The position numbers and the translations under genes were made by a program. Below, piece by piece: positions 1 through 64,000 of a DNA stretch of 64,000 bases. Each line of letters begins with the position of its first letter. Positions within the stretch are counted from its first letter, which is position 1. The stretch comes from Pagrus major (taxonomy: Eukaryota > Chordata > Actinopteri > Spariformes > Sparidae), in assembly GCF_040436345.1 (NCBI RefSeq), contig NC_133221.1, positions 3,008,618-3,072,617 of the forward strand, written 5' to 3'. The notes beneath the pieces are model-generated. The model was not told the origin of the DNA. It was given only the letters and a program-made list of their open reading frames with translations, and did no database searches.

Positions 1-261
1 TTATGTGTCTATTTTAGTGCAGATTTCTGTTCTACACATTTAAATGCAAATTATCACGTTTAATAGATAGTTCCTCATTGGCTATATAATTTCAGAAAAC
101 TTGTAATACAAAAAAATAAGTTTTATGGTGATATTTATTAGTTTAAATAATTCCACCCATTTACCCAAAGTGTCATTATTTATGTCTGAAGTTGTACAAT
201 AGTTTTATTATTTGAATATTTAAGTCTACAATTTCTGAAAATTCTGAAATAATTGACTTAA

Positions 262-654
262 AGGTGCAATATGTAAGAATTGTTCACCTGTTTAATTTAT
301 ACTCAAAACAAATACAGGCAGCATATAACCAGAGTTACTGCTAACTGCTGCTAACTGTATTCTGTTACATGCATGATTGTAGCTACTGTTACCGTGTTAG
401 CTAAGTTAGCTGTGAAGCTAGCCAGACAACCGGGGGAATGTTGGTGTTTACACTGCTTGCACAGGAGCTCCAGATTGCTGGGAGAAAGAGGTTTTCAGGC
501 CCAGTGCTAGCTGCTTTGCATGCTAACTTCTGTAGATCTGTCTAACAGAATACGTAGACATAGTTGACATATCGTCAACATTATTTCACTTTCTCTTAAT
601 AACTTTAGTTAATATTTGAATGGTTTAAAACAAAAATTCTGACATATTTCAATG
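262..654. repeat. TTAA-flanked MITE (piggyBac-like), upstream of CTL-A
   Basis: The left end reads aggtgcaatatgtaagaatt and the right end is its imperfect inverted match (reverse: cattgaaatatgtcagaatt). Both ends are bounded by TTAA (258-261 and 655-658), which is the target-site signature of piggyBac-type elements. There is no coding capacity inside. The same insertion is present at 10383-10775 beside CTL-B, so it predates the block duplication. The family assignment rests only on TTAA and the terminal inverted repeats. Confidence 0.6.
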
Positions 655-827
655 TTAATGTTAGTAATCAACTGTGGAAGTTTCATGGTGATGTCTATCA
701 GTTAAATCATTCACGTATTCACCTCTCGTGTCTTGCCAACCCCAGTGAATATGATGTAACACTTCTGACTCAGATTAGAGCCTCATCCTGTTATATTAGT
801 CTGTCTAACATGAAAACTGTGTTGCAG

Positions 828-1662
828 CCTGTCCTCCTGGTTGGAGTCTGTGTGGCTCGCGCTGTTTCATCGTTCAAGCCAGAAGACTGTCGATGGCTAA
901 TGCAGAGGTGCGTAGTTAATCGCTCTTTATTGGCCTTCAGGTAGTCGATGATCATGTTTTAGTTTGTATTTCTCTCCTCTATTATTATATTATTCTTCTC
1001 TGCGTACATGCTCTCACATGTTCCATATTGATTTTGTATCTCTGTTTTCTTCCACCGTCTCCTCCATCAGCGCAACTGCATTCGTCTTGGTGGGAACCTG
1101 GCCTCAATCCACAGCTTCAGTGATGACTCCTTCATTAGGGGACTGATTAGAAGAGCCTGTGGCTCTGATGTGCGTACCTGGATTGGGCTGTTTGATGCAA
1201 TTCAGGTGAGTCCTTTTTACACTTGTAGACTACAGACAAATCTGTAACCTGCAATCAATGCAGCTGTTCAGCAATCAGCTTTCTCTTCCAGGAGGGAATG
1301 TGGCTGTGGACTGATGGGTCGAGGGTCGTCTTCACTCGCTGGGCTCGCAGGGAGCCCAACAACTCCGGTGGAAAAGAACACTGTGTCGAGATCAACTTCA
1401 GAGGTACGAATATTATTTCCAAACTTCCTAATGGTATTTTTTATTGAGAAGAAACATGGATAAAAATTGTGTTCATGTTTTTCTTTATTTGTCTGCAGAA
1501 CAAGCATTATATTTAAATGCACTCTGATCAGTTCGACAAGTTATTAACTGAAAAGACGTTTGTGCTCTTGTACTCAGCGACTCTTTTCCTTTTACAGGGG
1601 GCAATTGGAACGATAGACCATGTAAGGATGTGTTGCCTTCTGTTTGTGTGAGGAGACACTGA
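828..1662 (+). CDS. CTL-A: single-domain soluble C-type lectin (partial, 5' exons off the left edge)
   Basis: Four exons are in the window: 828-907, 1071-1205, 1292-1403 and 1598-1662 (stop TGA at 1660-1662). All have AG/GT borders and phases that join. They encode one complete CTLD: the opening CPPGWSLCGSRCF, the RNCIRLGGNLASIHS helix region, WIGL, a sugar-binding loop with EPN, and WND before the last cysteine pair. EPN/WND is the calcium-dependent mannose-type combination in this family. The protein would be secreted, because its twin CTL-B has a signal peptide; the corresponding first exons here must lie left of position 1. It resembles ladderlectin/nattectin-type fish lectins. It differs from CTL-B almost only in the sugar-binding loops. 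A polyadenylation signal aataaa is at 1984-1989. Confidence 0.87.
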
Positions 1663-1983
1663 TGCCTCCATCCTCCATCTGCCCTCATGTGTACCGAGAT
1701 GATGCCACTTCCACCACGACGACGTTACTTTGTCTTTGATGTTACACTTAAATAGTAGCAAACTTTCTCTGATGATTCACTTTTCATTTAATGTTTCAAA
1801 TCAAAATACCACCAGATCAGTAAATGGCAGCATAGGAAATTGCCTCACTAAACTATGATTTAAAAACTTGCTCTCAAGTGAGCGGGACAAAATGATTTTT
1901 CTTGTGATTTTTCTCATTTACTGTCATATATTCACTATCTTTAATCTCAATCGTAATCAATACAAAAAACAAAAATACACTGA

Positions 1984-1989
1984 AATAAA
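1984..1989 (+). terminator. polyadenylation signal of CTL-A
   Basis: AATAAA lies 322 bases after the CTL-A stop codon. The equivalent hexamer is kept after CTL-B (12090-12095). Confidence 0.55.
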
Positions 1990-2694
1990 AATAATCTTTA
2001 AGCATAATGTGTTTCTGTAATGTTGTTTGTGTGTGTGTGTGTTTGTGGAAGACTTGTATTTGGTGACCAGACTGTCACACTTACTGTCAGAGAGGTGAAA
2101 CTATCAGACACACTTTGACAGACAAAACTCACAGCAGAGATGTAAAAAGTATTTTTAACTTACAGCCCCCCTCCATTGTATTTTGATATTTTTATGATAT
2201 TTCTGAGTCCTTTCTTGGCAGTGTTGATGAGGCAAATATTTTCAGACAAATCACATAATTTTGTGCTCAGAGTCACTAAATTTAAGCTGTTGCTAATATA
2301 GAATAATATATTCAGCAGATAAGTTGTCTAGTGGCAGTAAATGTTTTTTTAGCTGTCAGAAGCTCTGTAAGTGCTTCTGTCATTGATCTATACGAGTCCA
2401 AACACACTGAATTATTTATCTGTTTATCTCACCTGAATTTTTCTAACTCAACATAAGTCTGCAGATGACCTGTAACTGCCCCTGTTAGCTGTAAACAGCA
2501 TATAAACAGCATATAGTCTTAAATAGCCCAAGTTGTAATTTAATAACATCACTGAAAATGAAAACTGTACACATGTTTTTCTGATTAAATATCCAGGCGC
2601 CTGGGGAAAAAATAAAAACTTTGACATCACAAGCTTTTATTCACAACTCTGACTGAAGTATTTTCTCTAAATAAGTTAATTTCATAAACACAAT

Positions 2695-3795
2695 GGGTCT
2701 CATTCATGAAACGTTAGTAAATTTGTGCGTAGATTTGCACATAAAAGCCTACGCTACTAAAAACCTACTCCGGATTCATGAACACCGCGGGAAATTCAGA
2801 TCTGATCGTAAACACGTGTGTATGATCGTGAATGCCAATCCATCGTAAAGTGACAGCGCGCTCCCGGTAATCAGCTATTAGCATAAATCCCCGCCCATGA
2901 ATTGCCAATGACTGGATAAGGAGGTGTAGATGCATCCAGTCGACCTGTCAGTCATGGCGCAAACGAAGAAAGGGAGAGAAAGAAAAAAGAACTTTGCGGA
3001 AGCGGAGATAGAAATACTTTTGGGTGAAGTGGAATTAAGAAATTTTTTTTTATTTTCATCGGTTAGCAGTGGTGTGACAGGGACAGGCAAAGCGAAGGCC
3101 TGGAGGGAGGTGACAGATGCCGTCAATATTGTCTCTGTAGTCCAAAGAACCATGTCCGAGGTGAAGCGTAAATGGTTTGACATGAAACTGGAGGCAAAGA
3201 AACGCATAACCTCACACAAAAGAAATATATCAGCCACAGGAGGAGGAGGCTCACAGTCGCAGCTATCAACTGCAGACGAGCGCATCGCGGGGATAACTGG
3301 GGAGACCTCTCTGTCAGGAATTATACCTGGCGGAGACAGCGACATGCCTCCACTGGAGCCTATATTTTTATTATCATCATTCAACATGTAGAAAGAACGT
3401 GTAATCTATTGAGTTGATTTACATGGATAATTCACAATCATGAACCTAATCTGGATCTTAAACCTGCCAATTGCCAACTACTTTAACTAAATGTGTTATA
3501 TTTTTATCATATGTTTAGGCTATATCACGTGTTTCAAAGGCATCTGTGTATTGTGTACATAACAGAGCGCAATATGAATTTAAATTGTAATTTCCAATAG
3601 TGACAAGCATTATTTATGTGCATTCTTAAATTTACACAAGCACTACGCGTGGTCAGCAGCATGTGTAGATTTTGTTAGTAGCTACGAAAAGATCGGAGCT
3701 ACTAAAATATTGATGAATGCGAGATGCACGTAAATTTCCGTCTGCGAACAGTTTACACACAAATTCGTTCTGCTCACATTTCATGAATGAGACCC
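2695..3795 (+). mobile_element. PIF/Harbinger-like DNA transposon, transposase lost, Myb-like gene kept
   Basis: Perfect 17-bp terminal inverted repeats (gggtctcattcatgaaa at 2695-2711, reverse complement at 3779-3795) bound about 1.1 kb. The flanking 3-bp direct repeat aat (2692-2694, 3796-3798) is a single aat in the uninterrupted CTL-B block near 12970. A 3-bp target duplication plus an internal Myb/SANT-like gene fits PIF/Harbinger elements, which encode a Myb-like partner and a DDE transposase; no transposase reading frame is present. The insertion is only in the first block, so it postdates that duplication. Confidence 0.75.
2954..3391 (+). CDS. Myb/SANT-like DNA-binding protein of the Harbinger-like element
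   Basis: An uninterrupted frame of 145 codons from the ATG in gtcatggcgc (an in-frame ATG at 2930 would add 8 residues). After a basic N-terminus (KKGRERKKNF) comes a Myb/SANT-like trihelix: AEIEILLGEV, then KAWREVTDAVN, then RTMSEVKRKWFDMK with the conserved tryptophans. This pattern is known from the Myb-like second proteins of Harbinger transposons and from domesticated NAIF1-like relatives. In the family it brings the transposase to the element ends in the nucleus. The C-terminal half is Gly/Ser-rich and acidic. The frame sits inside intact terminal repeats and is not a host gene. Whether it is expressed is unknown. Confidence 0.7.
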   Translation: MAQTKKGRERKKNFAEAEIEILLGEVELRNFFLFSSVSSGVTGTGKAKAWREVTDAVNIVSVVQRTMSEVKRKWFDMKLEAKKRITSHKRNISATGGGGSQSQLSTADERIAGITGETSLSGIIPGGDSDMPPLEPIFLLSSFNM

Positions 3796-4538
3796 AATGA
3801 TTCTGTATGAATGAGGGCCTAAGGCAGCGCAGTGCAAATAATAATCCACCCACACACACGTAACAGTTTATAAACCTGTCCTTTGAGAACCACATGTTTC
3901 TGAAAAAGTCAGAAAAGCAGCCTGTTTTCAGTTTGTGATGATGATTCCAGCTCATCTAGAGGGTTTTTAAAGAGGTTTTTAGCTCCATAAGAGGAGAATT
4001 TTCTGGACTCATCAAGGATCACTTCATCTCTGTTTATCACAAACATACAAAATCAGCACATCTGTAGATGCATGGTTTTTACTGGACAGGAAGGGGATGT
4101 AATATTGTAACCTGAGAAGTAACTCAGCTGCCAGACAAATGTAGTGAATAAAAAGTACTGTTGATGAAGGTTCTCAGTCATCAGGGTCATGGTAAATCTA
4201 AGTGCTGATACGACTCAATGCTAAAGCTTTCTAACCACAACCAACAGTACATTTGGTGTTGGACGACCTAAATAAACCGTTCAATCCATGTCGAGGCATA
4301 CAGAGACTTTCTACAGGAACCTAGTTGAATATTTCCCAGTGACATTTATTTTCCTGATCATATGTAGGATCAGAGCTCTGTGGGTTGGATAAAGGAAGTT
4401 GCAGCGTACCAAAAATGTTCTTTTAATTTTCGTATTTTATGACAAAAACAAGTCCATTGTCATAGATCATAGTTTCTTATATCCACTAAATACTGTCACT
4501 CTTTCAGTCTTATTTTTTGATTTCACTGTCTGTAACAG

Positions 4539-4674
4539 ATGGCGGTGTGATCGGTGTGCAGGCAGCTCTGTATGGACGTGCAGACAGAGAGACCTGCAGT
4601 GAGGGAAGACCTGCACAACAGCTCACCAACACAAAGTGCTCTCAGCAGGGCACTGTGGACGTCCTCAGGAGGAG
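4539..4674 (+). pseudogene. RBL1: orphan exon of an L-rhamnose-binding lectin
   Basis: A single 136-bp exon (AG before 4539, GT after 4674) encodes the middle of a SUEL/Gal-lectin domain: [19 protein letters not shown] through [16 protein letters not shown], including the diagnostic YGR motif. It is nearly identical to RBL2 exon 14969-15104. The segment matching RBL2 13460-14637, with promoter, start codon and first three exons, is missing here (junction near 4195-4215). Downstream similarity stops near 5020, before the CDGKRVCEL exon. With neither 5' nor 3' partners it cannot encode a lectin. I read it as a remnant of the duplicated CTL-RBL block. Confidence 0.85.
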
Positions 4675-7600
4675 GTAGGCACAATAAAGTCCAAACTGTC
4701 CTCATGTGCATCTTTGATTAAAGCAACACTATGTTGTTTTTTGTTCCATTTGGCGCAACACACCTGTCATAAAAACAAATACCAGGTGATTGTAACAGTT
4801 TCTCAGATGAAATGTTACCTTACGTGCTAACTACAAACAACAGTCAGCAAGTAGCAACAATGCTGCGTCTTGAAGTGAACATGCATGCTTTTTCCCACGC
4901 TGCAGTCAAAGGTTTCACAGGTCTCCTCAGACATTGTCCTCTTTGGTCTCCTCACCTCTGTCATGATGTCTGTAGAGGCTGCTGAGCCTGGGTATGTTGC
5001 CCACTCTACGGAGGGTTGATCCAATGTAAACATTTGACATGAAGCCAAATTCCAGACCGGACTAGTAATACAGAATTTTAGCACTAGGTGGCGTACGTGA
5101 CTCAGCCTCTTCTGAGTGGAACTTACTGAGTGCAGTGGCACCACAATCTGTGTCAGGCATGTTCAATCTGAAAACTGTGAAATCTTTGAGGTACATTTTC
5201 TCTGGTTAGGTGGGGGTGTCAGAGGTGTGACCCACTCAGTAGTCGTGCACTGATGAGAGCAGCCCTCGCCCCTTTTTAGGGTGAAACCAGCCCCTTGAAT
5301 TTGACTGGCAGTAAATGGCTATTAGGAGCCTGAATCTGATGGCCAGTCAGGCAAACAATGATGTTATGTTGTTGTTGATCTACAGTCTGCGTCACTATAC
5401 AGTATAGAAAAAATGTAAATAAAAACAAAGAACAACTGATGTGTTAAAAAAATGAACTCATTCTAAAAATAGAGCTTTGTCCTCTTCATGTTTTTGTTTT
5501 TGTCAGATTAATATGGTTGTATCTGTATCTGCCACAACAAACAGATAATTATCTATTAAAAAAATAGATTCATGTTATTGGCCTTCTTCACATGGTCCTT
5601 TCCTTTTCACTGATGTAGTTTGACCCGCAGCTGTGGCAAGTGATGTCATCCACCACCCCAGTTTTCCCACCTGGGGGGTGTTTAGGATGTAACAGCAGAG
5701 ATATTGGCTACATCTTCTGACTGTCCAGTCTGTGAACAGTCCCTGTTGGGTTAGTAGTGTCAGTTCTGGTCTTGAATCTCAGTGGAGGATTCCCGTCGTG
5801 TGTCATCCACAGAAGAAGTCCATGGGATACGACCAAAAGCTTCGGCAACGGCTAAATAAGTTATCTTACCCCACGATCATTAATGAATGCTCAATATCAC
5901 ATTATGTCTTTTTAATGCACAGTAGGCTTGCATCCCTCTACATCAGGCCTATTCAACTTCTTTTGTAGAAGGGTCAGATTTGAAATAAGTGACGTGCTAA
6001 GGGGCCGGACTTTTACGTTACCTATATCTGCCCTTTACAACTTGTAATTTAAATGTGTTAAAACAATGTACTCATAGTTTTCACAATTGAAAGAGAAATT
6101 ATGTGTACAAAAGTGCAGAAGAAGAAAAAAACAATTCACCTTTTTAATCTTAGATGTAGGTTGTCAGCTTGATTTTTGTGGTTGTACAGTTGTCAACAGT
6201 TTTACATACACTTGTAAAGAACATGTATATCATGGCAGTCAGGTGAGGCAGTTCAGAGGAGAAAGTAAATACAAAGCTCACTCTCTCTGGAGCCGCTGCC
6301 CGGCTCACATCAGAAGGGGGATATTCTTCCCTTCTTCTCTTTGTTGTCTTTTTCCCCGCAGGTTTTTTCAGTGCTGGGGTTTTGTTTTGTTAGTTTGTTT
6401 TTAGTTTGGGTTGGAGATCACCGGTAGTCCAGCTTTTGGTTTTCTTTGGTTCATTTAGGGTTAGATTACTTTATCCTTTCCCTTTTTGATAGTTTAGAGG
6501 GGATAGCTGGGTGCGACGGCCCACTGCGTGGCTGGCTCAGTGATTTCCCCTTCTTTTGTTGATTTCAGCTGGGATCTCCATCCTCTTTTGGTAGGTACTT
6601 TGCTTGAGCGTCAGTGAATGATTTAAAATAAACTTTTGTTCAACTGTTCATTTGGTGTCTGAGCGTCCTTTTAAATATGTTGCACCCTCTCTGCGAGCCT
6701 TTAGGTTAGAGGGTCCGTAACAGACAGGAAATGAGAGAAATAACAGGTTAGTACGGTGGTGCACATACCTACTGTGTATACATATGAAGTATTCATTACC
6801 TTCGCATATATTTATTTATATACATGCCATCTGCACATGCCTACACACAAACACAAGAAGAAAAAGTGACCCAAACTCCTCGACTGAATGTGTCAATATT
6901 ATTAAACTGTGTTCCACAATCTGTTTATTCCATCTTATCAAATATTCCATATTTGAAACAGGCGTATATTGTTGGCAGTTACTGGAAATACGGCACACAT
7001 GTAGACATTTGACTTGTTTCAGATACCACGACTGAACTGCAGATTAAATATGGCTTTAAGAGATAAGGGAGGACAGTATGCCAACAGCTTTGACTGCTTG
7101 GAACGAATCCACGACAGAAGACACATGATTTGTTTGTTTTAGATTTGTTTTCAGGTACATTTTCTCTGGTATAGTGGGTGTGTCAACAGCCAGTAGTCCT
7201 GCATGAGCAGATCTAGCTCCTGTTTTGTTTGACTATATTTGACTTTGTCATGCTCTCGTTCATATGATGTGTTTGCAGAAGCATGTGCTCTACTGCAATG
7301 ATGACAGTTAAGGTTCAGTCAGCTAGATCACAGGCTCAAACTTGGCAGTGTAACACACAGTGCTGAAACTGCTTTATTGAGTTACAATGTTCACTGTATA
7401 AAAAACATCGTTTTCTGATTCCAGCTTCTTAAAAGTAAATATTTTATATTTATTTTTTTATTCCGTTGATGCATGTTTGGATGATTCTGCATAACGACAG
7501 CAGATTCAATGATGACAAGCCAGAAGAATGACATTTGAAAGTAGTTTTATGCCTGCGCTGGTGATCGCTCTGGCTGGAGGCGTTTTGTTTTCAGGTTTTC

Positions 7601-8330
7601 CATATATACGTATGTCCCGATGTTGTGAACCCAACATCTTAGGAACACCTCGAGGGAATTTCCCCACAGTTGGCAGAAACGTCCACTTGGACCCAAGGAT
7701 GGACTGATTTGACTTTGGTGGTGTCATGTTGCTGATCACATACAAAGATTATAACTGTTTGTTTTTTTTTGTCTTAATGAATGAATCTTTGTTTTGCTGA
7801 TATTGATTTTCAGGTGATTGTTGTTGCACCATGTGGTGAAGCTCTCTATCGGTCCTCTGTAAAAATGGCCTCCAAGTGTAGCCGGCATGTGTCTGACTGG
7901 AAGTTATTCTCTGGAATCACACAGGTCAATACTGCTACTTCCTGTTGCGTGGAGGCAAACAAACGCAAGGCGGCAATTATAGTTTTAGTTTGTGAAGATC
8001 ACATTACCAGAAAGAGGCGACAGTTTGTCCTTTGGGAGGAAACTTTATTTATTTTGTGCACCAACATATTGATACTAGAATCAAATTTCATATGAACCGC
8101 CACTATGTGTAACTGTAGAAGGTGTACTGTGACAGTTAACACTATTGTTTTGACGGCGTATCGTTTGGAGCTGATGTCTCAAGTAACCAGAATGTTTGTT
8201 TAAAATTGTTTAAGGAACAAATTTACTCAAGGCTGTGGCAATATGTAACACAATATTCACTAAAACAACAGACAGTCTCGTGGTCAGTGGATGACGAGAA
8301 AGATGAGGAAACAAGCACCCAGAAAAACTA
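4675..8330. other. Intergenic stretch between RBL1 and CTL-B
   Basis: No convincing gene was found on either strand. Similarity to the RBL2 intron fades by about 5020. A diffuse duplicated motif (around ggtacattttctctggt) occurs near 5190 and 7155. A probable solo LTR lies at about 6240-6722. The remaining short open frames have no recognisable domain or splice context. Confidence 0.5.
6240..6722 (+). mobile_element. Probable solo LTR of a Gypsy-type retroelement (fossil)
   Basis: The block ends in ggtccgtaaca and has LTR-like organisation: pyrimidine-rich U3-like part, an aataaa signal near 6630 followed by a GT-rich stretch, then a terminal ...CA. No internal coding region adjoins it. The left boundary and target duplication are not clear. 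Treated as an old solo LTR. Confidence 0.4.
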
Positions 8331-8410
8331 TATAAAGGCCGTGTTCCCTTTGCCAAGACATCCTTCAACCTGCTACTGCACGAGCAACTTCATCTGATCA
8401 TCATAACACG
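8331..8410 (+). promoter_or_regulatory. CTL-B core promoter and non-coding first exon
   Basis: A clear TATA box (tatataaagg, TATAAA at 8331-8336) is followed about 75 bases later by a splice donor (acacg|gtaagg, exon end 8410). The next acceptor with an ATG is at 9421. A start site near 8360 would give a short untranslated exon ahead of the signal-peptide exon. Confidence 0.6.
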
Positions 8411-8911
8411 GTAAGGTTTTAACTTTGTCTTTCATCACAGCACCAGCTTCACAGAAAAGACTCTGCTTCTACTATTGATTACTGCAATTACCCAGTGCTG
8501 ATTTACAGTTAATCGTAGAAAAACAAAATATATCAGCTGATTGCATTGTGTCCACTTAATGAGGCCGTCTCTTTTTAGGGTGTAGTTGTTTACAGTTCTA
8601 CCTTCCCTTCCAAAAAAGAAGTTTATTTGAGTGTGCTATTTATATTTTCAGTTTATTTTTCATGCACTTATCAGAGATAAACGTAACAAAACTATACATA
8701 AGTATACACGGTTTATACTGACAAGTGTATAGAAGAGTTTAAGAATATTTGGATCATACATATTACTTAATATTTGCTCAAGAATTAACTTAATCAATTT
8801 TTTTGTGTGTTTCACTGTATCCATTTATTTTTATATATAAGAATGTAAAATTATACCTAAATAAACACCCCGTGGTACTTTAAAGTACAAAATACTATAT
8901 ACAAATATTAA

Positions 8912-9224
8912 AGGGGCACTATGTTGTTTTGGAGAAGAAATTCAAACTCAGAATTGTTAAATGTACAATATTACTGAGGTAATAATACAATCTCAGAAAC
9001 ATTGATTTCTTTTCCATCAGTGAATAAACAAGCTGTTCTCAGAGGAAAATAAGGTCCCAGAACACTGTTTGAAGCTAGAAAGGTGGCAGGGTCCGCCACC
9101 TATAAACAAAGTAAAACAGTATAAATTGTGTTGTCCTTGTTTGTTTAGGCAGAAAAAAAAATCAGCCAATGAAGATCTTTCTCTGCTGATTTAAAATTCT
9201 TCACCAAAACTACAGAATGCTCCT
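8912..9224 (+). repeat. piggyBac-derived MITE copy in CTL-B intron 1
   Basis: It starts aggggcactatgttgttttg and ends in the inverted match ...aaaactacagaatgctcct. It is bounded by TTAA at 8908-8911 and 9225-9228. It is the same family as the element fused to the KDEL lectin stop codons (38091-38458) and is non-coding. Confidence 0.75.
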
Positions 9225-9422
9225 TTAACCTATGTTGATAGAGTTCATTTCAAGAAAACAAGTATACCTGCAGTATAAAGTAGAACCTGTAGTTTAATGA
9301 GTGTGTACTTTATCATGTACTTTCACAAACTGAAGTATATAACCAGTACCTATAAGTTACTGCAGTTTTGATTGTCAGTTGATTTCTGAACAACATAACT
9401 TCTTTAATATGTCTTTCTAGAG

Positions 9423-11783
9423 ATGGCATCAGCTCTTCCTCTCATTGTGCTCCTCTGTTTGACCGTTGGACTGTTGAACGTAAGTGATGATGCATCTTGC
9501 AAGAGTTTTTAAATCATTTGTTTTATTCATAAGACCTACATTAAACCCTTTCTACTTCTCTGACATTATTATTTCATCCTCAGCAGTATGAAATTCTCAC
9601 TTTATGTCCCTTCTTCACAATAATAATCAGTCTTCTCCGTCTACCTCTACTTCTTAATTTAACTACAACAACTACCTTCCAAGCTGATTTAATGAATGTC
9701 TTGTTCATGTTCACAGGTGTCCACTGCTAAAGGTAGGTAGCTGCAACCTTCAACTGTGTCCAGTGGCAGAAGTTCATCCAGAACACATTACATCATCTGG
9801 TTTGCTCGAGTCATTACACAGAGCAGTTCACCAACACACCACCACCGACTCTGATCAATGCACAAAATGCTGTTGTCACTCTGTGATGGAGCGATAAAAT
9901 TACTCAATGTCATCAGACTGTTTATATGAACCTCTGACACAAATTATTTCACGTCAGCCCAAGTGATTACAGCAGCTTTCAAGTTATTCTGATGTTGTGG
10001 GAGGGTGTTAAAGTTTATTTCTCTTAAAGGAGAGACACTACAGGAGAAGCCATCATATATTCATACATTAATCCATAACATGTCTTCTTTCAGACTCAAG
10101 AAAACAACTAAAATACACATTTATGTGTCTATTTTAGTCCAGATTTCTGTTTTAGACATTTAAATGCAAATGATTGCTTGTTTAATAGATAGTTCCTCAT
10201 TGGCTATATAATTTCAGAAAACTTGTAATACAAAAAAATAAGTTTTATGGTGATATTTATTAGTTAAACAATTCCACCCATTTACCCAAAGTGTCATTAT
10301 TTATTTCTGAAGTTGTACAATAGTTTTATTATTTGCATATTTAAGTCTACAATTTCTGAAAACTCTGAAATAATTGACTTAAAGGTGCAATATGTAAGAA
10401 TTGTTCACCTGTTTAATTTATACTCAAAACAAATACAGGCAGCATATAACCAGAGTTACTGCTAACTGCTGCTAACTGTATTCTGTTACATGCATGATTG
10501 TAGCTACTGTTACCGTGTTAGCTAAGTTAGCCGTGAAGCTAGCCAGACAACCGGGGGAATGTTGGTGTTTACACTGCTTGCACAGGAGCTTCAGATTGCT
10601 GGGAGAAAGAGGTTTTCAGGCCCAGTGCTAGCTGCTTTGCATGCTAACTTCTGTAGATCTGTCTAACAGAATACGTAGACATAGTTGACATAACGTCAAC
10701 ATTATTTCACTTTCTCTTAATAACTTTAGTTAATGTTTGAATGGTTTAAAACAAAAATTCTGACATATTTCAATGTTAATGTTAGTAATCAACTGTGGAA
10801 GTTTCATGGTGATGTCTATCAGTTAAATCATTCACGTATTCACCTCTCGTGTCTTGCCAACCCCAGTGAATATGATGTAACACTTCTGACTCAGATTAGA
10901 GACTCATCCTGTTATATTAGTCTGTCTAACATGAAAACTGTGTTGCAGCCTGTCCTCCTGGTTGGAGTCTGTGTGGCTCGCGCTGTTTCATCGTTCAAGC
11001 CAGAAGACTGACGATGGCTGATGCAGAGGTGCGTAGTTAATCGCTCTTTATTGGCCTTCAGGTAGTCGATGATCATGTTTTAGTTTGTATTTCTCTCCTC
11101 TATTATTATATTATTCTTCTCTGCGTACATGCTCTCACATGTTCCATATTGATTTTGTATCTCTGTTTTCTTCCACCGTCTCCTCCATCAGCGCAACTGC
11201 ATTCGTCTTGGTGGGAACCTGGCCTCAATCCACAGCTTCAGTGATGACTCCTTCATTAGGGGACTGATTAGAAGAGCCTGTGGCTCTGATGTGCGTACCT
11301 GGATTGGGCTGTTTGATGCAATTCAGGTGAGTCCTTTTTACACTTGTAGACTACAGACAAATCTGTAACCTGCAATCAATGCAGCTGTTCAGCAATCAGC
11401 TTTCTCTTCCAGGAGGGAATGTGGCTGTGGACTGATGGGTCGAGGGTCGTCTTCACTCGCTGGCATTCCAAGGAGCCCAACAACTCCGGTGGAAAAGAAC
11501 ACTGTGTCGAGATCAACTTCAGAGGTACGAATATTATTTCTAAACTTCCTAATGGTATTTTTTATTGAGAAGAAACATGGATAAAAATTGTGTTCATGTT
11601 TTTCTTTATTTGTCTGCAGAACAAGCATTATATTTAAATGCACTCTGATCAGTTCGACAAGTTATTAACTGAAAAGACGTTTGTGCTCTTGTACTCAGCG
11701 ACTCTTTTCCTTTTACAGGGGACTACTGGAATGATGTACCATGTAGCCAGAGGTGGCCTTCTGTTTGTGTGAGGAGACGTTGA
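9423..11783 (+). CDS. CTL-B: secreted single-domain C-type lectin, complete
   Basis: Coding exons are 9423-9479, 9717-9732, 10949-11028, 11192-11326, 11413-11524 and 11719-11783 (154 aa). The start ATG follows an acceptor (ctag|ag) downstream of the non-coding first exon. The N-terminus MASALPLIVLLCLTVGLLN is a typical signal peptide, and VSTAK follows before the CTLD. The domain runs CPPGWSLCGSRCF, GGNLASIHS, WIGLFDAIQ, WLWTDGS, EPNNSGGKEHC, WND, and ends SVCVRRR. EPN and WND predict calcium-dependent mannose-type binding. The fold is that of soluble fish lectins of the ladderlectin/nattectin group. The upstream TATA box and downstream aataaa (12090) complete the unit. Compared with CTL-A, flanking introns are almost identical while residues before EPN and around WND differ sharply. 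Confidence 0.9.
10383..10775. repeat. TTAA-flanked MITE, copy in CTL-B intron
   Basis: This is the direct counterpart of 262-654 within the duplicated block, with the same ends and TTAA borders. It lies in the intron between exons 9717-9732 and 10949-11028. Confidence 0.6.
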
Positions 11784-14060
11784 TGCCTCCATCCTCCATC
11801 TGCCCTCATGTGTACCGAGATGATGCCACTTCCACCACGACGTTACTTTGTCTTTGATGTTTACTGGACTTTCTCTGATGATTCACTTTTCATTTAATGT
11901 TTCAAATCAAAATACCACCAGATCAGTAAATGGCAGCATAGGAAATTGCCTCACTAAACTATGATTTAAAAACTTGCTCTCAAGTGAGCGGGACAAAATG
12001 ATTTTTCTTGTGATTTTTCTCATTTACTGTCATATATTCACTATCTTTAATCTCAATCGTAATCAATACAAAAAACAAAAATACACTGAAATAAAAATAA
12101 TCTTTAAGCATAATGTGTTTCTGTAATGTTGTTTGTGTGTGTGTGTGTTTGTGGAAGACTTGTATTTGGTGACCAGACTGTCACACTTACTGTCAGAGAG
12201 GTGAAACTATCAGACACACTATGACAGACAAAACTCACAGCAGAGATGTAAAAAGTATTTTTAACTTACAGCCCCCCTCCATTGTATTTTGATATTTTTA
12301 TGATATTTCTGAGTCCTTTCTTGGCAGTGTTGATGAGGCAAATATTTTCAGACAAATCACATAATTTTGTGCTCAGAGTCACTAAATTTAAGCTGTTGCT
12401 AATATGGAATAATATATTCAGCAGATAAGTTGTCTAGTGGCAGTAAATGTACAGTACAGGTTACAGTTTGACCATGAATAAACTCTGCAGCTCCTCAATA
12501 CACAAGAAGAACTTCAGTTTGAGTGACAGCGAGCACTATCCCTGCTAATACTCATGCTGCTTGTCCATGCCAATATCGATGCTGTTGCTAATCCATGCTA
12601 GTGATGTTGATGTAGCTATAACGGCAGTCTGGTTATGATGGTGATAACTATTTATGACTGCTAACCACGTATTCTCTGTTTGAGGAAGAACGTCGACCTT
12701 TAGACAGGAATAAAAACTGACTGGAGGGGGCTTAAAGTGAAAGTATGAATACCACACTGTGAGTATATTCAACTACAAGTAAAAGTACTGCATCCAAAAC
12801 GTACTGTTTACAGTATTATCATTAAAATCCACTTCAGCTGTTACCATTCCTGGAAATGGATGTAATATTATCTTAAAACGTCTGTCCCCGTCTTAAAAAC
12901 TTTGACATCACAAGCTTTTATTCACAACTCTGAAGTATTTTCTCTAAATAAGTTAATTTCATACACACAATGATTCTGTATGAATGAGGGCCTAAGGCAG
13001 CGCAGTGCAAATTAATAATCCACCCACACACACGTAACAGTTTATAAACCTGTCCTTTGAGAACCACATATTTCTGAAAAAGTCAGAAAAACAGCCTGTT
13101 TTCAGTTTGTGATGGTGATTCCAGCTCATCTAGAGGGTTTTTAAAGAGGTTTTTAGCTCCATAAGAGGAGAATTTTCTGGACTCATCAAGGATCACTTCA
13201 ACCCTCAGTTTATCACAAACATACAAAATCAGCACATCTGTAGATGCATGGTTTTTACTGGACAGGAAGGGGATGTAATATTGTAACCTGAGAAGTAACT
13301 CCAGTCATCCAGGTCCAGGTATTTGCCTCTGAGATGTGATGGCATAGAAATATTAAGTAGTACAGTGACTTGTTTGTCTTTAACCAGACTGTTGGCATAG
13401 CTTTCATTATGAACCGATATGAACCAGTAGAGCTACTCAATGCTATCAGATCAGGGTCATCAGATTAGCGTTGGTACCTTCGAATGTTCAAGGAAAAGTC
13501 AACAGAAAAAGTACCTGCACATGCTTCCAAGTAATCCAGGAAGTCAACAGAAAAACTGCCAAGTAGGTTGGCACATGCAAAGAATTTGCTGTGGTGTTTT
13601 GGTTCGTAGCGTTCACAATAAATATGGTAACAGAAGGGAGGAAAAAGTACAGCAAAAGACGAGGAACAGAAAATACATTTTAGATTTAAAAAAAGACAGA
13701 CTGGTTCACTGTATATACACTGGAGAGAGACATGGAGAGACGTGCACATGTCCTGACAAAGTCTACAAACACTCCTTTAAGGAAACTCGTGTTTAAAAGA
13801 AGCCATGAATCATTTTATGTTATCGGGTTGAAACAACAGGAAGCGGTCCGCAGTGAGTGATGCACTTTGTAAATGTCCTTCATGAGAATGTGGTAAAGAT
13901 CTTCCAAGAAGTCTTTACTTCCTTTTGATAATCTTGGACCATAAAGTAAATCATTACCTTCCTCACACTCTGCTACACCCAATAAGTCAGACAACCTGAC
14001 CTCAATCGTGTGTTTACATAAAAACAATGTACTGGATAGGAGCCAATACAGTACTTGACC
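11784..14060. other. Intergenic stretch CTL-B to RBL2
   Basis: It contains the CTL-B 3' UTR with aataaa at 12090-12095. It then runs colinear with 1663-4190 of the first block except for the Harbinger-like insertion and a divergent patch at about 12440-12890. No additional gene is supported. Confidence 0.5.
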
Positions 14061-14066
14061 GAACAC

Positions 14067-14074
14067 AATAAATA
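14067..14074 (+). promoter_or_regulatory. TATA-like box of RBL2
   Basis: AATAAATA in the context acacaataaatacagg lies 67 bases before the RBL2 ATG. The paralogous gene RBL3 has acacaataaaaagcag at exactly the same 67-base spacing, which supports a shared core promoter. Confidence 0.5.
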
Positions 14075-14133
14075 CAGGTGTGACTGATCCAGCTGCCATT
14101 GTTCTTACCTGCTACTGACCCGCAACCAACACC

Positions 14134-14355
14134 ATGATCAGCTTCAGGCTCAGCGGCAGCACACTGCGTGAGTACACTTCCTCGTCTTCATAGATGAGAT
14201 TCATACTTTCTTGTTGAAGAAGCTGAATACTTTCATGATATATGATTGGAGTTATAGGATGCCTGATGGATCATCATCATCATTGCAATTTGAGTCTATA
14301 AATTAAGCATGTTTTTTGCGCTGTCACTGAGTGGTCTGATGGGACGCCGAGTGTC

Positions 14356-14391
<36 letters not shown>

Positions 14392-17300
14392 TTGTAAAAA
14401 CAAGATAAACACAGATTGACAGTAGTGATGTGTTTTTTTCAGTGCTGGCAGCAACCTGTTTGCTCATGACAGCAGGTAAATATCAGTATTACAATGCTGA
14501 CATTCTTCTTTTTTTACATACATGCATTCAACACCCTCAAACTCAAACTTTCATGTCTGTTTTTTTTTTTTTAGATGTTTCCACAAAGAGTGTCATCAGC
14601 TGTGACAACGGCTTCAGCGTTCAACATTTAAGCTGTGGTACGACTCAATGCTAAAGCTTTCTAACCACAACCAACAGTTCATTTGGTGTTGGACGACCTA
14701 AATAAACCGTTCAATCCATGTCGAGGCACACAGAGACTTTCTACAGGAACCTAGTTGAATATTTCCCAGTGACATTTATTTTCCTGATCATATGTAGGAT
14801 CAGAGCTCTGTGGGTTGGATAAAGGAAGTTGCAGCGTACCAAAAATGTTCTTTTAATTTTCGTATTTTATGACAAAAACAAGTCCATTGTCATAGATCAT
14901 AGTTTCTTATATCCACTAAATACTGTCACTCTTTCAGTCTTATTTTTTGCTTTCACTCTCTGTAACAGATGGCGGTGTGATCGGTGTGCAGGCAGCTCTG
15001 TATGGACGCGCAGACAGAGAGACCTGCAGTGAAGGAAGACCTCCACAACAGCTCACCAACACAAAGTGCTCTCAGCAGGGCACTGTGGACGTCCTCAGGA
15101 GGAGGTAGGCACAATAAAGTCCAAAATGTCCTCATGTGCATCTTTGATTAAAGCAACATTATGTTGTATTTTGTTTCATTTGGCGCAACACACCTGTCAT
15201 AAAAACAAATACCAGGTGATTGTAACAGTTTCTCAGATGAAATGTTACCTTACGTGCTAACTACAAACAACAGTCAGCATGTAGTAACAATGCTGCGTCT
15301 TGAAGTGAACATGCATGCTTTTTCCCACGCCGCAGTCAAAGGTTTCACAAGCGCCACACACAACTCAGAATAGTAACAGCATGTCGAGCTAACGTAACCT
15401 GAACCAGAGACCATAACATCTGACTTTAACATGCTACTGGCTGATTATCTTTCCAAATGGGCTTTTATTCAGGGAAGCTGCACAAATGACTGAAAGCCGG
15501 TCTGAGACTCGTGTCTCTTTCTTGGCTGCTCTCTTTTTCTCCTCCGAGTCTCCTCAGACATTGTCCTCTTTGGTCTCTTCACCTCTGTCATGATGTCTGT
15601 AGAGGCTGCTGAGCCTGGTTATGTTGCCCACTCTACCGACTCCGGCTCCGGTGCCTCCTCCTACTGGCGGTTGCTGTGATAGCACAGTAAACACCAGCAC
15701 TCCCCTGCAGTCCTCCTAGCAAAGTCAGCTAGCAGAGCTAACTTGTAGCTAAAGTACGCAGCAATTACAGGTGACTTTCAGGAAATCACTTGATCACCTG
15801 AGGCAGAGCAGCCAGAGGACGTCAGACCTCCCTAAAATATGATCCAGTTTCACCAAATGCTGTTATAAACAAGACATATAGACATATACTTACATATATA
15901 AGTGCTTTGATAATTGTTGCAACCCCTTACTATTTATTCTTCAACATATTTCCCTACATTTACACACACAGCTTTACAGCAGGTTTACAGCAGTGATAAC
16001 ATCATCACTGTAAAAATGCAGACCTCGGAGCTCCTCCTTTATCTTGGGGAAGATCTTGTAGTCTGATGTTGCCAAATCAGATAAACAGGTTGAGTGTTGG
16101 AAGAATTCATCTTCGCACGCCTGGATGTCAGATTTCAGGTACCCGAAACAGAAATACCACAAAAGCTGTTCCTCTTGGAGAACTTTATAACTCGTCTCCT
16201 TTTACCTTTGGCCATGAACTTATGAATCACTCCTTGTAGGTACATTAACATGTTATATCAGCATTAATCTCTAAGTGCAGCTGGCTAACAGAGATATGTT
16301 AGTACACTTAAACGTGTCCTGTCAGACATGCACCTGAATGTCTGAATGCAACAACTTCAGCATATACATGAAGCCAGCAATGTCACGTATCCTGTGTATA
16401 AAATCCTGTGTATTACTATAACACACTTAAAATGTAGATGCTGAATAGTAAAAGTCTCTGATAGTCTCTGACTTTATTTAATTTACCATACTTGTGTTTT
16501 GTATTGTCTGTTTGTGTTTCCTGTAGGTGTGATGGCAAGAGAGTGTGTGAACTGAGTACAAATGTCGTCCGTACTTCTGATCCCTGCCCGGGCATCTTTA
16601 AATATTTGGAGACCAACTACACCTGCTTGCCAGCAAGTCAGTCACATGTCTGCATGAAATTAAGTTCAAACACACGCTCACATCAGCATTTAAAACAGTG
16701 GAATCGCTAACAAGACGCTAACACTGTGTCTCTGTTTTCTATTTTATCTTGCTACATGGTTGTGCTCTTGGTCTGGTTAGATTTAGTTACCAAAACCACT
16801 TGGTTAGGAAAATACCACTTTTTGTCTCACCTGGTTCTGTGGCCTGAAACACGGCTGGAAAATGTCTGGACGTCTCTTTAAAAATACCCAGTGGTCTCAG
16901 CCTACAAATGTTGAATTGCCACCTCGAACAGTGGTCTCTGGCTTGGCAGCCTCCTCGCCTGGCTGTAATGCCTCCACCATCCTCTCCTCCCCCCAAGAGG
17001 AAAGTCAGCTCTTAAAGACGATATCTTGACATTCATCTCTACAGGTTGAAACCTGGCTATTGCGGTTGATTTTTGCTATTAGTGGATCCTTGAGGCAGCT
17101 TTCAGGAGGCAAACCTCTGGGGTTTAGGTTCCCTTTAAACATGTAATGTGATATTACGCTTATCGTAGAAATGTTGATATAGTACACAGTAGTATACAGT
17201 GGAACATACCCGTGGTTTGCAGAAACGTAACATGCCAACATTTTCTTCTGGTGACTGGGCTGGACCTTTAAAAGAAGGGAGAGCTAGAAACTTCAAAATG

Positions 17301-19042
17301 GAGGAAGCTATCAGGGCTTAATTGCGTGATTCACATTTGTTTACCCCCCATCTGTCTGAGTATTAACTGCACTGTAATATAAATACTGGTGCAAGTATGC
17401 TGTGTAGCAACCAAGCTAACACGCTACAGAAAGACTGATTGTTCAGAGAGATTAATGAAACCTTAGAGGGATGAACGGTCGAGCACAGAGAAAACAGAAA
17501 GAAGCGTGGAGAGCTGTTGTGACTGATTAGCTTATCGCGTTAGCTCGTAGTTCAACAACTGTTTCTGTGAGTCCTCCCAACCTCACCAATCTTCTAGCAC
17601 TGAATGTTACACAAAGACACACGTTCAACATGCCGCTTTCTGGTGTGAGCGGGCGTTTAACAGTGCGATGATCTACTTTATGTTACACAGTTCACCTTGT
17701 GGTTTGCGAGCACTCCTTGGCACAACTTTATTGTGGTAAGATCACTTTTTTTGTATATGTTTTTGTATGTATGGTACAATAGTAATGAAATAAATTGTTC
17801 ATTTTGTCACCTGCCTCCTGAAATCTCCCTCTTTTCATCAGATGAAGGGCAGGTTATTCTTGTGTACGGTGCTGATTATGGGCGCCGTGACCGCACCACA
17901 TGCTCTTACCAACGTCCTGCTGTTCAGATCCAAAACGTCTACTGTTCACACCCTACGAGAAAAGTGGCTGAAAGGTACAGTCGCACACTCTTTGTTGATT
18001 TCAACTCCTGATCGTGGAAGTCAAAGTCATTTTACATCCCAATCAAAGTACAATATTCTGATGCCATCTTTTAAATCACACACAGATTTCACATATCTCG
18101 GTGCACATTTACGCCTGTATTTATAAATGACATTAATCTGCGTCCACAGCTGTAACGGAAAAAACAGCTGTATTGTCAGAGCGAGCAACTCTGTGTTTGG
18201 AGACCCCTGTGTCGGCACCTATAAGTACCTGGAGGTGGCCTACACATGCCAATGTAAGTAGCTCCGACGCCATGTTGGGCTGTTTCACCTCACAGAGGCT
18301 TATCTGTGGTCTGGATGTGAAAAAGGAAGATGATGGTAAACATTTTGAAATATAGAGATATCTCTGCATAAGGTTGACGTACTAGTGCTGAAACAAACAA
18401 TCCCAGCCTTTGTAAATTCAAAAGTATACAGTTATGTGTTGAGGCCACATTTGTATTTTGAAGTGAAACAACAATGATCATTTCTAACGATGAGGAAAAA
18501 CATTTGTCAAAGCTGCTGTAAGTCCACTTCCTGTCTGTTCTGCAGTTAGCGTTCGCCTCCCTCCTCTTCACGTCACCACACTTGCATGATGAATCTACTA
18601 ATGGAGGTGGCGCCAAACCATTTAAAGTTCTGTACACGAGGCACAAATCTGCAAATAGTTTAAAACTCTCAAAGCTCAGAAGATTATGCTTTTCCCAAAA
18701 TCCTACTGTGGTGATATTGAATAGATTTTTAGGTTTGTTTAAACAGAGACTCCAGTGGTTTAATGACGGTTTCCCCAGCTTGCCCCCAACATGTGATACA
18801 ATATGACACGTGTGGGCAGGGATACCAGGAAATGTATTTTCTCTTTTACGGCATGAGCAGGAGGAGGAGAGACATGGGTTACTGACCAAACACTCTGCTG
18901 GAGTATAAAGCAATTTAACAATTATTCATAAAATTATTAAATAGAGTAACGCTTACAGCAACCTTAAGAAGAGTCACTTAAATGATCCGTTTAACATGAA
19001 TGTGTCTTCTGTTCTGTTGCAGATCCTGTCGGGTCGTATTGA
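14134..19042 (+). CDS. RBL2: two-domain L-rhamnose-binding lectin, complete
   Basis: Nine exons join in phase: 14134-14167, 14443-14475, 14575-14637, 14969-15104, 16527-16636, 17691-17735, 17842-17974, 18150-18253 and 19023-19042 (225 aa). The signal peptide is split over exons 1-2 ([11 protein letters not shown], then [11 protein letters not shown]). Each of two SUEL/Gal-lectin domains is built from three exons: a short cysteine exon (VISCDNG; VVCEHS), a YGR exon ([18 protein letters not shown]) and a DPC exon ([22 protein letters not shown]). YGR, DPC and KYL are the hallmark motifs. The family binds L-rhamnose and D-galactose on microbial surfaces and is secreted into fish mucus, eggs and plasma. 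Introns hold a mariner relic and a LINE relic. A polyadenylation signal is at 19552-19557. Confidence 0.9.
14362..14391 (+). repeat. (GT)n microsatellite in RBL2 intron 1
   Basis: An uninterrupted run of GT dinucleotides about 30 bases long. Confidence 0.8.
15900..16200 (-). mobile_element. Mariner transposase relic in an RBL2 intron
   Basis: On the minus strand the frame around 15974-16162 reads [18 protein letters not shown] followed by FYSDD. This matches the mariner catalytic-region consensus around LAPSDYHLFPKLK. The typical upstream PPYSPD part is degraded. It is a short remnant with no terminal repeats seen. Confidence 0.65.
18540..18830 (-). mobile_element. Non-LTR retrotransposon (Rex/CR1-like) relic in the last RBL2 intron
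   Basis: The minus strand encodes [19 protein letters not shown] and [14 protein letters not shown]. This resembles the end of fish LINE reverse transcriptases, where the pattern is [16 protein letters not shown]. It is 5'-truncated and degraded. Confidence 0.65.
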
Positions 19043-20820
19043 AACCACAGTAATGTCACATCATTCATATTCAACAAAATGTCTCATCTGTCTGTGATCA
19101 ATGACAAGAGAAGTGTGGGAACCAACGGAGCTGAGCAAATTTTAATTTAAAGCAACATTATTTTCCCCCCTATAACCTGCTGATGGTCCAGTGTCTTGTG
19201 ACAGGGTGAATGGTGTCTCTGCCTCTTGTTTCTGTGGCTTCAGTGGAGAGAGGAGGATCACAGCGTTACATACATGTTCACTTCAACATACAGGTTGTCA
19301 ACACATTGCATTGTTATATGTGTTGTGTGTAGTTAACACCAACATTAAGTCTGGCACAACATGACAGTTTCTACATGATGTTGCTTCAACAGAAAATCTA
19401 AATCTAAAATTCTGCTGCTTTTTTTTTTATTATAACCTGAATTTATACTTTTTCATTTTTACACTATATTGATTTTAACTGTGTTTTCAATGTATTTTTC
19501 CACCTTATGTAATGCACGTTGAATCTCCTCTGTGTTTGGAAAATGCTGTTTAATAAATTTGCCATTTCCCTCCTGTGACCGCGTGTGTTTGTGTTGTAAT
19601 CACTGACGATTTCTGCTGATTATATAAGTCGGAATGTACACGCTGTCTTATACTATAACATTTATTAACTTTTGTCAAATTGGCTCCATTAAATTTATGC
19701 AGAATTAACGGTTCCAGTTTGCAAAATCATCAACTTAAAAACACGATGAATCTGAAGCAAGTGAAATGTGTTTATAGAGCACGATTCAGACACAAGGAAT
19801 GAGGAAAGTGCTTTACACGGACAGAAATGCATTAAAAATAAGGGGAACATTAGGAAAATGTCAAAGTTGCATTGAAAAGACGATAAAAACAAAAAGCAAA
19901 ATAAAGTTACAGATGAAAATGAAGCTAAAGCCACATGATTTGTGGGGTCCGTGCTGTTGTTGGCTCAGGATTCAGTTTGTTGGATTGTTGTCCCTGGTGT
20001 TGTTTGTGGTGAGGAGGGTGGAGTGTGTGTGGGTTGCAGGATATGGTTGCTTGACTATACAAATCAAGTATGATTGATTGATTCAAGTTAGTTTTAGTGA
20101 ACCTCAAATATTCAGGACATTTGGTGGAGAGCATAGAAACTCATGTTTCTGCCCACCACAGGGGAGAAGTTGTAAAAGGTTTTTGTCGAGGGTTTGTGAG
20201 TCGCACAGTGTCGTCTCCTGCCCATTCCTCGAATCTGAACATGTGTTAGTCCTGGATTGGAGGGCAGGTTTGCACCCGGTCAGACTATCTGACACCTGCT
20301 CAGGGTTTTACCCAGGGTAGAAATACTGAGGCCATGCACCCTGGCCCCGCTCGGGGAGTTCAGGGGGCTCATCCCTCCACAAGAAGTTTTCAGACACTAC
20401 AGTATAAATCTGCATTTTAGTGCATTTTAAGAGTAACAATAATCTCTTAGAATATAATGTCAGTGCCAATACATCGCTGACAATTAGGGTGGCTGCTAAT
20501 TGTTTCAGGGTGGCCGTGGCCAAGGACATGACCAAGGTGTCCTCAGCTGAAGCTTTGGGCTGTGACATGTTTGACCTGAAAGTCACGTTTGCCGAGCAGG
20601 AAGCTTTGGACACATCAGTCCTTTTCCTTGTCTGTTCCAGCACCTTGCCAAATGATAACAATCACTTATGTAACAAACTGTATGTGACATTTTCAAAAAT
20701 GTGTGTAGTTATCGGACCATTTTAAGATTCCTTCCTCTTTCTGTGGGCTGCAACTCAGAAGGGACGTTCTGGACACACTGACAGGAGACTTGATTTGCAT
20801 AAAGAGAGGCAGTTCTGACC
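19043..20820. other. RBL2 3' UTR and intergenic stretch to RBL3
   Basis: AATAAA at 19552-19557 marks the probable end of RBL2. No recognisable gene or well-defined repeat was seen between it and the RBL3 promoter. Confidence 0.45.
20793..20800 (-). promoter_or_regulatory. Octamer motif upstream of RBL3
   Basis: ATTTGCAT is a perfect match to the octamer bound by POU/Oct factors, about 100 bases before the RBL3 start codon and just upstream of the TATA-like box. Octamers also occur upstream of lectin genes E and F. Confidence 0.4.
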
Positions 20821-20827
20821 CAGACAC

Positions 20828-20836
20828 AATAAAAAG
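20828..20836 (+). promoter_or_regulatory. TATA-like box of RBL3
   Basis: AATAAAAAG lies 67 bases before the ATG, the same spacing as in RBL2. Confidence 0.5.
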
Positions 20837-20894
20837 CAGTTGTCTGTTTCGAGCACCTTCGACTCTTCACCTGAAACTGGACTCTTTCGACACC

Positions 20895-23800
20895 ATGCTC
20901 CGCTCCGGACTCAGCACCACACTGTGTGAGTACAAAACTGACTGGTGACAAACATGATGACGAGGTTCATGTAAAACCAGGAAGCTTGAATTTTAATGTT
21001 GTAACATTTGTGCTTTCTTACTGAAAAATCTCTGTATTATATTTGATTGTGTTCTCATCCCTGTTCTGCAGGAACCTTGTTTCTGTTGTGGGCCTGGTCC
21101 CGTGTGTCTGTGAATGGGGATGTGCCAGCGCGCGGGGGCGTCTCCCAACCGAGGACATAAAGTGGCGCTGGCCTTTGAAGTGACGGCGCGAAAGCTTTGC
21201 TTTGTCTTTTGGTTTTGTTTGATGTTGAGGTTTTTCAAAAATCTAAATCTAAATGGGGGCTCGTCCAAACAGTTTGTCCGCCTTTACGCATGTACCTGTG
21301 TTGGTCCTACCTGCGCCTGGTAGTTGTTGATTTATTGGTTTATTCACACTTTCTATTATTTGTAATTTGTGCGTTTTCCCCCCTCTGTTCTTTTCAAACA
21401 GCTGCAGGAAAAGTGTTAATTGGAGCGGAAAGCGGTGCGTTTTTCGTGCGCCGGAACGTCGGAGAGTGAGGTTTGGTGAGCTCCGCGGTATATCTGCTGG
21501 GCCTTTTACCTTTCAGGCTTCCTTATTCGCGTGTTTTTGGGACGTGTGGTTTATTATTTTTGAGCAGTTGTCTCTGGTGTCACCCCGAGGAATTGGTGGA
21601 ATCGCCAGTTTCTGGTTGTTTTGCCCTTCCTGCGGGCTTGGTGCTTAATTCATCCCACCACCGGCCTGTTTGAAGCCTCGCGTTTAGTTAATTACCTGGG
21701 TTATTTTGTTTTGCCTGAGGGAAATGGTCATTGGGTCGTGGCTTGTATTGTCGCTGGACTTCCCGTTGTGGTTTTGTGTTCTGTCTTTGGTGTTGAGTTG
21801 GTAATGTGCGCGCCGCAGTTGCTTAGATAATGGCATCGCTTGTTGAAAAGTTCGTGGAGGAACCTTCTGAGGTTGTGTTTGATGTATTGTCCAAGGTCCA
21901 GTTGATACAAGTGGCTGATCATTACAAATTGAAGTCCCGTCTATACGTCTCAAAAGTGATGTTAAAAGAACAGTCGGCTCTATGTGCTGTGCGTGTGATT
22001 AATGCATCCCATTACGCATCAGATGAGGAGGGTGAAGAAGAGCCTCCCGGAAAATTGCCGACACCTGGGGGAGGAGATGCTACCTGCGATATTGTCACTA
22101 GTCTGCGGTTGATTCCTCCGTTCAATGACAAGGACGTAGATACCTTTTTTCTCTTGTTTGAGAGAGTGGCTGATGCGCAAGGGCGGCCTGGTTCACGCCG
22201 TGCGCTTCTGCTTCAGTGCGCTCTGACGGGGAAAGCGCAGCGGGCTTTCTCTGCTCTGAGTTTGGAAAACTCTCGTAATTATGAAACTGTAAAAGCGTCG
22301 GTCTTGCGTGCTTACGAGTTGTTTCCAGAGGCTTAACGTCAGCGTTTTAGGAACATGAGGAAACGTTCAGATCAGACCAATGTGGAATTTGCCAGAGATT
22401 TGCGCTTGCGGTGCCAACGGTGGTGCGTTGCCAGAGCGGGTTGCGACTTATGTTGCGGAGAAACAGGCTAAGAACGAGGCCGAGGCTGCTGTTTTGGTAG
22501 ATGAGTACGAGTTAACTCACAGAGCTCACGTGCGCTCATCTGGTGGACAAAAAGATGTTGGTTATTTTTTTTGGTAAAGATAAAAGTCTGAACGTTCATG
22601 CGCCACCGCCTTTTGGAGCAGATCGTTCAGTGGTTAAATCCGACGCGGATCATCGCCATTACTGTCATCGGAAAGGGAACTGTCCGGTGCTGAAATCCAA
22701 GTCCAAAGCCCGTTTTTCTTATGTGAAGCCTGACATGTTGGCAGCGTCCCCTGTTAAGTTGAATGTAAATTCACGTTCTGTGGGGCCGAATTTCAATTCC
22801 GGTAACAGATTGTAACAAAAGAGCTTCCAGCTGTAAGATAAATAAACATTTGTTTTTATTTTTCAGTGCTGGCAGCAACATGTTTGATCATGAGAGCAGG
22901 TAAATGAATGTTTGAATGTTGTATAATGATGCTTGCACATCTTTTAAGTGTAAAATTATAAGATAAGAACTTATTTAAAACCAAAGGACATTCTTGTGCC
23001 AGAGATTGTGGCAAAAATGTGCAGCGCCATAGAAAAGTCACTGATAACCAGTGCCCTTTTTAACAATCTTCATTTTTGTCTCTTTGCTTGCAACATTTAT
23101 TCAGCAATATACACTAATTCTAAAACAAACCTTTTTATTCCAGACTTTTCCAGAGCCGAAATACCTGGTTTGTACCCTGCGTCCACAGAGAGAGCGATCA
23201 CCTGTGATGGCCATAACAATGTCCACCGCCTGAGCTGTGGTACGGCCACAAGCAGACGCACAGTACAGTCGCTTGTTGTTTTTATTTTTCTCTTCAAGAC
23301 CAAATATCTTAACATTTGACTGTTTTGAGTGCAAAAAGCTAAGAAACCTGTAGCTCACAGAGAAGGGAGAGACATTTTTTCAGTTCTATAAATAAAAAGG
23401 AGAAATTTAAATGTATGATTTGTGGCTGGTACACGTGAGTGACAGATATCATTTCTTCAAGTTGTTACTGAAGGAAACCCTCTGAGTCCTCAGTCCTGCA
23501 CACACCATCCTGCTGCCACACACTGAGCCCTGTAGCCAGAATAAATGTTGGCATTTTTGTCACGTCTACAACACATTAGCAAGCACGACACTACTGGATA
23601 TTTTTGACGAGACATCTGGACTTTTCTCGTTGTTTATGAGGACAAAACCGGGTATTTTAACCCAAAAACGTGTACCTGTGATTGTTTTGAAAGGTCAACA
23701 TGCTCAGTGGGCACAGATCTGAGGGCCACAAAGAAAGTACAGACAGACGTAGGTTTTTCCTCTATTATATTTTTGTTGTGTGACACCATTTGAACTGTTG

Positions 23801-25763
23801 TTCCCTCGGCTCTTGTGTCCTCTGCGGTGCGTCGCAGACAGCGGAGTGATCCACGTGCAGACAGCGCAGTATGGACGAACTGACAGAGAGACCTGCAGTG
23901 AGGGCAGACCTCCACAGCAGCTGCACAATATAAAGTGCTCTCAGAAGGGCGTCCTGCAAATCTTCAAGAAGAAGTAAGCAATAAAATTTAAAATGTTAAA
24001 ATTGTATTAACTAATTACTCTTTTTTTTTTTGTTTTGTTTGGGCAAAACGAGTAGTAAGGCCTGATGCAGCATGTACACAAATGTAGGATTAGTTTAACA
24101 ATAAGGTAAAGGGAGAGAGTAATGACTAAACCAGTCAAATAGCTGGCTAGATACTGAGCAAACAGTTCAAATAGTTAGATAGAAGTAAGAAGTAATAAAT
24201 AAATAGTTCAAATAGTTGGATAAAAATAGGCTTCTAGTTTAAATTGTTAGCTAAGTAACAACTAATGATTAACATTTCAAACAGCATACTAGAAGTAACG
24301 AGTAATGAAACGATCCAGGAGTTAGTTCACAGTAATAGTTCAAGAAGTTGGCTAAAAGGAAACTGCAATGAATAATATTTGCTTATTTATGTATTAATTT
24401 GTTATTAATGATATTTAACATTCAGCTCAGTAATCTTCTTGATCTTCTCCCTGCAGCTGTGATGGCAAGAGGGTGTGTGAGTTAAGCACAGCTGCCGTCC
24501 ACACTTCTGATCCCTGCTATGGCATCTACAAATACCTGGACACCACCTACCTCTGCATCCCAGCAGGTCAGTAACAGTTCTGTGTGTGACACAAAAAAAA
24601 CGAATAAGTTTGATAAGAGCAATATGTTTAATGAGACCCGTCTTTGCTTTGACAGTCAGCACTGTAGCATGTGAACATTCTTCGGCAATCCTGCAGTGTG
24701 GTAAGATCACAAGATCTCTTTTTGTTTGCGTTTTCACTTGTATTTTCTTTGCATGTCAACATTTATACGTGTTACTCTTCCTCCTCTTTTTGTCAGATGA
24801 AGGGCAGGTTATATTTGTCCTCGGTGCCGATTATGGACGCCGTGACAGGAGCACATGCTCTTTCAAACGTCCTGCCCGTGAGCTCCAAAACACCCATTGC
24901 TCAAGCCCCACTACTAAAGTTGCTGAGAGGTACGGGGATAGATACCGTACATGTTCGTGTTTTCAAATGAGGACACCCATATTCCCTCTTCTTCTGTGCA
25001 CATTCAAAGCTGCATTCAGTCACATTAATCTGCATCCACAGCTGTAACGGGAAGAGCAGCTGCACTGTCAAAGCAAGCAACTCGGTGTTTGGAGATCCCT
25101 GTGGTGGCACTTACAAGTACCTGGAGGTGGCTTACAGATGTCAGTGTAAGTAGCTCATCGGCCACGTCGGGTTGCTTGACTCTACATAAGCTAATCTGTG
25201 GTCCTGGAAACCAAATTGTTTAGTACACAAGATGGAGGAAAATGAATGACGCTGAAGTACAGTATATCCACATCACGTTGTTAGCACACCACAGATTAAA
25301 CATGAAACAAGGACGTGTCATTCAGGTCACATCTGTTTTACCCTGTTTGGATTCTTGGCTTACAGAGAAACATAAACGGATCAACAGCACAAAGGTTATG
25401 ATTGTTCTGAGATGTCATCTCAATATCCAGAATAAATGTTATAAATCCAGTTAAAATTGAACGTTTCTTCATGTTGCAACTTTACGTTTGTTTAGCCGGG
25501 GCTTTTCCACATAGCTTCGGCAGCGTGCGGCCCACAGAGCGAGCGCACCAGAGACTTCCGCCCACCGAGCCGGCTAACTTCCTGTTTAGCGCCCGGCTAA
25601 CTTGAATGAGGATAAAATCATTTAATCGTGCGGCTCTTCTAGACTTTACAGATGTTATTGGACCGAACGGCTCCAGTTATGACAGTGAAATGAGTCATTT
25701 CTCAGACACTTCTTCTAAAGTCAATATGTTGTCTGTTCTGCTGCAGATCCTGCGACTCTCTGA
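20895..25763 (+). CDS. RBL3: two-domain L-rhamnose-binding lectin, complete
   Basis: Exons are 20895-20925, 22867-22899, 23144-23239, 23838-23973, 24457-24566, 24656-24700, 24797-24929, 25042-25145 and 25747-25763 (234 aa). Exon sizes from the fourth to the eighth (136, 110, 45, 133, 104) are identical to RBL2. The signal peptide is [10 protein letters not shown] plus LLAATCLLIM-like sequence. Domain 1 has YGRTDRETC and [11 protein letters not shown]; domain 2 has YGRRDRSTC and [11 protein letters not shown]. The third exon is 33 bases longer than in RBL2, adding an 11-residue spacer ahead of the first domain. The predicted role is the same as RBL2, a secreted rhamnose/galactose-binding pattern-recognition lectin. 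Intron 1 contains a Gypsy-type fossil; the splice sites on both sides are intact. A polyadenylation signal is at 25995-26000. Confidence 0.9.
21098..22812 (+). mobile_element. Gypsy-type LTR retrotransposon fossil in RBL3 intron 1
   Basis: The leader region has a primer-binding-site-like tgggggctcgtcc (21254-21266). A gag-like region at about 21830-22815 is recognisable from motifs such as FFLLFERVA and [12 protein letters not shown], followed by a zinc-knuckle-like segment. No protease, reverse transcriptase or integrase is seen, and no clear second LTR. It is broken and incomplete, with several breaks. It is absent from the matching intron of RBL2, so it is younger than that paralogue split. 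Outer boundaries are approximate. Confidence 0.7.
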
Positions 25764-27447
25764 GCCAACAAGGAAGTAACCAAGAAACAGAAGAGACACC
25801 ATCATCTCATACAGAGCCAGTATGGTGCACTCGGGCCATATGAACTAAACATAGCGTGATTAATTAACAAACAGATGGATTTAACGAACCTCTGATTAAT
25901 GTTCTGTGCTGCAGTTTTATTTCCTCTTCTGTTTTTATTGGATTTAATTTTACTTTTATATAAAGAATAGTTTCCCTCTTTATTGTGCAACACAAATAAA
26001 CTCGCATTGGATTGCCTTATATTCTGTATCATTACACTAAACTATCAGATAATCTAGGTCATTTATGAAGCTTATTTTTCTGGGGATTTGGTGGGTCTCA
26101 TTTTTGTTGTATTCTTATTAAAACATATGTACTATTATCTGTACAGGTACAATACTACAGAAGTTAACTGTCCTAAATAAACTCTTTACTCCTCCAGTCC
26201 GTCCCTCGATACTAATGTCTTAAAATTCACCTTTTATCTTGTTTGAAATAGATTTTGAAAAAAAAACTGCTGAATTCTCATAATAAATATTCATATAAAA
26301 TAAAAGAAGTATTAAAATATAATGGAAACAGATGTGTCATATATGTCAATACAATCCGGCATCGGTCTGGAGTCACTGGGTCACACGACACCGAAGCTAT
26401 TGAATAAAAAAAAGACATTACTGATCTGGAAATATTGACCTTTTTCTTGCCTCCAAAACATGATTTCATTTCATTTGAAACATGCAGATTGTTGCGCTGA
26501 GCACAACAAATATCAGATGAAGTGAGTCCTACTGTTTTTATCCACTTTTAACTTACAGCAGCACATCTCTTAGTGTCAATATATTTCCTGAGAACTTCAA
26601 CACTAATGTTATCCCATGTCTTCTGCAACTCAAGCCAAAGTCTTTCCTTTGAATGTACAATAGATCTGTCCAGTTTATTTTCCAACTCGCCCCAAATTTG
26701 CTGGATGGGGATGAGGTCCGGACTTCGAGGGGGCCAGTCCATCAGCAGATTCCTTCTGTCGCAGGTTTTTCCAGCAATAGTTAGCAGAATGTTTTGGGTC
26801 ATTGTCCTCTTGGAAAATAAATCCAGGCCCAATAAGACGACTCCCAGATGGGACTCCGTGCCTCACCAGAAGGTTGTGGTATACTTTCTTATCCATGATG
26901 CCATCAATTTTCACCGAAGAGGTGTATTATTTGTCCCATTGAGTAATATAATGAGAATCAGTTATAGAAGAGTTGTAGTGTAAAGTCAAAATTGCCCTTA
27001 AATACAATACTTGAGTTAATGACTTTAGTTAATACAGGTTGGTTTTTGTTTATTTGTGAGTTTTCTGTGTGCATCTCCTGAGCGGTCTCAGGATGAACCA
27101 GCAGGTCTGGTGTCTGAATGTTTACATCTCTGCTTCATTCAGCTCAGATCTTCTTATTTCCTTGACTTGATGTGGCCGTGCTCCCCTCGACATGTTTGAA
27201 CCATCCAACATCAACAGATATCAGGACATGTTTTTGAACAAAGGCTCCTGGTTCTTGACTGAACAACCTATTCAGCACAGTGTAAACAGTAAGAGACTGA
27301 GGAGCCTGATCGGCAAATAAGCGCTCACATGACGACTTTGCATGAAGCTGAAGGTGACGAAGATAATAGTTAATGAATAACGAGTGATTTTAAAAGCTGC
27401 ACGTCTGCAGTCACAGACACAGAGAGAGAAACAGGGAAGAGACGAGG
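25764..27447. other. RBL3 3' UTR and intergenic stretch to gene D
   Basis: It holds the RBL3 polyadenylation signal (25995-26000) and a Tc1 relic (26548-26914). A near-octamer (ctttgcat, 27336-27343) sits about 110 bases before the gene D start. No further gene was seen. Confidence 0.45.
26548..26914 (-). mobile_element. Tc1-like transposase 3' fragment
   Basis: The minus strand encodes DKKVYHNLLVRHGVPSG, FQEDNDPKHSA (the second catalytic D region) and, in another frame, DWPPRSPDLIPIQQIWGELE (the third catalytic residue region of Tc1 DD34E enzymes). The two segments are separated by a frame change. The N-terminal part and terminal repeats are absent. It is a dead fragment. Confidence 0.8.
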
Positions 27448-28933
27448 ATGGAAAAACTTTTTCTGAGCATCATCGCTGCATCAGGCAAGTCTTATCTATA
27501 ATTTCCTCTTTCCTAATATTATTGAATGTGGTATTGTTGCTTGATGTACAGTCTAACTCAATGAAAAATCAGGCTTTGTCATTGTTACGGTTCAGCTGTG
27601 GGCTTCAGAGCCGTCGAGTCGTGCAGAAAATATCTTTCTTCTGGTTACTAATTAAGCCTCATTAACCTTCTTTAATACGTACAAAAATAAAGAAAAGTTC
27701 TGAACAAACAGCTCACAGTTTTACATACGATCTGAGCCGGAACCAGAAGGTCATTAAGTCATCTTTGGTCCAAATGTAACCAGTATGCATGTCTGTCACT
27801 ACAGGGCTGAGTGCCGTCTCATCACATGTCCCTCGTCAGTACCATTTTGTTTCTGACCTGAAGACCATGACTGAAGCTCAGAGGTACTGCAGAGAGAAAT
27901 ACACTGACCTGGCAACTATAGACAACATGGAGGACATGAGGATCCTGATCGACATGGCAGATAAAAGCTCAGTGGTGGACTCTGAATACAGCCACGTGAG
28001 TTCACTCTACTCTCTTTCTCATTTCAAAGCCATTTTTGACCATTAAGTGTGATGGATGGTTTTAAAGTTCTGCATTACTATTTAACTATTCAAACTTTGC
28101 TTTCAGTTTGCCTGGATCGGGCTGTACGATGACCTGGACACCTGGAGGTGGTCACTGTCAGACACCAGGATCTACAAAGACGAGGAGACTGAGTTCAGAA
28201 GATGGTCGCCTGAAGAACCGAACAACGACCACAGTGGGGAACACTGCGCAGAGATGTATGATAACGGACTATGGAGCGATGCCGGATGTCACAAAGCTTT
28301 TAAGGCGGTCTGCATGGATGTCAGAGGTGAGGATGTGAAGTAGTGAAGTTGCAAATGTACCAGTTTGGTGTTTGACCTCTCTGCCTCTTCGTCTTCGGTT
28401 ACATGAATGTGATTTAAAGCAGCTCGGTGTGAAGTCTGCCTTCACTTCGATGCGATAATCCGGGCCATGAAGCGAATTATAGAGTCTGATGACACACACA
28501 CCTCGACGATTAACAGGTTTATCCCCTGTGACTGTCTCGGTCCGAAGCGGGTCAAGAACAGGAGGCGAAACATCTCTGATGTGCATTTGTGGACGAATGT
28601 GGTGACGGACAGCTCCATAGTGATTTCACATTGTAACTTAGATTTTGATATTTTATTGGCGTACTTCCTTACATCTCTGGGGATTTATAGTGCCGTGGAT
28701 GCTGCCACAGACACAGCATGGGTGGCTGACTGTAGGTCAGGGTTTGTACCTCTGCACGTCTGTTTTCAGGGCTGAATGTGACGTTTGTCCTCACCAAAGA
28801 AAACATGAACTGGACTGAGGCCCAGAGCTACTGCAGACAACACCACACAGACCTGGCCAGTGTGAGGAACACGGCAGACAACCAGAAGGTAAAGGACGTA
28901 TCGAGGGACCGACACTGCAAAAATCAAACATAA
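27448..28933 (+). CDS. Gene D: secreted C-type lectin, CTLD1 complete, CTLD2 truncated
   Basis: Exons are 27448-27484, 27805-27995, 28107-28326 and 28770-28933. They join in phase to 203 codons, using a GC donor (tcag|gcaagt) after exon 1. The signal peptide is [12 protein letters not shown] plus GLSAVSS. CTLD1 has [40 protein letters not shown] and WSD (a WND variant). The start matches genes E, F and G. CTLD2 begins normally ([24 protein letters not shown]) but leaves homology after QKVKDV and stops 11 codons later at 28931-28933. The WIGLF half, the sugar loop and the KDEL tail exons are missing. It may be a secreted single-CTLD protein with a stub or a decaying gene. The exon 2 end ([10 protein letters not shown]) differs from E-G and defines a D-like subfamily. 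Confidence 0.7.
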
Positions 28934-31100
28934 ATAGATAAATGTAGGCGTAAATTAATGTTTCTGTTATTTAATTTGCTCCTGTGTGTATTTACCTTTA
29001 CAGTTAATTCACACATTTATCAACTTTTCCATGTTATTATTAATTTGTTCATTTTTAAATGTATTTCTGTGTTAATGTCTTTATTCTTTCCCCTTTGTGC
29101 TTCAGCCTCTGTTTATTTCCACTAACGTATTTATTCTGTGTTTTCTGTGTGACGGTGACGTGCTGACGGCTGTCACGCTCACTGGGGGTCTCTAGAAGAT
29201 GAAGTCTCAGTATAGTTCGTGTCTGTTGTTTAAAAACCTACTCGGCACTCACGCGGGTCTCATGACGGCTACGGTAGCTTGAATAATACTGATGTCAGGC
29301 ACTGAATTTGATGACATAACTGTTCACAAATGAGAAGCAAATGAGGCTGGAAAAAACCGTAGCCGGCACAGAGCTGAGTGTGTCGGGGGGGCGAGGCCTC
29401 ACTGATGACTGTATAACATACAACTTTATCCACTGACTCATATTTCACAGAGAAAGTGACTCTGAGACTGACAGTTTCCTGACTGACAGCGTTAACTGTT
29501 GCTCAGCTAACAGTAGTTAGCAGTAGCTCAGTTAGCCGTTCAGCTCCTCTCAGGTGACTGTGCTCTGACTCGGAGCTCCGGGCGCTGTGGGGTTTTTCCA
29601 CTGTCACTTTGGGCGTTGCTGAGTCGATCCATGCAGCGGCGATTTGCATTACCAGTTTAACCACGCCTGGTAGGGCCGCAGTGTGCCGGCCCACCTCCAA
29701 GCGGGCTGCGCCGACCCGTGACCACCCCCCATCTCCCCCTCAAACAAGCCTGTGTTGTGAGACTCAACTCATGTCTGAGCAGGAAACCTTAGAGAAAGGC
29801 CTTTTTAGTTGGTTTTGTTTTTCTCAGTGGTTTTGTAGCTTCTCACTAAATCTTTGTGTGTTTGCCTCTTCCTGCTCTGTGTCCACACCGAAGTCAGGAA
29901 ACAGAGGAGATGTGTGTTTTCCTCCTGGGCCAAAGTTGTTTGTGCTCGACTCCTTCGCTTTCACCAGCAGTAATGAAGCTGCTCGTGGGAGACTTCAGCT
30001 CAGTCTTGAGAAGCTGCAGCTTTATTTACCCACAACTGAGGCTCCACTGCACATTGAAGTCGCTGCTACCTGCCCTCTTTTCCTGCTGCTGCACTCTGGC
30101 CCAGCTCACACCCTCCCCTCTCTCTATTTCATTTCATTGGAAATGAAACAAGTTTTCCACTGAACTAGTGGAGCTTTTTTTAGCATCTGTTTATCCATAG
30201 CACTGAGAGGAGGAAGAGTTAGATATGCAAATCCCTGCAGCACCGGGCCGTCAGGTCCAACAGAGCGGAGCCAGGCCGACAACAGCTTGTTTACACCTCT
30301 GGTACAGGAGCTTTGGACTGACAGGTCAATAACAGACAACGATACATAAACACATTTTGTTGAAGTTCATATCAATGATCAGTCTGAAATAATGTCATTT
30401 CAGAGACGACTGGCTGCGTTTAGTAGCCTGATAGAAGAAATGAAGGATTGAGAGCTGCTGTTTCTTCTCCCCTCAGGGATCAACACCGCTGAATACACGG
30501 CTAACTAGCTAATGGTAGCTAAAGTTGCAGTTAGAAGTAGTTAGCGGTCTCCACAAAATATGATTCAGATCAGAATCCTGGTCGGGGCGTCTGTAAATCA
30601 GCCCGGTGAGCCTGAGACTGTCCCGCCTGGTCCTGCCCTGCTGTGCTGTGAATGGCTCTGAATCACCATGTTCACAACTGGATTCTTCACTATGGCAACC
30701 GCAGCTGAGGCTCATGGGTGTTGCAGTATTTAGAGCCATCTGAAAATGACAGATAAAACCAGATGTCTTAGAAACAAAGTCAATATCATTGACATCAGTA
30801 GATGGACCCTTTTCGTGGTTGTACTTTGTGTTGAGTGTGCAAGCTAATAAACTGGAGCTTGAATCAAGAGCTGTGCGCATAATTCCTGTCGAGATGACCC
30901 CCGGTAGCACTGACGAGGCTACAGCCACCAAAGTCCTCAGGCCGGACTTCAAGGTGCGTGACAAACATGTTTCGTGACAACAACAACTGAGGGTTTTTTT
31001 TTTGACAGATCTGCCAACACTCCTGTTTTTCCCATGTTTCCTATTAAACAAATCATTTCCTGGAAAAATACCTGCAGAATAGACGTGTTCTTTTCATGAA
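28934..31100. other. Unassigned stretch between genes D and E
   Basis: It interrupts the expected second half of gene D CTLD2. No CTLD remnant, transposase or reverse transcriptase was recognised. Long but compositionally unconvincing open frames exist around 29609-30163 (+) and 30509-31051 (-). A GC-rich part at about 29370-29760 contrasts with its flanks. It is probably an old insertion plus deletion of unknown type. Confidence 0.4.
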
Positions 31101-31108
31101 ATGCAAAT
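31101..31108 (+). promoter_or_regulatory. Octamer motif upstream of gene E
   Basis: ATGCAAAT starts 117 bases before the gene E ATG. The same octamer in the same orientation starts 117 bases before the gene F ATG. Confidence 0.5.
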
Positions 31109-31217
31109 AGTTGTTCACATGATATCTAATGATCCTGAGGTGCTGTGAGCTGTTTAAGCTATTTCAACAGATGCGAGTCTGAATGCTCACATCAGAATGA
31201 ACAGAGAGCCAGTGAAG

Positions 31218-31534
31218 ATGGACGTAGTTCTGCTGCTCATCTTGGCTGCATCAGGCAAGTAGTGATTATACATATACATATATATATTTCATGTATAGTG
31301 TTTATATTTTTTAGTGGGAGAGGAGTGGATTTGATAAACGATGGGAGAAGTTTAGAAGGTAAAAGACTCTTTAACAACTGAAGCACAGAAGTTTTTTTAA
31401 AAAGACGTCACGAGCCCAAAGAGTTGGGAACGCCTGGTTTAATATATAATGATGTATTGTTGTGTTCTGTTTTTAGGTTTATCATCCTTTAATGTAAAAT
31501 GTTGATCTAAAAAACAATTAAATGTGCTTTAAAT

Positions 31535-31576
<42 letters not shown>

Positions 31577-34500
31577 CATTTTATTTAAAGGTGCCTTTCA
31601 TAGCACTCATGGACACCTTACAAAACACACATAACATAACAACAGTACATCAGACAATATAATCAGGTAACATTGGTGTGGAAGTTAAATAAATAAATAT
31701 GAAATGCAATTACATAGTGCAATAATACAGTAGTACAATAATACATATATATAGTGTCGGAAGTGTGAATGTCTGGTGGGAGAGAGTTCAAAGGCTGGAG
31801 GCAGATGGGCTGAAAGCTCTTGACCCCGTGGTGGTTGGGTTGGCAGATGGGGCAAAGAGCTGGATGGTAGAAGAGGGTCGGAGAGTGCGGGATGGTGTGT
31901 GGATTAGAGGTCGACCGATAGTGGATTTTTAAAGGCTGATATAATAACGATAGTTTGGAGCAGGAAATGTTATTATATGTGATTAATATATAATTAATAT
32001 ATAATTAATATTATATAATATTAATATATTTAATTTAAACTTGTATGTATTCGATATCTATTAAAATCTACATGGATGATTTAAGTTGCACTTTAATGGG
32101 GGGAAATTAAGTGATCCTTCACATTTTTGTGAGTGATGGCACTGTGTGCCATAAAAAATAATAATCACAAAATAACACTGGTTAAACAAGGCGTATAGTG
32201 AAGGGATTTGAACTGTGATGTTTCTCATCCTCCCATAGTCAGGCTGTAACCACTAACCAGCTATAGGGATGGTATGTTAGGATTTTATCTTTATCTTATC
32301 CAAACTCTTAACAGTCCTGTTCTTTATCAATACTAAAGAATGGTTTGTTTTTTTAATTGTCTTTTTTTAAAAGAATAAATTCAGAACAGGAATTCATTTA
32401 TATTTCAAATATAACTACATATTGTTTCCACTGCAGCAACAGTAAAGTTTACAACAGCAAAGTCACTATATAAACTCAGTAATATCTGGAAACAAATCGA
32501 GGGGGGGGGCTGGTTTGTCTCAGCCAGCAGCTAAAGTTTACAAGAAATTGCCAAATTTTAAGATTGATGGCAAACTAAGCTGAACAGACTACACACAGAC
32601 AGCTTTCATTTGAGCGTGTTCTTAACAAGCTGTTAATTGTTGTCTTAACGAGCACTGCGGTCATGGAGGCTAAAACATGCCGGTGAAAATGTCGCTGTTT
32701 ATGCTGAAATATGATGCACGTTTGTGCTTGTTGAACAAGTGGTACTTATTGCCTCCGCCAAGGAGGTTATGTTTGTTGACTTTCAACCCGTGAAGGTTTT
32801 ATTGCACTTCCAATAACACGTGTCGTCGTCTCGAGTTATCTTCTTCACTTCTCTCCTCTCTCTGCCGCTGCATACGCCCGTCTCTCTCTCTCCCCTGCTC
32901 TCTCTGTGTGAAGAGCAGCCCCGCCCCTCAGGGATCAGAGCGACAGGGAGACAGAGAGCAGCGCAGGGAAGAAGCAGTTTATGGCGCTGTGGAAAAAACT
33001 GCAGCCATCGGCCACTATCGGAGCCAAGTTCCGCCGATTCCCATAGTTTGTAAAACGTCCTGTCGGCGCGGATTAATCGGCCAAACCGATTAATCGGTCG
33101 ACCTCTAGTGTGGATATGAATAAGTTCAGAGAGTACACCTGAACACACAGAAATGTGATGTTTCAACAATCTCACATTGTTGTTCTGTTGTTCCTACGAA
33201 TTATATTAGTAAATTTACTCCAATCAAACTCCTGTTCCTTTCTTTTGAGGATGAGATGACAATATAAATATTTTTTTTCTGTGTAAATATGTTCAAAAAT
33301 CAGTTTTACTGAAAGTTACTTTCAGTCACCTGGTGACGTCACAATATGCAAATTAGATGATTCAATTTACTCCCATCACAAACTTTAGGTCATTATGAAT
33401 ATTTTTCTCATTTACACTATGGATTTATCTCTCACCACTTCCAAGCTACAGCCTTTTGAAATCTTAAAATCCAAACGGAATATTTTCCTAAATAAACTCT
33501 GGCGCCTGGAGGGTTGGGACAACACAGTTTATACTGTTTTACTTTGTTTATATGTGGCGGACCCTGCCACCTCTCTAGCTTCAAACAGTGTTCTGGGACC
33601 TTATTCTCCTCTGAGAACAGCTTGTTTATTCACTGATGGAAAAGATAAATATTTCTGAGTTTGTATTATTACCTCATTAATATTGTAAATATAAAAATTC
33701 TGAGTTTGAATTTCTTCTCCAAAACTACGTAGTGCCCCTTTAATGATCAGCCTCTGTGCATGAGACGCATGCTCTACCACTTGAGTTACTGGGACGTCCC
33801 AGAGAAACACTGGTGTAATATATAACTATGTATTTTATTGTATTTCAGGTTGTCGTGTGTCTTTAGACTAAAATCTTCACCTGAATAACAATTAAATGTA
33901 CTGCAGTAAAAGTCTGATATTACAGTGAAATGTAATGGAGTAGAAATATAAAGTTACATAAACAGAAATACTGCAAATTGTCCTTAAAGTGTCAACAGAC
34001 ACCCCCAACCCTGTCACTAGTTTAAGTACAGTACTTAAGTAAATGACTTTGTTACATTCCACAGCTGATTTTACTGACAGAGACAACGACACACCTGAAT
34101 ACACTGAAATGCAACGTGACAAAGTCCAGATGATTCATAGAAGTCATGTTTCACCCAAATGTCACCAGTATGCATGTCTGTCTCTACAGGGCTGAGTGCT
34201 GTCTCATCACATGTCCGTCGTCAGTACCATTTTGTTTCTGACTGGAAGAACATGACTGAAGCTCAGAGGTACTGCAGAGAGAAATACACTGACCTGGCAA
34301 CTATAGACAACATGGAGGAAATGAGGATCCTGATCGACATGGCAACTAAAAGCAAAGTGCCCAGAGTGAGTTCACTGATGTCTTTCTTTAGTCTCAAAGC
34401 CATTTTTGACAAACATGTAAATGACACGCAGGTTGAAAGTTTTGCACTTCCACATTGGTGTAAAGTCAGTAGATACATTTTGAAGTAACATTTTGAGGTA

Positions 34501-37500
34501 CTGTACTTGTACTTGAGTATTTCCATTTAATGCCACTCTGTACTTCTACTCCACTACTTCTCAGAAGGACATTGTAAGCAGCACTTTAATCTGGTGTCTG
34601 ATTAAGGTGCAGCTTGAATCTAAACTACTCCTACCTCTACCTCTAGAAAATGCCTCATATTTATTTGTTTACAATATGAAATGTACTCATAGACTATATG
34701 TCTACATATGTCTATATATGTATACAACGCTCTTTCCAAAGAAGTTGGGACGTTGTGTAAAATACAAATTAAACAGAATCGGGGAATGTGATAATTTGCT
34801 GATCCTTTTTGACATAAACTCAATTTAAAACAGTACAAAGACAATTTATTTATTTCATGTTCAACTTCACTGATTTGTGTAAATATATGTCTATTCTGAA
34901 GCGACGTGTTTCAAACAAATTGTGACTCGGCAACAAAAGCCTGAAAGTTGTTGTGTTGGAAGCTTCCACAGGTGAACAGGTTCATCGGTAACAGGTGATC
35001 GTATCATAATCGGGTATGAAAGGGGCGTCCTCCAAAGGCTCAGTCGTCCACAAGCAAGGATGGGGCGAGGTCGTCAAACACATGATTGTATAAATGATTT
35101 GACTACATGAGCTCAGGAGCAGCAGGACTGAAGTCAGTTCTTTGCAAATGTTTGCATTGTGTCTTTTTTCTACACAGCGTCCCAACTCTTTTAGAATCGG
35201 GCTGTGAAGTGTTTTTCATATAAAACTCCCTCGTTGTGTTTCACCAGACTGAGTGTCCCTGTTGAGCCCCGTCACTGACAGTATATTGAAAGAGTATTAC
35301 CAGGGGATAATATGGCCAGTATGAACAGGAAGAATGATCACAGCATGCAAATCCTGTTTCAGTGTACATATGGGCACCTAGATACAGTTTTAAGAAAGAC
35401 TTAAGGGTTTCGCAAATTGTTGTGAGAGTTGAGCCAAAGTCATTGTAAAGTAGAGGCAGTATCAAGACTGAAAATGTTACGTGAAAACATTTCCTTTAGC
35501 AGCTAAAAGCTAGAGCAGGGTCGAATGCTTTATATTGAAATTTAGCCTAAAGAAAGATATATTAAAATATTGCTTTCAGTATTTCTGGTTCGGGCTGTAT
35601 GAAGACGTGAACAGCTGGAGGTGGTCACTGTCAGACACCAGTTTCTACAAAGACGGGGAGACTGAGTTCAGACAGTGGGGGACTGGACAACCAGACAACC
35701 AAAAGAGTATAGAGCACTGCACAGTGATGTATGATGATGGACTATGGGGCGACTACCCTTGTGAAAGAAGCTTTTGGCCGGTCTGCATGGATGTCAGAGG
35801 TGAGAATATTCAGTGAAGTTTAAAACACCAGTTCAGGTTCTTGAGCTCTCCCTCATTATTTGGGCCGATACAGGATCAGTCAGTCAAACTTTAGTTACAG
35901 CACCTTCCATCAAAGTTAGTACAATTCAAAGAGCTTTACAGACGACTTACAAGCCAATAAGGCAGCAATTAATATTGATGATTTGACAGCGATGCAGGTG
36001 AGAATGAGAAAAAGAAGCTTGTCAGTGATGAATGACTTGTTTGGGTGGAGCAGATAGAAGAGCATTGTAATAGTCCATCCTGCTGGATTTAAAAACATGC
36101 TGCAGTCTCTGAGTCACTCAGACGGAGACGTGGCCACAATTTAGCTGTTTCAGATAATAAAAGGCAGATCTGGCTCCACACCCCACATGAAAGCAACTGA
36201 GTACATGTACTCTATTACTACGCTACTTTATTTACTGTGTAACTTCTGGATCTCAGAGGGAAAATGATGTATTTTTGAACTGACTTCATTTACTCAACAG
36301 CTGTAGTTACTTGTTACTGTTCAGATTAATATAAACATTAAAAAACAGATGAGAAGCTTATGAAATACAACACATTGTTATATATTGAACTAGTTCCCAA
36401 CCGTCTTGTTTCTTTCTGCTGGTGACCTCTGACACAAAGCTCTGTCTACTGGAGCTGCTTGTCATGTTTCACATGTTCATGTGTTGTTAGTTCCACCAAA
36501 GAAACATTTCCCCACTAAACTTCTCACATGGTGAAGTCCAAAGAAGTCAGATGATCCAATGTTTTATGTGAAAGCAAATATTGGAGGAAAGTTAAAGAAA
36601 AGAAAAACTGAAGACAGATTTGTGCATCAGAACTTTTTTCTTTTCTTTCCTCTCCCATCAACCAGTGGGTTTATAATGCTGTGAATACTGCCACAGACAC
36701 GGCATGGATGGTAAACTGTATGTTATAGTACCTCTGCACAGCACTGTGCTCTGTTTTCAGGGCTGAATGTGACGTTTGTCCTCATCAATACTCACATGAA
36801 CTGGACTGAGGCCCAGAGCTACTGCAGAGATCACCACACAGACCTGGCCAGTGTGAGGAACACAGCAGAGAACCAGAAGGTAAAGGACGTGGTACCTTCA
36901 GGACAAACAGCCTGGATCGGCCTTTTCAGAGACTCCTGGAAGTGGTCGGATGGAAGTAACTCCTCATTTAGGTACTGGGATCAAGGTGAACCTAATAACA
37001 ATGGTGGGAAAGATGCTTGTGCGGTGGCAGACTTGGACAGAGATGGAAAATGGTGGGACACTCGCTGTGACTGGAAGAGATGGTTCGTTTGCTACAGCCC
37101 ACGTGAGTGTTAACTCTTTATTCAACTTGTATTTATTTTCAGATTTTGGTTTAATTTAGCATCAAATGTCCTCAATGATAATGTAACAAAAACAACACAA
37201 ACCATAAAGTTATGGACAGAAAATAAAATGTAAACACTCCTGATGTTTATCATTGACATGAAATCATCTGTAAAGTTAGCAAACAGATGCCACAGATGGA
37301 GGACAGAGCCACATGTTCCCTGTCATTGTTCAGACTGATGAGTCAATATTTATATGAACATATTTTTTCACAGTCCCTACGACTACAAGGCAAGTGATCA
37401 AAGTGCGTCTGGAGAGAAAGGACTCCTCTCTGGATCTCAACGACCCTGCTGTGTTGGAACAAATGTTGAAGGAGGTAAATCATGTTGGACCTTTCTAATT

Positions 37501-38090
37501 TTATACACAAACAGAACAAATTCAAATAAAATCAGACTTTGTTGATCCCCCGAGGGAAAACTCAGCAGAACAAGAAACAGTGTGAAGAGGTAGGAAACAG
37601 ATAAACATGACATGACCTGAGCATTGTGTAGGAAGCTGTGCACGTACATATGTGCAGGATTAAAGAGCGTAGTCGTGCCACTCTGCAGGCCTGACTGAGG
37701 CACAACTGTGACTCGTTAAGAGTCGACGCTCAGCACAAACTTTACTATCAGTTTTAGAAAAGCCAGAGCCTTTACAACAGAAGAAAGAGGAGGAGAAAGT
37801 CAGAAAGGACAGCAGGCCAACAGGGCGACGCCATCTTAGGGAACAAAACATGTGAATATATAAATGTGATGCAGAGCGCTCCTGAAATAGAGGAAAATAT
37901 AAAGAACAGTGCAGAATGTAATATCTCTATGTGAGTGATGATGCTGAGGAGGTTTTATCAGTTCAAACAGAGGCTGAAGGACCAGGGGGTGGATGGAGAC
38001 GTCAAACTGAGCTGGAGGAAGCAGTCGGATGGAAAGGTCTTCCACAAGGAGGAGGAGACAAAGAAGAAGAAGAAGAAGGACGAGCTTTAA
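31218..38090 (+). CDS. Gene E: two-CTLD C-type lectin with signal peptide and C-terminal KDEL
   Basis: Exons are 31218-31254, 34190-34365, 35580-35799, 36761-37102, 37374-37474 and 37962-38090 (334 aa). They join in phase; intron 1 has a GC donor (tcag|gcaagt). The start [12 protein letters not shown] is preferred over an in-frame ATG at 31197, because that ATG is absent from F and G. GLSAVSS completes the signal peptide. CTLD1 (about residues 20-145) carries QPD (galactose-type) and WGD in place of WND. CTLD2 (about 146-258) carries EPN and WWD. The tail has [20 protein letters not shown], then [16 protein letters not shown], six lysines and KDEL before TAA. KDEL after a signal peptide is the standard ER-retrieval signal, so an ER-lumenal lectin is inferred. 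The tail module has no name known to me. Introns hold hAT, Tc1-like and LINE pieces. Confidence 0.85.
31255..31260 (+). promoter_or_regulatory. GC-AG splice donor of gene E intron 1
   Basis: tcag|gcaagt matches the best GC-donor consensus (AG|GCAAGT). The nearby GT four bases further (gcaa|gtagtg) would shift the codon phase relative to the acceptor at 34190. Gene D has the same donor at 27485-27490. Genes F and G have tcag|gtcagt at this junction. Confidence 0.7.
31538..31576 (+). repeat. (AAT)n microsatellite in gene E intron 1
   Basis: About 13 perfect ATA/AAT units. Confidence 0.85.
31905..33107 (-). mobile_element. hAT-type non-autonomous element (long copy) in gene E intron 1
   Basis: Inverted termini tagaggtcgaccgat at both ends are flanked by a perfect 8-bp direct repeat gtgtggat (31897-31904 and 33108-33115), the hAT signature. 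The 1.2 kb interior on the minus strand contains a remnant of a BED-type zinc finger (CNKTFT, then in another frame [13 protein letters not shown]). A 580-bp relative lies at 62229-62808. Confidence 0.85.
33190..33738 (-). repeat. piggyBac-derived element fragment in gene E intron 1
   Basis: It is the reverse complement of the left end of the piggyBac-like element at 59338-60587, including the terminal aggggcactacgtagttttg next to TTAA (33739-33742). The opposite end is missing. Confidence 0.65.
33743..33800 (-). repeat. tRNA-derived SINE head fragment
   Basis: On the minus strand it reads cagtaactcaagtggtagag, an A-box-like tRNA head followed by gcatgcgtctcatgcacaga. The same fragment lies at 49678-49731 (F) and 59278-59333 (G), beside the piggyBac end. 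Confidence 0.5.
34723..35206. repeat. Non-autonomous DNA transposon in gene E intron 2
   Basis: Terminal inverted repeats about 35 bp long share gttgggacg(t/c)tgtg near both ends (left tacaacgctctttccaaaga, right reverse cacagcccgattctaaaaga). It is non-coding. The same insertion is at 48269-48752 (F) and 57862-58345 (G), so it is older than the duplications. Confidence 0.65.
35878..36125 (-). repeat. CR1/Rex-like LINE tail in gene E intron 3
   Basis: The minus strand encodes [13 protein letters not shown], a degraded form of the LDYCNSLLSGLP motif of CR1/L2-type reverse transcriptases. The LINE 3' end runs into aataaagtttgactgactga. Equivalent copies are in F (47480-47735) and G (57075-57330). 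Confidence 0.6.
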
Positions 38091-38458
38091 AGGGGCACTA
38101 CGTAGTTTTGGAGAAGAAATTCAAACTCAGAATTTTAATATTTACAATATTAATGAGGTAATAATACAAACTCAGAAACATTTATCTTTTCCATCAGTGA
38201 ATAAACAAGCTGTTCTCAGAGGAGAATAAGGTCCCAGAACACTGTTTGAAGCTAGAGAGGTGGCAGGGTCCGCCACATGTAAACAAAGTAAAACAGTATA
38301 AACTGTGTTGTCCTTTAAGGTCAGTTTGTTTATTCAGTTTATTCAGTCATGAAAACAAAGAGTTTGTTTATTTAGTTTGTTTAGGCAGAAAAAAATCAGC
38401 CAATGAAGATCTTTCTCTGCTCGTTAACATTTCTTCACCAAAACTACAGAATGCTCCT
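38091..38458 (+). repeat. piggyBac-derived MITE abutting the gene E stop codon
   Basis: It starts aggggcactacgtagttttg directly after ctTTAA (38087-38090), in which TAA is the gene E stop, and ends ...aaaactacagaatgctcct before TTAA (38459-38462). It therefore supplies the first part of the 3' UTR. The same configuration is found in F (44925-45282) and G (54541-54888). Confidence 0.8.
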
Positions 38459-38784
38459 TTAATGTTGAGTTTGTGTGAGTCTTTCCTCAAAGTCCTCATG
38501 TAATGTGTCAGAATAGACCTGCAACATGTGGATGAACTGATCAGTCACATGAACTATTTTCATCATCAGTTAATCCTTTCAGTTATTTGTCAACTAAACG
38601 TACCAAATATTCTCTGGTTCAAGCTTCTTCAATGTGAGGATTTGATGTTTTCTTCTCATATATGATCATAAACTTAATATCTTTGTGTTTCAGACTGTTG
38701 GTCGATTATAACAAGACATTTGAAGTGATCTCATTGGGCTGTGGGAACTTATAACAGACTTTATTCACTCTTTTCTGACATAGA

Positions 38785-38935
38785 TGAGATAATATACTGT
38801 GTGATAAGATAATATACTGTGTGATAAGTTAATATACTGTGTGATGAGATAATATACTGTGTGATGAGATAATATACTGTGTGATGAGATAATATACTGT
38901 GTGATGAGATAATATACTGTGTGATGAGATAAATG
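38785..38935 (+). repeat. 20-bp minisatellite downstream of gene E
   Basis: About seven to eight copies of a unit containing gataatatactgtgtgatga. The same array has about 12-13 copies after F (44345-44600) and about seven after G (54060-54205). The long frames across it are periodic artefacts. Confidence 0.85.
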
Positions 38936-39029
38936 ACTGCAGGTTAGATGAGATAAGAACTGACTGGAGGAAACTGCAGTGAAAACAACATTAAAAAGAT
39001 GAGCTTTAATGTTTGAAGAATCTTTAACA

Positions 39030-39452
39030 TCTGCCTTGTTGCTGTGCTCAGTCTTGCCCTGGTGTTTGACCTGTGACATGACACTGTCTTCCACAACGTC
39101 ACCTTGGTAGCAGAGTTTGGCTGTTCCTCACCCGGTGTTAAGCCTCCTACACAGCTGTTTCTGTCTCAGTTAATCACTGTGTTTCAACCTACATGTGAAA
39201 TTGATGATCATTAGCACCTGTCTGGTATAATTGGCTGATCATACACCTGACTATAATCCTACAAAATAAGAACTGATGCTGGTTTGAAGGCAAAGGGTCG
39301 TAACACCAAATATTGATTTGACTTAGATTTTTCTTTTGTTCGCTCACTTTGCATTTGTAAATTGATAAAAATAAACAATTATTATTAATATTTTTGAAAG
39401 CATTCTTAGTTGACAGCAACCTGCCTAAAACTTTTGCACAGTACTGTATATT
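39030..39452 (-). repeat. Tc1/mariner-like terminal fragment in the 3' flank of E
   Basis: The minus strand starts tacagtactgtgcaaaagtt, a terminus common among fish Tc1-like elements. It is paired with copies at 43829-44260 and 53534-53965 at the same place after F and G. Non-coding here. Confidence 0.5.
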
Positions 39453-39542
39453 TACTTTTGTATCTCAAACTGTAATTTGGACTTTTTATGTCATAGTTTG
39501 TTACAGTCTGGTGTTTGTTTATGCCTGTTGCTCAATTTAGAA

Positions 39543-39548
39543 AATAAA
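39543..39548 (+). terminator. Probable distal polyadenylation signal of gene E
   Basis: AATAAA lies about 1.45 kb after the stop. Conserved equivalents are at 43728-43733 (F, minus) and 53432-53437 (G, minus). Nearer weak signals inside the MITE cannot be excluded. Confidence 0.4.
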
Positions 39549-41400
39549 GATGACTCACACAGCTGAGTTTGGTTGCTTCCTTGTCTTTATATTGTAATTC
39601 AAATATTACAAACATATTTTATTTAGAGTTTTTTCTTCTTTTTTTGTTTTTACAACGCAACATTCATGAAAACTGTTCAGCTTGTGCAGCTGTTCCTCAG
39701 CCTATATGTGACACAGTTAAATCAATCAATAAATAACATGAAGTGTCTGACTTCCGGGTTTACTTGATCAGAGTGGCGTCCTTAGCAACGGGCCTGGCAA
39801 CCGACTGCAGGAGTCACTTTATCTGTTGCTGTGACTCCCATCTCTGGTCAATAGGTGGCGTTTTTTCTGTTCACTCTCCATATTCAGCCTCTAACACACT
39901 GCTAACTCCTAACACCCATGCAATATTTTAATACACCCACTCTTACTCCAAACAAAGATGAAGCTTTCCACCATCTACACAAGACATCTCTCACCGATAT
40001 AAAGAGGCGTCTGGCCCCCGGGGAAGCCTTCTGGCCAAAAACCCTGGAGCACAGAGGACAGTTTAGTGTTTCATCCTGTACACAATGACTCAACTACATG
40101 CACACACTTATGGCACCATATTCTACACATGTGAGCCACAGTAATTATGGCACATGTTCCACCAAATACTAACAAAGTGATCCACCATGTCCAGGATCCT
40201 GACTATCTCCCTTTCAGGCGGAGCTGGTGTGACGTGTAAACAATGTTGCGTGCGAATCCAATAAAGTGCAAATATCTCTACCGAAGTGCAAGTGCCATTA
40301 TTCATGTGCATTGTTAAGTTGATTGTGCATATATGTATAAAAAATAATTGTAAAATATTTCCAAGGCTCAAACAAATCTGTCCCAAGTAAAAAATGTTTA
40401 ATTTGTGATTACAGTCTGCAAAACTGAGAAAAATAGTTTGTAAGAGGCAAGTGAGAGTAAAACATGTGTAACTGCATGTTGACTGTTGTTTCTTACTTTC
40501 TTTAAATAGAGAATGCTTTGACATTAAAATGTGCATTTCTTAATTAATTAATTTTATATTTTTATATTTTATTCATCTTTATTATTTATTGCGTTGTAGT
40601 TTATACTTGCATCATCATCAGTCTGCTCTGCTGCAGATTGCATGTTTCCAGGTCATCAGACTGAGACGGTTCAAACCGTAATAAAAGGTCGTTATAGGAT
40701 GAAAAGGATATTGAACATCAGTCAAGGTGAGACCGAGACCCTGGTGACACATCACCGAAACTATCACATGCAGGTAAATAACTTGGACTTTTACACAGCA
40801 GTGGCACTGGCAGTAAGTGAAAATGTCATTAAGCGGGTGATTTAACGCCAAAATACCTTTAGAGTTGCATTTAGAAATACATGACATTAAAATATGAAAC
40901 TTGTATCACAACTCTGTCTCGAAAAAAACTCACCCTGGAGTCGTTTGGGAGTTCACGCACACAGCTGTGACGTCACCATGGAAAATGAGACTTTGGGGGG
41001 GCTTTTCTGGCCTTTAGAAAACTTTTAGACGGTTTAAAAGTCCATGACTTAAACATATGGAATACAAAGATTATCCATTAACAGTGGTTACAGCTGGAGG
41101 TGTCCTGAGAACAGTTTTACAGGCTTCTCTTTTACTATTGCAGTCTATGGGAAAAATGCTTTCTGGGCCCCATGGGATTTTTTGTTGCAATACCACGAGT
41201 GGCCACTGGGAAACATCGGCGTGTCTGCTGAGAGGCGGCGCCATATCCAGGTCTGATTATAGATCCATGGTTAGTTCACGGGGCAGATCTGCCACATCCA
41301 ATATGGCGGCGACGTCGACGTACGATTCAGCGTTTCAGTGAGGCGTATGCATGGATGTATTATATAACTGGATACCGGACCAAAAATGGCGGCCGTTGAT

Positions 41401-42704
41401 TTTTTTTTTATTTTATTTTATTTTTTTTTTATTGTAAGTACAATAAGGGTACAGTGTGAAATGAGGGAGGAGGGGGTTACAAACAAATGTATAACAGTTT
41501 CAGTTACATAATATCATGAAAAGCAGGGGAGAACAGAGAACAGGTACATCTCATGTTTTGTTTTTTTCATGTTTCATACAGTTCATTCAGCGCAGATATT
41601 CAAAAACATGAAAATAGAGAAAATAATGTTATGGTTTTTATGGCTTTCTTGTTTTCAGATTGACTGATGATGTTGATGTATTGTTTGATTTCGTTCTTGA
41701 AACGGTCAGTGCAAAGTATTTGATTTGTAAATTTGCGGTTGTGAATATGGGCTTTGGCTAAAAATAAAATCAAGTTAATTATATTGTATTGATTTAATTT
41801 GGAAGCCGTGACTGAAAGGAAACCAAACAATACATTTTGATACTCCAAAACAAAGTTTTTGTCGAAATGTTGACGGATAAAAAGGGTTAAATTTTTCCAA
41901 AAGGACTGCAGATGAGGACATGACCAAAAAAGATGCTGAGAATCTTCTGGAGCCTGTTTACAGAATGAGCAGAGTTCATTAATGTCTTTTTTGTATCTCT
42001 GCATGAATAGGTTGGAAGGGTAGATGCGATGGATGAGTTTAAGGGATACTTCTTTGATTTTATTTGTGATAAAATATTTGTAGGGGAGGGACCATATATT
42101 TTTCCAGATCAGATTTGGGAATAAATGATTCCAGTATGAAACAGCGTTGGGGGTACTGACGTTTTCTTTTTGAAATAGTATACGTACAGTACGGTTATTT
42201 TTGGCTGAGAAGCAGATTCGACCAGTTTCAGTCTGTACAGGCTCCAGAGGTAAGGGGTCAGACTCAGGTAACAGAACATTTTTAAATAACATAATCACTC
42301 CAGAGGGTATCGCATCAAATACTATTGCATATTCTTTCGGTGGAATAGGGAGTGTGTATTTATTTAAAAATTCTGAGTATGATAAGAGTGTGCCGTTAGA
42401 GTTAAAGAGCTGACTGACCAAAATAATGCCGTGGGTGAACCAGTTCTCTAAAAAAAAGTGGTTTGTGTTTGTACAGTATGTCCCTGTTATTCCAAATATA
42501 ATATCTATGGGGTGTAAAGTTATGTTTGTAAATCAAAGACCAGGAGAGAAGCATCTGTTTATGAAAGTTGGCTAGTTTTATGGGAAGTTTATCAATATTG
42601 TAGGTGCAGAGTAACAGAAAATTAAGGCCACCAACTTTGGAAAATATATAGTTGGGAAAGAAGTTCCAGATTGAGGTTGGGTTTCTAATGAATTGTTTGA
42701 TCCA
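41401..42704 (-). mobile_element. L1/Tx1-like LINE, 5'-truncated 3' end of ORF2
   Basis: The minus-strand frame at 41600-42421 contains the C-terminal zinc-finger signature LCSFCKQAPEDSQHLFWSC (CxxC...H....C), typical of the region after the reverse transcriptase in L1/Tx1-like ORF2. The A-rich tail appears as a T-rich run at 41401-41440. A 12-bp target duplication gcggccgttgat flanks it (41389-41400 and 42705-42716), the hallmark of target-primed insertion. It is 5'-truncated to about 1.3 kb and inactive. Confidence 0.85.
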
Positions 42705-42959
42705 GCGGCCGTTGATTTCAACGGAGTTTGGTCACTCGCCTGGCGCATACGCCGAAAAAGTTTCTGACTTCCGGGTTTACTTCCGCGTTATGGGGCCCAC
42801 AGAGCATGCGCAGTTGAGTCACCCACCATATAGATCCATGGGCGTATGTCGTTTCCAAGGGTGACGCAGGAATGACCCGCCCTGCTCTGCCTGTGACTTC
42901 CCTGTCTTGTCAGTCGGTATCGCGAGATTTGAAGTAGCACACTTCCGTGAAGCCTTCAC

Positions 42960-43041
42960 GTTGTCGTGGCCGAGTGGTTAAGGCGATGGACTAGAAATCC
43001 ATTGGGGTCTCCCCGCGCAGGTTCGAATCCTGCCGACAACG
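42960..43041 (+). tRNA. tRNA-Ser (anticodon AGA)
   Basis: 82 nt. The acceptor stem GTTGTCG (42960-42966) pairs with CGACAAC (43034-43040). A box TGGCCGAGTGG (42967-42977), anticodon AGA at 42993-42995 within ctagaaa, the long serine variable arm (ggggtctcccc) and B box GGTTCGAATCC (43020-43030) are all present. A T-run (cctttttg, about 43046-43052) is a suitable Pol III terminator. It looks functional and decodes UCU-type serine codons. A decayed 3' half recurs at 52733-52763. Confidence 0.93.
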
Positions 43042-44344
43042 AGCAACCTTTTTGATTTTCTCACACAATTAAAAGACAACTTGAATTACTCTAATAAAAT
43101 CTAAATCACCCGCGAGTCTGTGCTACCAGACACATAGCGAGGAACATGCAGCCGGGTTTGTGTGCAACTGAAAAATGTAGGTTATCGATAAGTTCAGGAT
43201 TCACGGTTCATACAGGATGTTAATGGCAGCAAATTAAATCATACGAGACTAACAAATAATACTTGATTCATTTGTTTTGTTATAAAAATGTCAATGTTTT
43301 GTACACATTACAAAAATAGACCACACACCTATGCAGATATAAATATTGTTACATTGCATTTAAATAAGGGATGATAACATCACTGCAATTCGTGTATTTC
43401 ACCATCAGGGGGAGCTGCTTGTCTGGTGCTTGCTGTTTACGTTTGGGACAGTCTGTGGTTACACTGGTGACTCAACTGTGATCATCAGTGGCTGTGCAGA
43501 GTTACTGTACACTATGAAAGTCACAGAAGTCTAGTCATGTTATTTATTGATTGATTTAACTGTGTCACATATAGGCTGAGGAACAGCTGCACAAGCTGAA
43601 CAGTTTTCATGAATGTTGCGTTGTAAAAACAAAAAAAGAAGAAAAAACTCTAAATAAAATATGTTTGTAGTATTTGAATTACAATATAAAGACAAGGAAG
43701 CAACCAAACTCAGCTGTGTGAGTCATCTTTATTTTCTAAATTGAGCAACAGGCATAAACAAACACCAGACTGTAACAAACTATGACATAAAAAGTCCAAA
43801 TTACAGTTTGAGATACAAAAGTAAATATACAGTACTGTGCAAAAGTTTTAGGCAGGTGTGAAGAAATGCTGTCAACTAAGAATGCTTTCAAAAATATCAA
43901 TAATAATAGTTTATTTTTATCAATTTACAAATGCAAAGTGAGCGAACAAAAGAAAAATCTAAGTCAAATCAATATTTGGTGTTACGACCCTTTGCCTTCA
44001 AACCAGCATCAGTTCTTATTTTGTAGGATTATAGTCAGGTGTATGATCAGCCAATTATACCAGACAGGTGCTAATGATCATCAATTTCACATGTAGGTTG
44101 AAACACAGTGATTAACTGAGACAGAAACAGCTGTGTAGGAGGCTTAACACCGGGTGAGGAACAGCCAAACTCTGCTACCAAGGTGACGTTGTGGAAGACA
44201 GTGTCATGTCACAGGTCAAACACCAGGGCAAGACTGAGCACAGCAACAAGGCAGATGTTAAAGATTCTTCAAACATTAAAGCTCATCTTTTTAATGTTGT
44301 TTTCACTGCAGTTTCCTCCAGTCAGTTCTTATCTCATCTAACCT

Positions 44345-44600
44345 GCAGTCATTTATCTCATCACACAGTATATTATCTCATCACACAGTATTTTATCTTA
44401 TCACACAGTATTTTATCTCATCACAGTATATTATCTCATCACACAGTATATTATCTCATCACACAGTATTTTATCTTATCACACAGTATTTTATCTCATC
44501 ACACAGTATTTTATCTCATCACACAGTATTTTATCTCGTCACACAGTATTTTATCTCATCACACAGTATATTATCTCATCACACAGTATATTATCTCATC
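44345..44600 (-). repeat. 20-bp minisatellite downstream of gene F
   Basis: Expanded to about 12-13 units versus about seven after E and G. Confidence 0.85.
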
Positions 44601-44924
44601 TATGTCAGAAAAGAGTGAATAAAGTCTGTTATAAGTTCCCACAGCCAAATGAGATCACTTCAAATGTCTTGTTATAATCGACCAACAGTCTGAAACACAA
44701 AGATATTAAGTTTATGATCATATATGAGAAGAAAACATCAAATCCTCACATTGAAGAAGCTTGAACCAGAGAATATTTGGTACGTTTAGTTGACAAATAA
44801 CTGAAAGGATTAACTGATGATCAAAATAGTTCATGTGACTGATCAGTTCATCCACATGTTGCAGGTCTATTCTGACACATTACATGAGGACTTTGAGGAA
44901 AGACTCACACAAACTCAACATTAA

Positions 44925-45282
44925 AGGAGCATTCTGTAGTTTTGGTGACGAAATGTTAATGAGCGGAGAAAGATCTTCATTGGCTGATTTTTTTCTGCCT
45001 AAACAAACTAAATAAACAAACTCTTTGTTTTCATGACTGAATAAACAAACTGACCTTAAAGGACAACACAGTTTATACTGTTTTACTTTGTTTATATGTG
45101 GCGGACCCTGCCACCTCTCTAGCTTCAAACAGTGTTCTGGGACCTTATTCTCCTCTGAGAACAGCTTGTTTATTCACTGATGGAAAAGATAAATGTTTCT
45201 GAGTTTGTATTATTACCTCATTAATATTGTAAATATTAAATTCTGAGTTTGAATTTCTTCTCCAAAACTACGTAGTGCCCCT
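44925..45282 (-). repeat. piggyBac-derived MITE abutting the gene F stop codon
   Basis: It is bounded by TTAA at 44921-44924 and 45283-45286. The latter overlaps the gene F stop codon, as in E and G. Confidence 0.8.
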
Positions 45283-48200
45283 TTAAAGCTCGTCCTTCTT
45301 CTTCTTCTTTGTCTCCTCCTCCTTGTGGAAGACCTTTCCATCCGACTGCTTCCTCCAGCTCAGTTTGACGTCTCCATCCACCCCCTGGTCCTTCAGCCTC
45401 TGTTTGAACTGATAAAACCTCCTCAGCATCATCACTCACATAGAGATATTACATTCTGCACTGTTCTTTATATTTTCCTCTATTTCAGGAGCGCTCTGCA
45501 TCACATTTATATATTCACATGTTTTGTTCCCTAAGATGGCGTCGCCCTGTTGGCCTGCTGTCCTTTCTGACTTTCTCCTCCTCTTTCTTCTGTTGTAAAG
45601 GCTCTGGCTTTTCTAAAACTGATAGTAAAGTTTGTGCTGAGCGTCGACTCTTAACGAGTCACAGTTGTGCCTCAGTCAGGCCTGCAGAGCGGCACGACTA
45701 CGCTCTTTAATCCTGCACATATGTACGTGCACAGCTTCCTACACAATGCTCAGGTCATGTCATGTTTATCTGTTTCCTACCTCTTCACACTGTTTCTTGT
45801 TCTGCTGAGTTTTCCCTCGGGGGATCAACAAAGTCTGATTTTATTTGAATTTGTTCTGTTTGTGTATAAAATTAGAAAGGTCCAACATGATTTACCTCCT
45901 TCAACATTTGTTCCAACACAGCAGGGTCGTTGAGATCCAGAGAGGAGTCCTTTCTCTCCAGACGCACTTTGATCACTTGCCTTGTAGTCGTAGGGACTGT
46001 GAAAAAATATGTTCATATAAATATTGACTCATCAGTCTGAACAATGACAGGGAACATGTGGCTCTGTCCTCCATCTGTGGCATCTGTTTGCTAACTTTAC
46101 AGACAATTTCATGTCAATGATAAACATCAGGAGTGTTTACATTTTATTTTCTGTCCATAACTTTATGTTTTGTGTTGTTTTTGTTACATTATCATTGAGG
46201 ACATTTGATGCTAAATTAAACCAAAATCCAAATATAAATACAAGTTGAATAAAGAGTTAACACTCACGTGGGCTGTAGCAAACGAACGGTCTCTTCTGGA
46301 CACAGGGAGCATCCCACCATTTTCCATATATGCCCAAGTCTGCCACCGCACAAGCATCTATCCCACCATAGTTATTAGGTTGACCTTGATCCCAGTACCT
46401 AAATGAGGAGTTACTTCCATCCGACCACTTCCAGGAGTCTCTGAAAAGGCCGATCCAGGCTAGTTGTCCTGGAGGTACCAAGTCCTTTACCTCCTGGTTC
46501 TCTGCTGTGTTCCTCACACTGGCCAGGTCTGTGTGGTGATCTCTGCAGTAGCTCTGGGCCTCAGTCCAGGTCATGGAAGTCTCGATGAGGACAAACGTCA
46601 CATTCAGCCCTGAAAACAGAGCACAGTGCTGTGCAGAGGTACTATAACATACAGTTTACCATCCATGCCGTGTCTGTGGCAGTATTCACAGCATTATAAA
46701 TCCACTGAATTAATGACTTTGTAAAATAAAAATGGAAGACATGATCATCTTAATAAATGTTACTGAGTATTTCTTCAGTCTCTCCCCATTAATAATCACA
46801 TCCTTAAAATCTACATCTAATAGATTGACACATTATTTTTTCTACATGTGAATATTTCCTCAGATTTCTGAAACACAAACATACGGGCCCCTCTGAAGGG
46901 TCACCAGATACATCTGAGGGCTCGTCAGATGGTTGATGGGAGAGGAAAGAAAAGAAAAAAGTTCTGATGCACAAATCTGTCTTCAGTTTTTCTTTTCTTT
47001 AACTTTCCTCCAATATTTGCTTTCACATAAAACATTGGATCATCTGACTTCTTTGGACTTCACCATGTGAGAAGTTTAGTGGGGAAATGTTTCTTTGGTG
47101 GAACTAACAACACATGAACATGTGAAACATGACAAGAAGCTCCAGTAGACAGAGCTTTGTGTCAGAGGTCACCAGCACAAAGAAACAAGAAGGTTGGGAA
47201 CTAGTTCAATATATAACAATGTGTTGTATTTTATAAGCTTCTCATATGTTCTTTAATGTTTATATTCATCTGAACAGTAACAAGTAACTACAGCTGTTGA
47301 GTAAATGAAGTCAATTCAAGAATACATCATTTTCCCTCTGAGATCCAGTGGAGTTATAAAGTTACACAGTAAATAAAGTAGCGTAGTAATAGAGTACATG
47401 TACTCAGTTGCTTTCATGTGGGGTGTGGAGCCAGATCTGCCTTTTATTATCTGAAACAGCTAAATTGCGGCCACGTCTCCGTCTGAGTGACTCAGAGACT
47501 GCAGCATGTTTTTAAATCCAGCAGGATGGACTATTACAATGCTCTTCTATCTGCTCCACCCAAACAAGTCATTCATCACTGACAAGCTTCTTTTTCTCAT
47601 TCTCACCTGCATCGCTGTCAAATCATCAATATTAATTGCTGCCTTATTGGCTTGTAAGTCGTCTGTAAAGCTCTTTGAATTGTACTAACTTTGATGGAAG
47701 GTGCTGTAAATAAAGTTTGACTGACTGATCCTGTATCGGCCCAAATAATGAGGGAGAGCTCAAGAACCTGAACTGGTGTTTTAAACTTCACTGAATGTTC
47801 TCACCTCTGACATCCATGCAGACCGAATGAAGGCGAGTTTTACAATCAACGTCGTTCCATCGTCCACCATCATCATAAATCGTTGTGCAGTGCTCTCTAC
47901 TGTTTTGGTTGTCTGGTTGTCCAGTCCACCACTGTCTGAACTCAGTCTCGCCGTCTTTGTAGAAACTGGTGTCTGACAGTGACCACCTCCAGCTGTTCAC
48001 GTCATCATACAGCCCGATCCAGACACTCTGAAAGCAATATTTTAATATATCTTTCTTTAGCCTCACATTTATTACACGGCAACACAATATACACTCAAAA
48101 GTTAATCTGAGGCTTCAGCAGTCTGAGTGACACAGATCCAGTTCATATCCTCCAAAGTGACAGGCTTTCTAATACAACATTCCCTCCTTTTGTTTCCATC

Positions 48201-50258
48201 CACTGCAGCTCAACAGGGACACTCAGTCTGGTGAAACACAACGAGGGAGTTTTATATTAAAAGCACTTCACAGCCCGATTCTAAAAGAGTTGGGACGCTG
48301 TGGAGAATAAAGACACAATGCAAACATTTCCAAAGAACTGACTTCAGTCCTGCTGCTCCTGAGCTCATGTAGTAAAATCATTTATACAATCATGTGTTTG
48401 ACGACCTCGCCCCATCCTTGCTTGTGAACGACTGAGCCTTTGGAGGACGCCCCTTTCATACCCGATTATGATACGATCACCTGTTACCGATGAACCTGTT
48501 CACCTGTGGAAGCTTCCAACACAACAACTTTCAGGCTTTTGTTGCCCCGTCACAATTTGTTTGAAACGCGTCGCTTCAGAATAGACATATATTTACACAA
48601 ATCAGTGAAGCTGAACATGAAATAAATAAATTGTCTTTGTACTGTTTTAAATTGAGTTTATGTCAAAAAGGATCAGCAAATTATCACATTCCCCGATTCT
48701 GTTTAATTTGTATTTTACACAACGTCCCAACTTCTTTGGAATGAGCGTTGTATACATATATAGACATATGTAGACATATAGTCTATGAGTACATTTCATA
48801 TTGTAAACAAATAAATATGAGGCATTTTCTAGAGGTAGAGGTAGGAGTAGTTTAGATTCAAGCTGCACCTTAATCAGACACAAGATTAAAGTGCTGCTTA
48901 CAATGTCCTTCTGAGAAGTAGTGGAGTAGAAGTACAGAGTGGCATTAAATGGAAATACCCAAGTACAAGTACAGTACCTCAAAATGTTACTTCAAAATGT
49001 ATCTACTGACTTTACACCAATGTGGAAGTGCAAAACTTTCAACCTGCGTGTCATTTACATGTTTGTCAAAAATGGCTTTGAGACTAAAGAAAGACATCAG
49101 TGAACTCACATTGGACACTTTGCTTTTATCTACGGTGTCGATCAGGATCCTCACGTCCTCCATGTTGTCTATAGTTGCCAGGTCAGTGTATTTCTCTCTG
49201 CAGTACCTCTGAGCTTCAGTCATGTTCTTCCAGTCAGAAACAAAATGGTACTGACGAGGGACATGTGATGAGACAGCACTCAGCCCTGTAGAGACAGACA
49301 TGCATACTGGTGACATTTGGGTGAAACATGACTTCTATGAATCATCTGGACTTTGTCACGTTGCATTTCAGTGTATTCAGGTGTGTCGTTGTCTCTGTCA
49401 GTAAAATCAGCTGTGGAATGTAACAAAGTCATTTACTTAAGTACTGTACTTAAACTAGTGACAGGGTTGGGGGTGTCTGTTGACACTTTAAGGACAATTT
49501 GGAGTATTTCTGTTTATGTAACTTTATATTTCTACTCCATTACATTTCACTGTAATATCAGACTTTTACTGCAGCACATTTAATTGTTATTCAGGTGAAG
49601 ATTTTAGTCTAAAGACACATGACAACCTGAAATACAATAAAATACATAGTTATATATTACACCAGTGTTTCTCTGGGACGTCCCAGTAACTCAAGTGGTA
49701 GAGCATGCGTCTCATGCACAGAGGCTGATCATTAAAGGGGCACTACGTAGTTTTGGAGAAGAAATTCAAACTCAGAATTTTAATATTTAAAATACATACT
49801 AATGAACTGATTGAATCATCCCTAATTGCATTTTTAAGAATAAATGAGAGCTGTGATTGGTTCCTGCTTTATTCAGACAGATCCCAGTTTATTGTTTTTT
49901 GTTTTAAAAGTCAGTTCAGCATCGAGAAATATTGAGGAACTCAGTGATGGTTTGTAAACGACACACACCAAAGCTGGACTGGAAAAAATAGAAAGCTAAA
50001 GATTGTAAGAGCTGCAGCGTGACCACAAAATATTTCAGGGTAAAAGAAATCAAATTCAGAGGATTCAGTTTGCATTAGTCTGTGCGTCAACCAAAGGAGA
50101 AGGATTATATAAATGTGGGACATCATTTTTAATTTAGACTTCTGATGACAGTTTTGTCCCCACAAGGTTTTGTGCTGTAATAAAAGAATATAAACATCTA
50201 TAAAACAAATAAACTACTGACCTGATGCAGCCATGATGAGCAGCAGGACTGCGTCCAT
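45283..50258 (-). CDS. Gene F: two-CTLD C-type lectin with signal peptide and C-terminal KDEL
   Basis: Minus-strand exons in transcript order: 50258-50222, 49285-49110, 48027-47805, 46609-46268, 45996-45896 and 45408-45283 (334 aa). Junctions are all GT-AG and in phase. Start MDAVLLLIMAAS, with the signal peptide ending GLSAVSS. CTLD1 has [25 protein letters not shown] and WND (galactose-type pair); one extra residue in YDDGGRWND makes exon 3 223 nt. CTLD2 has [31 protein letters not shown], then QPN where E and G have EPN, and WWDAPC. The tail is as in E with five lysines before KDEL. It lies tail to tail with E. CTLD2 sugar preference is uncertain because of QPN. ER-lumenal location is inferred from signal peptide plus KDEL. 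Confidence 0.87.
47480..47735 (+). repeat. CR1/Rex-like LINE tail in gene F intron 3
   Basis: Same insertion as 35878-36125 and 57075-57330. It ends in aataaagtttgactgactga. Confidence 0.6.
48269..48752. repeat. Non-autonomous DNA transposon in gene F intron 2
   Basis: Inverted counterpart of 34723-35206, with the same gttgggacg-containing termini. Confidence 0.6.
49736..49795 (+). repeat. piggyBac-derived element, left-end remnant upstream of F exon 2
   Basis: It begins aggggcactacgtagttttg after TTAA (49732-49735). After about 55 bases it jumps to sequence that lies beyond the full element in the G unit (gattgaatcatcc), so the interior and right end are deleted here. Confidence 0.65.
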
Positions 50259-50367
50259 CTTCGTCGGCTCTCTGTTCGTTCTGATGTGAGACGTCAGACT
50301 TGTGGCTGTTGATGTAGCTCATTAAAGCTGACACTGCTTCAACACAGTACGTCACTGTCCACCTGTG

Positions 50368-50375
50368 ATTTGCAT
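50368..50375 (-). promoter_or_regulatory. Octamer motif upstream of gene F
   Basis: ATGCAAAT read on the coding strand, 117 bases before the ATG, identical in orientation and spacing to gene E. The corresponding region of gene G has lost it. Confidence 0.5.
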
Positions 50376-50399
50376 TATTGGGAGCTGTAAACTTCGAGT

Positions 50400-51278
50400 A
50401 CACTGCTAAAACTGAACCTTACCCTTTATGCATGACATGGTTTGCATCCTTCATTTGGCTATCACAATGTTTATGACAAGGACACACACAAGAACAACAT
50501 ATTCATGGAAAATTTCATTACACATACCTTAATGTTCGTGCCAGACTGGGTCCATGGGATTCTTTGCTGAGTCTCAGCCTCATCCCAGCGCTGTAAAACA
50601 ACAGAGAGATACTCTGTCACACGTAAAAGTCATGTGTTCATAATTTTATTTGAGTAAAAGTAGGATTGAAATGTGATTAATGTATCAAAAGTAAAAGTAC
50701 TCATACTTCTGAAAAACGCCCCTGTGAGGGTTACATTTTATTATTGATGCACACATGCATGCAATATATTTATTTGTTGATTATATTTTGTATCAATCTG
50801 AATCTGATGGTCACTTAAACTTTACAATATGTGTAGTACAGTGAAAAGTATAAAACCCTGAAATGTAGAGGTGTAGATGTTTACAGGTACAAGTGACACA
50901 TGATGAAGGAAGCAGCCCTCCTCCCCTCACAACAGCTCAGAGGACAGCAGAGGGAGGAGCCCCACACACAACACACACTCACACACACACAGAGAAAAGA
51001 GGAACTGTAGACCAGAATAGACGGGATGATCAGATATGATTTTCATACACTGAGGTACGTGTCAGGCAGCAGGTCTAACAGGTGTCAGATGACCAGGCCG
51101 CTGTACCATCTTCTCTCACACCATGTTTAACACGTATAGAAATCTGACCAACGACAGGCAGAAATCCACATTACTTCTGTGGACAAACCACCAGAATAAA
51201 GTGAGTTTCAACCTGCCGGCCTGACGTTTACGTAATCGTCAGAAATGTCTTTGAGATGAGAGAGAAAGGTGAACTCAC
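50400..51278. other. Upstream region of gene F
   Basis: No gene seen. The segment 50995-51215 recurs at 62011-62228 and, in part, at 63838-64000, always next to CA-rich sequence. Confidence 0.5.
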
Positions 51279-51385
51279 GTGGCTGTATTCAGAGTCCACC
51301 ATTGAGCTTTTATCTGCCGTGTCGCTCAGGATCTTCACGTCCTCCATGTTGTCTGTAGTTGCCAGGTGTGTGTGTGTGTTTTTAC
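51279..51385 (-). pseudogene. H1: D-like CTLD1 exon 2 fragment
   Basis: The minus strand encodes THLATTDNMEDVKILSDTAD and ends DSEYSH before an intact GT donor. This is the gene D type of exon 2 ending. The first half of the exon is replaced by a dispersed repeat (tagggcatttagcagacgct and cttacaataagtac at about 51388-51440). No partner exons are nearby. It is a remnant of a lost D-like gene. Confidence 0.7.
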
Positions 51386-51387
51386 AT

Positions 51388-51640
51388 TTAGGGCATTTAG
51401 CAGACGCTTTTGTGCAAAGCGACTTACAATAAGTACATTTGTCACAAGAAAGAAACCACAACACATCACCGTCGAGAAAGTAGAAAAGAAAAAATAAAAA
51501 CAATCTTCAAAGCTCTCATCTGAGCAAAGTAGCTGCTATTTATCAATGATACCTTAAGTACATAAGTGCTAAAGGTAAGAACATACAAGTGCATATCATT
51601 TTATTTGGGGGGGGGGGAGTCTGAACAAGTGAGTCTTGAG
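51388..51640. repeat. Dispersed fish repeat inserted in the H1 exon
   Basis: It contains gggcatttagcagacgcttt followed by gcgacttacaa, a sequence very common in teleost genomes. The family name is uncertain. A G-run at 51608-51617 follows. Confidence 0.5.
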
Positions 51641-51689
51641 TCTTCTGCAGAAGATGGCGAGTGACTCTACTGTCCTCACATTGGCCTTG

Positions 51690-52721
51690 CCTTGCCCTCC
51701 CGTCCTGTCCCGCCTCCGAGGTGTTGGCCTTACCGTCCCGCCCTCCGAGGTGTTGGCCTTACCGTCCCGCCTCCGAGGTGTTGGCCTTACCGTCCCGCCT
51801 CCGAGGTGTTGGCCTTACCGTCCCACCCTCCGAGGTGTTGGCCTTGCCGTCCCGCCCTCCGAGGTGTTGGCCTTGCCGTCCCGCCCTCCGAGGTGTTGGC
51901 CTTACAGTCCCGCCTCCCGAGGTGTTGGCCTTACCGTCCCGCCCTCCGAGGTGTTGGCCTTACCGTCCCACCCTCCGAGGTGTTGGCCTTGCCGTCCCGC
52001 CCTCCGAGGTGTTGGCCTTGCCGTCCCGCCCTCCGAGGTGTTGGCCTTGCCGTCCCGCCTCCCGAGGTGTTGGCCTTACCGTCCCGCCTCCGAGGTGTTG
52101 GCCTTACCGTCCCGCCTCCCGAGGTGTTGGCCGTCCCGCCCCCGAGGTGTTGGCCTTACCGTCCCGCCCTCCGAGGTGTTGGCCTTACCGTCCCGCCCTC
52201 CGAGGTGTTGGCCTTACCGTCCCGCCTCCCGAGGTGTTGGCCTTACCGTCCCGCCCTCCGAGGTGTTGGCCTTACCGTCCCGCCTCCCGAGGTGTTGGCC
52301 TTACCGTCCCGCCTCCGAGGTGTTGGCCTTACCGTCCCGCCCTCCGAGGTGTTGGCCTTGCCGTCCCGCCTCCGAGGTGTTGGCCTTGCCGTCCCGCCTC
52401 CGAGGTGTTGGCCTTGCCGTCCCGCCCCCGAGGTGTTGGCCTTACCGTCCCGCCTCCGAGGTGTTGGCCTTGCCGTCCCGCCTCCCGAGGTGTTGGCCTT
52501 GCCGTCCCGCCTCCGAGGTGTTGGCCTTGCCGTCCCGCCCCCGAGGTGTTGGCCTTGCCGTCCCGCCCCCGAGGTGTTGGCCTTACCGTCCCGCCTCCCG
52601 AGGTGTTGGCCTTACCGTCCCGCCTCCGAGGTGTTGGCCTTACCGTCCCGCCCTCCCGAGGTGTTGGCCGTCCGCCTCCCGAGGTGTTGGCCGTCCCGCC
52701 TCCGAGGTGTTGGCCTTGCCG
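51690..52721 (+). repeat. GC-rich minisatellite, unit about 28-29 bp
   Basis: About 36 head-to-tail units built from ccgaggtgttggcctt and ccgtcccgcc. Variants alternate cttacc/cttgcc and gcctcc/gccctcc. Because unit lengths are not multiples of three and contain no stop in any forward phase, all three forward frames stay open for more than 1 kb. This is not evidence of coding. It is absent from the F-side counterpart next to the intact tRNA. Confidence 0.92.
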
Positions 52722-52732
52722 TCCCGTCCCTC

Positions 52733-52763
52733 CTCCCCGCGCAGGTTTGAATCCTGCCCACAA
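52733..52763 (+). pseudogene. Decayed 3' half of tRNA-Ser
   Basis: It matches the variable arm, B box (GGTTTGAATCC, one change) and acceptor side of the intact tRNA at 42960-43041. The 5' half is replaced by the minisatellite. The shared flanking sequence then continues into the F/G unit. Confidence 0.85.
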
Positions 52764-54059
52764 GGACTTGATGTTTTGACTTTCTCATATAGTTACAATG
52801 GACTTTGAATAGTTCTTATCAGTCTGTGCTACCAGAAACACAGGCGAGGAACAGGCAGCTGGGTTTATTTGTAACTGAAAAATGTAGGGTTCAGGATTCA
52901 TGGTTCATACAGGATGTTAATGGCAGCAAATTAAATCATACGAGACTAACAAATAATACTTGATTCCCTTGTTTTGTCATAAAAATTTCAACCATTATTT
53001 TTACACATTACAAAAATTGGCTACACAACGATATAGATCTAAATATCTACTGCTACATTTCATTTAAATAAGGGATGATAACATTACTGCAATTCGTGTA
53101 TTTCACCATCAGGGGGAGCTGCTTGTCTGGTGCTTGCTGTTTACGTTTGGGACAGTCTGTGGTTACACTGGTGACTCAACTGTGATCATCAGTGACTGTG
53201 CAGAGTTACTGTACACTATGAAAGTCACAGAAGTCTAGTCATGTTATTTATTGATTGATTTAACTGTGTCACATATAGGCTGAGGAACAGCTGCACAAGC
53301 TGAACAGTTTTCATGAATGTTGCGTTGTAAAAACAAAAAAAGAAGAAAAAACTCTAAATAAAATATGTTTGTAATATTTGAATTACAATATAAAGACAAG
53401 GAAGCAACCAAACTCAGCTGTGTGAGTCATCTTTATTTTCTAAATTGAGCAACAGGCATAAACAAACACCAGACTTTAACAAACTATGACATAAAAAGTC
53501 CAAATTACAGTTTGAGATACAAAAGTAAATATACAGTACTGTGCAAAAGTTTTAGGCAGGTGTGAAGAAATGCTGTCAACTAAGAATGCTTTCAAAAATA
53601 TCAATAATAATTGTTTATTTTTATCAATTTACAAATGCAAAGTGAGCGAACAAAAGAAAAATGTAAATCAAATCAATATTTGGTGTTACGACCCTTTGCC
53701 TTCAAACCAGCATCAGTTCTTATTTTGTAGGATTATAGTCAGGTGTATGATCAGCCAATTATACCAGACAGGTGCTAATGATCATCAATTTCACATGTAG
53801 GTTGAAACACAGTGATTAACTGAGACAGAAACAGCTGTGTAGGAGGCTTAACACCGGGTGAGGAACAGCCAAACTCTGCTACCAAGGTGACGTTGTGGAA
53901 GACAGTGTCATGTCACAGGTCAAACACCAGGGCAAGACTGAGCACAGCAACAAGGCAGATGTTAAAGATTCTTCAAACATTAAAGCTCATCTTTTTAATG
54001 TTGTTTTCACTGCAGTTTCCTCCAGTCAGTTCTTATCTCATCTAACCTGCAGTCATTTA

Positions 54060-54205
54060 TCTCATCACATAGTATATTATCTCATCACACAGTATATTAT
54101 CTTATCACACAGTATTTTATCTCATCACACAGTATTTTATCTCATCACACAGTATATTATCTCATCACACAGTATATTAACTTATCACACAGTATATTAT
54201 CTCAT
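54060..54205 (-). repeat. 20-bp minisatellite downstream of gene G
   Basis: About seven units of the gataatatactgtgtgatga family, equivalent to the arrays after E and F. Confidence 0.85.
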
Positions 54206-54540
54206 CTATGTCAGAAAAGAGTGAATAAAGTCTGTTATAAGTTCCCACAGCCAAATGAGATCACTTCAAATGTCTTGTTATAATCGACCAACAGTCTGAA
54301 ACACAAAGATATTAAGTTTATGATCATATATGAGAAGAAAACATCAAATCCTCACATTGAAGAAGCTTGAACCAGAGAATATTTGGTACGTTTAGTTGAC
54401 AAATAACTGAAAGGATTAACTGATGATCAAAATAGTTCATGTGACTGATCAGTTCATCCACATGTTGCAGGTCTATTCTGACACATTACATGAGGACTTT
54501 GAGGAAAGACTCACACAAACTCAACATTAAAGGAGCATTC

Positions 54541-54888
54541 TGTAGTTTTGGTGAAGAAATGTTAATGAGCAGAGAAAGATCTTCATTGGCTGATTTTTTT
54601 CTGCCTAAACAAACTAAATAAACAAACTCTTTGTTTTCATGACTGAATAAACAAACTGACCTTAAAGGACAACACAGTTTATACTGTTTTACTTTGTTTA
54701 CATGTGGCGGACCCTGCCACCTCTCTAGCTTCAAACAGTGTTCTGGGACCTTATTCTCCTCTGAGAACAGCTTGTTTATTCACTGATGGAAAAGATAAAT
54801 GTTTCTGAGTTTGTATTATTACCTCATTAATATTGTAAATATTAAATTCTGAGTTTGAATTTCTCCTCCAAAACTACGTAGTGCCCCT
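54541..54888 (-). repeat. piggyBac-derived MITE abutting the gene G stop codon
   Basis: TTAA borders at 54537-54540 and 54889-54892, the latter overlapping the stop codon. Same insertion as in E and F. Confidence 0.8.
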
Positions 54889-57800
54889 TTAAAGCTCGTC
54901 CTTCTTCTTCTTCTTCTTCTTTGTCTCCTCCTCCTTGTGGAAGACCTTTCCATCCGACTGCTTCCTCCAGCTCAGTTTGACGTCTCCATCCACCCCCTGG
55001 TCCTTCAGCCTCTGTTTGAACTGATAAAACCTCCTCAGCATCATCACTCACATAGAGATATTACATTCTGCACTGTTCTTTATATTTTCCTCTATTTCAG
55101 GAGCGCTCTGCATCACATTTATATATTCACATGTTTTGTTCCCTAAGATGGCGTCGCCCTGTTGGCCTGCTGTCCTTTCTGACTTTCTCCTCCTCTTTCT
55201 TCTGTTGTAAAGGCTCTGGCTTTTCTAAAACTGATAGTAAAGTTTGTGCTGAGCGTCGACTCTTAACGAGTCACAGTTGTGCCTCAGTCAGGCCTGCAGA
55301 GCGGCACGACTACGCTCTTTAATCCTGCACATATGTACGTGCACAGCTTCCTACACAATGCTCAGGTCATGTCATGTTTATCTGTTTCCTACCTCTTCAC
55401 ACTGTTTCTTGTTCTGCTGAGTTTTCCCTCGGGGGATCAACAAAGTCTGATTTTATTTGAATTTGTTCTGTTTGTGTATAAAATTAGAAAGGTCCAACAT
55501 GATTTACCTCCTTCAACATTTGTTCCAACACAGCAGGGTCGTTGAGATCCAGAGAGGAGTCCTTTCTCTCCAGACGCACTTTGATCACTTGCCTTGTAGT
55601 CGTAGCTGAAAAAAAATATGTTCATATAAATATTGACTCATCAGTCTGAACAGTGACAGGGAACATGTGGCTCTGTCCTCCATCTGTGGCATCTGTTTGC
55701 TAACTTTACAGATAATTTCATGTCAATGATAAACATCAGGAGTGTTTACATTTTATTTTCTGTCCATAACTTTATGTTTTGTGTTGTTTTTGTTACATTA
55801 TCATTGAGGACATTTGATGCTAAATTAAACCAAAATCTGAAAATAAATACAAGTTGAATCAAAAGTTAACACTCACGTGGGCTGTAGCAAACGAACGGTA
55901 TCTTCAGGTCACAGGGATCGTCCCACCATTTTCCATCTCTGCCCAATTCTACCAGCACACAAGCCTGATTCCCACCATTTGGTTCACCTTGAGCCCAGTA
56001 CCTAAATGAGGAGTTTCTTCCATCCGACCACTTCCAGGAGTCTCTGAAAAGGCCGATCCAGGCTGGTTGTTCTGAAGGTACCAAGTCCTTTAACTCCTGG
56101 TGCTCTGCTGTGTTCCTCACACTGGCCAGGTCTGTGTGGTGATCTCTGCAGTAGCTCTGGGCCTCAGTCCAGGTCATGGAAGTATTGATGAGGACAAACG
56201 TCACCTTCAGCCCTGAAAACAGAGCACAGTGCTGTGCAGAGGTACTATAACATACAGTTTACCATACTATACTGTACATACTGTGCATTATAAATCCACT
56301 GAATTAATGACTTTGTAAAATAAAAATGGAAGACATGATCATCTTAATAAATGTTACTGAGTATTTCTTCAGTCTCTCCCCATTAATAATCACATCCTTA
56401 AAATCTACATCTAATAGATTGACACATTATTTTTTCTACATGTGAATATTTCCTCAGATTTCTGAAACACAAACATACGGGCCCCTCTGAAGGGTCACCA
56501 GATACATCTGAGGGCTCGTCAGATGGTTGATGGGAGAGGAAAGAAAAGAAAAAAGTTCTGATGCACAAATCTGTCTTCAGTTTTTCTTTCCTTTAACTTT
56601 CCTCCAATATTTGCTTTCACATAAAACATTGGATCATCTGACTTCTTTGGACTTCACCATGTGAGAAGTTTAGTGGGGAAATGTTTCTTTGGTGGAACTA
56701 ACAACACATGAACATGTGAAACATGACAAGAAGCTCCAGTAGACAGAGCTTTGTGTCAGAGGTCACCAGCAGAAAGAAACAAGAAGGTTGGGAACTAGTT
56801 CAATATATAACAATGTGTTGTATTTTATAAGCTTCTCATATGTTCTTTAATGTTTATATTCATCTGAACAGTAACAAGTAACTACAGCTGTTGAGTAAAT
56901 GAAGTCAATTCAAGAATACATCATTTTCCCTCTGAGATCCAGTGGAGTTATAAAGTTACACAGTAAATAAAGTAGCGTAGTAATAGAGTACATGCACTCA
57001 GTTGCTTTCATGTGGGGTGTGGAGCCAGATCTGCCTTTTATTATCTGAAACAGCTAAATTGCGGCCACGTCTCCGTCTGAGTGACTCAGAGACTGCAGCA
57101 TGTTTTTAAATCCAGCAGGATGGACTATTACAATGCTCTTCTATCTGCTCCACCCAAACAAGTCATTCATCACTGACAAGCTTCTTTTTCTCATTCTCAC
57201 CTGCATCGCTGTCAAATCATCAATATTAATTGCTGCCTTATTGGCTTGTAAGTCGTCTGTAAAGCTCTTTGAATTGTACTAACTTTGATGGAAGGTGCTG
57301 TAAATAAAGTTTGACTGACTGATCCTGTATCGGCCCAAATAATGAGGGAGAGCTCAAGAACCTGAACTGGTGTGTTTTAAACTTCACTGAATGTTCTCAC
57401 CTCTGACATCCATGCAGACCGACCAAAAGCGATTTTTACAATCAACGTCGTTCCATCGTCCATCACCAAACATCAGTGTGCAGTGCTCTCTACTTTTATA
57501 GTTGTCTGGTTGTCCAGTCCACCAATGTCTGAACTCAGTCTCCCCGTCTTTGTAGAAACTGGTGTCTGACAGTGACCACCTCCAGCTGTTCACGTCATCA
57601 TACAGCCCGATCCAGACACCCTGAAAGCAATATTTTAATAAATCTTTCTTTAGCCTCACATTTATTACACGGCAACACAATATACACTCAAAAGTTAATC
57701 TGAGGCTTCAGCAGTCTGAGTGACACAGATCCAGTTCATATCCTCCAAAGTGACAGGCTTTCTAATACAACATTCCCTCCTTTTGTTTCCATCCACTGCA

Positions 57801-60800
57801 GCTCAACAGGGACACTCAGTCTGGTGAAACACAACGAGGGAGTTTTATATGAAAAACACTTCACAGCCCGATTCTAAAAGAGTTGGGACGCTGTGTAGAA
57901 TAAAGACACAATGCAAACATTTGCAAAGAACTGACTTCAGTCCTGCTGCTCCTGAGCTCATGTAGTAAAATCATTTATACAATCATGTGTTTGACGACCT
58001 CGCCCCATCCTTGCTTGTGAACGACTGAGCCTTTGGAGGACGCCCCTTTCATACCCGATTATGATACGATCACCTGTTACCGATGAACCTGTTCACCTGT
58101 GGAAGCTTCCAACACGACAACTTTCAGGCTTTTGTTGCCGAGTCACAATTTGTTTGAAACGCGTCGCTTCAGAATAGACATATATTTACACAAATCAGTG
58201 AAGCTGAACATGAAATAAATAAATTGTCTTTGTACTGTTTTGAATTGAGTTTATGTCAAAAAGGATCAGCAAATTATCACATTCCCCGATTCTGTTTAAT
58301 TTGTATTTTACACAACGTCCCAACTTCTTTGGAATGAGCGTTGTATACATATATAGACATATGTAGACATATAGTCTATGAGTACATTTCATATTGTAAA
58401 CAAATAAATATGAGGCATTTTCTAGAGGTAGAGGTAGGAGTAGTTTAGATTCAAGCTGCACCTTAATCAGACACAAGATTAAAGTGCTGCTTACAATGTC
58501 CTTCTGAGAAGTAGTGGAGTAGAAGTACAGAGTGGCAGTAAATGGAAATACCCAAGTACAAGTACAGTACCTCAAAATGTTACTTCAAAATGTATCTACT
58601 GACTTTACACCAATGTGGAAGTGCAAAACTTTCAACCTGCGTGTCATTTACATGTTTGTCAAAAATGGCTTTGAGACTAAAGAAAGACATCAGTGAACTC
58701 ACTGATGTCTCACTGGACACTTTGCTTTTATCTACGGTGTCGATCAGGATCCTCGCGTCCTCCATGTTGTCTATAGTTGCCAGGTCAGTGTATTTCTCTC
58801 TGCAGTACCTCTGAGCTTCAGTCATGTTCTTCCGGTCAGAAACAAAATGGTACTGACGAGGGACATGTGATGAGACAGCACTCAGCCCTGTAGAGACAGA
58901 CATGCATACTGGTGACATTTGGGTGAAACATGACTTCTATGAATCATCTGGACTTTGTCACGTTGCATTTCAGTGTATTCAGGTGTGTCGTTGTCTCTGT
59001 CAGTAAAATCAGCTGTGGAATGTAACAAAGTCATTTACTTAAGTACTGTACTTAAACTAGTGACAGGGTTGGGGGTGTCTGTTGACACTTTAAGGACAAT
59101 TTGCAGTATTTCTGTTTATGTAACTTTATATTTCTACTCCATTACATTTCACTGTAATATCAGACTTTTACTGCAGCACATTTAATTGTTATTCAGATGA
59201 AGATTTTAGTCTAAAGACACATGACAACCTGAAATACAATAAAATACATAGTTATATATTACACCAGTGGTTCTCTGGGACGTCCCAGTAACTCAAGTGG
59301 TAGAGCATGCGTCTCATGCACAGAGGCTGATCATTAAAGGGGCACTACGTAGTTTTGGAGAAGAAATTCAAACTCAGAATTTTAATATTTACAATATTAA
59401 TGAGGTAATAATACAAACTCAGAAATATTTATCTTTTCCATCAGTGAATAAACAAGCTGGTCTCAGAGGAGAATAAGGTCCCAGAACACTGTTTGAAGCT
59501 AGAGAGGTGGCAGGGTCCGCCACATATAAACAAAGTAAAACAGTATAAACTGTGTTGTCCCAACCCTTTTAAGATTTCAAAAGGCTGTAGCTTGGAAGTG
59601 GTGAGAGATAAATCCATAGTGTAAATGAGAAAAATATTCATAATGACCTAAAGTTTGTGATGGGAGTAAATTTAATCATCTAATTTGCATATTGTGATGT
59701 CACCAGGTGACTGAAAGTAACTTTCAATAAAACAGATTTTTGAACATATTTACACAGAAAAAAAATATTTTTATTTTCATCTCATCCTCAAAATAAAGGA
59801 ACAGGAGTTTGATTGGAGTAAATTTACTAATATAATTCGTATGTCACCAGGTAAAATTCAGTAAAACAGAATTCTGAACATATTTACACAGTAGATTTGT
59901 TTTCACTTCATTTCATTTTTTCATAGATTTTTTTCATCCTCTCATCCTCAGAGTAAATGAACAGGAATCTGATTGGAGTAAATTTCCTAATCTAACTTGT
60001 AAAAAGAAAAGAAAACTCTCGCAGTGATCAGCGTGTGTTGCTTGTGTGACAGTGTGCGCAGCTGCAGCATCGTCATCAGAGGGCAAATCGTCCCCTTCTG
60101 AATCGCGATCAGCAAAGATCTGTGCAAGCACCTCATCCGCACTGTAAAGTCTTTTGGGCATTTTGTTTTTTATTACAAAAATCGCTGTCTGTCTCTCGAT
60201 CTGTCCAGCACACTTCTGCCACGGCTCCGCGGCTCTCTCCTCTCCCACTCTGCCGTTTAGCCGCTGCCGCTCCGACAGCCGGTGTCGGGTTTCAAACTTT
60301 TTTTTCTCAGGTATTTTGCATAGAAACACACCCACAACTGACGTCAGGATTGAAGCTGAATCTAGTGGCCATCTAGTGGTAGCAAGCAAGTAACAGCACA
60401 AGGCAGTAGATTTAAAGATATGGGCTGTTTTAATGAGCAATGTTGCCTGTCGCAATAATGCGACTTTGTTTATTCAGTCATGAAAACAAAGTTTGTTTAT
60501 TTAGTTTGTTTAGGCAGAAAAAAATCAGCCAATGAAGATCTTTCTCTGCTCATTAACATTTAATCACTAAAACTACAGAATGCTCCTTTAATGGATTCTG
60601 ATACTTTAAGTCCATTGATCTGATAATACTTCCTATTACTAAAGATCCCGTCCCAGAGTTTTGGCTCGTCGGTGTATAAACTGTGTGTGCGTATAAATAT
60701 ATATACTGTATATATATATTAATGAGTGCAGGTACAGAGTCTGACTACATTTTGATTGAATCATCCCTAATTGCATTTTTAAGAATAAATGAGAGCTGTG

Positions 60801-61256
60801 ATTGGTTCCTGCTTTATTCAGACAGATCCCAGTTTATTGTTTTTTGTTTTAAAAGTCAGTTCAGCGTCGAGAAATATTGAGGAACTCAGTGATGGTTTGT
60901 AAACGGCACACACCAAAGCTGGACTGGAAAAAATAGAAAGCTAAAGATTGTAAGAGCTGCAGCGTGACCACAAAATATTTCAGGGTAAAAGAAATCAAAT
61001 TCAGAGGATTCAGTTTGCATTAGTCTGTGCGTCAACCAAAGGAGAAGGATTATATAAATGTGGGACATCATTTTTAATTCATTAGACATTTTAATTTATT
61101 TTATTAATTTAATTTATTAGACATTTTTAATTTAGACTTCTGATGACAGTGTTGCCCCCACAAGGTTTTGTGCTGTAATAAAAGAATATAAACATCTATA
61201 AAACAAATAAACTACTGACCTGATGCAGCCATGATGAGCAGCAGGACTGCGTCCAT
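54889..61256 (-). CDS. Gene G: two-CTLD C-type lectin with signal peptide and C-terminal KDEL
   Basis: Minus-strand exons in transcript order: 61256-61220, 58887-58703, 57620-57401, 56212-55877, 55605-55508 and 55020-54889 (335 aa). All are GT-AG and in phase. Start MDAVLLLIMAAS. CTLD1 has WIGLYDD, QPD and WND. CTLD2 has WKWSDGRNSS, EPN directly followed by GGNQAC (two residues shorter than E and F) and WWDDPC. The tail ends with seven lysines and KDEL. Exon 2 is 9 nt longer than in E and F because of a small repeat at its donor. Exon 5 is 3 nt shorter. It is a direct-repeat copy of F. Intron 1 carries an almost full-length piggyBac-like element. The promoter octamer of E and F is absent. Confidence 0.87.
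57075..57330 (+). repeat. CR1/Rex-like LINE tail in gene G intron 3
   Basis: Counterpart of 47480-47735. Confidence 0.6.
57862..58345. repeat. Non-autonomous DNA transposon in gene G intron 2
   Basis: Counterpart of 34723-35206 and 48269-48752. Confidence 0.6.
59338..60587 (-). mobile_element. piggyBac-like element with transposase N-terminus, in gene G intron 1
   Basis: Left end aggggcactacgtagttttg after TTAA (59334-59337); right end ...aaaactacagaatgctcct before TTAA (60588-60591). The interior minus strand from 60161 down encodes MPKRLYSADEVLAQIFADRD followed by an acidic DSEGDDLPSDDD stretch. This resembles the N-terminus of piggyBac/PGBD4-type transposases. The catalytic part is missing, so it is a deletion derivative. 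It identifies the source family of the short MITEs in this window. Confidence 0.75.
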
Positions 61257-61828
61257 CTTCGTCGGCTCTCTGTTCGTTCTGATGTGAGACGTCAGACTTG
61301 TGGCTGTTGATGTAGCTCATTAAAGCTGACACTGCTTCAACACGTTACTGTCCACCTGTGACACATTATTCCTCTGAAATAGGTTTGCATACTTCATTTG
61401 GCTACCAAAGTGTTGATGACAAGGAAACCGTCCAGAACAACACATTTACAGTAAACAGTGTTGAACATACTATTGTTCATTCATGACTGGGTCAAAACAA
61501 GTTCTGAATGCAGAACAGAGGTAGAAGTGACAAGCAGCATACAACATCAGCACACAGTGTATTCTTAAACTGTAGTTGGACACTGGAGAAAGAGCTGCTC
61601 AGGTCCTTTGCTTTAGTAAAAGTACTAACACCACATGGTGAGAATACTCCATTACAAGTAAAAGTCCTGAATTCCAAAACTAACGTGAGTAAAAGTATAT
61701 AAATATTATCAGCAGGATCTTTCAGTGTAAAAAGTACTCAGTGTGCCATCAAATGTTTCCTGTCAGTGTTTTTCTATTTTATCTGACCATCATAACATAA
61801 TGATTGAAAAGACCTCCCACCTGGTGGG

Positions 61829-61899
61829 TGTCCTGGTGGCTCAGTCGGTAGAGCTCGCGTCCCACTTACAGAGGCCTTGTCCTCGCTGCAGCAGCCCAG
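61829..61899 (+). repeat. tRNA-derived SINE, 5' part
   Basis: A-box head tggctcagtcggtagagctc, as in the longer copy at 63251-63455. It is cut off by the CA tract. Confidence 0.65.
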
Positions 61900-62010
61900 C
61901 ACACACACACACTCACACTCACACACACACACACACACACACTCACACTCACACTCACACTCACACACACTCACACTCACACTCACTCACACTCACACAC
62001 ACACACACAG
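61900..62010 (+). repeat. (CA)n / (CACT) microsatellite
   Basis: Interrupted CA repeat with regularly spaced CT variants. Confidence 0.9.
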
Positions 62011-62228
62011 AAAAGAGGAACTGTAGACCAGAATAGACGAGATGATCAGATATGATTTTCATACACTGAGGTACGTGTCAGGCAGCAGGTCTAACAGGTG
62101 TCAGGTGACCAGGCCGCTGTACCATCTTCTCTCACACCATGTTTAACACGTATAGAAATCTGACCAACGACAGGCAGAAATCCACATTACTTCTGTGGAC
62201 AAACCACCAGAATAAAGTGAGTTTCAAC

Positions 62229-62808
62229 TAGAGGTCGACCGATTAATCGGTTTGGCCGATTAATCCGCGCCGATAGGACGTTTTACAAACTATGGGAATC
62301 GGCGGAACTTGGCTCCGATAGTGGCCGATGGCTGCAGTTTTTTCCCACAGCGCCATAAACTGCTTCTTCCCTGCGCTGCTCTCTGTCTCCCTGTCGCTCT
62401 GATCCCTGAGGGGCGGGGCTGCTCTTCACACAGAGAGAGCAGGGGAGAGAGAGAGACGGGCGTATGCAGCGGCAGAGAGAGGAGAGAAGTGAAGAAGATA
62501 ACTCGACACGACGACACGTGTTATTGGAAGTGCAATAAAACCTTCACGGGTTGAAAGTCAACAAACATAACCTCCTTGGCGGAGGCAATAAGTACCACTT
62601 GTTCAACAAGCACAAACGTGCATCATATTTCAGCATAAACAGCGACATTTCCACCGGCATGTTTTAGCCTCCATGACCGCAGTGCTTGTTAAGATAACAA
62701 TTAACAGCTTGTTAAGAACACGGCCGATTAATCGGCTATCGGCTTTTTCCTGCTCCAAACTATCGTTATTATATCGGCCTTTAAAAATCCACTATCGGTC
62801 GACCTCTA
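62229..62808 (+). mobile_element. hAT-type non-autonomous element (short copy)
   Basis: Inverted ends tagaggtcgaccgat with a perfect 8-bp target duplication gtttcaac (62221-62228, 62809-62816). The matching site upstream of gene F (near 51204-51211) has a single gtttcaac and no insertion. It contains the same BED-finger remnant as 31905-33107. Confidence 0.9.
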
Positions 62809-62882
62809 GTTTCAACCTGCCGGCCTGACGTTTACGTAATCGTCAGAAATGTGTTTGAGCTGAGAGAGAAAGGTGAACTCAC

Positions 62883-63062
62883 GTGGCTGTATTCAGAGTC
62901 CACCATTGAGCTTTTATCTGCCGTGTCGTTCAGGATCTTCACGTCCTCCATGTTGTCTGTAGTTGCCAGGTGTGTGTGTTTTTCTCTGCAGCACCTCTGA
63001 GCTTCAGTCACGTTCTGCAACATGGTGCTGACGGTGAACATGTGATGAGACAGCACTCAGCC
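62883..63062 (-). pseudogene. H2: D-like CTLD1 exon 2, frameshifted
   Basis: The minus strand begins after an intact acceptor (ctgcag) with [14 protein letters not shown] and ends DSEYSH before an intact GT donor. A deletion of roughly 8 nt where functional copies have FVSDWKN breaks the frame. The cysteine region reads RCCREKHTHLATTDN. No CTLD partner exons lie within the window on its downstream (left) side before gene G. It is a relic of a gene D-type paralogue. Confidence 0.8.
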
Positions 63063-63250
63063 CTGCAGGAACAACAGGACGACAACATGAGATTGTTGAA
63101 ACGTCACATTCTATAAGAGCATCATATGTTTGTACTGTGGCTGTCCTGTGAGAACCACGTATCTGTGAAAAGGCAGAAAAACAGCCTGTTTTCAGCTGCG
63201 TGAAGATGCATTTTGCAGCTAATGATTGAAAAGACCTCCCACCTGGTGGG

Positions 63251-63455
63251 TGTCCTGGTAGCTCAGTCGGTAGAGCTCGCGTCCCACTTACAGAGGCCTT
63301 GTCCTCGCTGCAGCAGCCCAGGGTTCCAGTCCGACCTGCTGCCCTTTGCTGCGTGTCATCCCCCCCCTCTCTCATCAGGCTTCCTGTCACCTCTCCTCCC
63401 CTGTCCTATGAAACAAGGCCAAAATCACATTAAAAACAACTGTGGTTGATCTCTG
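63251..63455 (+). repeat. tRNA-derived SINE
   Basis: A box tagctcagtcgg (63259-63270) and B box GGTTCCAGTCC (63322-63332) have tRNA-like spacing. A non-tRNA body containing ctgcgtgtcatcccccc and an A-rich end follow. Family name not assigned. Confidence 0.75.
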
Positions 63456-63473
63456 AGAGGTCTCTTATTTTAA

Positions 63474-63683
63474 AGGGGCACTATGTAGATTTGGAGAAGA
63501 AATTCAAACTCAGAATATTAATATTTACAATATTAATGAGGTAATAATACAAACTCAGAAATATTTATCTTTTCCATCAGTGAATAAACAAGCTGGTCTC
63601 AGAGGAGAATAAGGTCCCAGAACACTGTTTGAAGCTAGAGAGGTGGCAGGGTCCGCCACATATAAACAAAGTAAAACAGTATA
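63474..63683 (+). repeat. piggyBac-derived element, left-end fragment
   Basis: Starts aggggcactatgtagatttg after TTAA (63470-63473). The right end is missing and it runs into CA-rich sequence. Confidence 0.65.
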
Positions 63684-63711
63684 AAACAGCAGAGGGAGGG
63701 GCCCCACAAAC

Positions 63712-63832
<121 letters not shown>

Positions 63833-63837
63833 ACAGA

Positions 63838-64000
63838 AAAGAGGAACTGTAGACCAGAATAGACGAGATGATCAGATATGATTTTGATACACTGAGGTAC
63901 GTGTCAGGCAGCAGGTCTAACAGGTGTCAGATGACCAGGCCGCTGTACCATCTTCTCTCACACCATGTTTAACACGTATAGAAATCTTACCAACGACAGG
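63838..64000 (+). repeat. Third copy of the intergenic segment, running off the window
   Basis: It matches 50995-51160 and 62011-62170 nearly base for base (gaggaactgtagaccagaat and onward). This suggests the tandem array continues to the right. Confidence 0.8.

Follow-up and report, generated by a model that had tools for sequence, protein, structure and literature searches.

C-type lectin genes in the window

The window analyzed here, a 64,000-nucleotide stretch of DNA from the sparid fish Pagrus major, carries two distantly related sets of C-type lectin genes (Table 1). The first set is a tandem duplicate pair, CTL-A (exons 828-1662) and CTL-B (exons 9423-11783). The six exons of CTL-B, with AG and GT at the internal splice sites throughout, rebuild 154 of 154 residues of P0001, "galactose-specific lectin nattectin-like [Pagrus major]". 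CTL-A shows the same four lectin-domain exons, all open and with intact splice sites; its two signal-peptide exons would fall before the window start, and the gene is read from the lectin domain on. An ATG at 810 was considered as the CTL-A start and rejected as belonging to a spurious frame (with a stop in CTL-B), because the splice acceptor ahead of 828 puts both genes in the lectin-domain frame and the CTL-B exons rebuild P0001.

Both domains match Pfam PF00059 (Lectin_C), with 81.7 bits for CTL-A and 79.7 for CTL-B against a gathering cut-off of 22.6. The residues of EPN, Glu101 and WND, and the cysteines, are unchanged between the two genes, and an alignment of 29 proteins shows little or no variation at the P, the later E and W-N-D. 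We take these residues to have the calcium- and sugar-binding role known from mannose-binding protein, and EPN to be the mannose-type motif, QPD being the presumed rule for galactose. QPD, which the database name "galactose-specific lectin" would call for, is absent from CTL-A and CTL-B. Judged by their sequences, the two are predicted to be secreted single-domain fish C-type lectins of the ladderlectin, nattectin-like and antifreeze-protein-like group. The introns of CTL-B lie upstream of C1, after WIGL, and between C2 and C3 (our own assignment of C1-C3), which agrees with the layout of the antifreeze-protein-like/ladderlectin type as described in the available part of PMC514892.

A fold search ranked the herring type II antifreeze protein 2py2 first, which confirms a C-type lectin domain (CTLD) and nothing more. 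By sequence, 2py2 also leads the PDB proteins that naturally have a single domain, and is outscored by 9qy1, a one-domain fragment of Endo180. In the AlphaFold model of P0001 (mean pLDDT 73.2), confidence drops under 50 at residues 96-117, where block 1 of Table 1 lies, and averages 66-69 at residues 121-140, a range that takes in part of block 2. The model is too uncertain at the loops, and the variable residues were therefore not placed with it. Searches of viral contig and phage databases found no relative.

The second set, missed in the original prediction, consists of three copies encoding two CTLDs each, C on the plus strand and D and E on the minus strand, at 33195-59841. Their aligned pieces are 94.5-98% identical, and their lectin exons are strongly diverged. 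The closest three annotated proteins among the matches listed are Pagrus major entries that carry the name "C-type mannose receptor 2-like". Copies C, D and E all fall short of identity with the annotated proteins among those matches (best 84%), which may reflect another haplotype or assembly, or copies annotated otherwise. P0032 and P0033, two of the annotated Pagrus relatives, have a hydrophobic stretch at the C-terminal end; C, D and E are read here over exons e2-e4.

Several smaller features accompany this set. A more distant relative of the dual-CTLD exons, at 75-86% identity, lies upstream of it at 27756-28381. At 35264-35549, copy C shows no homology to the intron sequence, shorter there, that D and E have in common, and in its CTLD1 (35580-35799) WGD takes the place of the WND of D and E, so that the calcium site may be altered. 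In copy E, nine extra bases at the end of e2 (58703-58711, minus strand) lead to a second splice-donor-like GTGAG. A tRNA match in Rfam (64.7 bits) lies at 42960-43041, at the edge of the copy D block. Two open frames at 41600-42731 on the minus strand give, from their translation, the impression of a retrotransposon reverse transcriptase, and an UnaL2 LINE 3' element (Rfam) is found at 51387-51440, also on the minus strand. A tandem array with a 28-29-base period occupies about 1 kb at 51687-52737 and is open in all three plus-strand frames.

Table 1. Lectin exons and stretches of concentrated CTL-A/CTL-B divergence in the window
Feature	Position	Strand	Basis and remarks
CTL-A first lectin-domain exon (CPPGW...NAE)	828..907	+	Reading frame, codon comparison, splice sites; S22T and N25D against CTL-B
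CTL-A exon RNCIRLGG...FDAIQ	1071..1205	+	Alignment, splice sites; no difference from CTL-B
CTL-A exon carrying the EPN motif	1292..1403	+	Alignment, codon comparison, splice sites
Divergence block 1, codons 90-92, ARR (A) against HSK (B)	1343..1351	+	Alignment, codon comparison
CTL-A last exon, WND motif and stop	1598..1662	+	Codon comparison, splice sites
Divergence block 2, codons 111-122, GNWNDRPCKDVL (A) against DYWNDVPCSQRW (B)	1600..1635	+	Codon comparison
Third divergence cluster, noncoding, 3' of the stop; 3 indels and 2 substitutions	1716..1761	+	
CTL-B exon 1, signal peptide	9423..9479	+	
CTL-B exon 2 (VSTAK)	9717..9732	+	
CTL-B exon 3	10949..11028	+	Splice sites
CTL-B exon 4	11192..11326	+	Splice sites
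CTL-B exon 5 (EPN)	11413..11524	+	Splice sites
CTL-B exon 6 (WND, stop)	11719..11783	+	Splice sites
Copy C exon e2, first part of CTLD1	34190..34365	+	
Copy C exon e3, loop half of CTLD1, QPD	35580..35799	+	
Copy C exon e4, CTLD2, EPN	36761..37102	+	
Copy D exon e4, CTLD2, QPN	46268..46609	-	
Copy D exon e3	47805..48027	-	
Copy D exon e2	49110..49285	-	
Copy E exon e4, CTLD2, EPN, two residues fewer	55877..56212	-	
Copy E exon e3	57401..57620	-	
Copy E exon e2, nine bases longer at 3' end	58703..58887	-	

Peaks of divergence between CTL-A and CTL-B

The original prediction held that the two genes have all but identical introns, with amino-acid change confined to the sugar-binding loops. A base-level alignment of 1-2344 with 10121-12450, replaced for the coding part by a gap-free codon alignment (the base-level alignment put gaps into the last exon), yields 22 substitutions across 390 coding bases; the noncoding part, about 1938 bases, has 20 substitutions and 5 indels. 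The intron at 1206-1291/11327-11412 is identical, as had been claimed; that at 1404-1597/11525-11718, said to differ by about one base, has a single difference at base 1420; and a further intron at 908-1070 has none. Introns within the lectin domain thus differ at 1 of 443 bases, against 22 of 393 in the coding sequence with the stop codon counted (Fisher p = 9e-7), so that an equal density of differences in introns and exons, which would have spoken against the whole pattern, is not seen.

Most of the coding differences (18 of 22) fall into two blocks, 5 in the first and 13 in the second, in agreement with the counts first reported. In block 1, just before EPN, 5 of 9 bases differ, all of them changing residues, and none of the three residues is shared. 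In block 2, around WND, 13 of 36 bases differ, which the Nei-Gojobori count divides into 11 replacement and 2 silent differences, and 5 of 12 residues are shared. When 47 events were placed uniformly over 2344 bp, none of 5000 simulations matched either of the observed maxima, 7 events within 10 bp and 13 within 40 bp. The pattern of divergence is real and well above chance. Transitions and transversions, at 11/11 in coding and 10/10 in noncoding sequence, are alike and do not discriminate.

Confinement to the sugar-binding loops proved too strong a description. The rest of these exons is not identical, as had been stated: the last codon differs at 1658-1659 (His/Arg). The first domain exon, overlooked at the time, adds two replacements, so that 3 of the 13 amino-acid changes lie outside the two blocks, and EPN, Glu101 and WND themselves do not change. 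A third cluster lies past the stop codon, in noncoding DNA (p = 0.013 in a scan restricted to the 18 noncoding events past base 60), and the first 60 bp of the alignment also hold a dense stretch of differences. The replacements outside the blocks and the cluster at 1716-1761 mean that the patchiness is not purely a matter of the ligand site.

Selection and exchange among the copies

Between CTL-A and CTL-B there are 19 replacement differences over 303 sites and 3 silent differences over 87 sites (dN 0.066, dS 0.035). The dN/dS ratio of this pair alone, 1.9, is above 1 and not significant (N vs S p = 0.43). The replacement rate nevertheless stands far above that of neighboring DNA: 19/303 compares with 1/443 in the introns (p = 3e-7) and with 21/1051 in the distal duplicated flanks (p = 4e-4), and it exceeds that of all local noncoding DNA taken together (p = 1e-7), which bears out the claim that this is not general divergence. 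The same comparison disposes of relaxed constraint or pseudogene decay of one copy, a far-fetched reading even though the signal-peptide exons of CTL-A would lie outside the window and the gene may not be intact there: decay cannot exceed the neutral rate, as the replacements do, the four CTL-A lectin-domain exons are open with intact splice sites, and EPN, Glu101, WND and the cysteines are unchanged.

The columns at which CTL-A and CTL-B differ are also hypervariable in the family. Their mean entropy is 2.26 bits against 1.32 elsewhere in 28 fish lectin homologs (permutation p = 0.0004), a value attained by the true position alone among 130 circular shifts; the alignment used 28 of 30 homologs, leaving out P0024 (divergent end) and P0001 (identical to CTL-B). 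In 14 sparid homologs the values are 1.36 and 0.83 (p = 0.014).

Copies C, D and E repeat the pattern more strongly. Their noncoding divergence is 0.94, 0.96 and 0.73% for C-D, C-E and D-E over about 4790 bases, a count that leaves out 33195-33700, 35264-35549 (no homology in C), 36655-36735 and 38760-38900 (microsatellite), stretches that include divergent DNA adjoining e3 and e4. In the same order of pairs, the pooled exons e2-e4 diverge by 10.6, 11.7 and 7.5% at replacement sites and by 3.0, 2.9 and 2.6% at silent sites, giving dN/dS of 3.5, 4.1 and 2.9 (N vs S p = 0.0042, 0.0019 and 0.055), and replacements exceed noncoding divergence with p = 4e-30, 8e-34 and 7e-21; the three pairwise comparisons are mutually dependent. 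Taken singly, none of the exons shows a significant excess of replacement over silent change (best p = 0.057), and in one of the nine exon-by-pair comparisons, e2 between D and E, there is no replacement excess over noncoding DNA (p = 0.27). Immediately around e2, none of 100 bases is variable on either side. Variable positions number 20 of 72 in the 100 bases upstream of e3 and 11 of 90 upstream of e4, mostly within the omitted stretches, and 6 of 100 downstream of e4.

The columns that vary among C, D and E have an entropy of 1.43 bits against 0.38 in 10 sparid relatives (taken from the best 120 of 2808 homologs), a contrast reached in 0 of 20000 permutations, and the cysteines are kept among the three copies. 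Variable columns also occur in the helical first half of the domain, beyond the surroundings of EPN and WND, and the change therefore reaches past the sugar site to the ligand face and beyond it. Diversifying selection, as first proposed, thus finds support in the pooled dN/dS of this second set and in the hypervariable columns of the first; the A/B pair taken alone does not reach significance.

Further observations concern exchange of DNA between copies. The gene introns of CTL-A and CTL-B (1/443; a comparison that rests on 443 bp) are less diverged than the distal duplicated flanks (21/1051; p = 0.008), as expected if the gene body has been homogenised. Silent differences between CTL-A and CTL-B (3/87) exceed those in introns (1/443; p = 0.015), and all three fall in the last exon; the sequence of that exon thus seems either to predate the introns or to have been imported. 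Set against all local noncoding DNA (20/1938), the silent excess is not significant (p = 0.073). For C, D and E, silent divergence of 2.6-3.0% compares with 0.7-1.0% in noncoding DNA (p = 0.053, 0.055 and 0.028). Two hits in one codon are found in 8 of the 14 differing A/B codons, where uniform placement gives a mean of 1.1 and a maximum of 6 in 20000 trials; given 20 substitutions within 16 loop codons, eight such codons are weakly unusual (p = 0.06).

A PHI-type compatibility test (our own script, applied to protein alignments with gapped columns skipped) finds mosaic relationships among paralogs: in both lectin sets, nearby sites are more compatible than distant ones. No permutation out of 2000 matched the value for six Pagrus dual-domain proteins (three from the window and three annotated), nor that for 14 sparid nattectin-like proteins, CTL-A and CTL-B included; p is 0.010 for nine sparid dual-domain proteins and 0.0215 for nine closer nattectin-like proteins (the dual-domain sets are C, D and E plus three or six homologs). 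Local co-selection could be a partial source of this signal. One example of a mosaic involves two sites. At the first, C and P0032 have MAT, and D, E, P0031 and P0033 have TVD; at the second, C and P0031 have YPCE, and D, E and P0032 have a DCK motif, so that all four combinations occur. Of the locally targeted exchange once proposed for the loops, the exchange is upheld by these mosaic paralogs; its targeting to the loops is not, as homogenised gene bodies together with selection explain the peaks equally well.

Explanations and related systems

Most likely, selection and exchange both contribute. The reading we favor, with a probability of roughly 0.6, is that interlocus gene conversion homogenises the gene bodies, while positive selection keeps, and exchange reshuffles, divergent segments of the ligand face. 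Lectin copies in the cluster would exchange DNA by interlocus gene conversion, leaving introns and framework exons near-identical. Residues flanking EPN and WND would be under diversifying selection between copies, so that converted versions are lost there and divergence persists as peaks; occasionally a stretch of another paralog would be copied in and then kept. The divergence peaks, the excess of replacements, the hypervariable columns and the mosaic paralogs are observed; gene conversion as the process of exchange, selection on ligand recognition, and any change in binding are what we infer. Because EPN, Glu101 and WND are unchanged, CTL-A and CTL-B probably share their basic sugar class (presumably mannose-type, by the EPN rule), with the extended ligand differing. 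Patchy divergence away from the ligand site, at 1716-1761 and in the first 60 bp, is a counterpoint.

An unlikely alternative, though the best placed of those considered, is positive selection on new point mutations after a very recent duplication, without gene conversion. It accommodates a replacement rate far above that of introns and noncoding DNA, and the failure of the A/B silent excess to reach significance against all local noncoding DNA led us to give this alternative more weight and the favored reading less. It does not by itself account for exon silent sites raised above introns in A/B and above noncoding DNA in C, D and E, for double hits in more than half of the differing codons (8/14), or for the mosaic relationships of the paralogs.

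Less likely again is conversion by chance, in which short tracts were copied from diverged paralogs and the loops stand out as the main difference between donor and recipient. PHI-type mosaicism, silent changes limited to a diverged last exon and the noncoding cluster close by are all as such a process would have them, but the pooled C/D/E dN/dS of 2.9-4.1 requires selection at some stage, and both gene sets are hypervariable at the matching columns of their families. Conversion tracts are typically well above 9 bases in length, and block 1, nine bases flanked by identity, would be a very short one.

It is improbable that CTL-A and CTL-B are two haplotypes of one polymorphic locus placed falsely in tandem by the assembly, the loop differences being polymorphism. 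The identity of about 98-99% outside the blocks would suit this, as would the fact that, among 30 proteins, CTL-B has an exact match in an annotated Pagrus major protein and CTL-A has none. Larger insertions, however, distinguish the regions beyond 2344 and 12450; other sparids have many annotated copies, eight Sparus entries listing a contig of the same size (35,997,798); and copy C is opposite in orientation to D and E.

Evolution of this kind is already known, and CTL-A and CTL-B together with C, D and E are a striking and clear new instance of it; a search of titles and abstract openings in the open literature did not find the divergence-peak pattern for sparid lectins. Duplicates shaped by gene conversion and selection show such divergence peaks in exon 5 of the red and green opsins, and there, as here, introns are homogenised and short exon segments with functional differences remain diverged (PMC3924837, as far as its available text goes). 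Low intron divergence and short exon peaks at putative functional sites are found in the lectins too, which differ from the opsin case, described there as two amino-acid sites in one gene pair, in showing several segments, in two gene sets, at columns hypervariable across the family. ASSET, the accelerated segment switch in exons of snake venom proteins, for which the accessible part of PMC2711939 leaves the mechanism open, likewise replaces short exon segments and keeps introns and the cysteines that hold the fold. Low-identity exon segments beside conserved introns and cysteines are present in A/B, and the conserved cysteines also in C, D and E. Unlike the venom proteins of that account, these are lectins of non-venomous fish, with short segments, and the mosaicism of the paralogs points to exchange between copies as one source.

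Among fish lectins, the single-CTLD antifreeze-protein-like (AFPL) lectins of Fugu occur as near-identical tandem copies, which the paper describing them warns may be an assembly artefact, with three introns within the domain at positions that we read as the same (PMC514892, in the part available). CTL-A and CTL-B differ from antifreeze-protein-like lectins in keeping EPN and WND, for which sugar binding is expected, and in the divergence of loops between tandem copies, which that part of the text does not describe for Fugu AFPL. The same source infers rapid evolution for a group of soluble fish dual-CTLD proteins, F1; C, D and E similarly encode two CTLDs, although two of their annotated Pagrus relatives end in the hydrophobic stretch noted above, unlike soluble F1 proteins, and they add to that picture near-identical noncoding DNA beside strongly diverged lectin exons. 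The congerins of the conger eel, fish galectins with accelerated evolution, are also lectin duplicates with selected change in sugar recognition; unlike the C-type CTL-A and CTL-B they have the galectin fold, and the portion of PMC3269628 at hand describes no loop-level peaks beside identical introns.

A more specific and tentative idea, and an unlikely one at present, is that sparids shuffle lectin loops in the germline, with conversion acting both as eraser of differences in gene bodies and as shuffler of ligand-face cassettes of about 10-40 bases, concentrated at the loops. If true, this would provide a repertoire of binding sites on constant scaffolds in at least two lectin gene sets within one 64-kb stretch.

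The case is an unusually clean one, 1 of 443 intron bases differing against 5 of 9 coding bases, with the contrast repeated in a second lectin set of the same 64-kb window. This makes the locus well suited to testing how gene conversion and selection jointly generate diversity in innate recognition, and to looking for venom-type segment switching in ordinary fish lectins with a visible source of segments. Since red seabream is a farmed fish, disease traits could also be set against lectin copy number and loop variants.
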